Program-made: the position numbers and the translations under genes
The notes under the pieces: generated by a model
Database searches by the model: none
Told to the model about the DNA's origin: nothing
Seen by the model: only the letters and a program-made list of their open reading frames with translations
Assembly: GCA_949710005.1 (NCBI GenBank)
Contig: OX453276.1
Span: forward strand, 603,501-667,500
Reading direction: 5' to 3'
From: Ricordea florida
Taxonomy: Eukaryota > Cnidaria > Anthozoa > Corallimorpharia > Ricordeidae
Length of the DNA: 64,000 nt
Part shown: positions 1 to 64,000 of the stretch, in pieces
Layout: the number at the start of each line of letters is the position of its first letter
How positions within the stretch are numbered: the first letter of the stretch is position 1

Positions 1-741
1 ACATTCAGTTGGTCACGAATGAGCTACAGGCACGCAAATTAATCGTGAAGCCGAACTTCCACCACAGGAACATCTTTTGCGAGAACCTGACAGCGTTCCA
101 CATGAAGAAAACAAAACTTGTCTTTGATAAACCCATTTACTTGGGCTTATCCGTTCTGGATCTCAGCAAGACGACAATGTACGATTTCCACTACAACTAC
201 ATAAAGCCCAAGTATGGAGAGAAAGCCAAGTTGTTATTCACAGACACGGACTCTCTTGCATATGAGATACAAACCGAGGACTTTTACAAGGACATCACTG
301 GCAGACGTGAAAGAGAAGTTCGATACCAGCAATTATCCCAAGGTACATCCATCCGGCATTGAAACGGGAGCGAACAAGAAAATTGGGGGTATGTTCAAGG
401 ATGAAGCGGGTGGTGAACAAATCACGGAATTTGTCGGTCTTCGAGCCAAACTATATGCCTTCAAAACGGATAATCAAAGTGAAGTGAAGAAGTGCAAGGG
501 TGTGAATAAGGCAGTTGTGAGTAATAGTACAAGTTTTGAGGATTACAAGACTTGCCTTTTCAATGGCCAACCACAGAGAAGGAAGATGAATACCATCAGA
601 AGTCATAAGCATGATATGTATACGGAAACCGTTAATAAAATTGCATTATCACGCGAGGACGACAAACGGGTGATAATGGAGGATAGGGTACATACTCTTG
701 CACATGGCCACTTCAGAACGCTATCTTCGGTAAAAACTTAA
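1..741 (+). pseudogene. Protein-primed DNA polymerase B, C-terminal fragment (element 3)
   Basis: The sequence matches the last quarter of the polymerase of elements 1 and 2. It includes the palm motif C (DTDS, around 242-253) and the thumb/C-terminal region. The window edge removes everything upstream. Comparison with the other two copies shows a one-base insertion near 300-303: the frame up to there ends at 362, and the rest is open in another frame to the stop at 739-741. The last residues also differ from the other copies. It cannot encode a working enzyme here. Confidence 0.85.
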
Positions 742-755
742 AGATTTATTAATAG

Positions 756-1007
756 ATGTATGTAACTAGACAAGCTGGTATGGATTATTACGACTCAGAG
801 GAACCTTATTCCAGACTTGTCGAATCTTTTCAGTCTTTGTTCAAAAAGGCCGATTTGGAATACGAACAAGGTTGTCAGCATAGGGATATTGAGAAATGGG
901 CTGATGGTAGAGGGTGTTGTATAGCATGTGGAGAGTTTTTTACAGACTATTCAGATCTTAATTCTGTTGTATCAAACTGTAAGCATGATAGTGTGTATAA
1001 GGATAGC
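756..1007 (+). pseudogene. TFIIB-like transcription factor, 5' part, split by element 1
   Basis: First part of a gene that continues at 18799 after element 1. The reading frame runs from ATG 756 (or 780) to a CxxC pair (CIAC, near 930) that looks like the first half of a TFIIB-type zinc ribbon. The insertion falls within the ribbon: the second CxxC (CSLC) lies just past 18804. The codons at 1002-1007 are in frame with the continuation if one copy of the 5-bp duplication ATAGC (1003-1007 and 18799-18803) is removed. In cells TFIIB recruits RNA polymerase II to promoters. Viral TFIIB-like proteins are known from large DNA viruses. Confidence 0.7.
1003..1007. repeat. Target site duplication of element 1 (left copy)
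   Basis: ATAGC precedes the left inverted repeat and is repeated at 18799-18803 after the right one. The match is exactly 5 bp; the sixth base on either side does not match. Confidence 0.85.
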
Positions 1008-1271
1008 AGTAGTTGGATTGTGGGCATTCTGGGCCAACTTCATTTTGATCGATTTTTTTGCGAATTCGTGGTTTTGGGTGTGGTCGATTTTGTCAGATGG
1101 GCGTGGCCAAAAAAGTTTGTGCATAATTAATTGGGTCGAGTCGAGTTTGACTTGGTTGATTTTTTGATCGATGACTTTTTTCGTCGAGTGCCAATTTTGT
1201 CGTTTGGATCGTCGATGTCCTTTGGGGGGTGGGGTGGGGGCCGATTTGTTAAAGTGGGATTTTTGGTCGAG
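1008..1271 (+). repeat. Left terminal inverted repeat of element 1
   Basis: Starts AGTAGTTGG and pairs with 18535-18798, ending at the shared GGTCGAG. It contains GTGTGGTCG/GCGTGGCC blocks and a G-rich tract (about 1218-1242) that could form a quadruplex. It probably also carries the promoter of the inward gene starting at 1301. Polinton repeats typically begin with AG, as here. Confidence 0.9.
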
Positions 1272-1300
1272 GTTTTCACCGGCTGGCATACGCAAACGAA

Positions 1301-1915
1301 ATGGCAACAAACATGAATGAGATGAGTCAATTGATCGATCTTGAAAAGGATTTTATACAATGGATGGTTATGGGACCAGATTATGAAGAGGTTGATTCTT
1401 TTCAGAGGTTTGGTCATGGAATTGATTTTGATGTTGAGTATCCTAGAAAGGGAGATGGTTTTGAAGTCTCATTGTCATACCGTTATGGAAATTGCAAATT
1501 CTTGATGTCCTTAGCATTTTTGAGGTCAAAGCTTAAATATTGGTGTGATGTTACTAAAGCAAACAAGTTGATCATTACGTCATCATCTTCAAAGGGTTGG
1601 GATATCAATGTGATTACTGTGTATTTGGATCGAGGAAATGCGCTGTTTGAGAATTTAAAAAAGATTGGACATGATCTTCATATGTTTCATTCAGCTCTTA
1701 CTGAATTTGCAGGGTCACTTGATTTGGTAAGTAGTGAAGAAGAAAGACACATTAAAATTTGTTTAATTAATGAGTACAAGGTCAATCACAAAGAGTCTTT
1801 CAACTACAAGGATTTCTATGAAGAGTTGGTGAAACATGCATACCATCCAGACAGGTTTATTGATTGGTGTTATGACGAAGACCAGAAGAAGTCTTTGTAT
1901 GAGTTTGTTGAGTAG
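1301..1915 (+). CDS. Left terminal-family protein (WHPxR motif), element 1
   Basis: 204 residues, function unknown. The C-terminus carries YHPDRFIDWC followed by an acidic stretch. This signature is shared with the genes at 17419, 17957, 35476 and 51476, all at element ends and all reading inward. The start is the ATG after CAAACGAA, the same position as in element 2, whose upstream bases match; in element 1 it lies 30 bp past the repeat. No membrane segment or enzyme motif is seen. I recall similar C-terminal motifs in giant-virus proteins, but have not checked. The rest of the protein is hardly alike between family members, suggesting fast change. A hairpin follows 18 nt after the stop. Confidence 0.75.
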   Translation: MATNMNEMSQLIDLEKDFIQWMVMGPDYEEVDSFQRFGHGIDFDVEYPRKGDGFEVSLSYRYGNCKFLMSLAFLRSKLKYWCDVTKANKLIITSSSSKGWDINVITVYLDRGNALFENLKKIGHDLHMFHSALTEFAGSLDLVSSEEERHIKICLINEYKVNHKESFNYKDFYEELVKHAYHPDRFIDWCYDEDQKKSLYEFVE

Positions 1916-1933
1916 TTATGTTAAGGGCACACA

Positions 1934-1958
1934 TTTGTGACATGTATCGTGTCACAAA
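1934..1958 (+). terminator. 25-bp palindrome (hairpin), copy 1
   Basis: Arms TTTGTGACA and TGTCACAAA around TG-TAT-CG. It starts 18 nt after the stop of the gene at 1301 and ends 50 nt before the polymerase ATG. Arm differences from the other five copies are compensated on both sides, supporting selection on symmetry or RNA folding. Likely a 3'-end signal; an operator is the alternative. Confidence 0.6.
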
Positions 1959-2008
1959 AGTTAAATATGGTGGCTTAAGAGTTACAATGTCAGTATACAA
2001 TTCATGCT

Positions 2009-5000
2009 ATGGAGAATTTGACAGTGAAAGACTTGAGGTCAATAGCCAAAAGAGCTGGTGTGAGTGTTCGAGGATTCAGAAAGGCTGAAATGCTCACAGC
2101 GTTATCCGATATACAACCTGAGAACTTGACAGTGAAGATACTACGAACCATGGCCAAGAGGTCTGGTATTCGAGGCTTTGGTAACATGTGTAAAGAGGCT
2201 CTCATTAATGCCGTCGGATCCTTACAGGTGGTTGAAGCTAATGTTCCAGTTCCTGGTCCAGTTAGACCCATAAGAACAAGACCCGCCCGGGCTTCGTATG
2301 GAAGGGCTGTTGCTTCTGCCAGGCGTGAAATCATTCAGACCACAGATTGGATAAGATCCAATGTTAGAGATCCAAACAGGAGGGCCATCACCAGGAGATT
2401 AAGAAGGGCAGCTGCTGCGGTTAGGAGGGAACCTGAGTTTTTCGTCCCTGAAAGACATGAAACGGCTCTGAGAGGCTTTTTGAGGACTTACATAGTAAAG
2501 GGAAGAGCTGGCTACGATCCAGTTACATTTCTTGGCAAGGTTAGAACACCATTTCGTAGTTTATTGGATGGAATTAGGAAGCCATTCAAGTTGAAGTGTA
2601 TTCTTTCGTGTGGATTCGCGAGGAGGAACAACCAAGATAATCGTGTTATTGAGCGGAGTCAGGGTCATTTCCATTCACTGATGGAGACAGTGACAGCTTC
2701 AACAGACACACTCGCTTTGTTTGATGGCATCAAAGCTAAACTTGTTGAATTGGTGCAGAAATACGAGAATGAGCACTCTGGATGGGTGTTTGAAAGTGTG
2801 ATTGACTTTCGTATCCATTTGAACCCGTTTCAACCTTTTTCTGGAAGTTCGTATATTAAATTACCACCCAAATTGGCCACTAAGAAGGCAATCATCAATG
2901 TCAAGAATGAAGACCATGAGTGTTTCAAATGGGCAGTGAGATCTGCTGTGTTCCCAAACAAGGACCACCCCTATAGACTAAACAAGGAGATGAGAGAAAA
3001 CTCAGAGAAGCTAGACTGGTCAGGAATAGAGTTCCCCGTGGCGGCACTCAGTACAACCCAGATAAATAGGTTTGAAAGGCAGAACCCATATGGGATCAAC
3101 ATCCTTGGTTATGAGAATGGCGAGCCAACCCTAATCAGGCGCAGTAACAAGTCAGGGGTTACAAAGATAAACCTACTCTTGATATCAAACGAAGAGACAA
3201 ATCACTACTGTTGGATCAAAAACATGTCAAGATTTGTCGAGTATAATAAACATCATGGCACTCGTTTCTATTGTGACAACTGTCTAAACTCGTTCAATTC
3301 TCAAAAGTCGTTGGACGACCATATGGAGTACTGCCTAAACAACGAATCAGTCAAAGTCCAGATGCCGATGGAGGAGGATGGCAGCCCAAAGTACATTACT
3401 TTCACGAACCACAGACGAAAGATGCAAGTGCCATTTGTAATCTATGCTGATTTCGAGTGTTTCACGGAGAAGTTGGACACTTGTTTACCGGATGACAGGG
3501 ATAGCTTCACGAATCAATATCAGAAGCACAAGCCATCAGGTTTCTGTTACCTTATCAAGTGTTTCGATGATAGTATCTTTGAGCCTAAGTTGGTGATGCG
3601 AACAGTCAACTCACCCGAGGATGACATACCACAAATGTTCCAAGAAAGTTTGGAGGAGGACATCAAGAAGATCTATGATCAATTCAAGTTTGAAAAGAAG
3701 CTCAAAATGACGATTATCGATAACATGCATTATAGAAAGGCTACTCATTGCCATATTTGTGAAGGCAAATTGGGTAGAGATAAGGTGCTCGACCACTGTC
3801 ATTTTACAGGCAGGTACAGAGGAGCGGCCCACAGAAAATGCAACCTGGAATTCAACACCCCAAAGTTCTTCCCAGTCATATTCCACAACTTGTCTGGATA
3901 TGACAGTCACTTGTTTATCAAGAAGATGGGAGTGTCAGAGGGTAAGATTGATTGTATCCCACTCAACGATGAAAAGTACATCTCATTCACCAAAAAGATT
4001 GTGGTTGAAAAGTTCATGGAGAAGGAGGATGATGGTAAGGAGAAGGAGGTTCAGATTAAACGAACCATTAGATTTGTAGACAGTTTTAGGTTCATGGCAA
4101 GTGGTTTGGCTAGATTGGCTGACAACTTGCCGAGAGAGTCTTTGGCAAACCTCTCGAGATACTATGAAGGGGCAAACTTTGATCTTTTGGCTAGGAAGGG
4201 AGTGTTCCCCTATGATTGGTTTGATGGCTTTGACAAGTTACAAGTGTCCAGCCTACCACCCAAGGATGAGTTTTATTCGGTATTATACGACACTGACATA
4301 TCGGATGAGGATTATCAACATGCCGGAAACGTATGGGAGACCTTTGGTATGAGAAGTTTTAGGGATTACCATGACTTGTATCTCAAAACAGATGTGATTC
4401 TGTTGGCTGATGTGTTTGAGAACTTCAGAGGGGTTTGTATGAAGAATTACGGGTTGGATCCAGCATGGCATTATACTGCGCCTGGACTGGCTTGGGATGC
4501 CACGCTGAAGATCACCAAGGTTGAGTTGGAGCTTTTGAGGGATCCCGATATGCTGATTATGGTAGAGAATGGTATCAGAGGTGGAATATCAACGATCTCG
4601 ACGAGGCATGGGAAGGCCAATAATCGATACATGAAGAACCATAATCCCAGGCTGCCTACAAAGTTCATCACATATTTGGATGCTAATGGGCTCTATGGCT
4701 ATGCAATGACCAAGGCTTTACCAACCCACGGTTTTGAGTGGATGAGTGATCAAGAGTTGGCAGACTGGAGGAACCATCCATGCATATTGGAGGTGGACTT
4801 GGATTACCCGTTGGAGTTACACGATCTTCATAATGACTATCTACTATTCCCAGAGAGGGTGGATGTTAATGGTGTTGTTAAGTTGGTTCCCAATTTGAGA
4901 GACAAGAAGAAGTACATTCTACACCATGAAGCTCTGAAACAGTATTTGTCATTGGGTTTGAAGTTAACCAAGGTACATAGAGGGATCAAGTTCGAGGAGT

Positions 5001-5884
5001 CGGAATGGCTGAGGTCCTACATTGACTTGAACAATAGTTTGAGAGCCAGGGCTGAGAATGATGTCGAAAAGGACTTCTTCAAGTTAATGAACAACTCAGT
5101 GTTTGGCAAGACCATGGAGAACATTAGGAAGAGGGTGGATATCCAGTTGGTCACTGAGGAGAAGAAAGCGCGTAAGTTGATTGTGAAGCCAAACTTCCAT
5201 CACAGGAACATCTTTTGCGAGGATCTGACCGCCTTCCACATGAAGAGAACGAGATTGCTCTTTGATAAGCCCATTTACTTGGGGTTGTCCATTCTGGATC
5301 TGAGCAAGACTGTCATGTACGATTTCCATTACAGGTACATAAAGCCCAAGTATGGGGAGAAGGTCAAGTTGTTGTTTACAGACACGGATTCTTTAGCCTA
5401 TTTGATAGAGACTGAGGACTTTTACAGGGACATCAGTCCAGATGTGAGGGCTAAATTTGACACCAGCAATTACCCCAGGGAGCATCCATCCGGGATTGAG
5501 ACCGGAGTGAACAAAAAGGTTGGAGGGATGTTCAAAGACGAGGCTGGTGGTGAACAGATCACGGAATTTGTGGGTCTGAGGGCTAAACTGTATGCTTTCA
5601 AGACGGACAAGGAGAAGGAAGTCAAGAAGTGTAAGGGTGTTAACAAGGCAGTGGTGAGCAAAAGCATAAGTTTCCAAGATTACAAGACTTGTCTTTTCAG
5701 TGGCAAATCCCAGAGACGGAAGATGAACACCATAAGGAGTCATAGCCATGACATCTACGCCGAAACAATTAACAAGATTGCATTATCACGCGAGGACGAT
5801 AAACGTGTGATAATGGAAGACGGGGTAAACACTTATGCACATGGTCATTTCAGGACGCTAGAAGGTGGTGATTCAGTGTCTTGA
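2009..5884 (+). CDS. polB: Protein-primed family B DNA polymerase (element 1)
   Basis: 1291 residues, DNA_pol_B_2 type; replicates the element. Residues 1-70 are two SAP/HeH-like helical repeats (LTVKDLRSIAKRAG and a second copy). A C2H2 finger lies near 421-442. The exonuclease has Exo I (YADFEC, about 478), Exo II (LSGYDSHLF, about 630) and Exo III (YLKTDVILLAD, about 790). Between Exo I and II, at about 580-612, is an endonuclease VII-like treble clef (CxxC, DHCH, RG, HxxCN). Polymerase motifs A (DANGLYGYAM, about 891), B (NNSVFGK, about 1028) and C (DTDS, about 1124) are intact. The long N-terminus may hold the terminal protein. The 3' end overlaps the integrase by 40 bp, tail to tail. 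Confidence 0.95.
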   Translation: MENLTVKDLRSIAKRAGVSVRGFRKAEMLTALSDIQPENLTVKILRTMAKRSGIRGFGNMCKEALINAVGSLQVVEANVPVPGPVRPIRTRPARASYGRAVASARREIIQTTDWIRSNVRDPNRRAITRRLRRAAAAVRREPEFFVPERHETALRGFLRTYIVKGRAGYDPVTFLGKVRTPFRSLLDGIRKPFKLKCILSCGFARRNNQDNRVIERSQGHFHSLMETVTASTDTLALFDGIKAKLVELVQKYENEHSGWVFESVIDFRIHLNPFQPFSGSSYIKLPPKLATKKAIINVKNEDHECFKWAVRSAVFPNKDHPYRLNKEMRENSEKLDWSGIEFPVAALSTTQINRFERQNPYGINILGYENGEPTLIRRSNKSGVTKINLLLISNEETNHYCWIKNMSRFVEYNKHHGTRFYCDNCLNSFNSQKSLDDHMEYCLNNESVKVQMPMEEDGSPKYITFTNHRRKMQVPFVIYADFECFTEKLDTCLPDDRDSFTNQYQKHKPSGFCYLIKCFDDSIFEPKLVMRTVNSPEDDIPQMFQESLEEDIKKIYDQFKFEKKLKMTIIDNMHYRKATHCHICEGKLGRDKVLDHCHFTGRYRGAAHRKCNLEFNTPKFFPVIFHNLSGYDSHLFIKKMGVSEGKIDCIPLNDEKYISFTKKIVVEKFMEKEDDGKEKEVQIKRTIRFVDSFRFMASGLARLADNLPRESLANLSRYYEGANFDLLARKGVFPYDWFDGFDKLQVSSLPPKDEFYSVLYDTDISDEDYQHAGNVWETFGMRSFRDYHDLYLKTDVILLADVFENFRGVCMKNYGLDPAWHYTAPGLAWDATLKITKVELELLRDPDMLIMVENGIRGGISTISTRHGKANNRYMKNHNPRLPTKFITYLDANGLYGYAMTKALPTHGFEWMSDQELADWRNHPCILEVDLDYPLELHDLHNDYLLFPERVDVNGVVKLVPNLRDKKKYILHHEALKQYLSLGLKLTKVHRGIKFEESEWLRSYIDLNNSLRARAENDVEKDFFKLMNNSVFGKTMENIRKRVDIQLVTEEKKARKLIVKPNFHHRNIFCEDLTAFHMKRTRLLFDKPIYLGLSILDLSKTVMYDFHYRYIKPKYGEKVKLLFTDTDSLAYLIETEDFYRDISPDVRAKFDTSNYPREHPSGIETGVNKKVGGMFKDEAGGEQITEFVGLRAKLYAFKTDKEKEVKKCKGVNKAVVSKSISFQDYKTCLFSGKSQRRKMNTIRSHSHDIYAETINKIALSREDDKRVIMEDGVNTYAHGHFRTLEGGDSVS

Positions 5885-6834
5885 GGCACAAATTGAAGCT
5901 CTTCGCGAACGAATCCTCGTTTTGGACCTCCACTCAAATAATACAAGACTGGTTGACCCGGTTCGATTATGGTTCGGGCCAAATCATAGACTTCAAGACT
6001 CCATATGGGATCAGTAGCCCTTCGTTTGTCCCCACCTTCATGTTCACCGGGGGCATAAAGATATCTGACTTGAACATCTGGAGGTAATCTTTTCTCATTC
6101 AATCCCACAGGTCGCTTGTAGTCTGGAGTTTTGGTGTCAATTGAGTCCATTTTCAAAGCTTTGTCAGGCTCTTTACCAGTAATACGGGTGGGTTCACTAT
6201 TGAGGGTCTTCATGATGGCGGGCAATCTTTTCACCCAAACTGTGGATCGGGTATCACTAATCATCTCTTGAGCGTATTGATGGCTGAATAGCTTCTCACC
6301 GAGAGTCCTGTTGGCCCTTTCCACAAAAGCTTGAGCTCTATGATTCCCAGCTTCACTACGCTGGATTGTGACTTGATGCTTATTCATAAGAGTTGTTACG
6401 TCACCCTTGAATTCTGTTCCCGGATCCACCATTAATGTTTGTGGCCACTTCAACTTACGGGAATAAATCCGTTGAAAGGCATTGGCAACTTCACCACTCT
6501 CCTTTGAGGTCAATGGTTCGGCATCCTTGTATCTTGACGCGATATCAATCACGACTAATGCATAGCGGTATGTTTTTCTTCTCACTGTATCGTGAGGAAG
6601 AAACAACAAGTCCGCCTGATGAATCTGATTAGGTTTATTCACACTCCAATGTGGCCTGGGTATATACTTGGGGGCTGGGAGATAAATTTGCCACAAGGCT
6701 TGCTTTTCCAACCACTCTTTGGCGGCCTTTTCACTAACTTTGGCTGCTTTGGCCAATTTGGGTATGGCTGAGTATCCTTTCCAGTATCCATCAGTGGAGT
6801 AATATAATCGATTTAAAACGTTGGAATCAGTCAT
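5845..6834 (-). CDS. int: Polinton DDE integrase (element 1)
   Basis: 329 residues, retroviral-type integrase that inserts the element. The catalytic residues are D75 (HQAD), D137 (VDPGTEF) and E172 (FVERANRT), with the expected 35-residue spacing between the last two. The N-terminal region (YYSTDGYWKGYSAIPKLAKA) looks helical. The C-terminal part (KRRATDPIWS through GFVREELQ) resembles the small beta-barrel that follows the catalytic core in Polinton integrases. It faces away from the capsid-like gene with only 27 bp between the two ATGs, so they must share a very compact promoter. Both flanking Polintons show 5-bp target duplications, the likely product of this enzyme. Confidence 0.95.
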   Translation of the reverse strand: MTDSNVLNRLYYSTDGYWKGYSAIPKLAKAAKVSEKAAKEWLEKQALWQIYLPAPKYIPRPHWSVNKPNQIHQADLLFLPHDTVRRKTYRYALVVIDIASRYKDAEPLTSKESGEVANAFQRIYSRKLKWPQTLMVDPGTEFKGDVTTLMNKHQVTIQRSEAGNHRAQAFVERANRTLGEKLFSHQYAQEMISDTRSTVWVKRLPAIMKTLNSEPTRITGKEPDKALKMDSIDTKTPDYKRPVGLNEKRLPPDVQVRYLYAPGEHEGGDKRRATDPIWSLEVYDLARTIIEPGQPVLYYLSGGPKRGFVREELQFVPQDTESPPSSVLK

Positions 6835-6861
6835 TTACAAAAAAGAACATAAGCATTTAAA
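6835..6861. promoter_or_regulatory. 27-bp divergent promoter between integrase and capsid-like gene
   Basis: Only 27 bp separate the two start codons. The segment is AT-rich, with ATTTAAA touching the capsid ATG. Spacing and TTTAAA are kept in elements 2 (40959-40985) and 3 (20488-20514), so it must serve both directions or overlap the coding regions. Confidence 0.5.
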
Positions 6862-8097
6862 ATGGCTTCTATACCAAGCATTCTTGATACCAATCGTGTT
6901 CCAAGGACTCGCGAAGGGTTGAAGGCTATGACGTCATTAAATAGGGTCACACTAAACCCATCGTCAGCCGAACCTGGTGAGACATTATACATTGAAATAC
7001 CAAGATTGAGTGAAAATCTTGTGATTGTGCCCGGTAGCGTCTACATAACCTTTGATATGGTTGTAACCGGGCACAAAGACAACACTCTTGTTAATAATTT
7101 GGGAAGGAATCTAATTTCACAGTATAAGGTTCTATTTGGTGGTGAAATCGTAGAGGATCTTAGTAGATTTGATTTGTTCAAGACTTATCACGATTTGTTT
7201 CTGACAACTGAAGATCGTGAGAATAGGTTGAGACAGGGCATATCCAATGTTAACATAAGGAAGATCAGGACCAATGCGGGGAACAAAGACACAACAAAAG
7301 CAAGGGATAATACTTTAGCTGTGATTCATAACACAAGATATGCCATTCCATTAGATCACACAATTCTCAAAGATCATGGGGTGTTTTATCCAATAGGATT
7401 ACCACATCCACTTAGATTTGAATTGACTTTGGCCAAAGTTTCTGATGTTGTGGTTTATTCAAACCGTGAAGCACCACCTGATTATAAACTAATAAACATG
7501 GAGATGGAGTATCAGTGCATATCAAATGATTTTTTAGCAAGACAGGCTGTTGCGTCCTACAGAAATGGGAAAGGGTTCACGTATGAAAAGGTACTTCTTC
7601 ACAAAACCTTTACAATCTCTGAGGCTAATGATGTTGTGATAAATCAGCATGTTAATGTGCCGAGGAGATCTATGACTGGTATACTATGTCTTTTCACTGC
7701 CCCTCATACAGAAGGCCTTAGAGATTCTGAGATTTTTGCAAACCCAAAGATCACATCAGTCAAGATTGACATAGATGGAGTGCCCAACCAAGTTTATTTG
7801 AAAGGTATGATGGCGACTGATTTGTGGCAATCCATAATTAAGCGAGTTGGCCTTAGTGATTCAATTAAGGAAGCTGATTTCTATACAGATAAGTTCGCTT
7901 TGTGGATTGATTTGAGGACTTACCCAGATAACGATATCCATGGAAGTGGTTTGTACATTCATGCTACTCGTGATGGTGTGACTTTGGAAATTAAGAGAGA
8001 AAAGGTAGGAACTAGAGTTCTTACATGTCACATGTTTGTTATTGCTGACGCTATCATGAGCATTGTTAATGGTGGCCTAAAGGAGATTAAATATTAG
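6862..8097 (+). CDS. Putative major capsid-like structural protein (element 1)
   Basis: 411 residues. It directly precedes the packaging ATPase, a common place for a capsid gene in Polintons. The sequence is beta-rich, without membrane segments or enzyme motifs. The N-terminal half has alternating hydrophobic strands (VIVPGSVYITFDMVV, YKVLFGGE), and the C-terminal half ends in similar strands (KFALWIDLRT, CHMFVIADA). This would suit a double jelly-roll fold. The assignment rests on position and pattern only, and the 512-residue protein at 14717 is a rival candidate. A 10-bp-stem hairpin follows 13 nt after the stop. Confidence 0.55.
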   Translation: MASIPSILDTNRVPRTREGLKAMTSLNRVTLNPSSAEPGETLYIEIPRLSENLVIVPGSVYITFDMVVTGHKDNTLVNNLGRNLISQYKVLFGGEIVEDLSRFDLFKTYHDLFLTTEDRENRLRQGISNVNIRKIRTNAGNKDTTKARDNTLAVIHNTRYAIPLDHTILKDHGVFYPIGLPHPLRFELTLAKVSDVVVYSNREAPPDYKLINMEMEYQCISNDFLARQAVASYRNGKGFTYEKVLLHKTFTISEANDVVINQHVNVPRRSMTGILCLFTAPHTEGLRDSEIFANPKITSVKIDIDGVPNQVYLKGMMATDLWQSIIKRVGLSDSIKEADFYTDKFALWIDLRTYPDNDIHGSGLYIHATRDGVTLEIKREKVGTRVLTCHMFVIADAIMSIVNGGLKEIKY

Positions 8098-8110
8098 GCT
8101 GCTGTATGGT

Positions 8111-8138
8111 TTTCTTCTCACGTTGTCATGAGAAGAAA
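8111..8138 (+). terminator. Hairpin after the capsid-like gene (element 1)
   Basis: Stem TTTCTTCTCA/TGAGAAGAAA with an 8-nt loop, 13 nt after the stop. The same stem occurs at the same distance in element 2, differing by one base in the loop only. Confidence 0.6.
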
Positions 8139-8169
8139 CATCAATCTAAAGGGGTTAATGTAGTGAGTA

Positions 8170-8808
8170 ATGATGAACGAACTCAAAGATATGATTCCAT
8201 TCAATTGCATCATCACTGGTCCTACGAATTGCGGAAAGACCCAATACATAGTGGAACAGCTTCGAGGGCACTATAGGCAAGTGTTTGATTATATTGTGTT
8301 GATTTGTCCAACATATGCCCATAACAAGACTTATAGAGGCTTTGCCAAGGGGGACAAACGATTCTTTGTACTGTCACCAGATGCGAGTGATCATGACGAA
8401 ATCAACAATTTGTTGATGGACTGTGAATCGTTCTTCTCGGGTACCAATACACTCCTAATATTGGACGATTGTGCCGTTTCCAAGGATCTGAAGAATAGGT
8501 CCAACAAATTCATCGGCTTGGCCTTCTCTGGGAGACATGTAGGGATATCGGTATGGGTTCTCACTCAGCAACTGATATCTATAGCCAAACCATTCCGTGA
8601 AAATGTAGCTTGTGTGGTCTCATTCCACAATCCATCACAAACGGCGATGAAGATGCTTTTCGAGGAGTATGGCGGGGACCTGGATGCTGAAACGTGTAAG
8701 AAACTCAAGAAGCATCTTATGAATGAAAAGTATGCCAGGCTGTGCTTCTCTCTTAGACATCCATTCCAAAACTATTTAGAAATACCGGCTCTAACGGCAC
8801 AACCATGA
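8170..8808 (+). CDS. A32/FtsK-HerA-type DNA packaging ATPase (element 1)
   Basis: 212 residues, of the ATPase family that pumps viral DNA into capsids. Walker A is GPTNCGKT (17-24) and Walker B is LLILDD (95-100). A TQQ motif follows (VWVLTQQ, about 134), as in poxvirus A32-like enzymes. The length is normal for Polinton ATPases. The start is one of two adjacent ATGs (8170 or 8173); element 3 keeps only the second. The stop overlaps the next ATG in an ATGA arrangement. Confidence 0.93.
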   Translation: MMNELKDMIPFNCIITGPTNCGKTQYIVEQLRGHYRQVFDYIVLICPTYAHNKTYRGFAKGDKRFFVLSPDASDHDEINNLLMDCESFFSGTNTLLILDDCAVSKDLKNRSNKFIGLAFSGRHVGISVWVLTQQLISIAKPFRENVACVVSFHNPSQTAMKMLFEEYGGDLDAETCKKLKKHLMNEKYARLCFSLRHPFQNYLEIPALTAQP

Positions 8809-9344
8809 CAACTCCCGAAGAAATCATGAATGGTGAAACTGTAGTGGTGGAACAATCAACACCAACCATTATCGATGATGATGTGAAATGGGAAAGAGAA
8901 GAGCTGTCAATACTAGCTTGCCTAGGCTCTTCCAAGGAGTATCTTGGCGTTCAAATGACTCTAGGCGATGTCCACAGATTGTCGGATAAGGACGTAGAGA
9001 AGTACTACAAGAGGTACAAGATGGTGTCGGGTAAGAATGTGGCTGACGGACTAATTGATCCTCCTTTACATCTATTGGCCAGACTAGTCAACTGGTGTCT
9101 TAGTAGTTACGGCGGAATAGATGAGCCAGATGCTTTGGTAAAGGATTGGAAGAACAATCAGTTGATCAAGCAGTGGCTGTCAGAACATTCTGGTTCAATA
9201 GTAGTACATGGTGGTGCGATTGCTACGTTATTGATAATAGCCATTACCGCTCTCAAGCATTTCAGACTAAAAGAGCCTAGCCCCCCAGCTACATTGTACG
9301 ACATGGCTAACACGGATGAAATAGGGGTTGACACTGTTCGGTGA
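8805..9344 (+). CDS. Unknown protein with C-terminal membrane anchor (element 1)
   Basis: 179 residues. An acidic N-terminus is followed by a helical domain (LGVQMTLGDVHRLSDKDVEKYYKRYK) and then one membrane segment at about 131-149 (IVVHGGAIATLLIIAITAL). A tail of some 30 residues follows. It overlaps the ATPase stop by 4 bp, so the two may be translated from one message. The same protein is in element 2. I recall similar uncharacterised proteins from cnidarian genomes. It could be a virion membrane or assembly protein, but nothing shows this directly. Confidence 0.8.
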   Translation: MTTPEEIMNGETVVVEQSTPTIIDDDVKWEREELSILACLGSSKEYLGVQMTLGDVHRLSDKDVEKYYKRYKMVSGKNVADGLIDPPLHLLARLVNWCLSSYGGIDEPDALVKDWKNNQLIKQWLSEHSGSIVVHGGAIATLLIIAITALKHFRLKEPSPPATLYDMANTDEIGVDTVR

Positions 9345-9406
9345 AAAAATTGAAATTGGACGTGAAACTTTTACGGTTGAAAGCATACTCGAAAGAGATC
9401 GAAAAC

Positions 9407-10354
9407 ATGTCACAGAGAACAAACTCAACTTCCTCAACTGGTTCTTCTTTGGATTCAGGTCCGCCTCTGCCAAATCGATTTGTGCCAATTGATGAGACTG
9501 ATTTTGATTGGAACTCTATTATTATGGAGGATCCTGTCAGATCAAGGTCTGGGTTCAAATCAAAGGTATTTGTGATGGAGGATGGTGTAAAGAAGACTCT
9601 ATCATTTCAATTGGCAGACCAAAATGTGTTTGGAATTAACCATGAATATGGTCACAAGCCGGGTGACAAACTCAAAAAGTTGCAGATCAATTACCCTATG
9701 ACGTCATTCTACACTCAAGATTGCCCAACTGAAGAAGAGGAAGAGACGTTCAAAAGGATTGAGTTGATAAGTGCGATTGCGGCTAAACACATGGTTAAAT
9801 TCTACAATGAAGGGAAAGACATGCCTAAATTGACCAAAGATGGCCCGAAGTATGCATTGATGAAACAAAAATCGGCAATCAATTTGGTGAAGCCTCTATA
9901 CTCAAAACCACAAGAAGACGATTCCAAGTCCAAATCCAAACCCAAATCCAAATCCACTTATTCAAAACCATATCGAATGTACATTAAACTAAACAGCAGT
10001 GGAACTGGTGAAAACTTCAAGTTACACTCATCATTTATAGGACGGAAAAGAAACCAGACTTTCCATCACTTTATAATTGATCCTAATCAACCTTTTGACC
10101 CCACAAATAAGATAGGCTTGCAAATTTCAGTCAAGTTTGAGAGTGTATTCTTTTCAACAAAGAGTGAATACATTGCCATTCTGGGCGAAGGTATTATTGT
10201 GAAATCACTTAGGTTCACAAAACCATTTGATGAGGTTGAACCACAAGAAGACAAACATGATGATGATAATGATTTCAAGGATGTTGAATTTGAAGACGAT
10301 TCAGATGAAGACGATTCAGATGAAGATGAATATGTTATTGAGCATAAAAAATAG
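9407..10354 (+). CDS. Acidic-tailed protein, candidate ssDNA-binding protein (element 1)
   Basis: 315 residues from the ATG in GAAAACATGTCACAGAG. The frame is open upstream to a GTG at 9341, but the ATG context is conserved in element 2. It has a Ser/Thr-rich start, a beta-rich middle containing SINLVKPLYSKP, a short Lys-Ser-Pro repeat at about 181-191, and a strongly acidic tail (DDSDEDDSDEDEY). An acidic tail after a beta domain is typical of viral single-stranded DNA-binding proteins. The KPLYSKP block recalls a giant-virus family proposed for that role, but this is pattern memory only. Element 2 carries a clearly related but much diverged copy of 269 residues. Confidence 0.7.
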   Translation: MSQRTNSTSSTGSSLDSGPPLPNRFVPIDETDFDWNSIIMEDPVRSRSGFKSKVFVMEDGVKKTLSFQLADQNVFGINHEYGHKPGDKLKKLQINYPMTSFYTQDCPTEEEEETFKRIELISAIAAKHMVKFYNEGKDMPKLTKDGPKYALMKQKSAINLVKPLYSKPQEDDSKSKSKPKSKSTYSKPYRMYIKLNSSGTGENFKLHSSFIGRKRNQTFHHFIIDPNQPFDPTNKIGLQISVKFESVFFSTKSEYIAILGEGIIVKSLRFTKPFDEVEPQEDKHDDDNDFKDVEFEDDSDEDDSDEDEYVIEHKK

Positions 10355-10390
10355 GTTTAAGAATTAGGGGGTTGGGTGGGGTCTGACAGT

Positions 10391-10423
10391 TTCCTAGTAT
10401 GCAACTTACTAGGAGACTTAAAG
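10391..10423 (+). promoter_or_regulatory. CCTAGTA hairpin plus GACTTAAAG motif, copy 1
   Basis: Stem CCTAGTA/TACTAGG with a 7-nt loop, followed at once by GAGACTTAAAG and, 23 nt later, the ATG of the next gene. The block recurs at 10657-10689, 44407-44438 and 44900-44932. Read as the 3' hairpin of one gene fused to the promoter of the next. Confidence 0.55.
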
Positions 10424-10446
10424 ATAGTGGTAGTTTACATCACAAC

Positions 10447-10638
10447 ATGACTAAACAAATTCAAACCAATGAAGACATTGCTAAAGTATTAATGGTCACA
10501 GCCGCATTGTCAGCCATGGAATTCTTAACAATTGCAACTGTTACATCCATAGTTGGATTAGAAGCAGTAGCAGCTTCTACTATAAGTTTGGTAACAGTTG
10601 CAGCTGTAATAGGGCTTAATTTACTGATCAGGGACTAA
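10447..10638 (+). CDS. Small membrane protein in the variable slot (element 1)
   Basis: 63 residues from the ATG after CATCACAAC; an upstream ATG at 10399 falls inside the hairpin and is unlikely. About 15 polar residues are followed by two adjoining hydrophobic stretches (VLMVTAALSAMEFLTIATV and AASTISLVTVAAVIGLNLL), a likely membrane hairpin. Function unknown. Element 2 has an unrelated 140-residue gene between the same two flanking motifs. Confidence 0.65.
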   Translation: MTKQIQTNEDIAKVLMVTAALSAMEFLTIATVTSIVGLEAVAASTISLVTVAAVIGLNLLIRD

Positions 10639-10656
10639 TGCGGAAAATCTTTTACT

Positions 10657-10689
10657 CTCCTAGTATAACACTTACTAGGAGACTTAAAG
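10657..10689 (+). promoter_or_regulatory. CTCCTAGTA hairpin plus GACTTAAAG motif, copy 2
   Basis: The best-paired copy: stem CTCCTAGTA/TACTAGGAG, 9 bp, 7-nt loop. It lies 18 nt after the stop at 10638 and 26 nt before the ATG at 10716. Confidence 0.55.
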
Positions 10690-10715
10690 CTTAGAACGGA
10701 TTAACTCACAACAAC

Positions 10716-11135
10716 ATGTCTGAAGAAACAAGTCAGGTTGAGCAAATCACTAGAGAGCCTTCTGTCAAAACAAAGGTCAAAGACCCCAAGAGAGTTCAGG
10801 CTGGCAAAACGTTAGCTGAAAATAACAAGAGGGCTAGAGAGGCTTTGAAACGTGAAGAAGAAAGGGAGAAGAAAGAGAGTGAAAAGGAAGAGAATAAGGG
10901 TAGTTCTGTTGGTGGGAGAGGTGATTGGATACCAAAATATATGCCGTCCCAAACTATTTTTCTAGCCATAGGTGCAATTGGCCTCGCCGCCTATAGCCTA
11001 TGGACCAACTATCGAGACAGGATACCTGATTTGCATTTTCCACCCATTACATTAAAATCGAAACCATCACAGCCCAAAGTCGTGGAAAGTCAGCCCGCCA
11101 CAGAGGAAACCGATTTAAAAGATGATCTGTTGTGA
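10716..11135 (+). CDS. Basic coiled-coil protein with one membrane segment (element 1)
   Basis: 139 residues. The N-terminal 70 residues are highly charged and rich in Lys, Arg and Glu (KDPKRVQAGKTLAENNKRAREA, then a KREEEREKKESEKEE run), likely a long helix. A glycine-rich hinge, one membrane segment (about 87-105, IFLAIGAIGLAAYSLW) and a polar tail follow. The element 2 copy is 135 residues and mostly identical. Proteins of this plan recur in cnidarian Polinton-like loci; the role is unknown. Confidence 0.8.
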   Translation: MSEETSQVEQITREPSVKTKVKDPKRVQAGKTLAENNKRAREALKREEEREKKESEKEENKGSSVGGRGDWIPKYMPSQTIFLAIGAIGLAAYSLWTNYRDRIPDLHFPPITLKSKPSQPKVVESQPATEETDLKDDLL

Positions 11136-11141
11136 TTCAAA

Positions 11142-11363
11142 ATGGCTGAGAATAAGCTCGTAAAGACAGTTACTGGCTCTGCAGTGCTAATGATGTTGTC
11201 GGCTGGGATGGGCTGGCTTGGCAAAAAGGCTCTTAAGGAGTCATTCATCGGTGACCCATCGACCAGTATCATGAACTATGGCAAATGGGTGCTTGTGCTG
11301 ACTATAGCTATGTATGTCAAAACCTATTTAGAGGATCAGAAGATACTACCCACAAGTGTTTGA
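11142..11363 (+). CDS. Small two-segment membrane protein (element 1)
   Basis: 73 residues. Two hydrophobic segments (SAVLMMLSAGMGWLGKKA and YGKWVLVLTIAMYVKTYL) flank a short polar loop. It begins 6 bp after the previous stop and ends 2 bp before the next ATG, so it is part of a tight gene string. Nearly unchanged in element 2. Function unknown. Confidence 0.8.
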   Translation: MAENKLVKTVTGSAVLMMLSAGMGWLGKKALKESFIGDPSTSIMNYGKWVLVLTIAMYVKTYLEDQKILPTSV

Positions 11364-11365
11364 AC

Positions 11366-11794
11366 ATGGCTAAAAATTTCAGTGAGGCATTCAGATATGC
11401 TAAAGATGACCATGCTGCTGAATTAATGGAACACATCAGAAGGTCATACGTTAATGAAGTATATAGGGCTGAATCACATTATGACACCAGATATGATGAT
11501 AATGGGCATATAGATTTTCGAGAGATGCCAAGCAATGTAGAGCTACTCAAATGGTACTACGATAGATATAATCAAATTGAATACTCTGATAATGAACCTA
11601 AATTGAAAGATTTTGTTTTGGCACATATGGCAATGAAGCCAATAAAGTATCCAATACCAACAGAAAAACCACCAACAGAAAAACCACCAACAGAAAAACC
11701 ACCACGACGAGGCCCACACCCATTGGTGACATTTACGCTTGGAGTGTTGACACCGATCGCATTATACACAGGCTCGAAATTGTTTAAGAAGTAG
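11366..11794 (+). CDS. Unknown protein with PTEKP repeats and C-terminal anchor (element 1)
   Basis: 142 residues from the ATG just after the previous stop; a longer open frame back to 11285 only overlaps the upstream gene. The N-terminal two thirds are polar and helical. Three exact PTEKP units follow (about 112-127), then a conserved PHPLV and membrane segment ending YTGSKLFKK. In element 2 the tail is kept (RGPHPLV is RQGPHPLV there), but the first 110 residues are almost unrelated and the PTEKP repeat is absent. The gene is therefore a chimera of a variable head and a fixed anchor. Confidence 0.75.
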   Translation: MAKNFSEAFRYAKDDHAAELMEHIRRSYVNEVYRAESHYDTRYDDNGHIDFREMPSNVELLKWYYDRYNQIEYSDNEPKLKDFVLAHMAMKPIKYPIPTEKPPTEKPPTEKPPRRGPHPLVTFTLGVLTPIALYTGSKLFKK

Positions 11795-11810
11795 GACAAC
11801 AAGTGGATAA

Positions 11811-12215
11811 ATGGCGACTATAGCAATCATGCTTGGAGGGGCAGTCCTCAATGCAACAGCCTTCATTGGTGGAAATTATTTAGCAAAGGTCATTAGCGGC
11901 TCGTCTTCGACCGATCTCCAACTTGAAAGGGAGAGGCATGACAAAGCCATGGAGAAGTACCAAAAAGACTATGCTGCTTATCAAGAAAAACGAATGGCTT
12001 ATATTGACTTTGAAAATCGTAGGAAGGGTGATGAGAATCAAGCCTCTGAGAACATATCAAAGACGGATGAAGCGCTGAGATTGTACAATCAAATGGGCAA
12101 TCCCCCCAAATTCTCCGACTATTACCGACCCAATTCAGATCAAAAGACTGGAGAAATGGTTTATGTTTCTGGTGGGATGTTAGCCTTGGGATACATTGCC
12201 AGCAAGTGGATATAA
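11811..12215 (+). CDS. Membrane protein with central coiled coil (element 1)
   Basis: 134 residues. An N-terminal membrane segment (IAIMLGGAVLNATAFIGGNYL) leads into a long charged helix (LERERHDKAMEKYQKDYAAYQEKR). Next come NPPKFSDYYRP and a second membrane segment (VYVSGGMLALGYIASKWI) at the end. Only two or three residues differ from the element 2 copy, making it one of the most conserved genes of the set. I recall near relatives as uncharacterised coral and hydra proteins. Perhaps an internal virion membrane protein. Confidence 0.8.
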   Translation: MATIAIMLGGAVLNATAFIGGNYLAKVISGSSSTDLQLERERHDKAMEKYQKDYAAYQEKRMAYIDFENRRKGDENQASENISKTDEALRLYNQMGNPPKFSDYYRPNSDQKTGEMVYVSGGMLALGYIASKWI

Positions 12216-12229
12216 AATAATTTAGAAGT

Positions 12230-12253
12230 TTCCATATTCAACTTCAAATATGG
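12230..12253 (+). promoter_or_regulatory. Hairpin covering the start of the 312-residue gene
   Basis: CCATATT and AATATGG pair around an 8-nt loop (CAACTTCA), with the start codon inside the right arm. Element 2 has the same loop and one more base pair. It may tune translation or be a binding site. Confidence 0.35.
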
Positions 12254-13188
12254 CAACTGCTTATGATCCCGATTTGGATCCGACTACACTAAATGAGCCA
12301 GGTGATGGTGATGATGGGGATGATACACTTTACTTGAGCCCAATCACAAAGACATCAACCACTCGTCCAATTGATCCTTATGAAGAGGATGAAACCTCGT
12401 TTGGTGGTATTGATGAAACTCGGCCCTTATTGATGGAGGAGATGGAAATAGAACAAGATGAAGCCTGGGCCAAGATTAGATCAAGATTCCCCAAAGTTGA
12501 TACGTCCAAGTTTACAGCTAGGCTGAATCAATTCAAACAAGTAGTCGTCAAATTGCTTAGGAAAGGATCAAAACCTTATGTGTTATTCAAAGGTGATGAT
12601 GAATTGAATGATGGATTGCCAGACACCATCAAAAATAGTCTAGGCCCAATGGCAGAAGAAGTTGTGGAAGCCAATGATGGTGAGATAGCCAAGAGAAAGA
12701 CCATGATATCCAAACTCAAGGACAAACTAAAATTCCATAGAGATAAGCCACTGAAGACCCCAGAAGAAAGTAGCCAAATAGAGACTCTCGAGAGGGAAAT
12801 CGGTGAGCAGGAGGAGGAGATAGCTAACCTGGAGGGTGAGAATGAAGAGATACAGGAACGAATGTCATTGCGGGATCGTGTGAAGGCCATCTTCAAGAAA
12901 TACGGATTCACAGTCTTTGCTGTCATGAGTGCCGTTGGAGTGGTCATTGGTGTTATAGTCTCCAACCTATCCAAAGGGCTCTCAAGATTGGGTAAAGGGG
13001 TTGGTGATGGGCTAAAAACCCTTGGGAAGAAACTTGGCGAATTGCTGCCTGGGATGGTGGGCGCTATTGTAAGCTTTCTGTTCAAGACTGCTGGAGAGGT
13101 CGTCTCATTCCTGGGGAAACATGCTTGGCTGTTAATAATGGCGGTTGTGCTTTACTTCATAGAAGAGTTAAAAAGGAAACGTAAATGA
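12250..13188 (+). CDS. Large coiled-coil membrane protein (element 1)
   Basis: 312 residues. The first 70 are acidic and disordered-looking (GDGDDGDDTLYLS). A globular part at about 75-140 is followed by a coiled coil (about 140-205, heptads of Leu and Glu). Then come a first membrane segment (FTVFAVMSAVGVVIGVIVSN), a glycine-rich linker, a second (GAIVSFLFKTAGEVVSFLG) and a third (AWLLIMAVVLYFIEEL). Highly conserved in element 2. It resembles structural or membrane-remodelling proteins by layout only; function unknown. The ATGA at its end starts the zinc-ribbon gene. Confidence 0.8.
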   Translation: MATAYDPDLDPTTLNEPGDGDDGDDTLYLSPITKTSTTRPIDPYEEDETSFGGIDETRPLLMEEMEIEQDEAWAKIRSRFPKVDTSKFTARLNQFKQVVVKLLRKGSKPYVLFKGDDELNDGLPDTIKNSLGPMAEEVVEANDGEIAKRKTMISKLKDKLKFHRDKPLKTPEESSQIETLEREIGEQEEEIANLEGENEEIQERMSLRDRVKAIFKKYGFTVFAVMSAVGVVIGVIVSNLSKGLSRLGKGVGDGLKTLGKKLGELLPGMVGAIVSFLFKTAGEVVSFLGKHAWLLIMAVVLYFIEELKRKRK

Positions 13189-13373
13189 ATCAAATGAAGA
13201 GCTACTGTGTCAAAGAGAAAAAGCTGACTGATTGTGTACCTGGTAGTGAAATCTTTGCCAAAACATCCAAAGGAAGGCCGATGATGAAGTGTAAATGTTC
13301 CAGCTGTGGCATCATCAAAACTCGATTCCTCTCAGATGCTGACTATAGAAATTTAAAGATGAAGAAGAAGTAA
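13185..13373 (+). CDS. Small zinc-ribbon protein, DUF5679-like (element 1)
   Basis: 62 residues, very basic. The pattern SYCVKEKKLTDC, a GRPMMK turn, then CKCSSCGIIKTRF is close to the short zinc ribbon known as DUF5679 in Polinton and adintovirus genomes, where proteins of this kind are suspected core or DNA-binding components. Translation probably restarts at ATGA overlapping the preceding stop. Conserved in element 2. Confidence 0.75.
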   Translation: MNQMKSYCVKEKKLTDCVPGSEIFAKTSKGRPMMKCKCSSCGIIKTRFLSDADYRNLKMKKK

Positions 13374-13382
13374 TCAAACAAC

Positions 13383-14015
13383 ATGTTGAGCATTACTATG
13401 TACGATTCTGAAGCCAGGGTGTATTTGGATCCCCCACTGGAAAAGATTCGGGAGATCCAACTCCTTGACTGTATTGTACCCAAACGATTGGTCAACTTCA
13501 AGGACCGACAGGGCTTTCTCAAGGAGGATAATCGACCCATCTTAATAGTTCAACCCGGTACATACTCTCTACGTGATATACACGCAATCTTTTTGAACGA
13601 TACGGATAATGCCAAGCTATCGATCATTGAGACTGACACTGTTGATTACTTGTATTCCAACAAGAGTTTCATCATTAAACTCACAAGAGGTCTCCAAGTT
13701 GGTCTTGGGGTGCCTGAAACCGTATCCCCTGGAAAGCTGTACCCCATAAACATACAGATTAAGGAGCCGCTGAGACTTATGTGTAGTATAGTGGACAATA
13801 AGTCGTCATATGTGAATAAGACTCAATCTGGAGAACCCGTGAAACTCTCCCCCTCCCACCTCCTTGCCAACATACCATCACAGGATTACCCAGCCATTCC
13901 AGCTCAAAAACATAAGAGCCCCATAAACCACTTCGACTTAAGCATCCTCGACATTGGATGGAAGAAACTTGATATGAAGGGTTCTCCCATCACATTCAGT
14001 TTAAAATTCAGATAA
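13383..14015 (+). CDS. Putative minor capsid (penton-like) protein (element 1)
   Basis: 210 residues, beta-rich, no membrane segment. It has a strand-turn-strand plan, with ILIVQPGTYSLRDIHAIF in the first half and FDLSILDIGWKKLD through ITFSLKFR at the end. That ending recalls a family of small structural proteins in cnidarian Polinton-like loci. With the ATPase and the capsid-like protein nearby, a single jelly-roll penton is a reasonable guess, but no decisive motif exists. The element 2 copy is 209 residues. Confidence 0.55.
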   Translation: MLSITMYDSEARVYLDPPLEKIREIQLLDCIVPKRLVNFKDRQGFLKEDNRPILIVQPGTYSLRDIHAIFLNDTDNAKLSIIETDTVDYLYSNKSFIIKLTRGLQVGLGVPETVSPGKLYPINIQIKEPLRLMCSIVDNKSSYVNKTQSGEPVKLSPSHLLANIPSQDYPAIPAQKHKSPINHFDLSILDIGWKKLDMKGSPITFSLKFR

Positions 14016-14026
14016 CATCTTAAAAG
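14016..14026 (+). promoter_or_regulatory. CTTAAAAG promoter-like motif
   Basis: ATCTTAAAAGT lies about 25 nt before the ATG at 14047. The same core precedes 10447, 10716 and 14717 in element 1 and 44463, 44962, 48569, 49239 and 49468 in element 2, at about 20-45 nt. Listed once here as the type example. Confidence 0.5.
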
Positions 14027-14046
14027 TAAGCGATCTTCAATCCAAA

Positions 14047-14646
14047 ATGGATGCATATAAGACGATTTATCCCAACTTAGAGGCTACTGCACCTCCCTCT
14101 GATGGACCATCATGCAGACTTCAACAATGTTGTGATGCCTTGAACAAGCTAAAGTCTGAATTAAACCACTATGAGACAGTACTCAAAAAATACAACCGAT
14201 CCAAAGGTGTACTCATGAATGCAAGCTCGACCTGTGGTATAATGTCCTGCATTTTGGCAGCTGGTGGATTGGGCACATCTCTTAGTGGTGTCGGAATTGT
14301 CGCATCTGTGCCACTGGGTGTGGTAAGTGGTGTATTTGTGTGCGCATCCATAGCATGTCAACAAATATCCAAGAACCTGTCCAAGAAAGCTGTGAAGCAT
14401 CAAAACACCATCACACTGGCCAGATCCAAGATAAACACCATTGAAGACCTGGTTTCCAAAGCCCTTCGTGACAATAAGATCTCCGATGAGCAGTTCTCGT
14501 TGATCATTGAAGAACTCAAGAACTTCGAAAAGCTCAAGGCTGAAATACGGGCTAAAGCTCAAAAAAATATGAGTCGAGAAGACCCATTGGTATTGAGGCA
14601 GAGAGTACGCAACGAAATCCTCAAAGAACTAAAAGGAGGACCATAA
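14047..14646 (+). CDS. Membrane protein with hydrophobic hairpin and charged tail (element 1)
   Basis: 199 residues. A Pro-rich start (EATAPPSDGPS) and a helical stretch lead to a long hydrophobic region (about 57-103) rich in Gly, Ala, Val and Cys (MSCILAAGGLGTSLSGVGIV and PLGVVSGVFVCASIACQQ), likely two membrane passes. The remaining 95 residues are a charged helix. The glycine-rich hairpin resembles fusion- or pore-type membrane segments in general shape only. Highly conserved in element 2. Function unknown. Confidence 0.8.
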   Translation: MDAYKTIYPNLEATAPPSDGPSCRLQQCCDALNKLKSELNHYETVLKKYNRSKGVLMNASSTCGIMSCILAAGGLGTSLSGVGIVASVPLGVVSGVFVCASIACQQISKNLSKKAVKHQNTITLARSKINTIEDLVSKALRDNKISDEQFSLIIEELKNFEKLKAEIRAKAQKNMSREDPLVLRQRVRNEILKELKGGP

Positions 14647-14669
14647 CTATAATTTATGAACAAAACAAA

Positions 14670-14682
14670 TACTAGCTTAAAA
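14670..14682 (+). promoter_or_regulatory. CTTAAAAG promoter-like motif before the 512-residue gene
   Basis: CTAGCTTAAAAGT sits about 40 nt before the ATG at 14717 and is kept in element 2 before 49468. It is followed by a conserved pyrimidine-rich CCCCTTCTACCC leader. Confidence 0.45.
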
Positions 14683-14716
14683 GTTTGACCCCTTCTACCC
14701 AAAGTCTGGATAGAAG

Positions 14717-16255
14717 ATGGGCTTAATCGATGACTTCAAAAAGAAGTATCCAAAGGCTAACCTTGACCAATTCAAATTCATACGTGATCAATATGGGGGT
14801 TACATTAGTTGGAAACATTATGGTGTGACAGTCATGTCCTATGATGACCCCACTGGCAAGACATGGACTGATGGGATGCAACCAAGTTTGAAATCGCGAC
14901 TCTGGATTGATCTTGGACTGGCCGATGATGACACACTGAACTCATTCCCACCAAGCCTAACCATGACCAAACGATACTACCCGATACCCGCCGTTGACTT
15001 TGACAGCCCCACCAGTAACACCACAAGCATGCTGACATCACTAGACATATACGTGTCCAATACGAAGAAATTCACCGCCAAGATGCGTAATGTTTTCACC
15101 TCCCAAGTTGTAACTTTCAAGTTTGGTAAACAAAGTCGAAAGTGGTTGAACGCCCCCGACATGAACTACTGGCCACAACAGCTGAACTTTGCAGTGTGGT
15201 GTGCGACCTCTGGTTGTGGGATTAGCCCCTTTGAAAGCCTCAACTACCCCAAAGTCGTTAATAGCTTCATCAACTTTCATGTGTACTTCACCATAAGACG
15301 AATATTGTATGAACTGAATCTTCCACTGCCTGATGAGCAACCCTTTGTAATCAACAACAACCCTTACAGCAAAGTCGCTTATCAACGATTGTGCGCTGAA
15401 TTTGGCATCTCAAACAACTCTGACTTTAGATGGAAAGGTGGACGAAACGGGGGTTTGGGTGACATATTCATCGATTATGGGGCTGGATACCATGGAGTAG
15501 GTGGAGGATACCAAAATGTCCATATGGTAAGAAACTATGACGACGAAGCTGATCAATGGCCTGGTGAAGGTGGTAAATTTGCCGATGATGGGGGTAAGAA
15601 GGAAAAGGGTGATCTCATATCATTCATACGTAATGATGACTTTGCTGATTACAAGTATGCTTGGTTCATACCAACTAGTGGCTATGGACTCACTAAAGCT
15701 GGACTTGGCAGATTGAATCGGTCTGCTGAAGCCTTTGTTTACTGTGTGCTGGGGGCTCAAGTCAACACTAGAAACTCGACTGTGGGCACTGGTGGTGGAG
15801 CGATTAAGACTCAACAAGAATTCTTGGCCCTGTTTGAGAGTAGTGTGATCGAGAATGACATTTCGAGTTCGATCCAAAGGTATCAACTGGCCACTCAAGA
15901 AGCTAAATTAAGACTTGATTTGGCCATTGCTCCTGGAGTGTGGTTAATGCCCAGTAACATGATCATAAACACAGAGAGTGTGATCGGGTATAACAACAAC
16001 CTCATGAAGGCCACTGATGAAATGAAATTTGGCATCAACACAAACATAAACCTGGAGACTAAGACTGTGGGGATCAACCATAATCTGGGGTCTTCAAAAG
16101 TCAAGTTGCCACATGCAGCTGTAGAGACTAAACGATCACTACCAACGATTGATCCTCAACCCGAAATCAAAGAAGAAACAAATACTAATCATGAAACCAA
16201 CCTGATACTATTTATCGTTGGAGCTGGAGCTCTAGCTTGGCTGCTCTTCAGATAA
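14717..16255 (+). CDS. Large conserved structural candidate with C-terminal anchor (element 1)
   Basis: 512 residues, unknown. It has a large soluble part rich in aromatic and small residues (WPQQLNFAVWCATSGCGISP near 150-175, a glycine-rich GGRNGGLGDIFIDYGAGYHG near 240) and a helical C-terminal third. The last 17 residues are hydrophobic (LILFIVGAGALAWLLFR), a tail anchor with almost nothing beyond it. It is over 90% alike in element 2, so strongly constrained. Candidates are a capsid or spike protein or a membrane-bound packaging or entry component. I recall related uncharacterised coral and anemone proteins. Confidence 0.8.
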   Translation: MGLIDDFKKKYPKANLDQFKFIRDQYGGYISWKHYGVTVMSYDDPTGKTWTDGMQPSLKSRLWIDLGLADDDTLNSFPPSLTMTKRYYPIPAVDFDSPTSNTTSMLTSLDIYVSNTKKFTAKMRNVFTSQVVTFKFGKQSRKWLNAPDMNYWPQQLNFAVWCATSGCGISPFESLNYPKVVNSFINFHVYFTIRRILYELNLPLPDEQPFVINNNPYSKVAYQRLCAEFGISNNSDFRWKGGRNGGLGDIFIDYGAGYHGVGGGYQNVHMVRNYDDEADQWPGEGGKFADDGGKKEKGDLISFIRNDDFADYKYAWFIPTSGYGLTKAGLGRLNRSAEAFVYCVLGAQVNTRNSTVGTGGGAIKTQQEFLALFESSVIENDISSSIQRYQLATQEAKLRLDLAIAPGVWLMPSNMIINTESVIGYNNNLMKATDEMKFGINTNINLETKTVGINHNLGSSKVKLPHAAVETKRSLPTIDPQPEIKEETNTNHETNLILFIVGAGALAWLLFR

Positions 16256-16296
16256 AAATTGAGATGCCCAATCCATAGATCATGGCCTCGTAAATC

Positions 16297-16665
16297 ATGA
16301 CATCATTGGCAATCGTTGGCAGTAGATACTTTGATGACTATATAACCTTGAAAGAACAAATAGGTAAAGCTCTCAAGAAATGGAAGCTGAATCTCTCAGA
16401 CATTGAATTGATTGTGTCTGGGGGTGCAGAAGGGGTTGATGAACTGGCCAGAGATTTTGCCACTGAGAAAGAGATCCCATTCAAAGCGTTTGAACCTCAA
16501 TGGGACTATTATGGCAAGGCGGCTGGGCCAATTCGCAATAGAGCGATTATGGAGTGTGCAACGCATGTATTGGCCTTACCTTCTCGTTATTACTCACCAG
16601 GTACCAAATCCGCTATTAAGTTGGCTAGGAAATACAAGAGAGAGGTTATAGTCGTTTATGTCTAA
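16297..16665 (+). CDS. SLOG-fold (YspA/DUF2493-like) nucleotide-binding protein (element 1)
   Basis: 122 residues. A Rossmann-like start (SLAIVGSRYFDDY) is followed by VSGGAEGVDELARDFA, a middle PIRNRAIMECATHVLALP, and GTKSAIKLARK near the end. Together these are the marks of the small SLOG proteins related to YspA/YpsA and DprA, which bind nucleotides or nucleic acid. Best known from bacteria and phages, where relatives act as sensors or defence parts. An ATG 15 bases upstream is cut off at once by a stop in this element, so the start is the conserved ATGACATCA. A palindrome follows 14 nt after the stop. Confidence 0.85.
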   Translation: MTSLAIVGSRYFDDYITLKEQIGKALKKWKLNLSDIELIVSGGAEGVDELARDFATEKEIPFKAFEPQWDYYGKAAGPIRNRAIMECATHVLALPSRYYSPGTKSAIKLARKYKREVIVVYV

Positions 16666-16679
16666 TGATTAAGTGAACT

Positions 16680-16704
16680 TTTGTAACGTGAAACGCGTTA
16701 CAAA
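16680..16704. terminator. 25-bp palindrome, copy 2 (between converging genes)
   Basis: Arms TTTGTAACG and CGTTACAAA around TG-AAA-CG. It lies 14 nt from the stop of the SLOG gene on one side and 14 nt from the stop of the zinc-repeat gene on the other, serving both strands equally. Confidence 0.65.
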
Positions 16705-16718
16705 TGTCTTTGGATACC

Positions 16719-17141
16719 TCACAAAGGCCCACACTTTTCACAATCCCTTCGTAGCTCAACATGATGGCAAATATACTCTCCACTACACATATGACACATC
16801 CGTTTCTTATTATTAGTCTTAATTCTACCATGTTTACAATAATGATGAGGGCTACACACCTTACAACGATATCTCTGTCTATCATGTAGGCAGATACCTG
16901 AACCGGGACATTCTTTACAATAAAATTTTGTTCTGCCATGTTGACAGATACCCGCACCACCACATTCTTTACAATAATATTTATGTCTGCCATGTTGACA
17001 GATACCCGCACCACCACATTCTTTACAATAATATTTATGTCTACCATGTAAACAGACACCCACACCACCACACTCTTTACATTGATATTTCCGTCTGCCA
17101 TGTGGACAACGTTTTTTTGGTTTAGCTTGATCACAATCCAT
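16719..17141 (-). CDS. CxHGR zinc-repeat protein (element 1 only)
   Basis: 140 residues made of about seven units of the pattern C-x-HGR-x-K-Y-x-CKECGGxG, each with Cys/His pairs able to bind zinc. Middle units are near identical also in DNA (54-bp steps around 16910-17080), so the array has grown or shrunk by unit duplication. The last two units have drifted. Repeats of this CxHGR type are familiar from giant viruses and some algae, of unknown function. Element 2 lacks the gene, so it is accessory. Palindromes lie at both ends of the gene. Confidence 0.85.
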   Translation of the reverse strand: MDCDQAKPKKRCPHGRRKYQCKECGGVGVCLHGRHKYYCKECGGAGICQHGRHKYYCKECGGAGICQHGRTKFYCKECPGSGICLHDRQRYRCKVCSPHHYCKHGRIKTNNKKRMCHMCSGEYICHHVELRRDCEKCGPL

Positions 17142-17186
17142 TGTGTATATACCACTAAAGTAGAACCATCGACCATCAATTACACT

Positions 17187-17211
17187 TTTGTAACGTGAAG
17201 CGCGTTACAAA
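17187..17211 (-). terminator. 25-bp palindrome, copy 3
   Basis: Arms TTTGTAACG and CGTTACAAA around TG-AAG-CG. It lies 45 nt upstream of the zinc-repeat start and about 200 nt past the stop of the next gene. The only copy not close behind a stop codon; the 207 bp beyond it hold no recognised gene. Confidence 0.5.
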
Positions 17212-17418
17212 TGTCACAAATTCTCTCCATTTTACTCCCACGCTAAAACCACGCCCAGTATAAATGCATTCCATTCATACTTTTACGACATGGAAACCAG
17301 CAATTCTATAAGTGGGTTTGATGTTTACTTTCTAAAGGCTCGTTTCTAACGTCGCTCAGGAATGTAATGACATCAATGTAAAACCATTTTGAACCGGAAA
17401 CTTTTTGACCACACACAC

Positions 17419-17871
17419 TCAACTCCCCCAGAGCTCTTTCAAAAACTTCAACTCTTCAATGTCAACACACCAGTCCAGAAACCTATCTGGATGCCACGCC
17501 ACAGGCATCAAATCATCATATAGATCTCTGTAGAAAGTACCTTTGTAGATTCTTCTATTGGATTCATACACTAGTTCTTCTTTAATAGACTCATGAAACA
17601 CTTTTTGGTGGTATCCCAAGTAAGCAACACAACGCATACTAAGAAACTCATCTCCAAACAAAAACCTATAGTAGCTAGCATAATGTCTACATATGAAATT
17701 GATGACATTCTGCTCACTTATCTTAGCATTCCGCTCACTTATCTCGGCATTACGCCATTTATTAATTTTCTCCATACTTATACCACAAATCGAAATCCAT
17801 ACGTCAGATGTTGCTGATCTTTTTGCTCTCTTTGTCTTCTTCTTAACAATCTTGTTTTTCACCTTGCCCAT
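17419..17871 (-). CDS. Terminal-family protein (WHPxR motif), short basic form (element 1 only)
   Basis: 150 residues. It begins with a strongly basic stretch (KVKNKIVKKKTKRAKRS), possibly a nuclear signal or nucleic-acid contact. A helical middle with an imperfect repeat (NAEISERNAKISEQN) follows, and the protein ends with the family signature AWHPDRFLDWC plus an acidic stretch. The family signature is near identical to the other members although the rest is not. Absent from element 2. Function unknown. Confidence 0.75.
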   Translation of the reverse strand: MGKVKNKIVKKKTKRAKRSATSDVWISICGISMEKINKWRNAEISERNAKISEQNVINFICRHYASYYRFLFGDEFLSMRCVAYLGYHQKVFHESIKEELVYESNRRIYKGTFYRDLYDDLMPVAWHPDRFLDWCVDIEELKFLKELWGS

Positions 17872-17917
17872 CGTGAATGTAAGCTACTACTCTCACCACG
17901 CCCCTCTAATATAACTT

Positions 17918-17942
17918 TTTGTAACATGGATCGTGTTACAAA
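17918..17942 (-). terminator. 25-bp palindrome, copy 4
   Basis: Arms TTTGTAACA and TGTTACAAA around TG-GAT-CG. It lies 14 nt past the stop of the gene ending at 17957 and 46 nt before the start of the gene at 17871. Confidence 0.65.
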
Positions 17943-17956
17943 AATATCATGCATGA

Positions 17957-18505
17957 TTACCAATGAGTCCCCCAACGCTCTTTCACCTCTTGAAACTCTT
18001 CCAAATCAAGACAGCAATATACAAACCTACTTGGATGCCATGCTACAGACATTAGCTCTCCCCAAATATCATTTAGGAAAATACGTCTGTGTGTGCCCTT
18101 CCAGGCCTCATGTAACAACTCGTCTTTGAAACTTATGTACACCTTAACTACAAGATCTCCGATAAGAAGGTCGTCGACAGAATATGGCCGTTCGAGATCA
18201 GAATCCATCATGCCAAACAGAGTTAAATCTTCAGCACCCTTACATAAGTTCTCAGCGATGTCTTTGACACACAACTTGTCAAAGTCTTTCGAATATTCAT
18301 ATACTATCTCGTTATCGTCAATGGGAAAATGAGCCATGGTAAATACAAGACGAACCTTCTCAACAAAACACTGGTTGAAACTAGACACCCTATATAATAT
18401 GCTTGATTTGTACTCTTCCAGAAAATCATTAACTCCTAACCAATCCACATTGTCGTAGAGAAAGTCAAATGATGTTGGCATTCTCATCTCGTCCATGTAA
18501 GGCAT
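17957..18505 (-). CDS. Right terminal-family protein (WHPxR motif), element 1
   Basis: 182 residues ending in AWHPSRFVYCCLDLEEFQEVKE. It is the clear counterpart of the right-end gene of element 2 (51476), with conserved MPTSFxFxYDNVD near the start and a shared 100-residue core. The start is uncertain: MPYMDEM at 18505 or the internal ATGs. It reads inward from the right inverted repeat, 29 bp away, which probably supplies its promoter. The N-terminus differs from the element 2 form, where the start lies inside the repeat. Confidence 0.75.
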   Translation of the reverse strand: MPYMDEMRMPTSFDFLYDNVDWLGVNDFLEEYKSSILYRVSSFNQCFVEKVRLVFTMAHFPIDDNEIVYEYSKDFDKLCVKDIAENLCKGAEDLTLFGMMDSDLERPYSVDDLLIGDLVVKVYISFKDELLHEAWKGTHRRIFLNDIWGELMSVAWHPSRFVYCCLDLEEFQEVKERWGTHW

Positions 18506-18534
18506 TTCTCAAAGCTGTACCCGATGGAGCAACA

Positions 18535-18798
18535 CTCGACCAAAAATCCCACTTTAACAAATCGGTCCCCACCCCACCCCCCAAAGGACATCGACGATCC
18601 AAACGACAAAATTGGCACTCGACGAAAAAAGTCATCGATCAAAAAATCAACCAAGTCAAACTCGACTCGACCCAATTAATTATGCACAAACTTTTTTGGC
18701 CACGCCCATCTGACAAAATCGACCACACCCAAAACCACGAATTCGCAAAAAAATCGATCAAAATGAAATTGGCCCAGAATGCCCAGAATCCAACTACT
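18535..18798 (-). repeat. Right terminal inverted repeat of element 1
   Basis: Reverse complement of 1008-1271 with scattered differences; ends CCAACTACT. The C-rich tract (about 18567-18592) mirrors the G-rich tract on the left. Confidence 0.9.
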
Positions 18799-18803
18799 AT
18801 AGC
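18799..18803. repeat. Target site duplication of element 1 (right copy)
   Basis: ATAGC, identical to 1003-1007. Confidence 0.85.
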
Positions 18804-19524
18804 TCAGGGGTTGTTTTTTGTAGTCTCTGTAATACTGAACTCGAATCGATGAACTCTCAACAAGAATGGGGAAGGTACAATAGTTCAGCTGTTAGGTGTG
18901 ATATGCGAAGATCCAGATCAAAGGGAGTTCGTACTGTATTCGAGAAACATAAATTGAATGTACCTCCTATGATGATGGATATCATAGAAGCCAAGTATCA
19001 AAAGATTCGCCAGTCTGAGGGTAATAAAGTTGTTCGCAGGCAGAGCCGTGATTCTGTGGTGGCTTCATGCTTGTTTTATACATACCAAGAATTTGGCGAG
19101 TATCGTACGATAGACTACATTAGAGGTTTGTTTGGACTCAAGCAAAAAGTCATGTCATTTGGTTTAACTATGTATTTGAAAATATTCCCAGAGGCGCGAA
19201 CCAACCACACTACACCAGAGAAACTTATTCCCTGGATAATGAGACTTACTGGGGTTGATAATATCTCATCACAGACGTATTTTGTCCATTGCTCAGTACT
19301 TTGACGCGACATCAAAGATTCTTAAGCGTAGTAATCCCCATACAACTGCAGCGGGTATTGTTTTCTTTTACTTATGTCTGAACCAGGAGTATAAAAACCA
19401 AATAGGTATAACAAGGTGTGTCTTTGCCAATAAAGCTAAAATTTCGAATGTTTCATTATTCAAGACAGTTCGTGAAATGGTGGACATCCCAATGTTATTA
19501 CTTCAGAACGATATCTGGCGGTAA
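18799..19524 (+). pseudogene. TFIIB-like transcription factor, 3' part
   Basis: Continuation of the gene broken at 1007. It opens with FCSLC, the second metal pair of the zinc ribbon. A short reader-like segment (QQEWGRYN) and a first cyclin-type helical repeat (RQSRDSVVASCLFYTYQEFG, about 19030-19110) follow. Near 19265-19290 the frame shifts; the second cyclin-type repeat (HTTAAGIVFFYLCLNQ) continues in another frame to the stop at 19522-19524. The end overlaps the integrase by 27 bp, tail to tail, as the polymerase does in elements 1 and 2. The order zinc ribbon, linker, two cyclin folds is that of TFIIB. It is inactive because of the insertion and the frameshift. Confidence 0.75.
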
Positions 19525-20487
19525 TTCAGTATCCTCAGGTACAAACTGAAGTTCCTCGCGAACAAATCCCCGTCTTGGTCCTCCATCCAAATAGTACAAA
19601 ACTGGTTGACTCGGAGAAACCACAGTTCTGGATATATCATAAACTTCAAAGCTCCATATAGGATCAGTAGCCCTTCGTTTATCTCCACCTTCATACTCAC
19701 CAGGAGCATATAAATACCTGACTTCAACGTCTGGAGGCAACCTTTTCTCATCCAATCCCAAAGGCCGCTTGTATTCTGGAGGCTTAATATCAATTGCCTC
19801 CATTTTCAAAGCTTCTTCAGGCTCTTTACCAGTGATACGGGTTGGCTCGCTATTCAGAGCCTTCATGATAGCGGGCAATCTTTTCACCCAAACTCTGGAT
19901 CGGTCACCACTCACCATTTCCTGAGCGTATTGATGACTGAATAATTTCTCACCGATGGTACGATTGGCTCTCTCAACAAAAGCCTGAGCTCGATGATTAC
20001 CAGCTTCACTCCGTTGGATAGTTACCTGATGCTTATTCATCAAACTTGTCACATCACCCTTGAATTCTGTACCCGGATCCACCATTAATGTCCGCGGCCA
20101 TTTCAATTTACGAGCATAAATCCTCTCGAAGGCATTGGCAACTTCACCACTGTCCTTCGAAGTCAATGCTTCAGCATCCTTGTACCTGGAAGCAATATCA
20201 ATCACGACTAGCGCATAGCGATATGTTTTTCTTCTCACAGTATCGTGAGGAAGAAACAACAAGTCCGCTTGATGAATTTGATTGGGCTTATCCACACCCC
20301 AATGTGGTCTGGGTATATACTTAGGGGCTGGGAGATATATTTGCCACAAAGCTTGCTTCTCCAACCACTCTCTGGCGACATTTTCACTGACTTTGGCTGC
20401 GCTGGCCAATTTGGGTATGGCTGAGTATCCTTTCCAGTTTCCACCAGTGGAGTAGTACAACTGACTTAAAATATTATGATCACCCAT
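19498..20487 (-). CDS. int: Polinton DDE integrase (element 3), intact
   Basis: 329 residues, open from end to end in an otherwise decayed element. The catalytic D75, D137 and E172 are present (HQAD, VDPGTEF, FVERANRT), as is the RRGFVREELQ tail. It is clearly more distant from the integrases of elements 1 and 2 than they are from each other. It could still be functional and act in trans on related ends, but no terminal repeats of element 3 are left in view. Confidence 0.9.
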   Translation of the reverse strand: MGDHNILSQLYYSTGGNWKGYSAIPKLASAAKVSENVAREWLEKQALWQIYLPAPKYIPRPHWGVDKPNQIHQADLLFLPHDTVRRKTYRYALVVIDIASRYKDAEALTSKDSGEVANAFERIYARKLKWPRTLMVDPGTEFKGDVTSLMNKHQVTIQRSEAGNHRAQAFVERANRTIGEKLFSHQYAQEMVSGDRSRVWVKRLPAIMKALNSEPTRITGKEPEEALKMEAIDIKPPEYKRPLGLDEKRLPPDVEVRYLYAPGEYEGGDKRRATDPIWSFEVYDISRTVVSPSQPVLYYLDGGPRRGFVREELQFVPEDTELPPDIVLK

Positions 20488-20514
20488 TTATAAACGAGAT
20501 TGTGAGTATTTAAA

Positions 20515-21225
20515 ATGACTGCTATACCAGAAACGCTAAACCCTGAACGTATTCCTCGGGAATCGAAGGGTTTGAAAGAGCATTCAATATTGAATCGGAT
20601 CTCATTGACTCCAGCTTCCGCGAACCCAGGTCAGATTCTGTACGTTGACATCCCCAAACTGGCGGATAATGATGTGATAGTGCCCGGCAGCGTTTACCTA
20701 ATATTTGATCTGAACGTTTCGGGCCATAAGGACAATACTCTAGTCAATAATGTGGGGAGGAACCTCGTTTCCAGGCTCAGAGTTGTCTTTGGCGGGGAGA
20801 CCATTCAGGATACTCAGAGATTCGACCTATTCCAGACTTACCATGATTTGTACTTGCCAAAGGAGGAGCGCGCTGATAGGATGATAGAGGGCATCTCATC
20901 CGATAACATGCGTAAACTCAGAACGAATGCTGGGGATAAGGACACTTCAGATGCAAAGGCTGTCAGGATGGCGGCTATCCACAACACTGAATATGCGATC
21001 CCTCTTGACCATCCAATCCTCCGATGGAGTCTTCTACCCAAGAGCGCTGAAAAATACACTAAGATTTGAAATCACGCTTGCCCCCGTTTCTGATGTTGTA
21101 GTGTACTCAGACGCTGAAGACCCGCCAAATTATACCCTCACCAACATTCATATGGAGTATTCATCCATCACGAGTGATTATTTGGCGAATAGGGCATTGG
21201 CCTCATGCAAAGTTGGTAGAGGGTT
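20515..21225 (+). pseudogene. Capsid-like protein, 5' part (element 3), frameshifted and split
   Basis: Matches the first 60% of the 411-residue protein of elements 1 and 2, starting at the ATG that touches the TTTAAA. A frameshift near 21018-21025 ends the first frame at 21069; the homologous sequence goes on in another frame until the Ginger-like insertion at 21226. The remainder is at 25146-25676. Confidence 0.85.
21221..21225. repeat. Target site duplication of the Ginger-like element (left copy)
   Basis: GGGTT, repeated at 25146-25150. Removing one copy and the insert brings the capsid reading frame back into register. Confidence 0.8.
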
Positions 21226-21463
21226 TGTTACGCCACAAAATGTGATAACTGACACAAAATGTAATAGTAACGCAAAATGTAATAACTTTTGCCACAAAAT
21301 GTAATAGTAACGCAAAATGTAATAACTTTCGACGCAAAATGTAATAATGTCGGTAACGCAAAATGTAGCAACTTTTGACGCAAAATGTAATACACAAAAG
21401 TAACGCAAAATGTAGTAGCACAAAATGTAATAATGTTTTGGTTGGTATATGTTTGTTGGAAAT
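21226..21463 (+). repeat. Left inverted repeat of the Ginger-like element, with sub-repeats
   Basis: About 238 bp built from some ten iterations of a CRCAAAATGTAATA-like core at irregular 15-25 bp steps, then a unique part (GGTTGGTATATGTTTG). The right repeat has fewer units, so copy number has changed since insertion. Confidence 0.8.
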
Positions 21464-21606
21464 ATTGTAGAGGTCAGTAAGGGGTAAGTTGGCCGACCGC
21501 AGGCCACTGTTTATCAGTAGTAACCTGAAACCAAGTAACACATTCCTCTGTCGTTTTGATAAGACTTAGTATACCAATGCTGGTCACGTCTTCGTTCTAG
21601 TCGACC

Positions 21607-24411
21607 ATGAACACCATATTGTGGTATTGGTTTTTATTCATAGCCATTGCCAGTAACGTGTCCGCAATTTCATCACTCGACGATGAGACGTATGAGACAT
21701 TTCTCGAGTTGCTCAAAGGAAAATTTAACCTCCCATTGAAGCAAAGAACCACCAAGCAGAAATCCGCTCTTGTACGGTTTTGGCGAAATCGCGACCATGT
21801 ATCTCTGAAAGGGGGCAAGGTATGCTACGATGGTAAGCCAATAATGAAAAAATCAGCTGTATCGAGCATTGTAGCGAAAGCATTCAAGGCAACAAAAGGT
21901 TCGGGTGGGAGGAAAATCTATCACCATCTAAAAGATGTCTGTAGTGGCGTGGGAGAAAGAGACGTCAGAAGTGTGCTTGGAAAGTCGCGCCTACATCAAC
22001 GACTAAATGTTCGATTCCAAAACAAGGCTGCTTTAAAGCCAGTACGCGCTAAAGCTGTACAAATCCGCCATCAGGTGGATTTAGTAAGCATGGAAAGTAT
22101 GCCAGTCAAGTGGAAAGGAAAAGTATTCAAGTATGTCTTGTTCATTTTAGACGTATTTAGCCGGTACCATTGGCTTTTTCCACTGGAGGGGAAGAAAAGC
22201 AGCTCGATCGCGGCGGCGCTTTCAAACGTTTACAAAGAGCATGGGCCTCCTCGCGTCATACAGCACGACCAGGGGCGAGAATTCGACGGTGCTGTCAATA
22301 GACTGTACAAGAAGCTTGGTATTAAAGTAATTAAAGGGCGTCCATACCACCCGTAGTCACAGGGAAAAGTAGAACAGGCCCACAGAACATTTAAGAAAAA
22401 GATTATGTACGATTTATTGACTATGCGGAAAACAAGAGTGAACTGGGCAAAATGTTTACCAGAATACGCAAGAGCATTAAATCAAGAAGTTAAGGAGGAG
22501 CTTTCTTGGAAGTCTGCCTTTGAAGTTTATTATGGGCGCAAACCTTTCAGGAAAGATGAACTATCAGAGGCCACTACTGCACAAGAATGGAATGTCGAGA
22601 ACGAAGCTTACGTGGAGATGATATCTTCGCGACCAAAAGATTACGAATCCCATGATATACAAGTTAATCGAATACGGAAAGCTGCTTCCGTGGCAAGTAA
22701 AAGATGCGAAAACCGCATGATCCAGAAGGGACTGAGGAACAATCCACCTTCAGTTTATGATATTGGTGAAAAGGTGCTGATTCGCTACCCTGCGGCGAAA
22801 AAAATAGGTAGCAAGAGGTCTATCTTAACGGCAAGAATACTTAAGAGAAATTTGAAAACTTGTAAATACAAAGTTCAATTTACATTTCCAGCTGGCTCTT
22901 CCAAGATTCTGACTAAATGGATTTCCGTTAATGACATGACAAGTACAACACTTGACAAAGAAAAGAGGAAGAGAAAGCTCGCATGCCAGAGTAGCAAGAA
23001 AATGCACAAAAAGAAGTATTTGATACCGTTCTCAAATCATAGGGAGAAATTCACTGACATGCAGTCTGAGATGAATTTTTTAATCAGCTACGACCCGCCC
23101 AAAGATGGCAACTGCCAATTTTCTGCACTTTGTCATGAGCTTGTGAACATTGGCGTCTTCCGGTCTGCAGAAACATTAAGAAATAAGATTGTGTCATTTG
23201 TGGAGTCGCATCTTAACTCTCCAGACGGGACTCCTCTGGAATTATTCGCTGGCACACCTTGGAGCCAATATCTGCGATTAATGGCACGCAATGGAACACA
23301 TGGTGATCACTTAACGCTCCAAGCAGCAGCTGATATATTTAATATACAAATTGTTGTATATTCCACTCTCGGTGCAACGGCTACGCAGACAATTTCCCCT
23401 ACGAATGGCTGTCCCATTGCGACATTTTATCTAGGTCACTTCGCTGAGGGAGCTGGAGAGCATTATGTGTGCTTGGCAGACGAAACAATTTCTGATCGCT
23501 CCGACACAGAGTACAATTGTCTTTCCCCCGTCCAAGATGAACAGTCCGATTTAGGTAGCATATCAGGTTTAAATGAACCAGGGGATCAGTCCCAGAGCGA
23601 TGCAGATCAATACGCTCCTGACATCAATACAACCCATGGTAACCGAACCCGATTACATGAAAATGAAGAGCAAGATACGAATAACCAATGTGGATATGAG
23701 CAGCAGGGAAACGATCGTGCAAGTCAGTTTAACGAGTGTAATACAGATTATGGTGCTTACAGTAATCCTGATGTTTTGGAGGACGTTACAGAAACAACAG
23801 GGGGAAGTTATCCAGAAATGCGAAGTTCTGAGCCGCCCGACACAGAGCATAATTGTGTCCTCCCCGTCCAAGATCAACAGTCCGAATTGGATGGGGCATG
23901 TCAGTCCCATACCAAAACAGATCGACACGCTCCAGACGTCAACACAGCCCATGGTGACCGAACCGGATTGCATGAAAATGAAGAGAAAGGTACCAATAAC
24001 GAATGTGGATATGAACAGCAGGAAAATGATCATGCAAGTCAGTCAAACGGGTGTAATACAGACTATGGTTCTTTCCTTAAACCAGATGTTTTGGAGAACA
24101 TTATAGAAACAACAGTGGGCAGATATCCACAGATGCGGCAGACCCTGAGAGCTGTTTCGCGGTTTTTCAAACGGATCGTCGACGACGTACCTCTTCCACA
24201 AATTTACCTTCCAGAGCTAGCAGATGTTGCCGACATACACCAGCTAAGCATACGAAAAATAATAAACATAAAGGGAAAGAACAGTGGAGCAGTAATCGCT
24301 CTAAAACACATAATTAATGCTAAGAACTGGACAAACGCTTGGGTTCGCTTAGTAGTTTACAGCTATGGGTGGTACGGTGTCTCCAAGATTTACTGGAGAA
24401 CCCGCAATTAA
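21607..24411 (+). pseudogene. Ginger-like integrase with OTU cysteine protease domain
   Basis: One frame of 935 codons interrupted only by TAG at 22354-22356 (codon 250), probably from CAG. The integrase core has D158 (HQVD), D221 (QHDQGREF) and E256 (GKVEQ), 35 apart. After a charged linker, an OTU domain has DGNC near 496-499 and the expected C-terminal His in GEHYVCL near 619. Then come two direct repeats of about 90 residues, each with HGxRTxLHENEE. The element ends with a basic helical tail. OTU enzymes remove ubiquitin. The stop separates the catalytic Glu from the rest, so the integrase is inactive unless read through. Confidence 0.8.
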
Positions 24412-24944
24412 AAGAGCCCTGAAATAGTTTAAAGTTTAAGTTTCAGTTTACATTTTCAAGTTTCATTTTTTCCTTCCTCAGAGTTGCAGTTAGATTTCGT
24501 TTGAAATAAGATTTTCATCAATTTAAAATATATATGCATAATTCTTTTACCAATTTTGATTTTAAGAAAAAGGTGCTGACTCGCTTCTAGCGTGATATTG
24601 CAAGACGTTAAATTGGACAAAGTCGCTTGTTTGTTAGTACGTTAATTAGTGTGACAATACAACGGATAAAGAATTGAATGATATTTCATTGTTGCTATAT
24701 AAAGTTAGCATATATACCATTACAAATCGTAGTTTTTGTACCTTAATTTCAAAATAAAGAAAGGCATGTGTTATTTGGAGGGCTTTTTTGTATGAAAAAA
24801 TACTTTTCCACGGGAATTTAACGAGAGTTCACCTATTCACCCCTTTTCCCCTGGAAAAATCAAAGTAGCCTTTTGGAAAAACTCGTGGCGTCCGCCAGTT
24901 TAAAAAAAGACAGATGTTCTGTCCCTTACCCACATGTAATTCCT
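24412..24944 (+). other. 3' untranslated part of the Ginger-like element
   Basis: AT-rich, no open frame. An AATAAA at about 24752 could be the poly(A) signal of the integrase gene. Confidence 0.4.
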
Positions 24945-25145
24945 TATATTTCGAACAAATATATACCAACCAAAACATTATTACATTTTGTGCTATTACA
25001 TTTTGTGTTACTTTTATTTATTACATTTTGCGTCAAAAGTTGTTACATTTTGCGTTACCGACGTTATTACATTTCGCTTCGAAAGTTATTACATTTTGCG
25101 TTACTATTACATTCTGTGTCAGTTATTACATTTTGTGGCGTAACA
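24945..25145 (-). repeat. Right inverted repeat of the Ginger-like element
   Basis: Reverse complement of the left end, with the same TATTACATTTTGYG sub-repeats in smaller number; ends GTGGCGTAACA. Confidence 0.8.
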
Positions 25146-25676
25146 GGGTTCATGTATGAGAACATAATCCTGGAAAAGACCTTCACAGTCTCCAGGCCCA
25201 ATGATGAAGCCATTAATGAGCATATAAATGTCTCCAGGAGATCCATGACGGGGATATTATGCCTCTACATAGACGATTATGCAGCGGGGACAAGGGATTC
25301 AGAGATGTTCGTGAACCCAGATATCACCTCAATCAGAATAAACATCGATGGAAAGCCAAATTGTCTCTATTCCAATGGAATGATCCCCAGAGACTTGTGG
25401 AAATCCATAATCAAGCGTTTTGGAGCGAACGACTCCGTTCAAGAGGCGGATTTCTATACAGACAAATTCGCGTTGTGGATTGACTTGAGGACCCATCCCG
25501 ACAATCATATTCATGGCAGTGGACTGGCCCTGAATGAAACTCGCAATGGAGTTAAACTCCATATTAAGCGTCGAAAGTCTGGAAGTGGCACACTAAGCTG
25601 TTACATGTTCGTGGTCGCGGACGCAGTAATGGGGATTATGAATGCCGATCTAAAAGAAATAGTGTATCGAGTAGGG
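25146..25676 (+). pseudogene. Capsid-like protein, 3' part (element 3), running into the ATPase
   Basis: Matches residues from about 238 to the end of the capsid-like protein in elements 1 and 2 (FALWIDLRT and the CYMFVVADAV strand are present). The normal stop, the hairpin and the roughly 70-bp spacer before the ATPase are missing, so the frame runs straight on into the ATPase. Most simply a small deletion after the element died. Confidence 0.8.
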
Positions 25677-26030
25677 ATGAATGAATTAAGAGACAAGATC
25701 CCGTTCAATTGTATCATTACCGGGCCCACAAATTGTGGAAAGACTCAATACCTGGTGGACCAGCTTCGAGGGCACTTTAGAGGCGCATTCGAGTATATTG
25801 TCTTGATTTGCCCGACTTATACCCATAACAAGACTTACAGAGACTTTGCAAAGGGGGACAAGAGATTCTGGATACTTTCACCAGAAGCGAGCGATCAGGA
25901 CGAAATTAACAATTTGTTAACGCTTTGCTCATCGTTCTTCTCGGGTGAGAATACGCTCATAATCTTGGACGATTGTGCTGTGTCGAAAGACTTGAAGAAA
26001 CGGTCAAACAAATTCATCGACTGGCTGTGA
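25677..26030 (+). pseudogene. Packaging ATPase, N-terminal half (element 3)
   Basis: 118 codons with Walker A (GPTNCGKT) and Walker B (LIILDD) intact, then homology stops after NKFI at about 26020 and the frame ends at 26030. The second half, with the TQQ motif, is absent. This is the right-hand limit of element 3. Confidence 0.85.
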
Positions 26031-27662
26031 AGATTAATTTGCCCCGGCCACTGCTTTCAACATCTTGACCAAAAGAACAAATAATTGTTTTCATCAAGCG
26101 TAAGATTAACAAACGTATGCCCATGCAGGTGCCAAATGCAGATGCCCTCCGAGACTACATTTCCATATCACCCTATACTTCAATATATAGATACAGTGAT
26201 ACATACAAGCTTTATTGAACACTTGCCCAAAGGGGCTTTTCAGCGTCAATTACAAAAAAGAAATTCAAAAACATATACAAATGATTAAAATATCATTCCT
26301 CCCTCTTACATTTGTCTAAAAGTGCCCTTCTAAGCTTATTCCTAAAGCTATTAACATCAATGCATGACTTAACATTGTTGTCTAAATTATTTCAAATGCT
26401 AACTATCCTATACACTGTGGAAAGTTTTCTGCCCAGTAGCAGACATAAATAAAGGGATATTTAGCATCTGTTAATTTCTGGTTTTCCAGTTACTTACAGT
26501 ACTATGTGTAATTAATTTATCACTAAGGTATGCAGGGGCTAATTTGGACATGCATTTAAAGCTATTACAGCATCTCTAAAGTATAATTGGTCAGGGTAAC
26601 CAATTTAACGACTTAAGTATGCTGGTTTGCACAATTGCATTGCCCTGAACAATCCCACTACAGCATGAATAATGAAATATTGGGTGACATAGAGAAATTT
26701 AACCCCTTTCTAGCCTAGACTTAAATGAAACCCCTTGCTGTAGATACTTCAAAGCAATGTGAAACTACAGTGGGAAATTTGGATAATTATGCTTAGTGAA
26801 TAATGAGGCAGATACAATGTAAAGTAATTGTTATGATTAGAAGCCTAACGTGCTTGAGAATGCTGCATGGCACATTACCTGTTATACCTAGCTGAGAACA
26901 TCCTTCCCTGAAACTGTTCTCCAGAAGGCCTTGAAACACTCCGACGTTCACAAGAAACCTTCCTAGATGATGCACCCTGAGAGAGCCTGCGCACGGCTTC
27001 CTTTTTCTGTACATCCAAGACAAAAATAAATTGTACAAGCAAGAAAGAGGGACTCTTAATTCAAAAATTCCTTTAATTAATAAACCACCATGTCTACATA
27101 ATATTTATTGTAAGGCAGGCCGAGTGGTCAGTTCGTATTCATCGTCTGACAGTAAAATGTTACCCCAATTCTGTGCCTTTTTTTGGATAGATTTGGGCCT
27201 GACCATGCTATTAGTATTGCTTTTCTTGCATACATAGATGAATTCAATAGATACGAATAACACTATTAAATGAAATGGAAAGCTATAATTTATTATCGGA
27301 GCTACTAGATTCTGGAAGGACTGATCATCAGGAGGAATGTACATCATTAGAGAGGAAATCAGTACAAACTGTGTGTACATATTAACTAGTGTATCTAAAG
27401 GATAGTAATGCCACAGCATATTCTGTTGATACTGACATAATTTAGGCAGTGTTCCATCTTACTGTGCATCACAAGACTTAGGTTGAAGCACTTTTAATTC
27501 TTAAAATAGTCACAGATCTTGGCGTGTTACAAAGAGCGGTTTGAGACCCCCACTCCCCACAAAAAAAAAAATTCAATTTCGACAAGGATGAAGACAAAGT
27601 TAAACCATAGTAAGCCTAGGTTTATGTCATTTTATTTTCATTCAATTTCATGATTTCATTTA
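26031..27662. other. Host intergenic sequence with a CR1-type LINE tail
   Basis: No gene seen. On the minus strand about 26290-26400 encodes the last residues of a CR1-like ORF2 (FRNKLRRALLDKCKREE), and 26190-26260 looks like its 3' end. The rest is AT-rich and featureless to me. Confidence 0.5.
26190..26400 (-). mobile_element. CR1-like LINE 3' remnant
   Basis: Minus-strand reading gives a short peptide ending DVNSFRNKLRRALLDKC, the usual C-terminus of CR1-clade ORF2 proteins, followed by a short untranslated tail. Only the extreme 3' end remains, as is common for 5'-truncated LINEs. Confidence 0.55.
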
Positions 27663-28174
27663 ATGATTAATGATTTAGTTATTACTGAACCGTATCTTTG
27701 GAAATACGTAGATGATACATCAGTTTCCGAAGTTGTTCCCAAGGGTAGGGATAGTAATGCTCAATCTATAGCCGACCAGATTAGTCAATGGTCTGTTGAG
27801 GATAGGGTGCAATTAAATTCTAGTAAATGTAAAGAAATTAGGATTTCGTTTGCTAAGAACCACCCTCTTTTGATCCAATAGTGGTGGATGGCAAAGTGTT
27901 AGAACTAGTTAAAAACGTGAAGTTACTAGGGTTAACAATTAGTCATAATTTAACATGGAATGCTCATATTGCTGAGGTTGTTAAGAAAGCTAGCAAACGT
28001 TTATATTTCCTAATCCAACTCAAACGTTCAAAGGTGCCTATTTTGGATTTGGCCTTATTTTATACATCTTGTGTAAGATCTGTAATGGATTATGCAGCAC
28101 CAGTATTTTCAAATTCGCTTCCGAAATATCTCAGAAATGAGTTAGTGCAAAACTTGGAATTTCATGTGTTTTGA
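27663..28174 (+). pseudogene. LINE reverse transcriptase fragment
   Basis: Two adjoining frames (27663-27881 and 27881-28174) encode the catalytic palm box YVDD followed by the thumb-type pattern VKLLGLTISHNLTWNAHI and VRSVMDYAAPVF of CR1/Poseidon-like LINEs. A frameshift or stop near 27875 splits it, and both ends are missing. Confidence 0.75.
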
Positions 28175-28395
28175 TTTAAAAAAAAGAAGTTTTTATACCG
28201 CAAATTTTGTTAAAGTTATGATCAATTGGTAATCAGACTTCGTATCGTCCAATTTGGTCTGCAATCATACACGTCATTTTTGTTTTAAATCACTCGTATG
28301 ATTACAGACCGAATTGGACTCCAATCACTCCTATCACCCCTATTACTGATACTCCTGGGTTCACACCTTTTACTATACTCCTATTACAATTACTG

Positions 28396-28622
28396 AGTGA
28401 CTAGATCTAGTCAAATCGAGACGCTGAAAACTTTCTGTTGAGTGCGTTTGGACGACACTGCTTCGCTGGCCCTCTGTGTAATCTGTAACCACACGTAATC
28501 CAAGGTGAATATTCTTTTCTGAAATCAATTTCGCCAGTAAATTGTCTTCCAAACACACTCAACAGAAAGTTTTCTAGATTCTAAATAATGTTTCAGCGCC
28601 TCGATTTGACTAGATCTAGTCT
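28396..28622. repeat. MITE-like palindromic element
   Basis: The left end (GTGACTAGATCTAGTCAAATC) is repeated inverted at 28598-28622; inside, an ACTTTCTGTTGAGTG block also recurs inverted. About 227 bp, no coding capacity. A related right end lies near 28780-28832. Confidence 0.6.
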
Positions 28623-29277
28623 CTAAAAGTAAGTATTATGAAAGTAAAATCGATTGACGGACGCGTAGTTTTTCTCGAAATTTTGTCCGTCAACTATTTT
28701 GTTCGGCTTAAGTGTCACGTTAAATTGGTGTACAGAGCGCCAGTAAATTGTCGTCCAAATATACTTAAAAAAGAAGGCTTCAAGATTCTAAACAATGTTT
28801 CAGCGAATCGATTTGACTAGATCTACTCTCTAATAGGTATTATTTAAAAAGAAATAAATCGATTGACGGACACGTAGTTTTTCTAGAGTTTTATAGAGGT
28901 ATAACTACCAAAGAGTGACCTATGTTTACATACCTTTTTCTGTCGAATCTGGCTCAGCATTTGTTCAACAAACCTGTGTTTATAATTAACAGGGTTACCT
29001 TCCGGGGGGAAATCGAGAGTGCATCGCAGCGCGAAAACAAACTTTTGAATAAACTACATGAAATAATACACAACGTACTGACTAACCGCTGAAAGGATAT
29101 TGTGCACTTACTGTGTCACCTAGTATATAACAATCTGTCTACAAAAACAACATGCCCTGGTTTGCCCATAGGCAATGGGTAACTCGCAGCCCGGTAACAA
29201 TTATGTAGGGAAATTAAAGCTCTGTCAAAAAGGCTGGACCCAACCATGGAAAACTTTGTAACAATTTTTAACATTAT

Positions 29278-29421
29278 ACACTTAATGTATGGTCCCGAGG
29301 AAAACAGTTAGTTTTGTTTTCCCGAGAGTCCTGATGTTTCCCGAGACGAAGTCGAGGGAAACATCAGAACTCGAGGGAAAATAAGACTAACAAGTTTCCC
29401 GAGGGACCATGCATTAAGTGC
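29278..29421. repeat. Foldback (MITE-like) repeat
   Basis: About 70-bp arms with TTAAGTG/CACTTAA ends, internal GGTCCC and several copies of TTTCCCGAG in both orientations. The arms pair over most of their length. Confidence 0.65.
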
Positions 29422-29907
29422 TTTGTTATATATTTCGACTTTCCCTTAAACAAGTAATAACAAACAAACAAGCAAAGACGGCACAATTGGCGCGCGGGCA
29501 ACAACTGTACTATCCCGGTTGGTATACATTTAAATTTGATCGGGGGCACGTGACTAAGATTACACCAATCACAGTGCTCGTTTTGTTGAGTGAAAGTCTA
29601 GGTATATAACAACATTCTTTGTTTAACAGGAAGTAAATGTAGGTTACCACAGGAATGGGCTTCTGGTTACCAAGAGAACATAACAGTACAGAGAGGGACA
29701 CTCGGTGCGTCGGCTGGGTTATGAAAAGTTTGAAAAATTATTTATAGAAACGGAAGTACGTTTTTAGACAGGTCCCAATGACTCCACTGTAACCCAGTCC
29801 TTCTAGCCATCTGTGTTTACTGGCCGCTCGCGGCTCTTGAACAGGTACGAGTTTCTCCCACTGATGGAATATTCTGGTGGATTTTACAAACAAGAGTCCC
29901 AGCCTAT

Positions 29908-30796
29908 TCGGTGCGCCATGGGCATCACGATGAGGCATGCAACCCTCTCCAAATCAGACTTACGTGTCCAGAAAGAACTTTTCTGCAGTTTTCATGTCCC
30001 AAGGGCTGGACTGGGAGTGTCCCCCTCTGTCCCGTTATGCTCTCTTGTACTTATTTGATATTTGAGTAATGACATCCATCCCAGCGAAACTTAATCCTGG
30101 TATTTTCAGCAACTTCCTTTTACAAATATTACAGGAAAGAAAGACAATAATTTGGCATAATCATTCCGCTCTCTTCAGAGGTAGGAACGGTGCACAAGAA
30201 GAAACTACAGTCAAGTACAACGCAGGTAGTTAACTAATGGTATCAGACTGTTTCGGTCATATTGATATCCTCCGGATCGGGAGTTATTTAGTCCCCTCTT
30301 AACGCTCTTTATTGGATGCATGTTAATGTGGCATTTTTATGAGGAAAAACGTTTTCCAATTTTGAAAAAGGGATCAGTAATTGTTAGTGGATCTGTAAAG
30401 CGCCGCAGAGCACGCGACAAAAAAATAGCCGTTTACAGTTACAAATAACGTTCACTTTGCAGTGGTTGCGCTTGCCAACACTTGACGTAAATTCGTTGTC
30501 TCCGGGCAGGGTCGTTATATTTCAGACTCTTTGAGACCACATTTGTCAGGTAGTGCCATTCAAGGAGACAGTACTCCGCCTATTCTAAATCCATTCATTT
30601 GGTATTCAGAAAGTTCTATTTCTGTGGCTTTGTACAAATATGTTTTAGAATTAGGTTAGAAAGGGAGACAAGTGGAATAGTCTCCCAGTTTGTATGCAAT
30701 GGCTAAGCTGTAAAGCAAAATGTTCGGTTTTGTGTCCCAAAAACATCATCTAGAAGGCTGAATAAAACGCTTTCAATTAGCTTTAAATTATTTCGG
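29908..30796 (+). repeat. Segmental duplication, copy 1
   Basis: About 890 bp repeated in direct orientation at 32898-33877 with scattered substitutions and small indels. Non-coding as far as I can tell. Confidence 0.75.
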
Positions 30797-31810
30797 ACAA
30801 AGTCTTCCTTATCCTTTCTGCTGTTGGAATGGTATCCTAGGAGATACTACTAAAACGAATAGCATTTTCTTCTGCAAAACTGTTAAAGCGATTGAACCCT
30901 TTGCAAACTAATAACATGCGGGAAAGCCTTGAAATTCTTCTTTACTATCGTAAAGAATAGATCGGAATGAAACAGTTTTGACCAAAAAAATCCTGAAGTA
31001 TGTCGACCCTTGCATTGATTAAACTGTTGTTGTCTTGTTCTTTTCAAATTGTTTAAGATAGAACTTAATGCAAGATAATTTACACAAAGTTTATAGATGC
31101 CGAGCGTTTTCCATTTTCAAATGAAGTTAAATTAAATAAACATTAATTAAGGGCCATTTAATGCCTACTTTATATCTAGATTTGCATTTTTCTTTCCTTA
31201 AAAGATCTTGCCTGATAATTAACTATACGTGATGTATTGATAAATTGAATTTCTGTAGGATTTTCATCAGCAACCTTTGTTATGGCTTTTCTGTTTGTCT
31301 TTTTTATTGATTATCATCATTAAATCTAGCCTATCTGAGAATTATTTTCACAAAGGATCGTCGCATGAAAAACGCTTACCGAAGCCAAGCGACCCCGGGG
31401 GGTGGTACGTCCTTATAATGAGGCTAATGGGGATATGCCGCCAGATGGAGTCGCATTTTCACGACTGGATTGACTATAATGGGGTTGCATTTTCAATAGA
31501 GTTACTGGAATGGGATCGCACATTTTCCTGGTAAGAAAATTCTAGTAAGTAGGGATTCAAAATGGTCTCTGTTAAAAATTTAAGAAAGTTGTTGTTTATT
31601 AAATGGAGCCATCAGTTCGTATTCGTTCTTGAAAACACACCTGAAAATGTGCCAGTTTATTTAAGGATAACAAATAGAAAATGACTTAGTTCAGGGATTG
31701 CGAAAACTACATTTTCCCAAAAGTGACTAAAATGGAGTAACTGGCCAGAGAGTGGGCTGTAACGGGGAAGAGTCTCTAAGAGGTCAGCGGCACATACTCA
31801 GCAAAAATTA

Positions 31811-32050
31811 ACCCAAGTAACTTAACCTCTCCTCCCCCCTGCCCCAGGCAAGTGAGACCTTGTGTAAAGCCATCTATAACTCTTTCAATACCCAAGTAAG
31901 TTACTCTCCCCTCCCCCCCTGCCCCAGGCAAGTGAGACCTTGTGTAAAGCCATCTATAACTCTTTCAATACCCAAGTAAATTACCCTCCCCTCCCCTGCC
32001 CCGGGCAAGTGAGACCTTGTGTAAAGTCATCTATAACTCTTTCAATATTC
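31811..32050 (+). repeat. Minisatellite, three units of about 80 bp
   Basis: Three near-identical units containing GGCAAGTGAGACCTTGTG and CATCTATAACTCTTTCAATA, separated by C-rich linkers that vary slightly in length. Confidence 0.8.
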
Positions 32051-32897
32051 AAATTATATTTTTACAATTATTATTATTACAATTACTGACGTATGCAAGG
32101 TGGCGTGTAGGTATTGTAGTTAATTAATTATTATCATCAATAATTGATAGGGTAAACCATCTTAAAAGCATTTTTCTTTAATTTTCCCTATCAAACAATG
32201 CATTTTGTCAACAGTACAAAGGACGTTGATCATGTTATTGAGATACATGTCACTTTTAAGTAACTGATTAATTATTAAGACGTTTTAAGCATTTTACATG
32301 ACAGATGTGGCCGTGACTTTATTAGACAACACATTAGTATTAAATCAACAAAATTACCGAAGAATGCTTTTAAAAAAGCTAAATTATAAATTAAATGAGG
32401 AGATACCACTTCCTGTCAGGGAATTACCAAGAATTTAAGATCACGAACTCAATGTCCATAACTCATACCTCTGCTAGGGAGATCGCCAGCACTGAATGTT
32501 ACAACGTTTGGAACAAAAGGGTTGCCGGACTTTTAATTTTGTTTACGAGAGTTAGATATGGAATGTTTAATCAAATATGCACTTAGCACGCGCAACCGAA
32601 CAGGTTCTCATTTTTCAATGTTTCTGCAGCTGCTTATACAAGGGCTTACGTTTGCTGGTAAGGCTCTAATTTTGAGAGGGGAGTAATTCAATCGTAAACA
32701 AAAAATGGAAGTTGCAACTAAGCACTTGAAGCACAGATAGTTAAACCGTTTCTATGAGAGGTGATTTCTGAACCTTCAGTTACCGTTTAGGCCGGGTCGA
32801 TCTTTTTCCTTTTACGAATGTAATTTATGCATGTGTTATACAGCCTGCATCACTAGGATGGATCTGTAATACGTTTCGAAACAAAGGTGTTAACGTA

Positions 32898-33877
32898 CTC
32901 GGCGCGCCATGAGCATCACGATGAGGCATGCAGACCTCTCCAAAACAGACTTACGTGTCCAAAAATAACTTTTGTGCAGTTTTCATATCCCAAGGGCTGG
33001 ACTGGGAGTGTCCCCCTTTGTCCCGTTATGCTCTCTTGTACTTATTTGATATTTGAGTAATGACATCCATCCCAGCGAAATTTAATCCAGGTATTTTCAG
33101 CAACTTCCTTTTACTAATATTACAGGAAAGAGAGACAATAATTTGGCATAATCATTCCGCTCTCTTCAGAGGTAGGAACCGTGCACAAGAAGAAACTACA
33201 GTCAAGTACAACGCAGGTAGTTAACTAATGGTATCAGACTGTTTGGGTCATATTGATATTTTCCGGATTGGGGGTTATATAGTCCCCTCTTAAAGATAAT
33301 TACTGCATGTTAACGTGGCATTTTTATGAGGAAAAACGTTTTTCAATTTTAAAAAAGCGATAATTTTTAGTGGATCTGCAAAGTGCCGCAGAGCGAGCGC
33401 AACAAATAGTTTACAGTTACAAACAACGTTCACTTTGCAGTGGTTGCGCTTGATGTGGATTTCGAAGGTTTCTCCTCTCTATGACGTTATCTGTTTTCAA
33501 TTAGAGTACAGACAAAGAAAGTTTGCACTTAAGCCTTTTCACCTGATAGTGCCTTCGTTGACGTAAATTCGTTGTCTTGGGGCAGGGTCGTTATAGCAGC
33601 CTCTTTGAGACCACATTTGTCAGGTAGTCCCATTCAAGAAGACAGTACTCCACCGATTCGAAATCCATTCATAGTCTTTGATGTTCAGAAAGTTCTATTT
33701 CAGTGGGTTTTTACATGCAGGCTTTTAGAATTGAGTTACAAGGGAGGCAAATGGACTAGTCTCACAGTTTGTATGCAATGGCTAAGATGTAAAGCAAAAT
33801 GTTCGGTTTTGTGTCCCTAAAACATCATCTAGAACGCTAAATAAAAACGCTTTCAATTACGTAGCTTTAAATTATTT
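32898..33877 (+). repeat. Segmental duplication, copy 2
   Basis: Direct copy of 29908-30796, with an extra stretch of about 90 bp near 33450-33545. Flanked on both sides by copies of another shared block (32540-32760 and 33880-34080), so the region grew by repeated duplication. Confidence 0.75.
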
Positions 33878-34080
33878 GTTTGCACGAGTTAGATATCGAA
33901 TCTTAAATCTAATATGCACTTACTACGTGCAAGAACTGGTTCTCATTTTTCAATGTTTCTGCTGCTGCTTATACAAGGGCTTAAGTTTGCTTGTAAGGCT
34001 TTTGAGAGGGGAGTAATTTAATCTTGAACCCAAAAAGGAAGTCGCAACTAAGAACTTGAAGTGCAGATAGTATAACCATT

Positions 34081-34508
34081 TAATAATAATAATAATAATA
34101 ACGGTTTATTAGCATTCCACGTAAAAAATGGCTCTTCTATGCTAAAATATATACAAACAAAATACTATGATATTAAAAGATATATTTATATAATGATTTG
34201 AAAAATAAATTATATTGGAAAACTATAGATTGTATATGAATTATAAATAGATAAAAAGGAGAAAATTATAGATTTGTCCTTGCCTTGTTGATAAAAAACT
34301 TTTTACAATGAGATACAAACTGTTTATATTCTGTGCAGTTCTTATATGAGACTGGTAAGCTGTTAAAAACTTTGGCCGCCTGGTCTTGTAATGTGCCTGA
34401 GTGTTTTGGCACCTCCAGGCTCACAGCTGCAGATGATCTTAAAGTCCTGTTTGGATGTGTTATACAAGGTTGAATGTGTCTTGCATGTGTTATACAAGGT
34501 TGAAGCAC
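34081..34508 (-). mobile_element. LINE 3' end with (TTA)n tail
   Basis: The minus strand encodes an 80-residue tail (SSAAVSLEVPKHSGTLQDQA then FINKARTNL) typical of the C-terminus of LINE ORF2 proteins. It is followed by about 180 bp untranslated and a TTA microsatellite (34081-34100), the usual end of such a copy. Confidence 0.65.
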
Positions 34509-34663
34509 GCAGATGAGTGTGATAATACGCCTCGAAACAAAGGTCTGAATGGCTTTGATATTTAATACACTGACAATAAAAATAGATTATTATTCATTAT
34601 TTAATGATAATAATTGCTGGTAATGGTATTTTAGCAGCTGTCATTTTCGTCAGGAGCCTGAAG

Positions 34664-34976
34664 ATGAACCTCAGCCGTTGCCATGGTATCCCAGTTCTGT
34701 TGATCATGCTTCAAGTGTTCTCCGTTGTCGCCGCTCAGCAGTGTGGGGCTGAATATTCCATATATGGCAAGATGCTCAAGGGTCACACTTTTCAGAGGAT
34801 GAAAACAGAAAGTGCATTTCAGTGTGTGTTTGCGTGTAACAGTGACGTCAGATGTCAAAGCCTTAACTATGTCATGTCCCAGAAAATTTGCGAGCTGAAC
34901 GATCGCACTAAAGAGGCCAGACCAAAGGAATTTGTCTCTGATCACGATAGGTACTATTACAGAGCTGACAAAAGAG
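34664..34976 (+). CDS. Host gene exon: signal peptide plus PAN/apple domain
   Basis: First coding exon of a cellular gene. From the ATG at 34664 it encodes a signal peptide (core VLLIMLQVFSVVAA) and about 80 residues of a PAN/apple-type domain with cysteines in the usual pattern (FQCVFACNSDVRCQSLNY, then CELND). It ends in phase 1 at GAG|GTACGT, a strong splice donor (34977). PAN domains bind protein or carbohydrate in secreted and surface proteins and are abundant in corals. A frame upstream to 34604 is open but would put the signal peptide inside the protein. Later exons are not visible. Confidence 0.7.
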
Positions 34977-35166
34977 GTACGTAATGGAACGTAGATTGAA
35001 GTATTTTCAAGTGTAAAAAGTACTCTGCAATTGATTAGGAATAGTAGTTACAATCACGGTAAGGATGAAAGTAACTTTAACGATATCGATATCAATAACG
35101 ATAACCATACAGATAGCTATCACAATAACGCGATAGCGATAATAATAGCAATATTGATAACGTTTG
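34977..35166 (+). other. Start of intron 1 of the PAN-domain gene
   Basis: Begins GTACGT and is rich in GATAAC/AATAAC simple sequence. Element 2 inserted 195 bp into it. No acceptor or further exon is seen to the window end. Confidence 0.5.
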
Positions 35167-35171
35167 CAATA
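35167..35171. repeat. Target site duplication of element 2 (left copy)
   Basis: CAATA, repeated at 52380-52384; the neighbouring bases do not extend the match. Confidence 0.88.
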
Positions 35172-35484
35172 AGTAGTTGTAAAAGGCCGGTTCTGGGCCA
35201 ACTTGGGTGTGGTCGATTTTTTTGGGCGTGGTCGATTTTCGATGTTACGATTTTTTTGCGAATTCGTGGTTTTGGGTGTGGCCGATTTTGTCGGATGGGT
35301 GTGGCCAAAAAAGTTTGTGCATAATTAATTGGGTCGAGTCGAGTTTGACTTGTTTGATTTTTTGATCGATTTTTTCGTTTGGATCGTCGATGTCCTTTGA
35401 GGGGTGGGGTGGGGGCCGATTTGTTAAAGTGGGATTTTGGGTCGAGGGTTGTACCGATTGGCATACGCGAACGAAATGGTTTAC
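35172..35484 (+). repeat. Left terminal inverted repeat of element 2
   Basis: Starts AGTAGTTGT and matches 52067-52379 over 313 bp with no difference that I could find. It extends past the start codon of the terminal gene (ATG 35476), so the first three codons of both end genes are identical by descent. It contains a G-rich tract (about 35400-35418). Confidence 0.92.
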
Positions 35485-36036
35485 AGACGAATTAAGTTTA
35501 AGAGTTACGATCGTGATGAAACTGGTCACTACCCATCAATGGAGGTAATGATTTTTCGACCTAAAGTAGGGTTGAATGTTCATGATTTGATTAAGAGAGA
35601 TGAAAGGGAGGTGCGTAGATGGATTTGTAGAAATTACAGACACGAAGGTTCAATTTGGTTTTATATTCGTTGCTGTGGCAACCCATGTATAGGACCTCTT
35701 ACACAAGTGAATTTTTCGAAGTCTGATGAGGCCGAGAGTTTAATGTCGATGGATGACATGGCTAATTATGTGTATATCGAAAGATTTGTTGATTTCGATT
35801 TAGACTACATTATTAAAAGACTACACGAGATCATTATTGGAGACAGTGGAGGTGAAGAGTATGTTTATGCCATGAGAATTGTATTGGAAGACGACGAAGC
35901 CTGGAGATCTCACAAGAAAACCTTTTACAAGGATTTGGACGATGAATTGCTTCGTGTTGCTTGGCATCCAAGTCGGGCAATTGATTGGTGTTTTGATGAA
36001 GATGAGAAAAGCCTTTTGAATGAATTTCTTGAGTAG
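35476..36036 (+). CDS. Left terminal-family protein (WHPxR motif), element 2
   Basis: 186 residues from the ATG after GAACGAA, inside the inverted repeat. An in-frame ATG 39 bases upstream is also in the repeat, but element 1 supports the later start. The C-terminus AWHPSRAIDWCFDEDEKS shows the family mark. The rest barely resembles the left-end protein of element 1, although the last 40 residues and the following 100 bp are close. Function unknown. Confidence 0.75.
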   Translation: MVYRRIKFKSYDRDETGHYPSMEVMIFRPKVGLNVHDLIKRDEREVRRWICRNYRHEGSIWFYIRCCGNPCIGPLTQVNFSKSDEAESLMSMDDMANYVYIERFVDFDLDYIIKRLHEIIIGDSGGEEYVYAMRIVLEDDEAWRSHKKTFYKDLDDELLRVAWHPSRAIDWCFDEDEKSLLNEFLE

Positions 36037-36054
36037 TTATGTTAAGGGCACACA

Positions 36055-36079
36055 TTTGTGACATGGACCGTGTCACAAA
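36055..36079 (+). terminator. 25-bp palindrome, copy 5
   Basis: Arms TTTGTGACA and TGTCACAAA around TG-GAC-CG, 18 nt after the stop at 36036 and 53 nt before the polymerase ATG, as in element 1. Confidence 0.6.
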
Positions 36080-36132
36080 AGTTGAAGTATGGTTGTCTTA
36101 GAGATTACAAATGACAGCATACAATTCATACC

Positions 36133-39100
36133 ATGGAGAACCTGACAGTCAAAGAGCTGAGGTCAATAGCCAAAAGAGCTGGTGTGAGTGTTCGAGGATT
36201 CAGAAAGGCTGAAATGCTCACAGCGTTATCTGACATGGACTTCGAGAACTTGCCAGTGAAGATATTACGAACCATGGCCAAGAGGTCTGGTATTCGAGGT
36301 TATGGCAGCATGCGTAAAGAGGGTCTTATTAATGCTATTGGAGCTCCACGTGTGGTTGAAGCCAACGTTCCAATCCCTGGTCCGGTTAGACCCACAAGAA
36401 CAAGACCCGCCCGGGCTTCGTATGGAAGGGCTATTGCTGCTGCCAGGCGTGAAATCATCCAGACCACAGAGTGGATAAGATCCAATGTTAGAGACCCAAA
36501 CAGGAGAGCCATCACCAGGAGATTAAGAAGGGCAGCTGCTGAGGTTAGAAGGGAACCAGAGTTTTTCGTCCCTGAAAGACATGAGACGGCTCTGAGAGGC
36601 TTTTTGAGGAGTTACATAGTGAATGGTAGAGCTGGATACGATCCACCTTCATTCCTTGGTAAGGTTAGAACACCATTCTATGTTTTGATGCTTAGACTTA
36701 GGAAGCCATTCAAGTTGAAGTGTATTCTGTCATGTGGATTCGCGAGGAGGAACCCCCAAGATAATCGTGTTACTGAGCGGAGTCAAGGTCATTTTCATTC
36801 ACTGATGGAGACAGTGACAGCTTCAACAGACACACTCGCTTTGTTTGATAGCATCAAAGCTAGACTGGTTGAACTGGTGCAGAGATACGAGAATGAGCAC
36901 TCTGGATGGGTGTTTGAAAGTGTGATTGATTTTCGTATCCATGCAAACCCATTTCAACCGTTTTCTGGAAGTTCGTACATTAAATTACCGTCCAAATTGG
37001 CTGCCAAGAAGGCCATCATCAATGTCAAGAATGAGGATCAGGAGTGCTTCAAATGGGCAGTGACATCCGCTGTGTTTCCAAACAAAGATCACCCATATAG
37101 ACTTAACAAAGAGATGAGAGAAAATGCAGAGAAACTCGATTGGTCAGGAATAGAGTTTCCAGTGGCGGCACTCAGTACAACTCAGATAGACAGATTTGAA
37201 AGGCAGAACCCATATGGGATCAACATCCTTGGTTATGAGAATGGCGAGCCAACTCTAATCAGGCGCAGTAAAAAGTCAGGGGGTACAAAGATAAACCTAC
37301 TCTTGATATCAAACGAAGAGACAAATCATTACTGTTGGATCAAGAATATGTCAAGACTTATCGAGTATAATGAGAACGAGCATGCCCGTTTCTATTGTGA
37401 CAACTGCCTAAACTCGTTCAATTGTAAAAAGTCGTTGGACGACCATATGGAGTACTGCCTAAACAACGAAGCAGTCAAAGTTCAGATGCCGATGGAGGAG
37501 GATGGCAGCCCAAAGTACATCACTTTCAAAAACCACAGACGAAAGATGCAAGTGCCATTTGTGATCTATGCTGATTTCGAGTGTTTCACCGAGAAGTTGG
37601 ACACCTGTTTACCGGATGACAGGGACAGCTTCACAAATCAGTATCAGAAGCACAAGCCATCAGGGTTCTGTTACCTTATCAAGTGCTTTGACGATGACAT
37701 CTTCGAGCCCAAGTTGGTGATGAGAACAGCCAACTTACCTGAGGATGACATACCGCAAATGTTTCAGGAAAGCTTGGAGGAGGATGTCAAGAAGATCTAT
37801 GATCAATTCAAATCTGAAAGGAAGCTTGTAATGAAGAACAGCGATCATAGGAAGCATGGAAAGGCTACTCATTGCCATATTTGTGAGGGTGAATTGGGGA
37901 ACGATAAGGTGGTCGACCACTGTCATTTTACAGGTAGGTACAGAGGAGCAGCCCACAAGAAATGTAACCTGGAATTCAGCATACCCAAGTTCTTCCCAGT
38001 CATCTTCCACTACTTGTCTGGATACGACAGCCATTTGTTTATCAAGAAGATGGGAGTGTCAGAGGGTAAGATTGATTGTATCCCACTCAACGATGAAAAG
38101 TACATCTCATTCACCAAAGAGATTGTGGTTGAAAAGTTCATGAAGAAGGATGATGATGGTAAGGAGAAGGAGGTTCAGATTAAACGAACCATTAGATTTG
38201 TAGACAGTTTTAGGTTCATGGCAAGTAGTTTGGCTAGTTTGGTTGACAACTTACCGAGAGAGTCTTTGGTAAATCTCTCGAGATACTATGAAGGGGCAAA
38301 CTTTGATCTTTTGGCTAGGAAGGGAGTGTTCCCCTATGATTGGTTTGATGGCTTTGATAAGTTACAAGTGTCCAGTCTGCCACCCAAGGATGAGTTCTAC
38401 TCGATACTATACGACACAGACATATCGGATGACGATTATCAACATGCCGGAAACGTGTGGGAGGCCTTTGGTATGAGAAGTTTCAGGGATTACCATGACT
38501 TGTATCTCAAAACAGATGTGATCCTGTTGGCTGACGTCTTTGAGAACTTCAGAGGGGTTTGTATGAAGAATTACGGGTTGGATCCAGCATGGCATTATAC
38601 TGCGCCTGGACTGGCTTGGGATGCTACATTGAAGATCACCAAGGTTGAGTTGGAGCTTTTGAGGGATCCCGATATGCTGATTATGGTGGAGAATGGCATC
38701 AGAGGTGGGATCTCAACGATCTCGACCAGGCACGGGAAGGCCAATAATCGATACATGAAGAACTATGATCCCAAGTTGCCTACAAAGTTCATCACCTATT
38801 TGGATGCGAATGGGCTCTACGGCTATGCAATGACTAAGGCGTTACCAACCCACGGTTTTGAGTGGATGAGTGATCAAGAGTTGGCAGACTGGAGGAACCA
38901 TCCATGCATATTGGAGGTGGACTTGGAGTACCCATTGGAGTTACACGATCTTCACAATGATTACCCATTGGCTCCAGAGAGGTTGGATGTGGATGGGGTT
39001 GTTAAGTTGATTCCCAATTTGAGAGCCAAGAAGAAGTACATTCTATACCACGAAGCTCTGAAACAGTATTTGTCATTGGGGTTGAAGTTGACCAAGGTAC

Positions 39101-40008
39101 ACAGAGGGATCAAGTTCGAGGAGTCAGAATGGATGAGGTCCTACATTGATTTGAACAACAGTTTGAGAGCCAGGGCTGAGAATGATTTCGAAAAGGAATT
39201 CTTCAAGTTGATGAACAACGCAGTGTTTGGCAAGACCATGGAGAACATTAGGAAGAGGGTGGATATCCAGTTGGTCACTGAGGAGAAGAAAGCGCGTAAG
39301 TTGATTGTGAAGCCAAACTTCCATCATAGGAACATCTTTTGCGAGGATCTGACCGCCTTCCACATGAAGAGAACGAAACTGCTCTTTGATAAGCCCATTT
39401 ACTTGGGGCTGTCCATTCTGGATCTTAGCAAGACTGTTATGTACGATTTTCATTACAGGTACATAAAGCCCAAGTACGGGGATAAGGCTAAGTTGCTGTT
39501 CACAGACACGGATTCTTTAGCCTATGTGATAGAGACTGAGGACTTTTACAGGGACATCAGTCCAGATGTGAGGGTTAAGTTTGACACCAGTAATTACCCC
39601 ACGGAGCATCCGTCCGGGATTGAGACCGGAGTGAACAAAAAGGTCGGAGGGATGTTCAAAGACGAGGCGGGTGGTGAACAGATCACGGAATTTGTGGGTC
39701 TGAGGGCTAAAATGTATGCTTTCAAGACGGATAAGGAGAAGGAAGTCAAGAAGTGTAAGGGTGTAAACAAGGCAGTGGTCAGCAAAAGCATAAGTTTCCA
39801 GGATTACAAGACTTGTCTTTTCAGTGGCCAATCCCAGAGACGGAAGATGAACACCATAAGGAGTCATAGCCATGACATCTATACTGAAACCATCAACAAG
39901 ATAGCATTATCACGCGAGGACGATAAACGTGTGATAATGGAAGATGGGATAAACACGTATGCACATGGTCATTTCAGAACGCTAGAAGGTGGTGATTCAG
40001 TGTCTTGA
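36133..40008 (+). CDS. polB: Protein-primed family B DNA polymerase (element 2)
   Basis: 1291 residues, the same length as in element 1 and nearly identical through the catalytic half. All exonuclease and polymerase motifs are intact (YADFEC, LSGYDSHLF, YLKTDVILLAD, DANGLYGYAM, NNAVFGK, DTDS). Most differences fall in the first 200 residues and in the segment between Exo I and the treble clef (about 555-580). This suggests the N-terminal part, where a terminal protein may sit, changes faster. Confidence 0.95.
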   Translation: MENLTVKELRSIAKRAGVSVRGFRKAEMLTALSDMDFENLPVKILRTMAKRSGIRGYGSMRKEGLINAIGAPRVVEANVPIPGPVRPTRTRPARASYGRAIAAARREIIQTTEWIRSNVRDPNRRAITRRLRRAAAEVRREPEFFVPERHETALRGFLRSYIVNGRAGYDPPSFLGKVRTPFYVLMLRLRKPFKLKCILSCGFARRNPQDNRVTERSQGHFHSLMETVTASTDTLALFDSIKARLVELVQRYENEHSGWVFESVIDFRIHANPFQPFSGSSYIKLPSKLAAKKAIINVKNEDQECFKWAVTSAVFPNKDHPYRLNKEMRENAEKLDWSGIEFPVAALSTTQIDRFERQNPYGINILGYENGEPTLIRRSKKSGGTKINLLLISNEETNHYCWIKNMSRLIEYNENEHARFYCDNCLNSFNCKKSLDDHMEYCLNNEAVKVQMPMEEDGSPKYITFKNHRRKMQVPFVIYADFECFTEKLDTCLPDDRDSFTNQYQKHKPSGFCYLIKCFDDDIFEPKLVMRTANLPEDDIPQMFQESLEEDVKKIYDQFKSERKLVMKNSDHRKHGKATHCHICEGELGNDKVVDHCHFTGRYRGAAHKKCNLEFSIPKFFPVIFHYLSGYDSHLFIKKMGVSEGKIDCIPLNDEKYISFTKEIVVEKFMKKDDDGKEKEVQIKRTIRFVDSFRFMASSLASLVDNLPRESLVNLSRYYEGANFDLLARKGVFPYDWFDGFDKLQVSSLPPKDEFYSILYDTDISDDDYQHAGNVWEAFGMRSFRDYHDLYLKTDVILLADVFENFRGVCMKNYGLDPAWHYTAPGLAWDATLKITKVELELLRDPDMLIMVENGIRGGISTISTRHGKANNRYMKNYDPKLPTKFITYLDANGLYGYAMTKALPTHGFEWMSDQELADWRNHPCILEVDLEYPLELHDLHNDYPLAPERLDVDGVVKLIPNLRAKKKYILYHEALKQYLSLGLKLTKVHRGIKFEESEWMRSYIDLNNSLRARAENDFEKEFFKLMNNAVFGKTMENIRKRVDIQLVTEEKKARKLIVKPNFHHRNIFCEDLTAFHMKRTKLLFDKPIYLGLSILDLSKTVMYDFHYRYIKPKYGDKAKLLFTDTDSLAYVIETEDFYRDISPDVRVKFDTSNYPTEHPSGIETGVNKKVGGMFKDEAGGEQITEFVGLRAKMYAFKTDKEKEVKKCKGVNKAVVSKSISFQDYKTCLFSGQSQRRKMNTIRSHSHDIYTETINKIALSREDDKRVIMEDGINTYAHGHFRTLEGGDSVS

Positions 40009-40958
40009 GGTACAAATTGAAGCTCTTCACGAACGAATCCTCGTTTTGGACCTCCACTCAAATAATACAAGACTGGTTGGCCTGGTTCGATGATGGTTCG
40101 AGCCAAATCATAGACTTCAAGACTCCATATGGGATCAGTAGCCCTTCGTTTGTCTCCACCTTCATCTTCACCAGGGGCATAAAGATACCTGACTTGAACA
40201 TCTGGAGGTAATCTCTTCTCATTCAACCCCACAGGTCGTTTGTAGTCTGGAGTTTTGGCGTCAATCGAGTCCATTTTCAAAGCTTCGTCGGGCTCTTTAC
40301 CAGTAATACGGGTGGTCTCACTGTTGAGGGTCTTCATGATGGCGGGCAATCTGTTCACCCAAACTGTGGATCGGGTATCACTAATCATCTCTTGAGCGTA
40401 TTGATGGCTGAATAGCTTCTCACCGAGAGTCCTGTTGGCCCTCTCCACAAAAGCTTGAGCTCTATGATTTCCAGCTTCACTACGCTGGATTGTGACTTGA
40501 TGCTTTTTCATAAGAGTTGTTACATCACCCTTGAATTCTGTTCCTGGATCCACCATTAATGTTTGTGGCCACTCCAACTTACGGGAATAAATCCGTTGAA
40601 AGGCATTGGCAACTTCACCACTCTCCTTTGAGGTCAGTGGTTCGGCATCCTTGTATCTTGACGCGATATCAATCACGACTAAGGCATAGCGGTATGTTTT
40701 TCTTCTCACTGTATCGTGAGGAAGAAACAGCAAGTCCGCTTGATGAATCTGATTAGGCTTATTCACACTCCAATGTGGCCTGGGTATATACTTAGGGGCC
40801 GGGAGGTAAATTTGCCACAAGGCTTGCTTTTCCAACCACTCTTTGGCGACCTTTTCACTAACTTTGGCTGCTTTGGCCAATTTGGGTATGGCTGAGTATC
40901 CTTTCCAGTATCCATCAGTGGAGTAATATAATCGATTTAAAACGTTAGAATCAGTCAT
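39969..40958 (-). CDS. int: Polinton DDE integrase (element 2)
   Basis: 329 residues, fewer than ten of which differ from the element 1 enzyme. D75, D137 and E172 are present. It overlaps the polymerase by 40 bp at the 3' ends and faces the capsid-like gene across 27 bp. The strong match across elements, stronger than for most other genes, fits continued use. Confidence 0.95.
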   Translation of the reverse strand: MTDSNVLNRLYYSTDGYWKGYSAIPKLAKAAKVSEKVAKEWLEKQALWQIYLPAPKYIPRPHWSVNKPNQIHQADLLFLPHDTVRRKTYRYALVVIDIASRYKDAEPLTSKESGEVANAFQRIYSRKLEWPQTLMVDPGTEFKGDVTTLMKKHQVTIQRSEAGNHRAQAFVERANRTLGEKLFSHQYAQEMISDTRSTVWVNRLPAIMKTLNSETTRITGKEPDEALKMDSIDAKTPDYKRPVGLNEKRLPPDVQVRYLYAPGEDEGGDKRRATDPIWSLEVYDLARTIIEPGQPVLYYLSGGPKRGFVREELQFVPQDTESPPSSVLK

Positions 40959-40985
40959 TTACAAACAAGATTATAAGTATTTAAA

Positions 40986-42221
40986 ATGGCTTCCATACCA
41001 AGCATTCTTGATGTCAATCGCGTTCCAAGGACTCGTGAAGGGTTGAAGGCTATGACGTCATTAAATAGAGTCACACTAAACCCATCGTCAGCCGAACCTG
41101 GTGAGACACTATACATTGAAATACCAAGATTGAGTGAAAATCCTGTGATTGTGCCCGGTAGCGTCTACATCACCTTTGACATGGTTGTAACCGGGCACAA
41201 AGACAACACTCTTGTTAATAATTTGGGAAGGAATCTGATTTCACAGTATAAGGTTCTATTTGGTGGTGAAGTCGTCGAGGATCTTGGTAGATTTGATTTG
41301 TTCAAGACTTACCATGACTTGTTTCTGACCACTGAAGACCGTGAGAATAGATTGAGACAGGGCATATCCAATGTTAACATAAGGAAGATCAGGACCAATG
41401 CGGGGAACAAAGATACGTCAAAAGCCAGGGACAATACGTTAGCTGTGATTCACAACACTAGGTACGCCATTCCATTAGATCACACAATCCTCAAAGATCA
41501 TGGAGTGTTTTATCCAATAGGATTACCCCATCCACTTAGATTTGAATTGACTTTGGCCAAAGTGTCTGATGTTGTGGTTTATTCAAACCGTGAAGCACCG
41601 CCTGATTACAAATTAATAAACATGGAGATGGAGTACCAGTGCATATCAAGCAATTCTTTGGCAAGTCAGGCTGTTGGGTCCTACACAAATGGGAAAGGGT
41701 TCACGTATGAAAAGGTACTTCTTCACAAAACTTTCACAATCTCTGAGGCTAATGATTCTGTGATAAATCAGCATGTCAATGTGCCGAGGAGATCCATGAC
41801 TGGTATACTATGTCTTTTCACCGCCCCTCATGCAGAAGGCCTCAGGGACTCTGAGATGTTTGCAAATCCAAAGATCACGTCAGTCAAGATTGACATAGAT
41901 GGAGTGCCCAACCAAGTTTATTTGAAAGGTATGATGGCGACTGATTTGTGGCAATCCGTCATTAAGCGAGTTGGCCTTAGTGATTCAATCGATGAAGCTG
42001 ATTTCTATACAGATAAGTTCGCTTTGTGGATTGACCTGAGGACTTATCCAGACAACGACATCCATGGGAGTGGTTTGTACATTCACGCTACTCGTGATGG
42101 AGTGACTTTGGAAATTAAGAGAGAAAAGGTAGGCACTAGAGTTCTTACGTGTCACATGTTTGTTATTGCTGACGCGGTCATGAGCATTGTTAATGGTGGA
42201 CTAAAGGAGATTAGATATTAA
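40986..42221 (+). CDS. Putative major capsid-like structural protein (element 2)
   Basis: 411 residues, colinear with the element 1 protein without gaps. Changes are mostly conservative and cluster near 225-235 (SNSLASQAVGSYTNG), a likely surface loop between the two beta halves. The same reservations on function apply. Confidence 0.55.
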   Translation: MASIPSILDVNRVPRTREGLKAMTSLNRVTLNPSSAEPGETLYIEIPRLSENPVIVPGSVYITFDMVVTGHKDNTLVNNLGRNLISQYKVLFGGEVVEDLGRFDLFKTYHDLFLTTEDRENRLRQGISNVNIRKIRTNAGNKDTSKARDNTLAVIHNTRYAIPLDHTILKDHGVFYPIGLPHPLRFELTLAKVSDVVVYSNREAPPDYKLINMEMEYQCISSNSLASQAVGSYTNGKGFTYEKVLLHKTFTISEANDSVINQHVNVPRRSMTGILCLFTAPHAEGLRDSEMFANPKITSVKIDIDGVPNQVYLKGMMATDLWQSVIKRVGLSDSIDEADFYTDKFALWIDLRTYPDNDIHGSGLYIHATRDGVTLEIKREKVGTRVLTCHMFVIADAVMSIVNGGLKEIRY

Positions 42222-42234
42222 GCCGCTGTATGGT

Positions 42235-42262
42235 TTTCTTCTCACGGTGTCATGAGAAGAAA
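42235..42262 (+). terminator. Hairpin after the capsid-like gene (element 2)
   Basis: Stem TTTCTTCTCA/TGAGAAGAAA, 8-nt loop CGGTGTCA, 13 nt after the stop. Stem identical to element 1. Confidence 0.6.
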
Positions 42263-42293
42263 CATCAATCTAAAGGGATTCATGTAGTGAGTA

Positions 42294-42932
42294 ATGATGA
42301 ACGAACTCAAAGATTTGATTCCATTCAATTGCATCATCACTGGTCCCACGAATTGCGGAAAGACCCAATACATAGTGGAGCAGCTTCGAGGGCACTATAG
42401 GCAAGTGTTTGATTATATTGTGTTGATTTGTCCAACATATGCCCATAACAAGACGTATAGAGGCTTTGCCAAGGGGGACAAACGATTCTTTGTCCTGTCG
42501 CCAGATGCCAGTGACCATGACGAAATCAACAATTTGTTGATGGACTGTGAATCGTTCTTCTCGGGTACCAATACACTCCTAATATTGGACGACTGTGCCG
42601 TTTCCAAGGATCTGAAGAATAGGTCCAACAAATTTATCGGTTTGGCCTTCTCTGGGAGACATGTAGGGTTATCGGTCTGGGTTCTCACTCAGCAATTGAC
42701 ATCTATAGCCAAACCATTCCGTGAAAATGTAGCCTGTGTGGTCTCATTTCACAATCCATCTCAAACGGCGATGAAGATGCTTTTCGAGGAGTATGGCGGG
42801 GACCTGGACGCTGAAACGTGGAAGAAACTCAAGAAGCATCTTATGAATGAAAAGTATGCCAGGCTGTTCTTCTCCCTCAGACATCCATTCCAAAATTATT
42901 TAGAGATACCAGCTCTGACGTCACAACCATGA
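42294..42932 (+). CDS. A32/FtsK-HerA-type DNA packaging ATPase (element 2)
   Basis: 212 residues with Walker A GPTNCGKT, Walker B LLILDD and the VWVLTQQ motif. Only about six residues differ from element 1. The end overlaps the next ATG by 4 bp. Confidence 0.93.
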   Translation: MMNELKDLIPFNCIITGPTNCGKTQYIVEQLRGHYRQVFDYIVLICPTYAHNKTYRGFAKGDKRFFVLSPDASDHDEINNLLMDCESFFSGTNTLLILDDCAVSKDLKNRSNKFIGLAFSGRHVGLSVWVLTQQLTSIAKPFRENVACVVSFHNPSQTAMKMLFEEYGGDLDAETWKKLKKHLMNEKYARLFFSLRHPFQNYLEIPALTSQP

Positions 42933-43480
42933 CAACTCCCGAAGAAATCATGAATGGTGAAACTGTGGTGGTGGAACAATCGCCGCCAACCATTAACGTT
43001 GATGATGTGAAAGCTAAAAGAGAAGAGCTGGCAATACTAACTTCTCTCGGCTCTAGCAAGGAGTATCTTGGCGTTCAGATGGCTCTAGGTGATGTCCACA
43101 GATTGTCGGATAGGGATGTAGAGAAGTACTACAAGAGGTACAAGATGGTGTCTGGTAAGAATGTGGCTGAAGGACTGATTGATCCTCCTTTACATCTATT
43201 GGCCAGACTAGTCAACTGGTCTCTTAGTAGTTACGGCAGAATAGATGAACCAGGTGCTTTGGTAGAGGATTGGAAGAACAATCAGTTGATCAAGCAGTCG
43301 CTGTCAGAATATTCTGGTTCAATCGTAGTACACGGTGGTGCGATTGTTACGTTATTGATAATAGCCCTCACCGCTCTCAAGCATTTCAGACTAGATGGGC
43401 CTAGCCCTCCCACTAGATTGTATGACATGGCCAACACGGATGAAGATTGGGGGGATGAGGGCGTCGACACTGTTCGGTGA
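42929..43480 (+). CDS. Unknown protein with C-terminal membrane anchor (element 2)
   Basis: 183 residues, homologous to the gene at 8805. The helical LGVQMALGDVHRLSDRDVEK part and the membrane segment are conserved. The tail after the anchor is four residues longer, with an acidic insert (EDWGDEG). Confidence 0.8.
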   Translation: MTTPEEIMNGETVVVEQSPPTINVDDVKAKREELAILTSLGSSKEYLGVQMALGDVHRLSDRDVEKYYKRYKMVSGKNVAEGLIDPPLHLLARLVNWSLSSYGRIDEPGALVEDWKNNQLIKQSLSEYSGSIVVHGGAIVTLLIIALTALKHFRLDGPSPPTRLYDMANTDEDWGDEGVDTVR

Positions 43481-43542
43481 AAAAATTGAAAACGATAGTG
43501 GAAGGGGTCGGTGTGGAGGCATACTCGAAAGAGATCGAAAAC

Positions 43543-44352
43543 ATGTCTCAGAGAACAAACTCGACTTCCTCAAATGGTTCAATGACGTCACTGAAAACTC
43601 TTTTTGTACCCATCGACGTAGATGACTTCAATTGGGACTCTATTGAGATAGAAGCTCCAGTGAAGAAAGGCAACTACTCATTTTCGAGACTTATTGTTCG
43701 GGATGGTGATGGTGAAGCCTTCAATCTAGCTTTCCAATTGGCTGACCAAAACATATTTGGCCTCAAATGGAACAATGGTCCTGAGAACAAAAAGCCCAAG
43801 TCTGGTATCAAATTCACCTATTTGCTGCGCGACGATGAAACTCGATCCAGGTTTGACACCATCATAGACAAAGTAGCTCTTGCCATTGAGAGGTTCTACG
43901 ATGATGAGACCATTCGCAAGAACATGCCCAAATTGAGCAAAATCCAGTCTGACACTATGAAGAAAGGGTCTACCATTGATTTGATCAAACCATCGTATAC
44001 CACAAATGAAAACGGCAATACATGTGTATACCCTGAATTCAACACAAGTGGAAGTGGTCCCAACTTGAAAAACTACACATCATTCAGAGGTCGAAAGAAG
44101 AGTGACCGGTGGATTGATTACATTCCGAACGATGCAGATGATGATAGTACAAGGGCATGTGCAACAGTCTCGTTGAGGATCAAAGGAATAACATTTGGTG
44201 CTTGTGGGACTGGGATGAGCTGTATGGCCAATGTGAAGTATGTGGTCCAAGCCATTAAACTAAGAAAGCCTATGGAAGAAGTAAAGGTCGAAGAGGATGA
44301 TGTTTTCGCAGGTATGTCTGACGAAGAAGACTCTGAGGAAAACGATGAGTAG
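43543..44352 (+). CDS. Acidic-tailed protein, candidate ssDNA-binding protein (element 2)
   Basis: 269 residues from the ATG in GAAAACATGTCTCAG. Start (SQRTNSTSS), a central FQLADQNIFGL, the STIDLIKPSY block and the acidic tail (DEEDSEENDE) align with the 315-residue protein of element 1, but most of the rest has diverged far more than neighbouring genes. Either fast evolution or replacement by recombination from another lineage. Confidence 0.7.
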   Translation: MSQRTNSTSSNGSMTSLKTLFVPIDVDDFNWDSIEIEAPVKKGNYSFSRLIVRDGDGEAFNLAFQLADQNIFGLKWNNGPENKKPKSGIKFTYLLRDDETRSRFDTIIDKVALAIERFYDDETIRKNMPKLSKIQSDTMKKGSTIDLIKPSYTTNENGNTCVYPEFNTSGSGPNLKNYTSFRGRKKSDRWIDYIPNDADDDSTRACATVSLRIKGITFGACGTGMSCMANVKYVVQAIKLRKPMEEVKVEEDDVFAGMSDEEDSEENDE

Positions 44353-44406
44353 GAATGTTGGTAGCAAAGGGTACGAAGAAATAAGGTTTGGGTGGGATCT
44401 GACAGT

Positions 44407-44438
44407 TTCCTAGTATGCCACTTACTAGGGGACTTAAA
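44407..44438 (+). promoter_or_regulatory. CCTAGTA hairpin plus GACTTAAAG motif, copy 3
   Basis: Stem CCTAGTA/TACTAGG, then GGGGACTTAAAG; 24 nt before the ATG at 44463. Confidence 0.55.
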
Positions 44439-44462
44439 GCTAACAATAGATTAACTCACAAC

Positions 44463-44885
44463 ATGTCTGAACAAGAAATGCAAACTAAAGAGTCTGGTGT
44501 TGGAAGAAACAAAAAGAAAGTCACACATGGTGTTATCGTGAAGCAAGATAATGGGGATATACACATATACTTGTTATCGAAAGATAACGAGGAAGTAAAG
44601 ACTTGTAATTGCACTAACCTAGCAAACGCATTAACCAATGTAGTTGTAAAGATGAGAGAAGATAAGAGAGTGAAGGTTACTCATTTTGTTGTACATGATG
44701 ATGGCGGTATATACTTTCGCTTGGAATTGAGTGAGGATGTAGTAGAGTATGTGTTATTTAGAGATGGGAAGGAAGTGTTTTCAAGTATGGACAGTAAAGG
44801 AGTGAGGCCCACAGCGCTAAAGACTGTGAAAATATTAACAATTGCAGCTGTAGTTGCAACCACAGCTTGGTTCCTAATCTTTTAG
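44463..44885 (+). CDS. Unknown anchored protein in the variable slot (element 2)
   Basis: 140 residues from the ATG after CACAAC. Mostly short beta strands (HGVIVKQDNGDIHIYLLSKD, THFVVHDDGGIYFRLEL, YVLFRDGKEVF) with a C-terminal membrane segment (ILTIAAVVATTAWFLIF). Element 1 has an unrelated 63-residue gene here between the same motifs. Function unknown. Confidence 0.7.
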   Translation: MSEQEMQTKESGVGRNKKKVTHGVIVKQDNGDIHIYLLSKDNEEVKTCNCTNLANALTNVVVKMREDKRVKVTHFVVHDDGGIYFRLELSEDVVEYVLFRDGKEVFSSMDSKGVRPTALKTVKILTIAAVVATTAWFLIF

Positions 44886-44899
44886 TATAAATGTTTAGT

Positions 44900-44932
44900 T
44901 TCCTAGTATACAACTTACTAGGAGACTTAAAG
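44900..44932 (+). promoter_or_regulatory. CCTAGTA hairpin plus GACTTAAAG motif, copy 4
   Basis: Stem CCTAGTA/TACTAGG, 16 nt after the stop at 44885, 29 nt before the ATG at 44962. Confidence 0.55.
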
Positions 44933-44961
44933 CTTAGAGTAGATTAACTCACAACGACAGT

Positions 44962-45369
44962 ATGTCTGAAGAGGTTGAGCAAATCACTAGAGAGCCTTCT
45001 GTCAAAACCAAGGTCAAAGACCCCAAGCGGGTCCAGGCTGGCAAAACGTTATCGGAAAAGAACAAGAGGGCTAGAGAGGCTTTGAAACGTGAAGAGGAAA
45101 GGGAGAAGAAAGAGAGCGAAAAGGAAGAGGATAAGGGTAGTTCTGGTGGTGGAAGAGGTGGTTGGATGCCGTCCCAAACTATCCTTTTAGCCATAGGTGC
45201 AATTGGCCTCACCGCCTATGGACTGTGGACCAACTATCGAGACAGGATACCTGACTTGCATTTTCCATCCATTACATTGAGATCGAAACCATCAAAGCCC
45301 AAAGTCACAGAAAGTCAGCCAGTGGCCAGTAAAGCAAATGAAACCGATTTAAAAGATGATGTGTTATGA
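44962..45369 (+). CDS. Basic coiled-coil protein with one membrane segment (element 2)
   Basis: 135 residues, counterpart of the gene at 10716. It lacks a few residues near the start (TSQ) and before the membrane segment (IPKY), and has a six-residue change near the end (VASKAN). Charged helix and anchor conserved. Confidence 0.8.
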   Translation: MSEEVEQITREPSVKTKVKDPKRVQAGKTLSEKNKRAREALKREEEREKKESEKEEDKGSSGGGRGGWMPSQTILLAIGAIGLTAYGLWTNYRDRIPDLHFPSITLRSKPSKPKVTESQPVASKANETDLKDDVL

Positions 45370-45375
45370 TTCAAA

Positions 45376-45597
45376 ATGGCGGAGAATAAGCTCGTAAAGA
45401 CAGTCACTGGCTCTGCAGTGCTCGTTGGATTGTCGGCTGGGATGGGCTGGCTTGGCAAAAAGGCTCTTCGGGAGTCATTCATCGGCGACCCATCGACCAG
45501 TATCATGAACTATGGCAAATGGGTGCTTGTGCTGACTATAGCCATGTATGTCAAAACCTATTTAGAGGATCAGAAGATACTACCCACAAGTGTCTGA
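45376..45597 (+). CDS. Small two-segment membrane protein (element 2)
   Basis: 73 residues; differs from the element 1 copy at only about three positions (VGLS for MMLS; Arg for Lys). Confidence 0.8.
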   Translation: MAENKLVKTVTGSAVLVGLSAGMGWLGKKALRESFIGDPSTSIMNYGKWVLVLTIAMYVKTYLEDQKILPTSV

Positions 45598-45599
45598 AC

Positions 45600-46061
45600 A
45601 TGACTCGCGATGAAGAATTAAAACAAACATTTTATTTTGCGGATAGGGATTATAAACAAGCTTTAGTGAGTCACGTTAGATCAACATTGGTTGAATTCTT
45701 GGATTGGCATGATTACTGGCTGAACAAAGACAGAGTACAGGATGACTTTTATGAAGTAACCGATATGATTAAAGACCCAAACGATCTTATGAAATGGTAC
45801 GCATACAAAAGGATGGAGGACGTTTATGGTGAAGGACTTAGGGAGTGTGAGCCCAAGTATTTTGATTTCCTTTTGGCAGAGTTGAAATGTCGTGATCTAG
45901 AATTCAGAAAGGAATATGAAGAGTATGTTAAGAAGAAGCGTGAAAACCACCCAAAGTCGTCAAAATCACCACGACAAGGCCCACACCCACTAGTATCATT
46001 TACGTTTGGAGTGTTGACATCGATCGTATTATACACGGGCTCGAAATTGTTTAAGAAGTAA
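45600..46061 (+). CDS. Variable-head protein with conserved C-terminal anchor (element 2)
   Basis: 153 residues. The anchor (GPHPLVSFTFGVLTSIVLYTG then SKLFKK) matches the gene at 11366, but the first 120 residues share little beyond scattered positions such as DLMKWY. A Lys-rich KKKRENHPKSSKS linker replaces the PTEKP repeats. The head may contact something that differs between lineages. Confidence 0.75.
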   Translation: MTRDEELKQTFYFADRDYKQALVSHVRSTLVEFLDWHDYWLNKDRVQDDFYEVTDMIKDPNDLMKWYAYKRMEDVYGEGLRECEPKYFDFLLAELKCRDLEFRKEYEEYVKKKRENHPKSSKSPRQGPHPLVSFTFGVLTSIVLYTGSKLFKK

Positions 46062-46077
46062 GACAACAAGTGGATAA

Positions 46078-46482
46078 ATGGCGACTATAGCAATCATGCT
46101 TGGAGGGGCAGTCCTCAACGCAACAGCCTTCATTGGTGGAAACTATTTAGCAAAAGTCATTAGCGGCTCTTCCTCGACCGATCTCCAACTTGAAAGGGAA
46201 AGGCATGACAAAGCCATGGAGAAGTACCAGAAAGACTATGCTGCTTACCAAAAGAAACGAATGGCTTATATTGACTTTGAAAATCGTAGGAAGGGTGATG
46301 AGAATCAAGCCTCTGAGAACATATCAAAGACGGATGAAGCGCTAAGATTGTACAACCAAATGGGCAATCCCCCCAAATTCTCAGACTATTACCGACCCAA
46401 TTCAGATCAAAAGACTGGAGAAATGGTTTATGTTTCTGTTGGGATGTTAGCCTTGGGATACATTGCCAGCAAGTGGATATGA
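46078..46482 (+). CDS. Membrane protein with central coiled coil (element 2)
   Basis: 134 residues, almost identical to the gene at 11811. The last codons overlap the ATG of the RPB6-like gene (ATGA at 46479-46482), an arrangement created where element 1 simply has a stop and a spacer. Confidence 0.8.
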   Translation: MATIAIMLGGAVLNATAFIGGNYLAKVISGSSSTDLQLERERHDKAMEKYQKDYAAYQKKRMAYIDFENRRKGDENQASENISKTDEALRLYNQMGNPPKFSDYYRPNSDQKTGEMVYVSVGMLALGYIASKWI

Positions 46483-46733
46483 CGACTGACAACACAATGA
46501 CTCCCCATGAGTATATCAAGTTGGTGGGGACCAGAGCTGAGCAATTGCGGATGGGCAGTAAACCAGTGATAGACTGGCCATTTGATTTCAATCCTATAGC
46601 CATTGCCAAGAGTGAACTCAGACAACGAGTCTTACCACTCAACATAATCAGGAAAATACCAGACTGTAATTCAAAGACTGGTTTCCGCGATGAAGTATGG
46701 AACCCAAACAACATGCATATACGAGACTTTTGA
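46479..46733 (+). CDS. RPB6-like RNA polymerase subunit (element 2 only)
   Basis: 84 residues. The pattern MTPHEYIKLVGTRAEQLRMG, P-V-I-D-W, IAKSELRQRVLPLNIIRKIPD is the conserved core of RPB6, the small subunit shared by eukaryotic RNA polymerases I, II and III and equivalent to bacterial omega. GTRA-x-Q, the IA-x-EL stretch and the P-x-x-I-x-R-x-x-PD ending are all in the right order and spacing. RPB6 helps assemble and stabilise the polymerase clamp; virus-encoded forms are known in asfar-like and other large DNA viruses. The upstream acidic tail of cellular RPB6 is missing. An upstream in-frame ATG (46473) exists, but ATGA coupling at 46479 is more likely. Element 1 lacks it. Confidence 0.82.
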   Translation: MTTDNTMTPHEYIKLVGTRAEQLRMGSKPVIDWPFDFNPIAIAKSELRQRVLPLNIIRKIPDCNSKTGFRDEVWNPNNMHIRDF

Positions 46734-46768
46734 AATCAATTTAGAAGCTGCCATATTCAACTTCAAAT

Positions 46769-47713
46769 ATGGCAACTGCTTATGATGATCCTGATTTGGA
46801 TCCGACTACACTAAATGAGGCAGGTGATGGTGATGATGGGGATGATACACTTTACTTGAGCCCAATCACAAAGACATCCACCACTCGTCCAATTGACCCT
46901 GATTATGCAGAGGAAGAAACCTCGTTTGGTGGTGTTGATGAAACTCGGCCCTTATTGATAGAAGAGATGGAAATTGAACAAGATGAAGCCTGGGCCAAGA
47001 TTAGATCAAGATTCCCCAAAGTTGATACATCGAAGTTTACAGCCAAACTGAATGAATTCAAACAAGTAGTCGTCAAATTGCTGAGGAAAGGATCAAAACC
47101 TTATGTGTTATTCAAAGGTGATGATGAATTGAATGATGGATTGCCGGACACCATCAAAAACAGTCTAGGCCCAAGAGCAGAAGAAGTTGTGGAAGCCAAT
47201 GATGGCGTGATCGCTGAGAAAAAGGGATTGCTCACCAAAATGAAGGAGAAGCTAAGATTCCAAAGAGATAAGCCACTGAAGACCCCAGAGGAAGAAAGTA
47301 ACATAGAGACTCTGGAAAGGGAAATCGGTGAGCAGGAGGGGGAGATAGCCAATTTGGAGAGTGAGAATGAAGAGATACAGGAACGAATGTCATTGCGGGA
47401 TCGTGTAAAGGCCATCTTCAAGAAATACGGATTCACAGTCTTTGCTGTCATGAGTGCCGTTGGAGTGGTCATTGGTGTCATAGTCTCCAACCTCTCCAAA
47501 GGGCTCTCGAGATTGGGCAAGGGTGTTGGTGATGGACTAAAAAACCTTGGGAAGAAACTTGGCGAATTGCTGCCTGGGATGGTGGGCGCTATTGTAAGCT
47601 TTCTGTTCAAGACTGCTGGAGAGGTCGTCTCATTCCTGGGGAAACATGCTTGGCTGTTAATAATGGCGGTTGTGCTTTACTTCATAGAAGAGTTAAAAAG
47701 GAAACGTACATGA
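46769..47713 (+). CDS. Large coiled-coil membrane protein (element 2)
   Basis: 314 residues, counterpart of the gene at 12250. The acidic head, coiled coil and three C-terminal membrane segments are conserved. The part most changed is the start of the coiled coil (about 148-175). The hairpin over the start codon is present with an 8-bp stem. Confidence 0.8.
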   Translation: MATAYDDPDLDPTTLNEAGDGDDGDDTLYLSPITKTSTTRPIDPDYAEEETSFGGVDETRPLLIEEMEIEQDEAWAKIRSRFPKVDTSKFTAKLNEFKQVVVKLLRKGSKPYVLFKGDDELNDGLPDTIKNSLGPRAEEVVEANDGVIAEKKGLLTKMKEKLRFQRDKPLKTPEEESNIETLEREIGEQEGEIANLESENEEIQERMSLRDRVKAIFKKYGFTVFAVMSAVGVVIGVIVSNLSKGLSRLGKGVGDGLKNLGKKLGELLPGMVGAIVSFLFKTAGEVVSFLGKHAWLLIMAVVLYFIEELKRKRT

Positions 47714-47898
47714 ATCAAATGAAGAGCTATTGTGTCAAAGAGAAAAAGCTGACCGACTGTGTGCCTGGTAGTGAAACCTTTGCCAAAACGGCCAAGGGAA
47801 GGCTGATGATGAAGTGCAAATGTTCCAGCTGTGGCATCATCAAAACTCGATTCCTCTCAGAGGCTGACTATAGAAGTTTAAAGATGACGAAGAAGTAA
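47710..47898 (+). CDS. Small zinc-ribbon protein, DUF5679-like (element 2)
   Basis: 62 residues. Four cysteines of the ribbon (C in SYCV, C in TDC, CKCSSC) match element 1. The start is the ATGA overlapping the preceding stop; a longer open frame back to 47650 lies inside the previous gene. Confidence 0.75.
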   Translation: MNQMKSYCVKEKKLTDCVPGSETFAKTAKGRLMMKCKCSSCGIIKTRFLSEADYRSLKMTKK

Positions 47899-47907
47899 TC
47901 AAACAAC

Positions 47908-48537
47908 ATGTTGAGCATTACTATGTACGAGTCTGAAGCCAGGGTGTATTTGGATCCCCCACTGGAAGAGGTTCGGGAGATCCAACTCCTCGACTGTATT
48001 GTACCCAAACGATTGGTCAACTTCAAGGATCGACAGGGCTTTCTCAAGGAGGATCGACCCATCATAATAATCCCGCCCGGTACATACTCTCTACGTGGCA
48101 TACACGCAATCCTTCTGAACGATACGGATAACGCCAAGCTGTCGATCGTTGAGACTGACACTGTTGATTACCTGTACTCCAACAAGGGCTTCAACATTAA
48201 ACTCACAAGAGGTCTCCAAGTTGCTCTTGGGGTGCCTGAAACCGTAACCCCTGGAAAGCTGTACCCCATAAACATACAGATGAAGGAACCGCTGAGACTT
48301 TTGTGTAGTCTAGTGGACAATAAGTCGTCATATGCGAATGAGACTAAGTATGGAGAACTCGTGAAACTCTCGCCTTCCCACCTCCTTGCTAACATACCAT
48401 CACAGGATTACCCAGCCATGCCAGTCCAAAACCATGAGAGTCTCCTAACCCACTTCGACTTAAGCATCCTCGACATTGGATGGAAGAAACTTGATCTGAC
48501 AGGCTCTCCCATCACATTCAGTTTACGATTCAGATAA
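47908..48537 (+). CDS. Putative minor capsid (penton-like) protein (element 2)
   Basis: 209 residues, one fewer than element 1. Strand pattern and the FDLSILDIGWKKLD ending are conserved. CTTAAAAG follows its stop and precedes the next gene. Confidence 0.55.
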   Translation: MLSITMYESEARVYLDPPLEEVREIQLLDCIVPKRLVNFKDRQGFLKEDRPIIIIPPGTYSLRGIHAILLNDTDNAKLSIVETDTVDYLYSNKGFNIKLTRGLQVALGVPETVTPGKLYPINIQMKEPLRLLCSLVDNKSSYANETKYGELVKLSPSHLLANIPSQDYPAMPVQNHESLLTHFDLSILDIGWKKLDLTGSPITFSLRFR

Positions 48538-48568
48538 CATCTTAAAAGTAAGTGATCCTCAGTCCAAA

Positions 48569-49171
48569 ATGGGAGAATATAAGGCGATTTACCCTAACTT
48601 GGAAGCCACTGCACCTCCTCCCACTGATGGACCATCATTCAGACTTCAACAATGTTGCGATGCCTTGAACAAGCTAAAGTCTGAATTAAACCACTACGAG
48701 ACAGTACTCAAAAAATACAACCGATCCAAGGGCACACTCATGAATGTAAGCTCGACCTGTGGTATACTGTCTTGCGTCTTGGCGGCTGGTGGATTGGGCA
48801 CATCTCTTAGTGGTGTCGGAATCGTCGCATCTGTACCATTGGGTGTGGTGAGTGGTGTATTTGTGTGCGCATCCATAGCATGTCAACAGATATCCAAGAG
48901 ACTGTCCCAGAAAGCCGTGAAGCACCAAAACACCATCACACTGGCCAGATCCAAGATAAACACCATTGAAGACCTGGTGTCCAAAGCCCTTCGTGACAAT
49001 ACGATCTCTGACTCAGAATTCTCGTTGATCATGGAAGAACTCAAGAAATTCGAAAAGCTCAAGGCTGAGATACGGGCTAAAGCTCAAAAAAATGTGAGTG
49101 GAGAGGACCCATTGGTGCTGAGGCAGAGAGTACGCGAAGAAATCCTCAAAGAACTAAAAGGAGGACCATAA
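48569..49171 (+). CDS. Membrane protein with hydrophobic hairpin (element 2)
   Basis: 200 residues, one more than the gene at 14047 (an extra residue in the APPPTDGPS head). The glycine- and cysteine-rich hydrophobic region and charged tail are conserved. Confidence 0.8.
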   Translation: MGEYKAIYPNLEATAPPPTDGPSFRLQQCCDALNKLKSELNHYETVLKKYNRSKGTLMNVSSTCGILSCVLAAGGLGTSLSGVGIVASVPLGVVSGVFVCASIACQQISKRLSQKAVKHQNTITLARSKINTIEDLVSKALRDNTISDSEFSLIMEELKKFEKLKAEIRAKAQKNVSGEDPLVLRQRVREEILKELKGGP

Positions 49172-49238
49172 CTATCATCTATGAACAAAACAAATACTAG
49201 TCCAAATAGACTTAAAAGTAATATTAATAAGAGTACAC

Positions 49239-49418
49239 ATGGATAACCGAGAAGTCAATGAAGCTCCAAAATATATAACTGAATCGGAATGTTCTATGTT
49301 AATAAATTCTAAACTGTATGATACAAGAAAAGAGGTTGAAGAATTATCTACAACAACCTCGTACGTGAAGGCTGCAGTAGTATTATATTTAGCATACTGG
49401 ATCTATGAACAGATATAG
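49239..49418 (+). CDS. 59-residue tail-anchored protein (element 2 only)
   Basis: A short open frame between the 200-residue gene and the 514-residue gene. It has 42 polar, acidic residues (ITESECSMLINSKLYDTRKE) and then a C-terminal hydrophobic segment (VKAAVVLYLAYWIYEQI). A CTTAAAAG motif 22 nt upstream and another CTTAAAAG after the stop place it as a separate transcription unit. Element 1 has only 70 bp here and no such gene. Function unknown. Confidence 0.6.
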   Translation: MDNREVNEAPKYITESECSMLINSKLYDTRKEVEELSTTTSYVKAAVVLYLAYWIYEQI

Positions 49419-49467
49419 ATTAATGACTTAAAAGTTTAACCCCTTCTACCCAAATTCTGGATAGAAG

Positions 49468-51012
49468 ATGGGCTTACTCGGTGACTTCAGAAACAAGTAT
49501 CCAAAGGCTGACCGTGATCAATTCAACTTTGTGAACGATCAATATGGGGGGTACGTTAGATGGAAAGATAACGGTATGACAGTCATGTCCTATGATGACC
49601 CCAGTGGTAAAACATGGACTGATGGGATGCGGCCAAGTTTGAAATCACGACTCTGGATTGATCTTGGACTGGCTGATGATGGCACACTGAACTCATTCCC
49701 ACCAAGCCTAACCATGACCAAACGATACTACCCGATACCCGCCGTTGACTTTGACAGCCCCACCAGTAACACCACAAACATGCTGACCTCACTGGACATA
49801 TACGTGTCCAATACGAAGAAATTCACCGCCAAGATGCGTAATGTTTTCACCTCCCAAGTTGTAACTTTCAAGTTTGGGAAACAAAGTCGAACGTGGTTGA
49901 ACGCCCCCGACATGAACTACTGGCCACAACAGCTTAACTTTGCAGTGTGGTGTGCGACCTCTGGCTGTGGGATTAGCCCCTTCGAGAGCCTCAACTACCC
50001 CAAAGTCGTGAGCAGCTTCATCAAGTTTCATGTGTATTTCACCGTAAGACGAATATTGTATGAACTGAGTCTTCCACTGCCTGATGAGCAGCCCTTTGTA
50101 ATCAACAACAACCCTTACAGCAAGGTCGCATATCAACGATTGTGCGCTGAATTTGGCATCTCAAACAACTCTGATTTCAGATGGAAAGGTGGACGAAACG
50201 GGGGTTTGGGTGACATATTCATCGATTATGGGGCTGGGTACCATGGAGTAGGTGGAGGATACCAAAACGTCCATGTGGTAAGAAACTATGACGATGGAGC
50301 TGACCAATGGCCTGGTGAAGGTGGCAAATTCGCTGATGATGGGGGTAAAAAGGAAAAGGGCGACCTCATCTCATTCATCCGTAATGACGACTTTGCTGAT
50401 TACAAGTATGCTTGGTTCATCCCAACTAGTGGCTATGGACTCACTAAAGCTGGACTTGGTAGACTAAATCGGTCTGCTGAAGCCTTTGTTTACTGCGTGT
50501 TGGGGGCTCAAGTCAACACTAGAAACTCGATTGTGGGCGCGGGTGGTGGAGCGGTCGAGACCCAACAAGAATTCTTGGCCCTGTTTGAGAGTAGTGTCAT
50601 CGAGAATGACATTTCGAGTTCGATCCAAAGGTACCAACTGGCGACTCAAGAGGCTAAATTAAGACTTGATTTGGCCATTGCTCCTGGAGTGTGGTTGATG
50701 CCCAGTAACATGATCATAAACACGGAGAGCGTGGTCGGGTATAACAACAACCTCATGAAGGCCACTGATGAGATGAAATTTGGAGTCAACACAAACATAA
50801 ACTTGGAGACTAAGACTGTGGGGATCAACCATAATCTGGGGTCTTCAAAAATCAAGTTGCCACATGCAATTGTAGAGACTAAACGTTCAACAACAGCACC
50901 AACGATTCATCCTCGCCCTGAAATCAAAGAAGAAACAAATACCAATCATGAAACCAACCTGATACTGCTAATCATTGGAGTTGGAATTACCGCTTGGATG
51001 CTCTTCAGATAA
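49468..51012 (+). CDS. Large conserved structural candidate with C-terminal anchor (element 2)
   Basis: 514 residues, counterpart of the gene at 14717. Nearly all changes lie in the first 60 residues and in the linker before the anchor (about 470-490). The central aromatic and glycine-rich parts are almost unchanged. Confidence 0.8.
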   Translation: MGLLGDFRNKYPKADRDQFNFVNDQYGGYVRWKDNGMTVMSYDDPSGKTWTDGMRPSLKSRLWIDLGLADDGTLNSFPPSLTMTKRYYPIPAVDFDSPTSNTTNMLTSLDIYVSNTKKFTAKMRNVFTSQVVTFKFGKQSRTWLNAPDMNYWPQQLNFAVWCATSGCGISPFESLNYPKVVSSFIKFHVYFTVRRILYELSLPLPDEQPFVINNNPYSKVAYQRLCAEFGISNNSDFRWKGGRNGGLGDIFIDYGAGYHGVGGGYQNVHVVRNYDDGADQWPGEGGKFADDGGKKEKGDLISFIRNDDFADYKYAWFIPTSGYGLTKAGLGRLNRSAEAFVYCVLGAQVNTRNSIVGAGGGAVETQQEFLALFESSVIENDISSSIQRYQLATQEAKLRLDLAIAPGVWLMPSNMIINTESVVGYNNNLMKATDEMKFGVNTNINLETKTVGINHNLGSSKIKLPHAIVETKRSTTAPTIHPRPEIKEETNTNHETNLILLIIGVGITAWMLFR

Positions 51013-51053
51013 AAATTGAAATTGCCAATCCATAGATCATGGCCTCACAAATC

Positions 51054-51422
51054 ATGACATCATTGGCAATCGTTGGCAGCAGGTACTTCAATGACATGTC
51101 CTTCTTGAAAGATCAAATACATAAAGCCCTCAAGAAATGGAAGCTGGATCTCTCAGACATACAATTGATTGTGTCTGGGGGTGCAGAAGGAGTTGATGAA
51201 CTAGCTAAAGATTTTGCCACTGAAAAGGAGATCCCATTCAAAGCGTTTGAACCTCAATGGGACTATTACGGCAAGGCGGCTGGGCCAATTCGCAATAGGC
51301 AGATCATGGAGTGTGCAACGCATGTATTGGCCTTGCCTTCTTGTATTTACTCACCAGGTACCAAATCCGCTATTAAGTTGGCTAGGAAATACAAGAGAGA
51401 GGTTATAGTCGTTTATGTCTAA
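51054..51422 (+). CDS. SLOG-fold (YspA/DUF2493-like) nucleotide-binding protein (element 2)
   Basis: 122 residues from the ATG shared with element 1; here an upstream ATG at 51039 is also in frame and would add MASQI. GSRYF, SGGAEGVDELAKDFA, IRNRQIMECATHVLALP and GTKSAIKLARK are present. Changes cluster after GSRYF (NDMSFLKDQIHKA). Confidence 0.85.
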   Translation: MTSLAIVGSRYFNDMSFLKDQIHKALKKWKLDLSDIQLIVSGGAEGVDELAKDFATEKEIPFKAFEPQWDYYGKAAGPIRNRQIMECATHVLALPSCIYSPGTKSAIKLARKYKREVIVVYV

Positions 51423-51436
51423 TGATTAAGTGAACT

Positions 51437-51461
51437 TTTGTAACACGATCCATGTTACAAA
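51437..51461. terminator. 25-bp palindrome, copy 6 (between converging genes)
   Basis: Arms TTTGTAACA and TGTTACAAA around CG-ATC-CA, the spacer being the inverse of copy 4. It is 14 nt from the stop codons on both sides. Confidence 0.65.
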
Positions 51462-51475
51462 AATATCATGCATGA

Positions 51476-52075
51476 TTACCAGTGAGTCCCCCAACGCTCC
51501 TTCACCTCTTGGAACTCTTCCACATCAAGACACCAGTATACAAACCTACTTGGGTGCCATGTAACAGACATTAGTTCTTCCCAAATTTCATTTCGGAAAA
51601 TACGTCTGTGCTGAACCTTCCAAACCTTATGTAACAACTCGTCTTTGAAACTTGTGTGTATGTTAACTGCAAGATCTCCGATAAGAAGGTCATCGACAGA
51701 ATATGACCGTTCAAGGTCAGCGTCCATCATACCAAACAGAGTTAAATCTTCCGCGCCCTTACATAAGTCCTCAGCGATGTCCTTGACACACAACTTGTCA
51801 AAATCTTTTTGTGTGTATTCACATACTATCTCGTTATCGTCAATTGGAAAAAAAGCCATGGTAAATACAAGACGGACCTTCTCGACCAAACACTGGTTAA
51901 AACTAAACACTCTACGTAATATCCTTGGTTTGTTCTTTTCCAGGAAATCATAAACTCCTGACGAGTCCACGTTGTCATAGATAAAGCTGAATGACGTTGG
52001 CATCATAATGTCATTAATGAAAGCAATTTCGTCCATCATTTTGTTCAAGTATGCCTGACGGTACCAGTAAACCAT
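51476..52075 (-). CDS. Right terminal-family protein (WHPxR motif), element 2
   Basis: 199 residues from the ATG inside the inverted repeat (an in-frame ATG 39 bases further out is also possible). It shares its core and the TWHPSRFVYWCLDVEEFQEV tail with the gene at 17957. The first three codons are the same as those of the left-end gene because both lie in the repeat. Function unknown. Confidence 0.75.
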   Translation of the reverse strand: MVYWYRQAYLNKMMDEIAFINDIMMPTSFSFIYDNVDSSGVYDFLEKNKPRILRRVFSFNQCLVEKVRLVFTMAFFPIDDNEIVCEYTQKDFDKLCVKDIAEDLCKGAEDLTLFGMMDADLERSYSVDDLLIGDLAVNIHTSFKDELLHKVWKVQHRRIFRNEIWEELMSVTWHPSRFVYWCLDVEEFQEVKERWGTHW

Positions 52076-52379
52076 TTCGTTCGCGTATGCCAATCGGTAC
52101 AACCCTCGACCCAAAATCCCACTTTAACAAATCGGCCCCCACCCCACCCCTCAAAGGACATCGACGATCCAAACGAAAAAATCGATCAAAAAATCAAACA
52201 AGTCAAACTCGACTCGACCCAATTAATTATGCACAAACTTTTTTGGCCACACCCATCCGACAAAATCGGCCACACCCAAAACCACGAATTCGCAAAAAAA
52301 TCGTAACATCGAAAATCGACCACGCCCAAAAAAATCGACCACACCCAAGTTGGCCCAGAACCGGCCTTTTACAACTACT
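52067..52379 (-). repeat. Right terminal inverted repeat of element 2
   Basis: Reverse complement of 35172-35484, ending ACAACTACT. Confidence 0.92.
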
Positions 52380-52384
52380 CAATA
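52380..52384. repeat. Target site duplication of element 2 (right copy)
   Basis: CAATA, identical to 35167-35171. Confidence 0.88.
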
Positions 52385-52435
52385 GGGTAGCGGTAAGGCA
52401 ATGACACTGACAATGACAATGACCATGACAGTATC

Positions 52436-54775
52436 AACTAGAAATACGACTCCCGCAAAACCTCGCGAAGCTAGTTTTTAAAGAACTCGTAATAGTTTTT
52501 CATGAGGGATAAGACCCCAATTTATGTATTTACTTCGGTTACTAAATCATTATCACTTTTTGTATTTTCTCATTTCTTGTATTTATTATGATTATTATTA
52601 TTGCATTATTATTATTATTATAATTTCTGGTATTGTTATTTTTTTTATGTTAAACATAATATACTGTTATGGGATGGGGGTGTATGTCCTATTCTGAGAA
52701 AAGGTTACTCTGCTACTACAAGCAATACAGTTTTATTCTGAATAGGGTTTGTATCAGAGGTGGTAAAAATTACTCAACTATGAACAATACCATTTATTCT
52801 TCAGTTTAGACTTATAATCAAGTCATGGTTGCACAGCCACAAGATCTTGAAATTCCCTTACATTTCCCTGACAAATGTAAAATTTCCCTTTCCAACTAAA
52901 TTAGAAAAGTCCAAAATTAGTCCTGGTAATGGCCTCCAACCTCTCCTAACAGCCTACCTCTCCACCCATTTATTTAATATGCTTTCCGAAATTCACATAC
53001 AGTGTACATGGATTTATAGTTTCTTAAAATAACAAGGTTATGGAAGAAGGATTGATTTTCTTGGATACCCAAAATCAGGTAATCAGCCATTTAATTCTAC
53101 CAATCCAACACATTTCATGTCACATTCTTGACCACACCAAACCATCACTAAATTGGCAAGAAATAAATTAGTAGTCTTAAATTTCACTTTTCCCTTAATT
53201 CTCTCAAATACTTAAACTTTCCCTTACTTGATTTGAAATTCCCTGATTTTTCACTGACCTTGAAGAATTTTTTTCCCTTACCATTTTCTTACCTGTGGCA
53301 ATCATGCTAGTGCAGTTATTTGTCCATACAGTAAGTGTGGAAAATCATGACTGAAATTAAAGTATAGGCCATTTAGGAAACTTTAAAGACTTGTTATTAC
53401 ATACAGCACCCTTGCAATGAATATATAAGAAAGATCACTAAAAATTTAAGCATTACAAACTTCAGTTTCTCCCTTATAGAGTTTTTCTAATGAAAAAGGT
53501 CAACTGTGTATTGTGGTTGTCATTAAATATTTGTATTTGACATCATAAAAATGATTTAAACAGCATTAAGGAAAAAGGTTAAGATGTTACGCCTAATTTT
53601 GCAATGTAGGGCTTAAATTAACTTTTCATTTGTGGGAAAAGGGCGGGGGCTAAGAGAGTAACTCCCAGGGATACTTGGAACTCAAAGGTAAAAACCCATT
53701 TTGAAATGGGTATGGAACTTGTTTGTCCCCACAAAACCTTGTAATTACTTAATACATATATGTAGGAAAGAAATATAGCAAAGAGAAATACTACTCAGAA
53801 GTCAGTAATGACAACTGCTTTATTTACAAATACTTGCACTGATCACTGATAATACTGCAGAACCAGTCACTTATTGTTTGGTATGTTTTCTGTTGAAAAT
53901 GCTGAACATAAAGTGCTACATCAAACAAATCTACAATATATTTTCACTGTTGCAATGATATCAGATCACATAATTATAAATAATTGCTATCACAACCGCA
54001 ACCTCTGTATTGGGAATTTCTTTAAAACGGAAGGCAATTGTTTCTCTACGAAAAATACCTACTTGCATTCTCATTGCAGTATAAATACTACGTGACTGTC
54101 ATCTTTCATTTCTTTGCGGTTGGTTTCTGTTTCCCCTTTCATGAAACTTTTTTCACGACGATATGGTAATCTGTTTCCTCGTTCGTCCTCTGATTCTGTC
54201 TGTACGCTGTTGCCATGATTTTCCTTAAATTCTGAATCTGTTTTCATTGCAGTTTGCCTTGTGATTATCATATTTTCCAGTGTATCTCAATCTTTTTGAA
54301 GTCGTTCCTTCTCGGTTTCCGTTCTAAGTCTCTCATGTCCTGTATAGCTAAAACGAGTCTTTGTTACTATCTATGACAAATTCAATTTCCCATCTAACTT
54401 GATTGCATTCCTGGTCCTTTTCCTTGCTGTTTCTTTGCCTTTTTTGAGCGAGCAGTTGTTGTCTCTGCCGCGATGTCTCTTGTTATCGTCCCTACCGTAG
54501 TTTCTTAATCTATTCTTTGAGTCGCCGCTTCCCGTGCGCTGATTTTTGCGGCATTCAAACTTACTCGACGACGATCCCTCGCCGCTCTTTCTTGTATATC
54601 TCGGAGATCTTCTTGCTGAGATGTACTTCCAGGGTTAGTGAAATCGGTTTCCACAAAATTCACATTATTTTCAAAACATCATTCACGGAATTCGAAATGG
54701 CGGAAATTCACATGAAGTAATGTTGCCAGGTAACCTGGCCTGCGAACGGACACCTTTAAAATATATATATATATA
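52436..54775 (-). repeat. Long repeat, inverted copy A-left
   Basis: Starts CTAGAAATACGACTCCCGC. The sequence runs as the diverged reverse complement of 55160-58145, giving a foldback with arms over 2.3 kb and a spacer of about 380 bp. Landmarks shared in both arms include the ATGTTAAACATAATATA block, the CAGAACCAGT/ACTGGTTCTG block and the CGAACGGACACCTTTAAAATAT inner end. Confidence 0.75.
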
Positions 54776-55021
54776 TATCTAGGTGTTTTTCAAAGAAGGT
54801 ACCTGCAAAGTTCAAGGTAACTTTTTTGCCGAAAATCGGGCAATGCCCGGAATTGGGCTAAGCGGGCGTTTTTCGTTTGATGGGGGAGAACGGTTGTGAT
54901 GGTGCCAACGAATTCATCATATCGCGTTCTACCTTTCCATATTGTCCTTATCGGACTAGTGCTATTGTTTTGTCGGGGGTAGGGTTAGGGAATTTAGGGT
55001 TTAAGGCTAAAAATCTCTGTT

Positions 55022-56049
55022 GTTCCTCGCGAAGCGAGGCCGAAGGCCGAGCGTAGCGAGGTTACTAATCGTGTCGGTTCCGGTCAGACCACGTGGCTCG
55101 CAAGCCCGAGTAAATCGAGCCGAGAGTTTTTATATATGTATATATATATATTTATATATATGTTTATATATATCTATATTTTAAAGGTGTCCGTTCGCAG
55201 GCCAGGTTACCTGGCAATAGTAACGCACTTGAGAACGCTGAATTTCCGCCATTATTCGGTGATGCCTTTTTGAAAGTAATGTAAATTTTGTGGAAACCGA
55301 TTTCACTCGTCCTGGAAGTACATCCCAGCAAGGTGATCTCCAAGATATTCAAGAAATATTAGCACGAGATCGTCGCCGAGTAAGTTCGAATACCGTGAAA
55401 ATCAACACGAGGAAAGCACGACTCAAAGCAGGGATAGAGAAACGACAGCAGGGAGAATAACAACAGAAATCGCAGCCAAGACAACAACTGCTCGCTCCAG
55501 AAAAAGGCAAACGAAACAGCAGGGAAAAGGACCAGGAAGTCAATCAAGTTAGTTTTGAATTTGAATGTGTTATTGATAGAAATACAGGACATGAGTGAAC
55601 GATTACATAACGAAATATATTGGTGTACTACATTTAGCAAAACGACTTAGAAGGGACACCGAGTAAGAACGACTTCAACGATTGGAGATGTCTCTGGAAA
55701 ATAATTCTATTAGTCTAAAACCGGAATCGGAAGACGACCAACAGATTACAAGAGAATGTAAATAGGTATTTTTCATAATAAAACGATAGCGTTTCCAGTT
55801 TGAAGTAATTTCCAACACAGAGAGTTGCAGTTGTTATAGCAATCATTTATAACGATGTGATCTGATATCATTGCAACAGTGAAAATATTGTAAATTTTCT
55901 TGATCTAGCAGTTATGTTAAACATTTTCAACAGAATGTATACCCTGTGTCACTATAAAGTACTGGTTCTGCAATATTATCAGTGATCAATGTGATCATTT
56001 TAAAATAAAGCAAATGTGATTACTGAATTCTGAGTAGTATTTCTCTTTG

Positions 56050-56083
<34 letters not shown>

Positions 56084-58145
56084 CATATAGCATATATAAC
56101 TGACGAAGGTCTAAGACCGAAACGTTTTTTCTATTAAATTTTTAACTTTTTAACTTTTTTATCGTCAGAAGTTGTCCGTCCTTGCTTTATCTAACGTTTT
56201 TATATATATATATATATATGTATGTATTCTCTGATTGAAAGGTTTCAATAATATTGTGTAGAGACAAGTTTCATAGCCTTTTCACAATGGGTCAGTTTTA
56301 CCTTAGAGTGCAATGACCCCCCCCCCCCTGATAATATTGCTATCTAGAACCCCTGCCCTTTTTTCACAAATGAAATGTTAATTCAAGCCTTAATTTGCAA
56401 AGTTAGACATAACATATTAACTTTGTTACTTTCTGCCGTTTACTTTATTTTTATGTCAAATATCAATATTTCATAACAACCACAACATGCAATTAACCTT
56501 TTACATTGGAAAAACTTTATAAAGAAGAAAATAAATTTTGTAATGCCAAAATGTTTATGATCTTTCTCATATATTCATTGCAAGTGTGCTGTATGTAGTA
56601 ACAAGTGTTTCAAGTTTCCTAAATGCCCTATGCTTTCAATAATGATTTTCCACACAAACTTTCTAGACAAATGACTGCACTAGATTCTAAGCCTTTAAGA
56701 AGAAATGGTATTGTTTGGAGCTGTTTTAATTACTACCACCTCTGATAGAAAGCCTATTAAGAAGATTTTTGTTTTGCTTTTAGTAGTAGAGTAACAATAA
56801 CTTTACCAAGATTAAGACATGAATCCCACCCCATAAAAATATATTATGTTTAACATAAAAAATATAACAATAATAATATCAATACCAGTAATAATAATAG
56901 TAATGATAATAATAATGATAATAATATAATGATAGTTCTTCTCGTTACTATATGTCATTGGTTACAGTTCAATACCTCTGGCTGCCATGACTTTTTCGAT
57001 GAAATACCATCCTTATATTAAATCTTTCTTCTGCAGTTTTTATAATAGAAATTTTCATATATTCAAAATAATGTACTATTCTATGGTTGGGTATGGATAT
57101 TTTGCCTGTTTCTGTAACAGCACAATTAAACTTTCATGTGGTATATACTTTTGACTGATTGATGTTGATTTCACATTATTTTTTTACAGGAGTACGTAGT
57201 GCAGCAATCTTTTTGAACATATTAAGATTTCAATAACTCTTTATTACATGTATTGTTTTTATGATATGACCTAAAAATAGCACAACCACATACTATACAG
57301 TGGGCACTCACTATTACCAAACCTTTATTCAAAGCTTTTGTAGAATCCAATTGTTTTACCCCCAATTTGTTGATATGGCATCTCTTTTGAGGGAAGAGGA
57401 ATTTTTCTATCTACCACTGGGGGTACCATTGCAACTGGAAAGAGTACACACATTAAAACATGCACTATTCATAATGCTCTCAATTGTGGTTACCCGGGAA
57501 TGAAATAATGACTGCAGTAGACAATAAAATATCTAATCAGAAGATTCTTCTTACAATGAATCTCATGCAATTATAACCAAAAAAACATAAACAAAAAATA
57601 ATTGGAGCGTTCAGCTCATCCTCTGTGTAAGAACATATTGTGTTCAAAAGTGAGGTACAACAAAGAAGACAAAGCAGTAGAGACTAAGAAAATAAAACTA
57701 AAGAAAAAAAACACAGGTTTTTACACCGTGGTAAACACAAGCATTCATATCAACTCTTCAAGATTTCACCTGCAAAAGATTTACAATCATTTTCAATTTG
57801 TGTTAAGTGAATATTATTGTGATACTTCATCGACTCTGTATTCCCTGTCAAGATAATAAATAATTTTACTTCTATTCCCTCTGGTGCAATCTCAGTGGCA
57901 GTGAAAGAGCTAAATGAAGGTCAATTTTTAAGCACTGTGTTGAGCGGTATACTGATCTTGTAATTTGCACCAGGTGTCACTAATTGTGTACCAAACACAG
58001 CATAAGAAATAAAATAATGGGGATTACGCTAATATAAAAAATAAAATATATCATATAAAAAAAAATAAAGAATAAAATATGAAAGCATTGTGACTTCTTC
58101 AAAAACTAGCTTCGCGAGGTTTTTGCGGGAGTCGTATTTCTAGTT
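55022..58145 (+). repeat. Long repeat, direct copy A-right (about 3.1 kb)
   Basis: Begins with the CCTCGCGAAGCGAGGCCGAA motif and ends GGGAGTCGTATTTCTAGTT. The same two ends and interior recur at 60559-63954. A short charged frame in the middle (ETDFTRPGSTSQQ) is broken here. Class unknown; it may be a non-autonomous transposon or a Penelope-related repeat. Confidence 0.7.
56096..56207 (+). repeat. Single copy of a 107-bp motif with hammerhead-like core
   Basis: AACTGACGAAGGTCTAAGACC followed by GAAACG and a TTTTTAACTT-rich stretch, ending CTTTATCTAACG, between two TA microsatellites. It is the same sequence that forms both arms of the foldback at 60864-61081. Confidence 0.6.
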
Positions 58146-58518
58146 TTATTAGATTTCTCATCTCAGTTGTTTCAGTGTGTAATCAGAGCTTGTGTAAGGT
58201 ACTTTATTTTGCATGTAAAGCCTAAAGAGAGTTAGTCATACCACAGAGGGGGGGGGGTGGGGTGGGGTGGGCAGGGGATATGACAGGAAAGCAGTAAGGG
58301 GGGAGGACAGGGATGTGGGGGAATAGGGGGGCCTAATAGGCTTTGGTTTATGTCTGATTAAGGTAATTGGGCTGAAATGCTAAGGCTTAAAACGCTTTGA
58401 TTTTTTATGTCAGGTGAAATTTTTATAGGTACGTTTTCTCAGAAACGCTTATATATATATATATATAAATATACATATATATATATATACATATACATAT
58501 ATATATATATATACATAT

Positions 58519-60558
58519 ACTAGAAATACGACTCCCGCAAAACCTCGCGAAGCTAGTTTTTAAAGAACTTGTAATTGTTTTTCCTGAGGGATAAAACCCC
58601 AATTTATGTATTTACTTATTATTCTATCATTATAACTTTTCTCATTTTCTCATTTCTTGTGTTTATTATGATTATTATTATTATTATTGTATTATTACTA
58701 TTATTATTATTCTAATTACTGGTATTGATATTATTATTATCATTTTTTTTTATGTTAAACATAATATACTGTTATGGGGTGGGGGTGTATGTCCTAATCT
58801 GGGAAAAGGTTCCTCTGCTACTTTAAGCAATACAGCTTTCTTTTGAATAGGGTTTGTATCAGAGGTGGTAAAAATTACTCAACTCTGAACAATACCATTT
58901 CTTCTTTTAGGCTTAGAGTCTAGTAATGATTGTCACAGCCAAAGGATCTTGAAATTCCCTGACTTTTTCCTGGAAAATGTAAAATTTCCCTTACCAACTA
59001 AATTAGAAAAGTCACAAATTAGTCCTGGTAATGGTCTCCAACCTCTCCTCACAGCCAACCCCTAAACCCATTTATTTAATATGCTTTCAGAAAGTCACAC
59101 ACAGTGAACATCAATTTATAGTTTCTTAAGATAACAAAGTCATGGAAAAAGGATTGATTTTCTTGAAAATACAAAATCAGCTTTTAATCAGTCATGTAAT
59201 TCTATCAATCCAACACATTTCGTGTCACATTCTTGGTTACACCAAACCAACGCTGAATTGCCAAGAATCAAATCAGCACTCTTAAATTTCACATTTTCCT
59301 GACTTCTCTCAAATACTTAAACTTTTCCTGACTTTATTTGAAATTCCCTGACTTTTCCCTGACCTTAAAGAATTTTCTTACCCTTACCATTTCCTGACCT
59401 GTGGCAATCATGTTAATGCAGTTAGTTTGGAAAATCATGATTGAAAGCATAGGGCATTTAGGAAACTTCAATGATTTGTTATTACATACAGCAACCTTGC
59501 AATGAATATATAAGAAAGATTGTAGAAATTTTGGCATTACAAACTTTATTTTCTCCCTTATAGAGTTTTTCCATTGTAAAAGGTCGACTGTATATTGTGG
59601 TTGTTATTAAATATTTGTATTTGACATCATAAAAATGAATTAAACAGCATTAAGGAAAAAGGTTAAGATTTTATGCTTCATTTTGCAAAGTAGGCCTTAA
59701 CTTTTCATTTGTGAGAAAATGGTGGGGGCTAAGAGAGTAATTCCAAGAGATACGTGGAACTCAAAGGTAAACATGCATTTTGAAATGGCTATGGAACTTG
59801 TCTGTCCCAACGAAGCCTTTTAATTACTTAATACATATATGTAGCAAAGAAATATAGCAAAGAGAAATACTACTCAGAAGTCAGTAATAACATCAAATAA
59901 TTGCATTGATCACTGATAATATTGCAGAACCAGTCACTTATTGTTTGCTATCTTTTCTGTTAAAAATGCTGAACATAGCTGCTACATCAAACAAATCTAC
60001 AATATATTTTCACTGTTGCAATGATATCAGATCACATAATTATAAATAATTGCTATGACAACCGCAACCTCTGTATTGGGAATTTCTTTAAATGGAAGGC
60101 AATCGTTTCACTACGAAAAATACCTACTTGCATTCTCATTGCAGTATAAATACTACGTGACTGTCATCTTTCATTTCTTTGCGGTTGGTTACTTTTTCCC
60201 CTTTCCTGAAACTTTTTTCACGACAATAAGGTAATCTGTTTCTTCGTTCGTCCTCTGATTCTGTCTGTACGCTGTTGCCATGATTTTCCTTAAATTCTGT
60301 TTTCATTGTAGTTTGCCTTGTGATTATCATATTTTCCAGTGTATCTCAATATTTTTGAAGTCGTACTCGGTTTCCGTTCTAAGTCTCTCATGTCCTGTAT
60401 AGTAAAAACGAGTCTTTGTTACTATCTATAACAAATTCAATTTCCCATCTAACTTGATTGCATTCCTGGTCCTTTTCCTTGCTGTTTCCTTTCCCTTTTT
60501 TGAGCGAGCAGTTGTTGTCTCTGCTGCGATGTCTCTTGTTATCGTCCCTGCCGTAGTT
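58519..60558 (-). repeat. Long repeat, inverted copy B-left (interrupted)
   Basis: Direct copy of 52436-54500. The match stops at CCGTAGTTT and resumes at 63955 (AATCTATTCTTTGAGTCGCC), which corresponds to 54508 onward. The block 60559-63954 therefore looks inserted into this copy. Confidence 0.7.
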
Positions 60559-63500
60559 TGTTCCTCGCGAAGCGAGGCCGAAGGCCGAGCGTAGCGAGGT
60601 TACTAATCGTGTCGGTTCCGGTCAGACCACGTGGCTCGCAAGCCCGAGTAAATCGAGCCGAGAGTTTTTATATATGTATATATATATATATATTTATAGT
60701 TGTGTAGAAAAGAAGGTTTGCCAACGATGACGCTAGTAGTACATATATATATATATATATATTTATAAACGGTTATAAAATGCCTCAAGCCAACAAAGAA
60801 TGCCACTGCGTCAGGAGGATCAATGAAGATTCACAGTCCAAGCCTCACCACAAAAATGAATTTAAAAACGTTAGATAAAGCAAGGACGGACAACTTCTGA
60901 CGATAAAAAAGTTAAAAAGTTAAAAATTTAATAGAAAAAACGTTTCGGTCTTAGACCTTCGTCAGTTACCTGAGGGTAACTGACGAAGGTCTAAGACCGA
61001 AACGTTTTTTCTATTAAATTTTTAACTTTTTAACTTTTTTATCGTCAGAAGTTGTCCGTCCTTGCTTTATCTAACGTTTTTATATATATATTTATATATA
61101 TATATCTATATTTTAAAGGTGTCCGTTCGCAGGCGTGGTTACCTGGCAATAGCAGCGCACTTGAGAACTGTTGAGTTTCCGCCATTGGGAATTCGGTGAT
61201 GCTTTTTTGAAAGTAATGTAAATTTTGTGGAAACCGATTTCACTCGTCCTGGAAGTACATCCCAGCAAGAAGATATCCGAGATATTCAAGAAAGAGCAGC
61301 ACGAGATCGTCGCCGATTAAGTTCGAATACCGTGAAAATCAACACACGAAAAGCACGACTCAAAGCAGGGACAGAGAAACGACAGCAGGAATATGCATAC
61401 GACAGAAATAACAGACATCGCAGCCAAGACAACAACTGCTCGCTCCAGAAAAAGGAAAAATGAAACAGCAGGGAAAAGGACCAGGAATTCAATCAAGTTA
61501 GTTTTGAATTTGAATGTGTTATTGATAGAAATACAGGACATGAGTGAACGATTACATAACGAAATATATTGGCGTACTACATTTAGCAAAACGACTTAGA
61601 AGGGACACTGAGTAAGAACGACTTCAACGATTGGAGATGTCTCTGGAAAATAATTCTGTTAGTGTAAAAACGGAATCGGAAGGCGACCAACAGATTACAA
61701 GAGATTGTAAATAGGTATTTTTTATAATAAAACGATAGCGTTTCCATTTTGAAGTAATCCAAACACAGAGAGTTGCAGTTGTTATAGCAATCATTTATAA
61801 CGATGTGATCTGATATCATTGCAACAGTGAAAACATTGTAAATTTTCTTTATCTAGCAGTTCTGTTAAACATTTTCAACAGAATATATACCCTGTGTCAC
61901 TATAAAGTACTGGTTCTGCAATATTATCAGTGATCAATGCGATCATTTCAAAATAAAGCAAATGTGATTACTGAATTCTGAGTAGCATTTCTCTTTGCTA
62001 TATATATGTGTATGTATTCTCTGATTGAAAGGTTTCAATAATATTGCGTAGAGACAACAAGTTTCATACCCTTTTCACAATGGTTCAGTTTTACCATAGA
62101 GTTCAATGACCCCCCCCCCCCCTGATAATATTGCTATCTAGAACCCCTGCCCTTTTTCCACAAATGAAATGTTAATTCAAGCCTTAATTTGCAAAGTTAG
62201 ACATAACATATTAACTTTGTTACTTTATGGTGTTTGCTTTATTTTTATGATGTTAAGTATCAATATTTCATAACAACCACAACATGCAATAATTTATCCT
62301 TTTACATTGGAAAAACTTTATAAAGAAGAAAATAAATTTTGTAATGCCAAAATGTTTATGATCTTTCTCATATATTCATTGCAATTGTGCTGTATGTAGT
62401 AACAAGTGTTTCAAGTTTCCTAAATGCCCTATGCTTTCAATAATGATTTTCCACCCAAACTTTATACTCAAATGACTGCACTAGATTCTAAACCTTTAAG
62501 AAGAAATGGTATTGTTTGGAGCTGTTTTGATTACTACCACCTCTGATGGAAAGCCTATTAAGAAGATTTTTGTGTTGCTTGCAGTAATAGAGTAACAATA
62601 CCTTTACAAAGGTTAGGGCATGCATCCCACCCCATAAAAATATATTATGTTAAACGTAAAAAATATAACAATAGTAATAATAATAATATCAATACCAGTA
62701 ATAATAATAGTAATGATAATAATAATGATAATAATATAATGATAGTGCTTCTCATTACTATATGTCATTGGTTACAGTTCAATACCTCTGGCTGCCATGA
62801 CTTTTTCGATGAAATGCCATCCTTATATTAAATCTTTCTTCTGCAGTTTTTATAATAGAAATTTGCATATATTCAAAATAATATAACCTTCTCTTGTTGG
62901 GTATGGATATTTTGCCTGTTTCTGTAACAGCACAATTAAACTTTCATGTGGTATATACTTTTAACTGATTGATGTCGATTTCACATTATTTTTTTACAGG
63001 AGTACGTAGTGCAGCAATCTTTTTCAACATATTAAGATTTCAATAACTCTTTATTTCATGTATTGTTTTTATGATATGACCTAAAAATAGAACAACCACA
63101 TACTATACAGTCGGCACTCACTATTACCAAACCTTTATTCAAATTTGTTGTAGAATCCAATTGTTTTATCCCCATTTTTTATGTAATGACATTGTATCTC
63201 ACACTTCTGTTGATATGGCATCTCTTTTGAGGGAAGAGGAATTTTCTTATCTACCACTGAGAGTACCATTGCAACTGAAGAGAGTGCACAAATTGAAACA
63301 TGCACTATTCATAATGCTGTCAATTGTGGTTACCTAGGAATGAAATAATGACTGCAGTAGACAATAAAATATCGAATCAGAAGATTCTTCTTACAATGAA
63401 CCTCATCCAATTATAACCAAAAAACATAAACAAAAAATAATTGGAGCATTCAACTCATCCTCAGTGTAAGAACATATTGTGTTTAAAAGGGATGTACAAC

Positions 63501-63954
63501 AAAGGAGACAAAGCAGTAGAGACTAAGAAAATAAAACTAAAAAAAAACAGGTTTTTACACCATGGTAAACACAAGCATTCATATCAACTCTTCAAGATTT
63601 CACCTGCAAAAGATTTACAATCATTTTCAATTTGTGTTAAGTGAATATTATTGTGGTAATTCATCGACTCTGTATTCCCTGTGAAGATAATAAATAATTT
63701 TACTTCTATTCCCTCTGGTGCAATCTCAGTGGCAGTGAAAGAACTAAATGAAGGTCAATTTTTAAGCACTGTGTTGACCGGTATACTGGTCATGTAATTT
63801 TCACCAGGTGTCACTAATTTTGTACCAAACATAGCATAACAAATAAAATAATGGGGATTACGCTGATATAAGAAATATAAAATAAAATATAAAAGCATTG
63901 TGACTTCTTCAAAAACTAGCTTCGCGAGGTTTTTGCGGGAGTCGTATTTCTAGT
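60559..63954 (+). repeat. Long repeat, direct copy B-right (about 3.4 kb)
   Basis: Second copy of the unit at 55022-58145, same ends, but with a 107-bp-arm foldback and extra sequence near its start (60690-61081). The small charged frame (61227-61463, with TDFTRPGSTSQQEDIRDIQE) is open here for 78 codons. Confidence 0.7.
60864..61081. repeat. Perfect foldback, 107-bp arms, 4-nt loop
   Basis: 60864-60970 and 60975-61081 are reverse complements around TGAG. Each arm carries the hammerhead-like CTGACGA...GAAAC core (plus strand 60980-61003, minus strand 60942-60965). The same arm occurs singly at 56096-56207. Confidence 0.8.
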
Positions 63955-64000
63955 TAATCTATTCTTTGAGTCGCCGCTTCCCGTGCGCTGATTTTTGCGG
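63955..64000 (-). repeat. Resumed copy of the long repeat at the window edge
   Basis: Matches 54508-54555. It continues copy B-left after the inserted unit and runs off the window. Confidence 0.65.

Follow-up and report, generated by a model that had tools for sequence, protein, structure and literature searches.

An RPB6-like RNA polymerase subunit resident in a family of Polinton-like elements

Introduction

Why would an integrating element of 17 kb carry a single subunit of an RNA polymerase, and whose polymerase would that subunit join? RNA polymerases (Pol) I, II and III all contain RPB6, which helps RPB1 to assemble, and a foreign RPB6 would therefore be an unusually direct handle on transcription. 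The subunit binds to RPB1 and is credited with a part in assembly or stability (PMC10881513). All cytoplasmic Nucleocytoviricota are said to encode RNA polymerase subunits, and mriyaviruses, which lack them, are for this reason considered to replicate in the nucleus (PMC11253617). An element of this size that integrates and keeps one lone subunit under selection is a misfit with that picture, and its one gene offers a way to test whether genes have passed between giant viruses and Polintons.

Results and Discussion

A Polinton-like element with one RNA polymerase subunit gene

The window (the whole 64,000-nucleotide stretch analyzed, C5:603501-667500 of the source genome) contains two elements of one family, and the gene in question lies in element 2 (35172-52379, ~17 kb). 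This element ends in 313-nt terminal inverted repeats that are 100% identical, and CAATA, a 5-bp target site duplication, flanks it on each side (Table 1). The 1291-aa ORF looks, by its motifs, like a protein-primed DNA polymerase (PolB); no PolB match was listed for it in Pfam at E <= 0.1. The capsid candidate may be the double jelly-roll major capsid protein typical of Polintons; no sequence match to it was found in the PDB. The Pfam scan covered 20 ORFs, with shorter and antisense ORFs outside it, and revealed neither a further RNA polymerase subunit nor a protease. The TGA of the 134-aa ORF overlaps the ATG of the RPB6-like gene, as ATGA. Elsewhere in the element, 51039-51422 encodes a SLOG-family protein (PF10686 YAcAr, E 2.4e-11) with a 90% identical counterpart in element 1, and 44415-44885 is a 156-aa ORF for which element 1 has no similar-sized ORF at this place; its weak Pfam MH2 match (E 8e-4) is below cut-off and possibly due to chance.

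Table 1. Coordinates of the features discussed, as positions in the window.
Feature	Position	Strand	Remarks
Element 1 junction matching the RPB6 place, without RPB6	12213..12249	+	
Left terminal inverted repeat, element 2	35172..35484	+	313 nt, 100% identity to the right one
1291-aa ORF	36133..40008	+	Pfam: Rho_N, Endonuclease_7, weak SAP and DpnI matches
Retroviral-type integrase	39969..40958	-	rve PF00665, E 1.4e-7, 32.1 bits, just under cut-off 32.6
Capsid candidate	40986..42221	+	PF16903 Capsid_N, E 4.5e-5, 23.5 bits, just under cut-off 24
A32-type packaging ATPase	42294..42932	+	PF04665, E 4.8e-11
134-aa ORF, directly upstream of the RPB6-like gene	46078..46482	+	
RPB6-like RNA polymerase subunit, 84 aa	46479..46733	+	
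314-aa ORF, directly downstream of the RPB6-like gene	46769..47713	+	
DUF5679-like protein, 62 aa	47710..47898	+	E 1.2e-5, 25.7 bits, cut-off 27
Right terminal inverted repeat, element 2	52067..52379	-	pairs with the left repeat

Like Polinton/Maverick elements and adintoviruses, element 2 measures 17 kb and has terminal inverted repeats, an integrase of the rve type, a packaging ATPase of the A32 type and a candidate capsid gene. Unlike them, it carries an RNA polymerase subunit, lacks a protease by Pfam in the ORFs scanned, and has a target duplication of 5 bp, where the usual Polinton duplication is 6 bp. Cnidarian capsid genes are described in part of PMC10120064 as falling outside the main Maverick-Polinton cluster, and such outlying capsids would be in keeping with an unusual element, should the host be a cnidarian. 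In the open-access literature searched, neither Polintons nor virophages are reported to carry RPB6, although a mention in an adintovirus paper (PMC8502044) is possible; Maverick together with RPB6 returned only a paper that is unrelated by its title, and Nucleocytoviricota together with RPB6 a paper on haptophyte viruses. Portions of PMC11253617, PMC11464507 and PMC11172284 describe no Polinton gene for an RNA polymerase subunit. In portions of PMC11071296, PMC11071308 and PMC12220804, adintoviruses and RNA polymerase were absent, confined to the references or in another context, and the same held for the terms sought in portions of PMC10120064 and PMC7805220.

The 84-aa protein is an RPB6 by sequence and predicted fold

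The 84-aa protein matched RPB6 in the PDB (phmmer E 4.8e-8), a profile of 14 relatives did so with E 3.3e-14, and the structure predicted for the single chain has the RPB6 fold. The Pfam score of the single sequence was below cut-off, and a query of the 30 C-terminal residues alone found nothing in the PDB. The best BFVD matches were RPB6 proteins of giant viruses (asfarvirus C147L, Marseillevirus LCMAC102, Abalone asfa-like virus and others), with identities to named viruses of at most 34% among the 23 matches with E <= 1e-3; C147L aligns pairwise with residues 3-81.

In an alignment with eight element proteins, 124 of the 144 residues common to cellular and viral RPB6 are kept. R19, A20, P39, I42, A43 and E46 are present in 8/8; the conserved residues lie in the RPB1-binding core. 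Two shared residues are lost, the L at position 16 from all eight proteins and D38 from four. Cellular RPB6 chains have a stretch of roughly 50-80 residues before the core, an acidic N-terminal tail that in human RPB6 binds TFIIH, and this stretch is missing here. Taken together, these results show at the level of sequence and predicted fold that the 84-aa protein is a true RPB6 (omega/Rpo6 family), and thus support what the earlier note had read from the letters alone. A chance ORF was disfavored as an explanation.

Known members of this family are RPB6/RPABC2 in eukaryotes, Rpo6 (subunit K) in archaea and omega in bacteria, whereas the present one is encoded by a mobile element. It resembles giant-virus RPB6 in being a viral gene, in its best BFVD matches and in the C147L alignment. 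It differs from giant-virus RPB6 in standing alone, for the asfarvirus (ASFV) protein sits beside seven other RNA polymerase subunits (part of PMC10881513).

Element RPB6 groups with proteins of putative giant-virus type

The element protein P0001 is 32-37% identical to six cellular RPB6 segments (a set that excludes the host's own RPB6), 31-37% to three archaeal segments, and 38-58% to a set of 22 proteins, 99-124 residues long, that we name the 109-aa group for its member P0022. Three of the 22 lie on long database contigs (P0022, 418,781; P0024, 176,275; P0030, 534,407 bases), and seven carry the JGI name RNA polymerase subunit K/omega. The element proteins have an insertion near the C-terminus in common with the group, and likewise Y12, G26, W33 and K59, at which cellular RPB6 differs; their chains start some 20 residues later than those of the group. 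The residue alignment includes three of five archaeal loci that a prokaryote genome scan had found, that were read as Rpo6 and that served as outgroup.

Eight element-type proteins (P0001-P0005, P0007-P0009) form one clade (support 100/96, AU-tested tree), which nests inside the 109-aa group next to P0010, P0011, P0017 and P0020. Support for this nesting was 97/96 in the first tree, 95/91 in the AU-tested tree and 97/90 in the own-genome tree. The AU test rejected a clade of element and cellular RPB6 (p 0.029); it did not reject a 109-aa group that forms one clade without the elements (p 0.064). All three trees exclude the fragments P0006 and P0016 as well as P0026 (P0025 with a longer start), and the AU-tested tree also excludes the long branches P0015, P0023 and P0028. 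The own-genome tree takes 13 of 36 own-genome copies, 18/22 group members, 4/6 cellular segments and no archaea; P0002, P0015, P0023, P0028 and P0032 are out, and the window copy replaces P0001. In this tree P0005 was indistinguishable from the own-genome copy L041, so some database matches may come from the same or a close species.

From the three long contigs and the BFVD matches of P0022 (model mean pLDDT 74.6) we infer that the 109-aa group is giant-viral, and the ancestor of the element RPB6 would have come from a giant-virus-like donor. No BFVD match of P0022 with E <= 1e-3 exceeds 34% identity, and none therefore points to a particular donor lineage. The trees consist of sequences other than those of named giant viruses, and the relation to asfarviruses rests on pairwise matches. 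Viral contigs gave no relative to queries with the RPB6 protein, RPB6 alignments, capsid or ATPase, nor did phage records to tblastn of P0022.

The gene is resident at one junction, with purifying selection among its best-scoring copies

The source genome (538 Mb, 48 contigs) was searched for further copies. This search yielded 374 candidates, of which the best 150 were scored; all match, with an internal stop in 0/150. A second search with fly RPB6 as query yielded 385 candidates, with a stop in 1 of the 150 scored, among which the host's own RPB6 was not recognized. Both searches together place RPB6 at no fewer than 255 distinct sites on C1-C16, a lower bound. In the first 30 loci, which include the window's copy, the 134-aa gene precedes RPB6 in 30/30, with a stop at one locus and a split gene at two, and the 314-aa gene follows it in 29/30; in six further loci with 60-79% identity to P0001 both genes are present in 6/6. 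Over the 36 loci, a copy of the 134-aa gene (sometimes broken) is thus upstream in 36/36 and one of the 314-aa gene downstream in 35/36. These results demonstrate that RPB6 is resident at one fixed junction across many copies that are 60-100% alike. Since all own-genome loci were found by an RPB6 query, they are uninformative on how often the gene is absent.

Element 1 has the matching junction without RPB6, and no trace of the gene was seen between the same two neighbors or elsewhere in element 1. The junction is shared by copies with as little as 60% identity; by this sequence comparison the gene is therefore old among these elements, and its absence from element 1 is most likely a loss. The "accessory gain or loss" proposed in the earlier note therefore holds as a likely loss in element 1.

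Among the 30 best-scoring copies, a choice that is biased towards intact and similar genes, mean pairwise dN was 0.057 and dS 0.370 (ratio 0.153; 431/435 pairs), dN reached or exceeded dS in 3/431 pairs, and 0/30 copies had a stop in RPB6. Variable sites at codon positions 1, 2 and 3 numbered 20, 18 and 43 of 84. At the same loci the flanking genes had dN/dS of 0.101 and 0.229, each with one stop-bearing locus. Judged by codon comparison, these values show purifying selection on RPB6 among the best-scoring copies.

Which polymerase would the subunit join?

RPB6 is not known to have any activity alone, and since no other subunit was recognized in the element, its partner must come from elsewhere. 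The element RPB6 would dock on an RPB1-type subunit of a polymerase encoded outside the element, most likely that of host Pol II (perhaps Pol I/III) in the nucleus holding the integrated element. We rank host Pol II first because an integrated element sits in the nucleus with Pol I, II and III; a giant-virus enzyme comes second because of the viral character of the protein, and a use outside polymerase third. In newly assembled enzyme the element subunit would replace host RPB6 and stabilize or alter the enzyme in the element's favor. The earlier note had proposed such a replacement, with Pol II biased towards the element's own promoters, and did not take a giant-virus polymerase into account. 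An enzyme with the element subunit would lose the TFIIH-binding tail, and with it TFIIH binding, because the element protein is without the long N-terminal tail. A viral-type RPB6 of giant-virus-like origin, resident in a Polinton-like family and docking most probably on host Pol II, is thus our leading interpretation, with about an even chance of being correct.

Several observations count against a role in host Pol II. Many of the protein's residues are of the viral and not of the cellular type, two shared residues are lost (the L at position 16 from all eight element proteins, D38 from four), and there is the insertion near the C-terminus; the protein may suit viral RPB1 better than host RPB1. 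The copies compared are the best-scoring ones, a choice in favor of intact genes. Element 1 manages without RPB6, although dN/dS between the two elements is low for most of the genes that they share. Furthermore, motif counts and position clusters in 18 upstream regions revealed no promoter motif beyond dinucleotide shuffles, and hence none that a modified polymerase could prefer. The best 5-mer was reached in 76/200 shuffles; TTTAA, promising at first, was picked afterwards and, taken alone, was reached in 23/500.

Virophages such as mavirus are integrating, capsid-bearing and linked to giant viruses, and element 2 resembles them in integrating and in its capsid candidate. The element could likewise be a virophage-like passenger whose RPB6 works in or against a giant virus's RNA polymerase, plugging in at the viral factory and either getting the element transcribed or spoiling giant-virus transcription. 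The element proteins fall with the 109-aa group, in the best trees within it. Three of the 22 proteins in that group come from contigs of 176-534 kb, and the element proteins share with the group an insertion and residues that cellular RPB6 lacks; virophages also use giant-virus promoters (part of PMC11172284). We nevertheless consider this unlikely: unlike in mavirus-type virophages, a giant-virus partner is not shown for the element and none is known for the host, there is no shared promoter motif, and the nesting is not forced (the AU p of 0.064). It seems still less probable that the whole Polinton family depends on a giant virus in the manner of virophages, with a captured giant-virus-type RPB6 built into that virus's RNA polymerase and redirecting or poisoning it; if so, the hundreds of element copies would form, in a host genome that may be an animal's, an inherited reservoir of elements directed against giant viruses. 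Somewhat more doubtful again is the reading that the RPB6 fold serves elsewhere than in polymerase, such as in countering innate immune signaling. Asfarvirus C147L is reported, in part of PMC13126741, to block RIG-I-like receptor signaling via MAVS-TRAF6, but such a use need not keep most of the shared residues, as the element proteins do.

Two further explanations fare worse than these and than docking on host Pol II. The absence of the gene from element 1 and the three pairs with dN >= dS would suit a dead passenger without function, which is disfavored, and in our view very improbable, given a dN/dS of 0.15, the intact 30 copies and stops in 0/150 and 1/150 scored places, a best-scoring and thus biased set. 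For a recent origin of the gene from an exon of host RPB6 we found no supporting point, and this origin is hardly credible. Identity is higher to the 109-aa group than to the six cellular segments, from which the host's own RPB6 is absent, the AU test rejects a clade with cellular RPB6, and copies in the same genome are as divergent as 60%. The related idea of a gene found in this copy only, with a recent cellular RPB6 exon as its source, likewise fails on the AU test and on the at least 255 places in the genome.

Other members of the family in the window

Element 1 (about 1008-18798) is of the same family as element 2 and is probably the older insertion, because its repeat arms are only 97% alike. 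In fifteen gene pairs between the two, dN/dS ranged from 0.04 to 0.58; the pairs for integrase, ATPase, capsid candidate and 134-aa gene all lay below 0.1. The element 2 genes at 43543-44352 and 45519-46061 have no more than 38% and 48% identity with their element 1 counterparts, suggesting local replacement or very fast change; of the other 13 pairs compared, 12 are at 85-99% and one at 77%. Near its right end element 1 has reverse-strand ORFs at 16719-17141 (repeated HGR...C..C units) and 17419-17871, both of which seem absent from element 2 by the ORF lists.

A third, broken relative occupies 19498-26030 in the order integrase, first part of the capsid candidate, insert, rest of the capsid candidate and ATPase piece. 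The first part of its capsid candidate is 58% identical to that of element 2 over 184 aa, and the insert (21290-25121) is flanked by 176-nt inverted repeats and contains an ORF that is integrase-like by eye. In addition, 3-741 is a C-terminal DNA polymerase fragment of the same family, with DNA 80-82% identical to the corresponding parts of elements 1 and 2.
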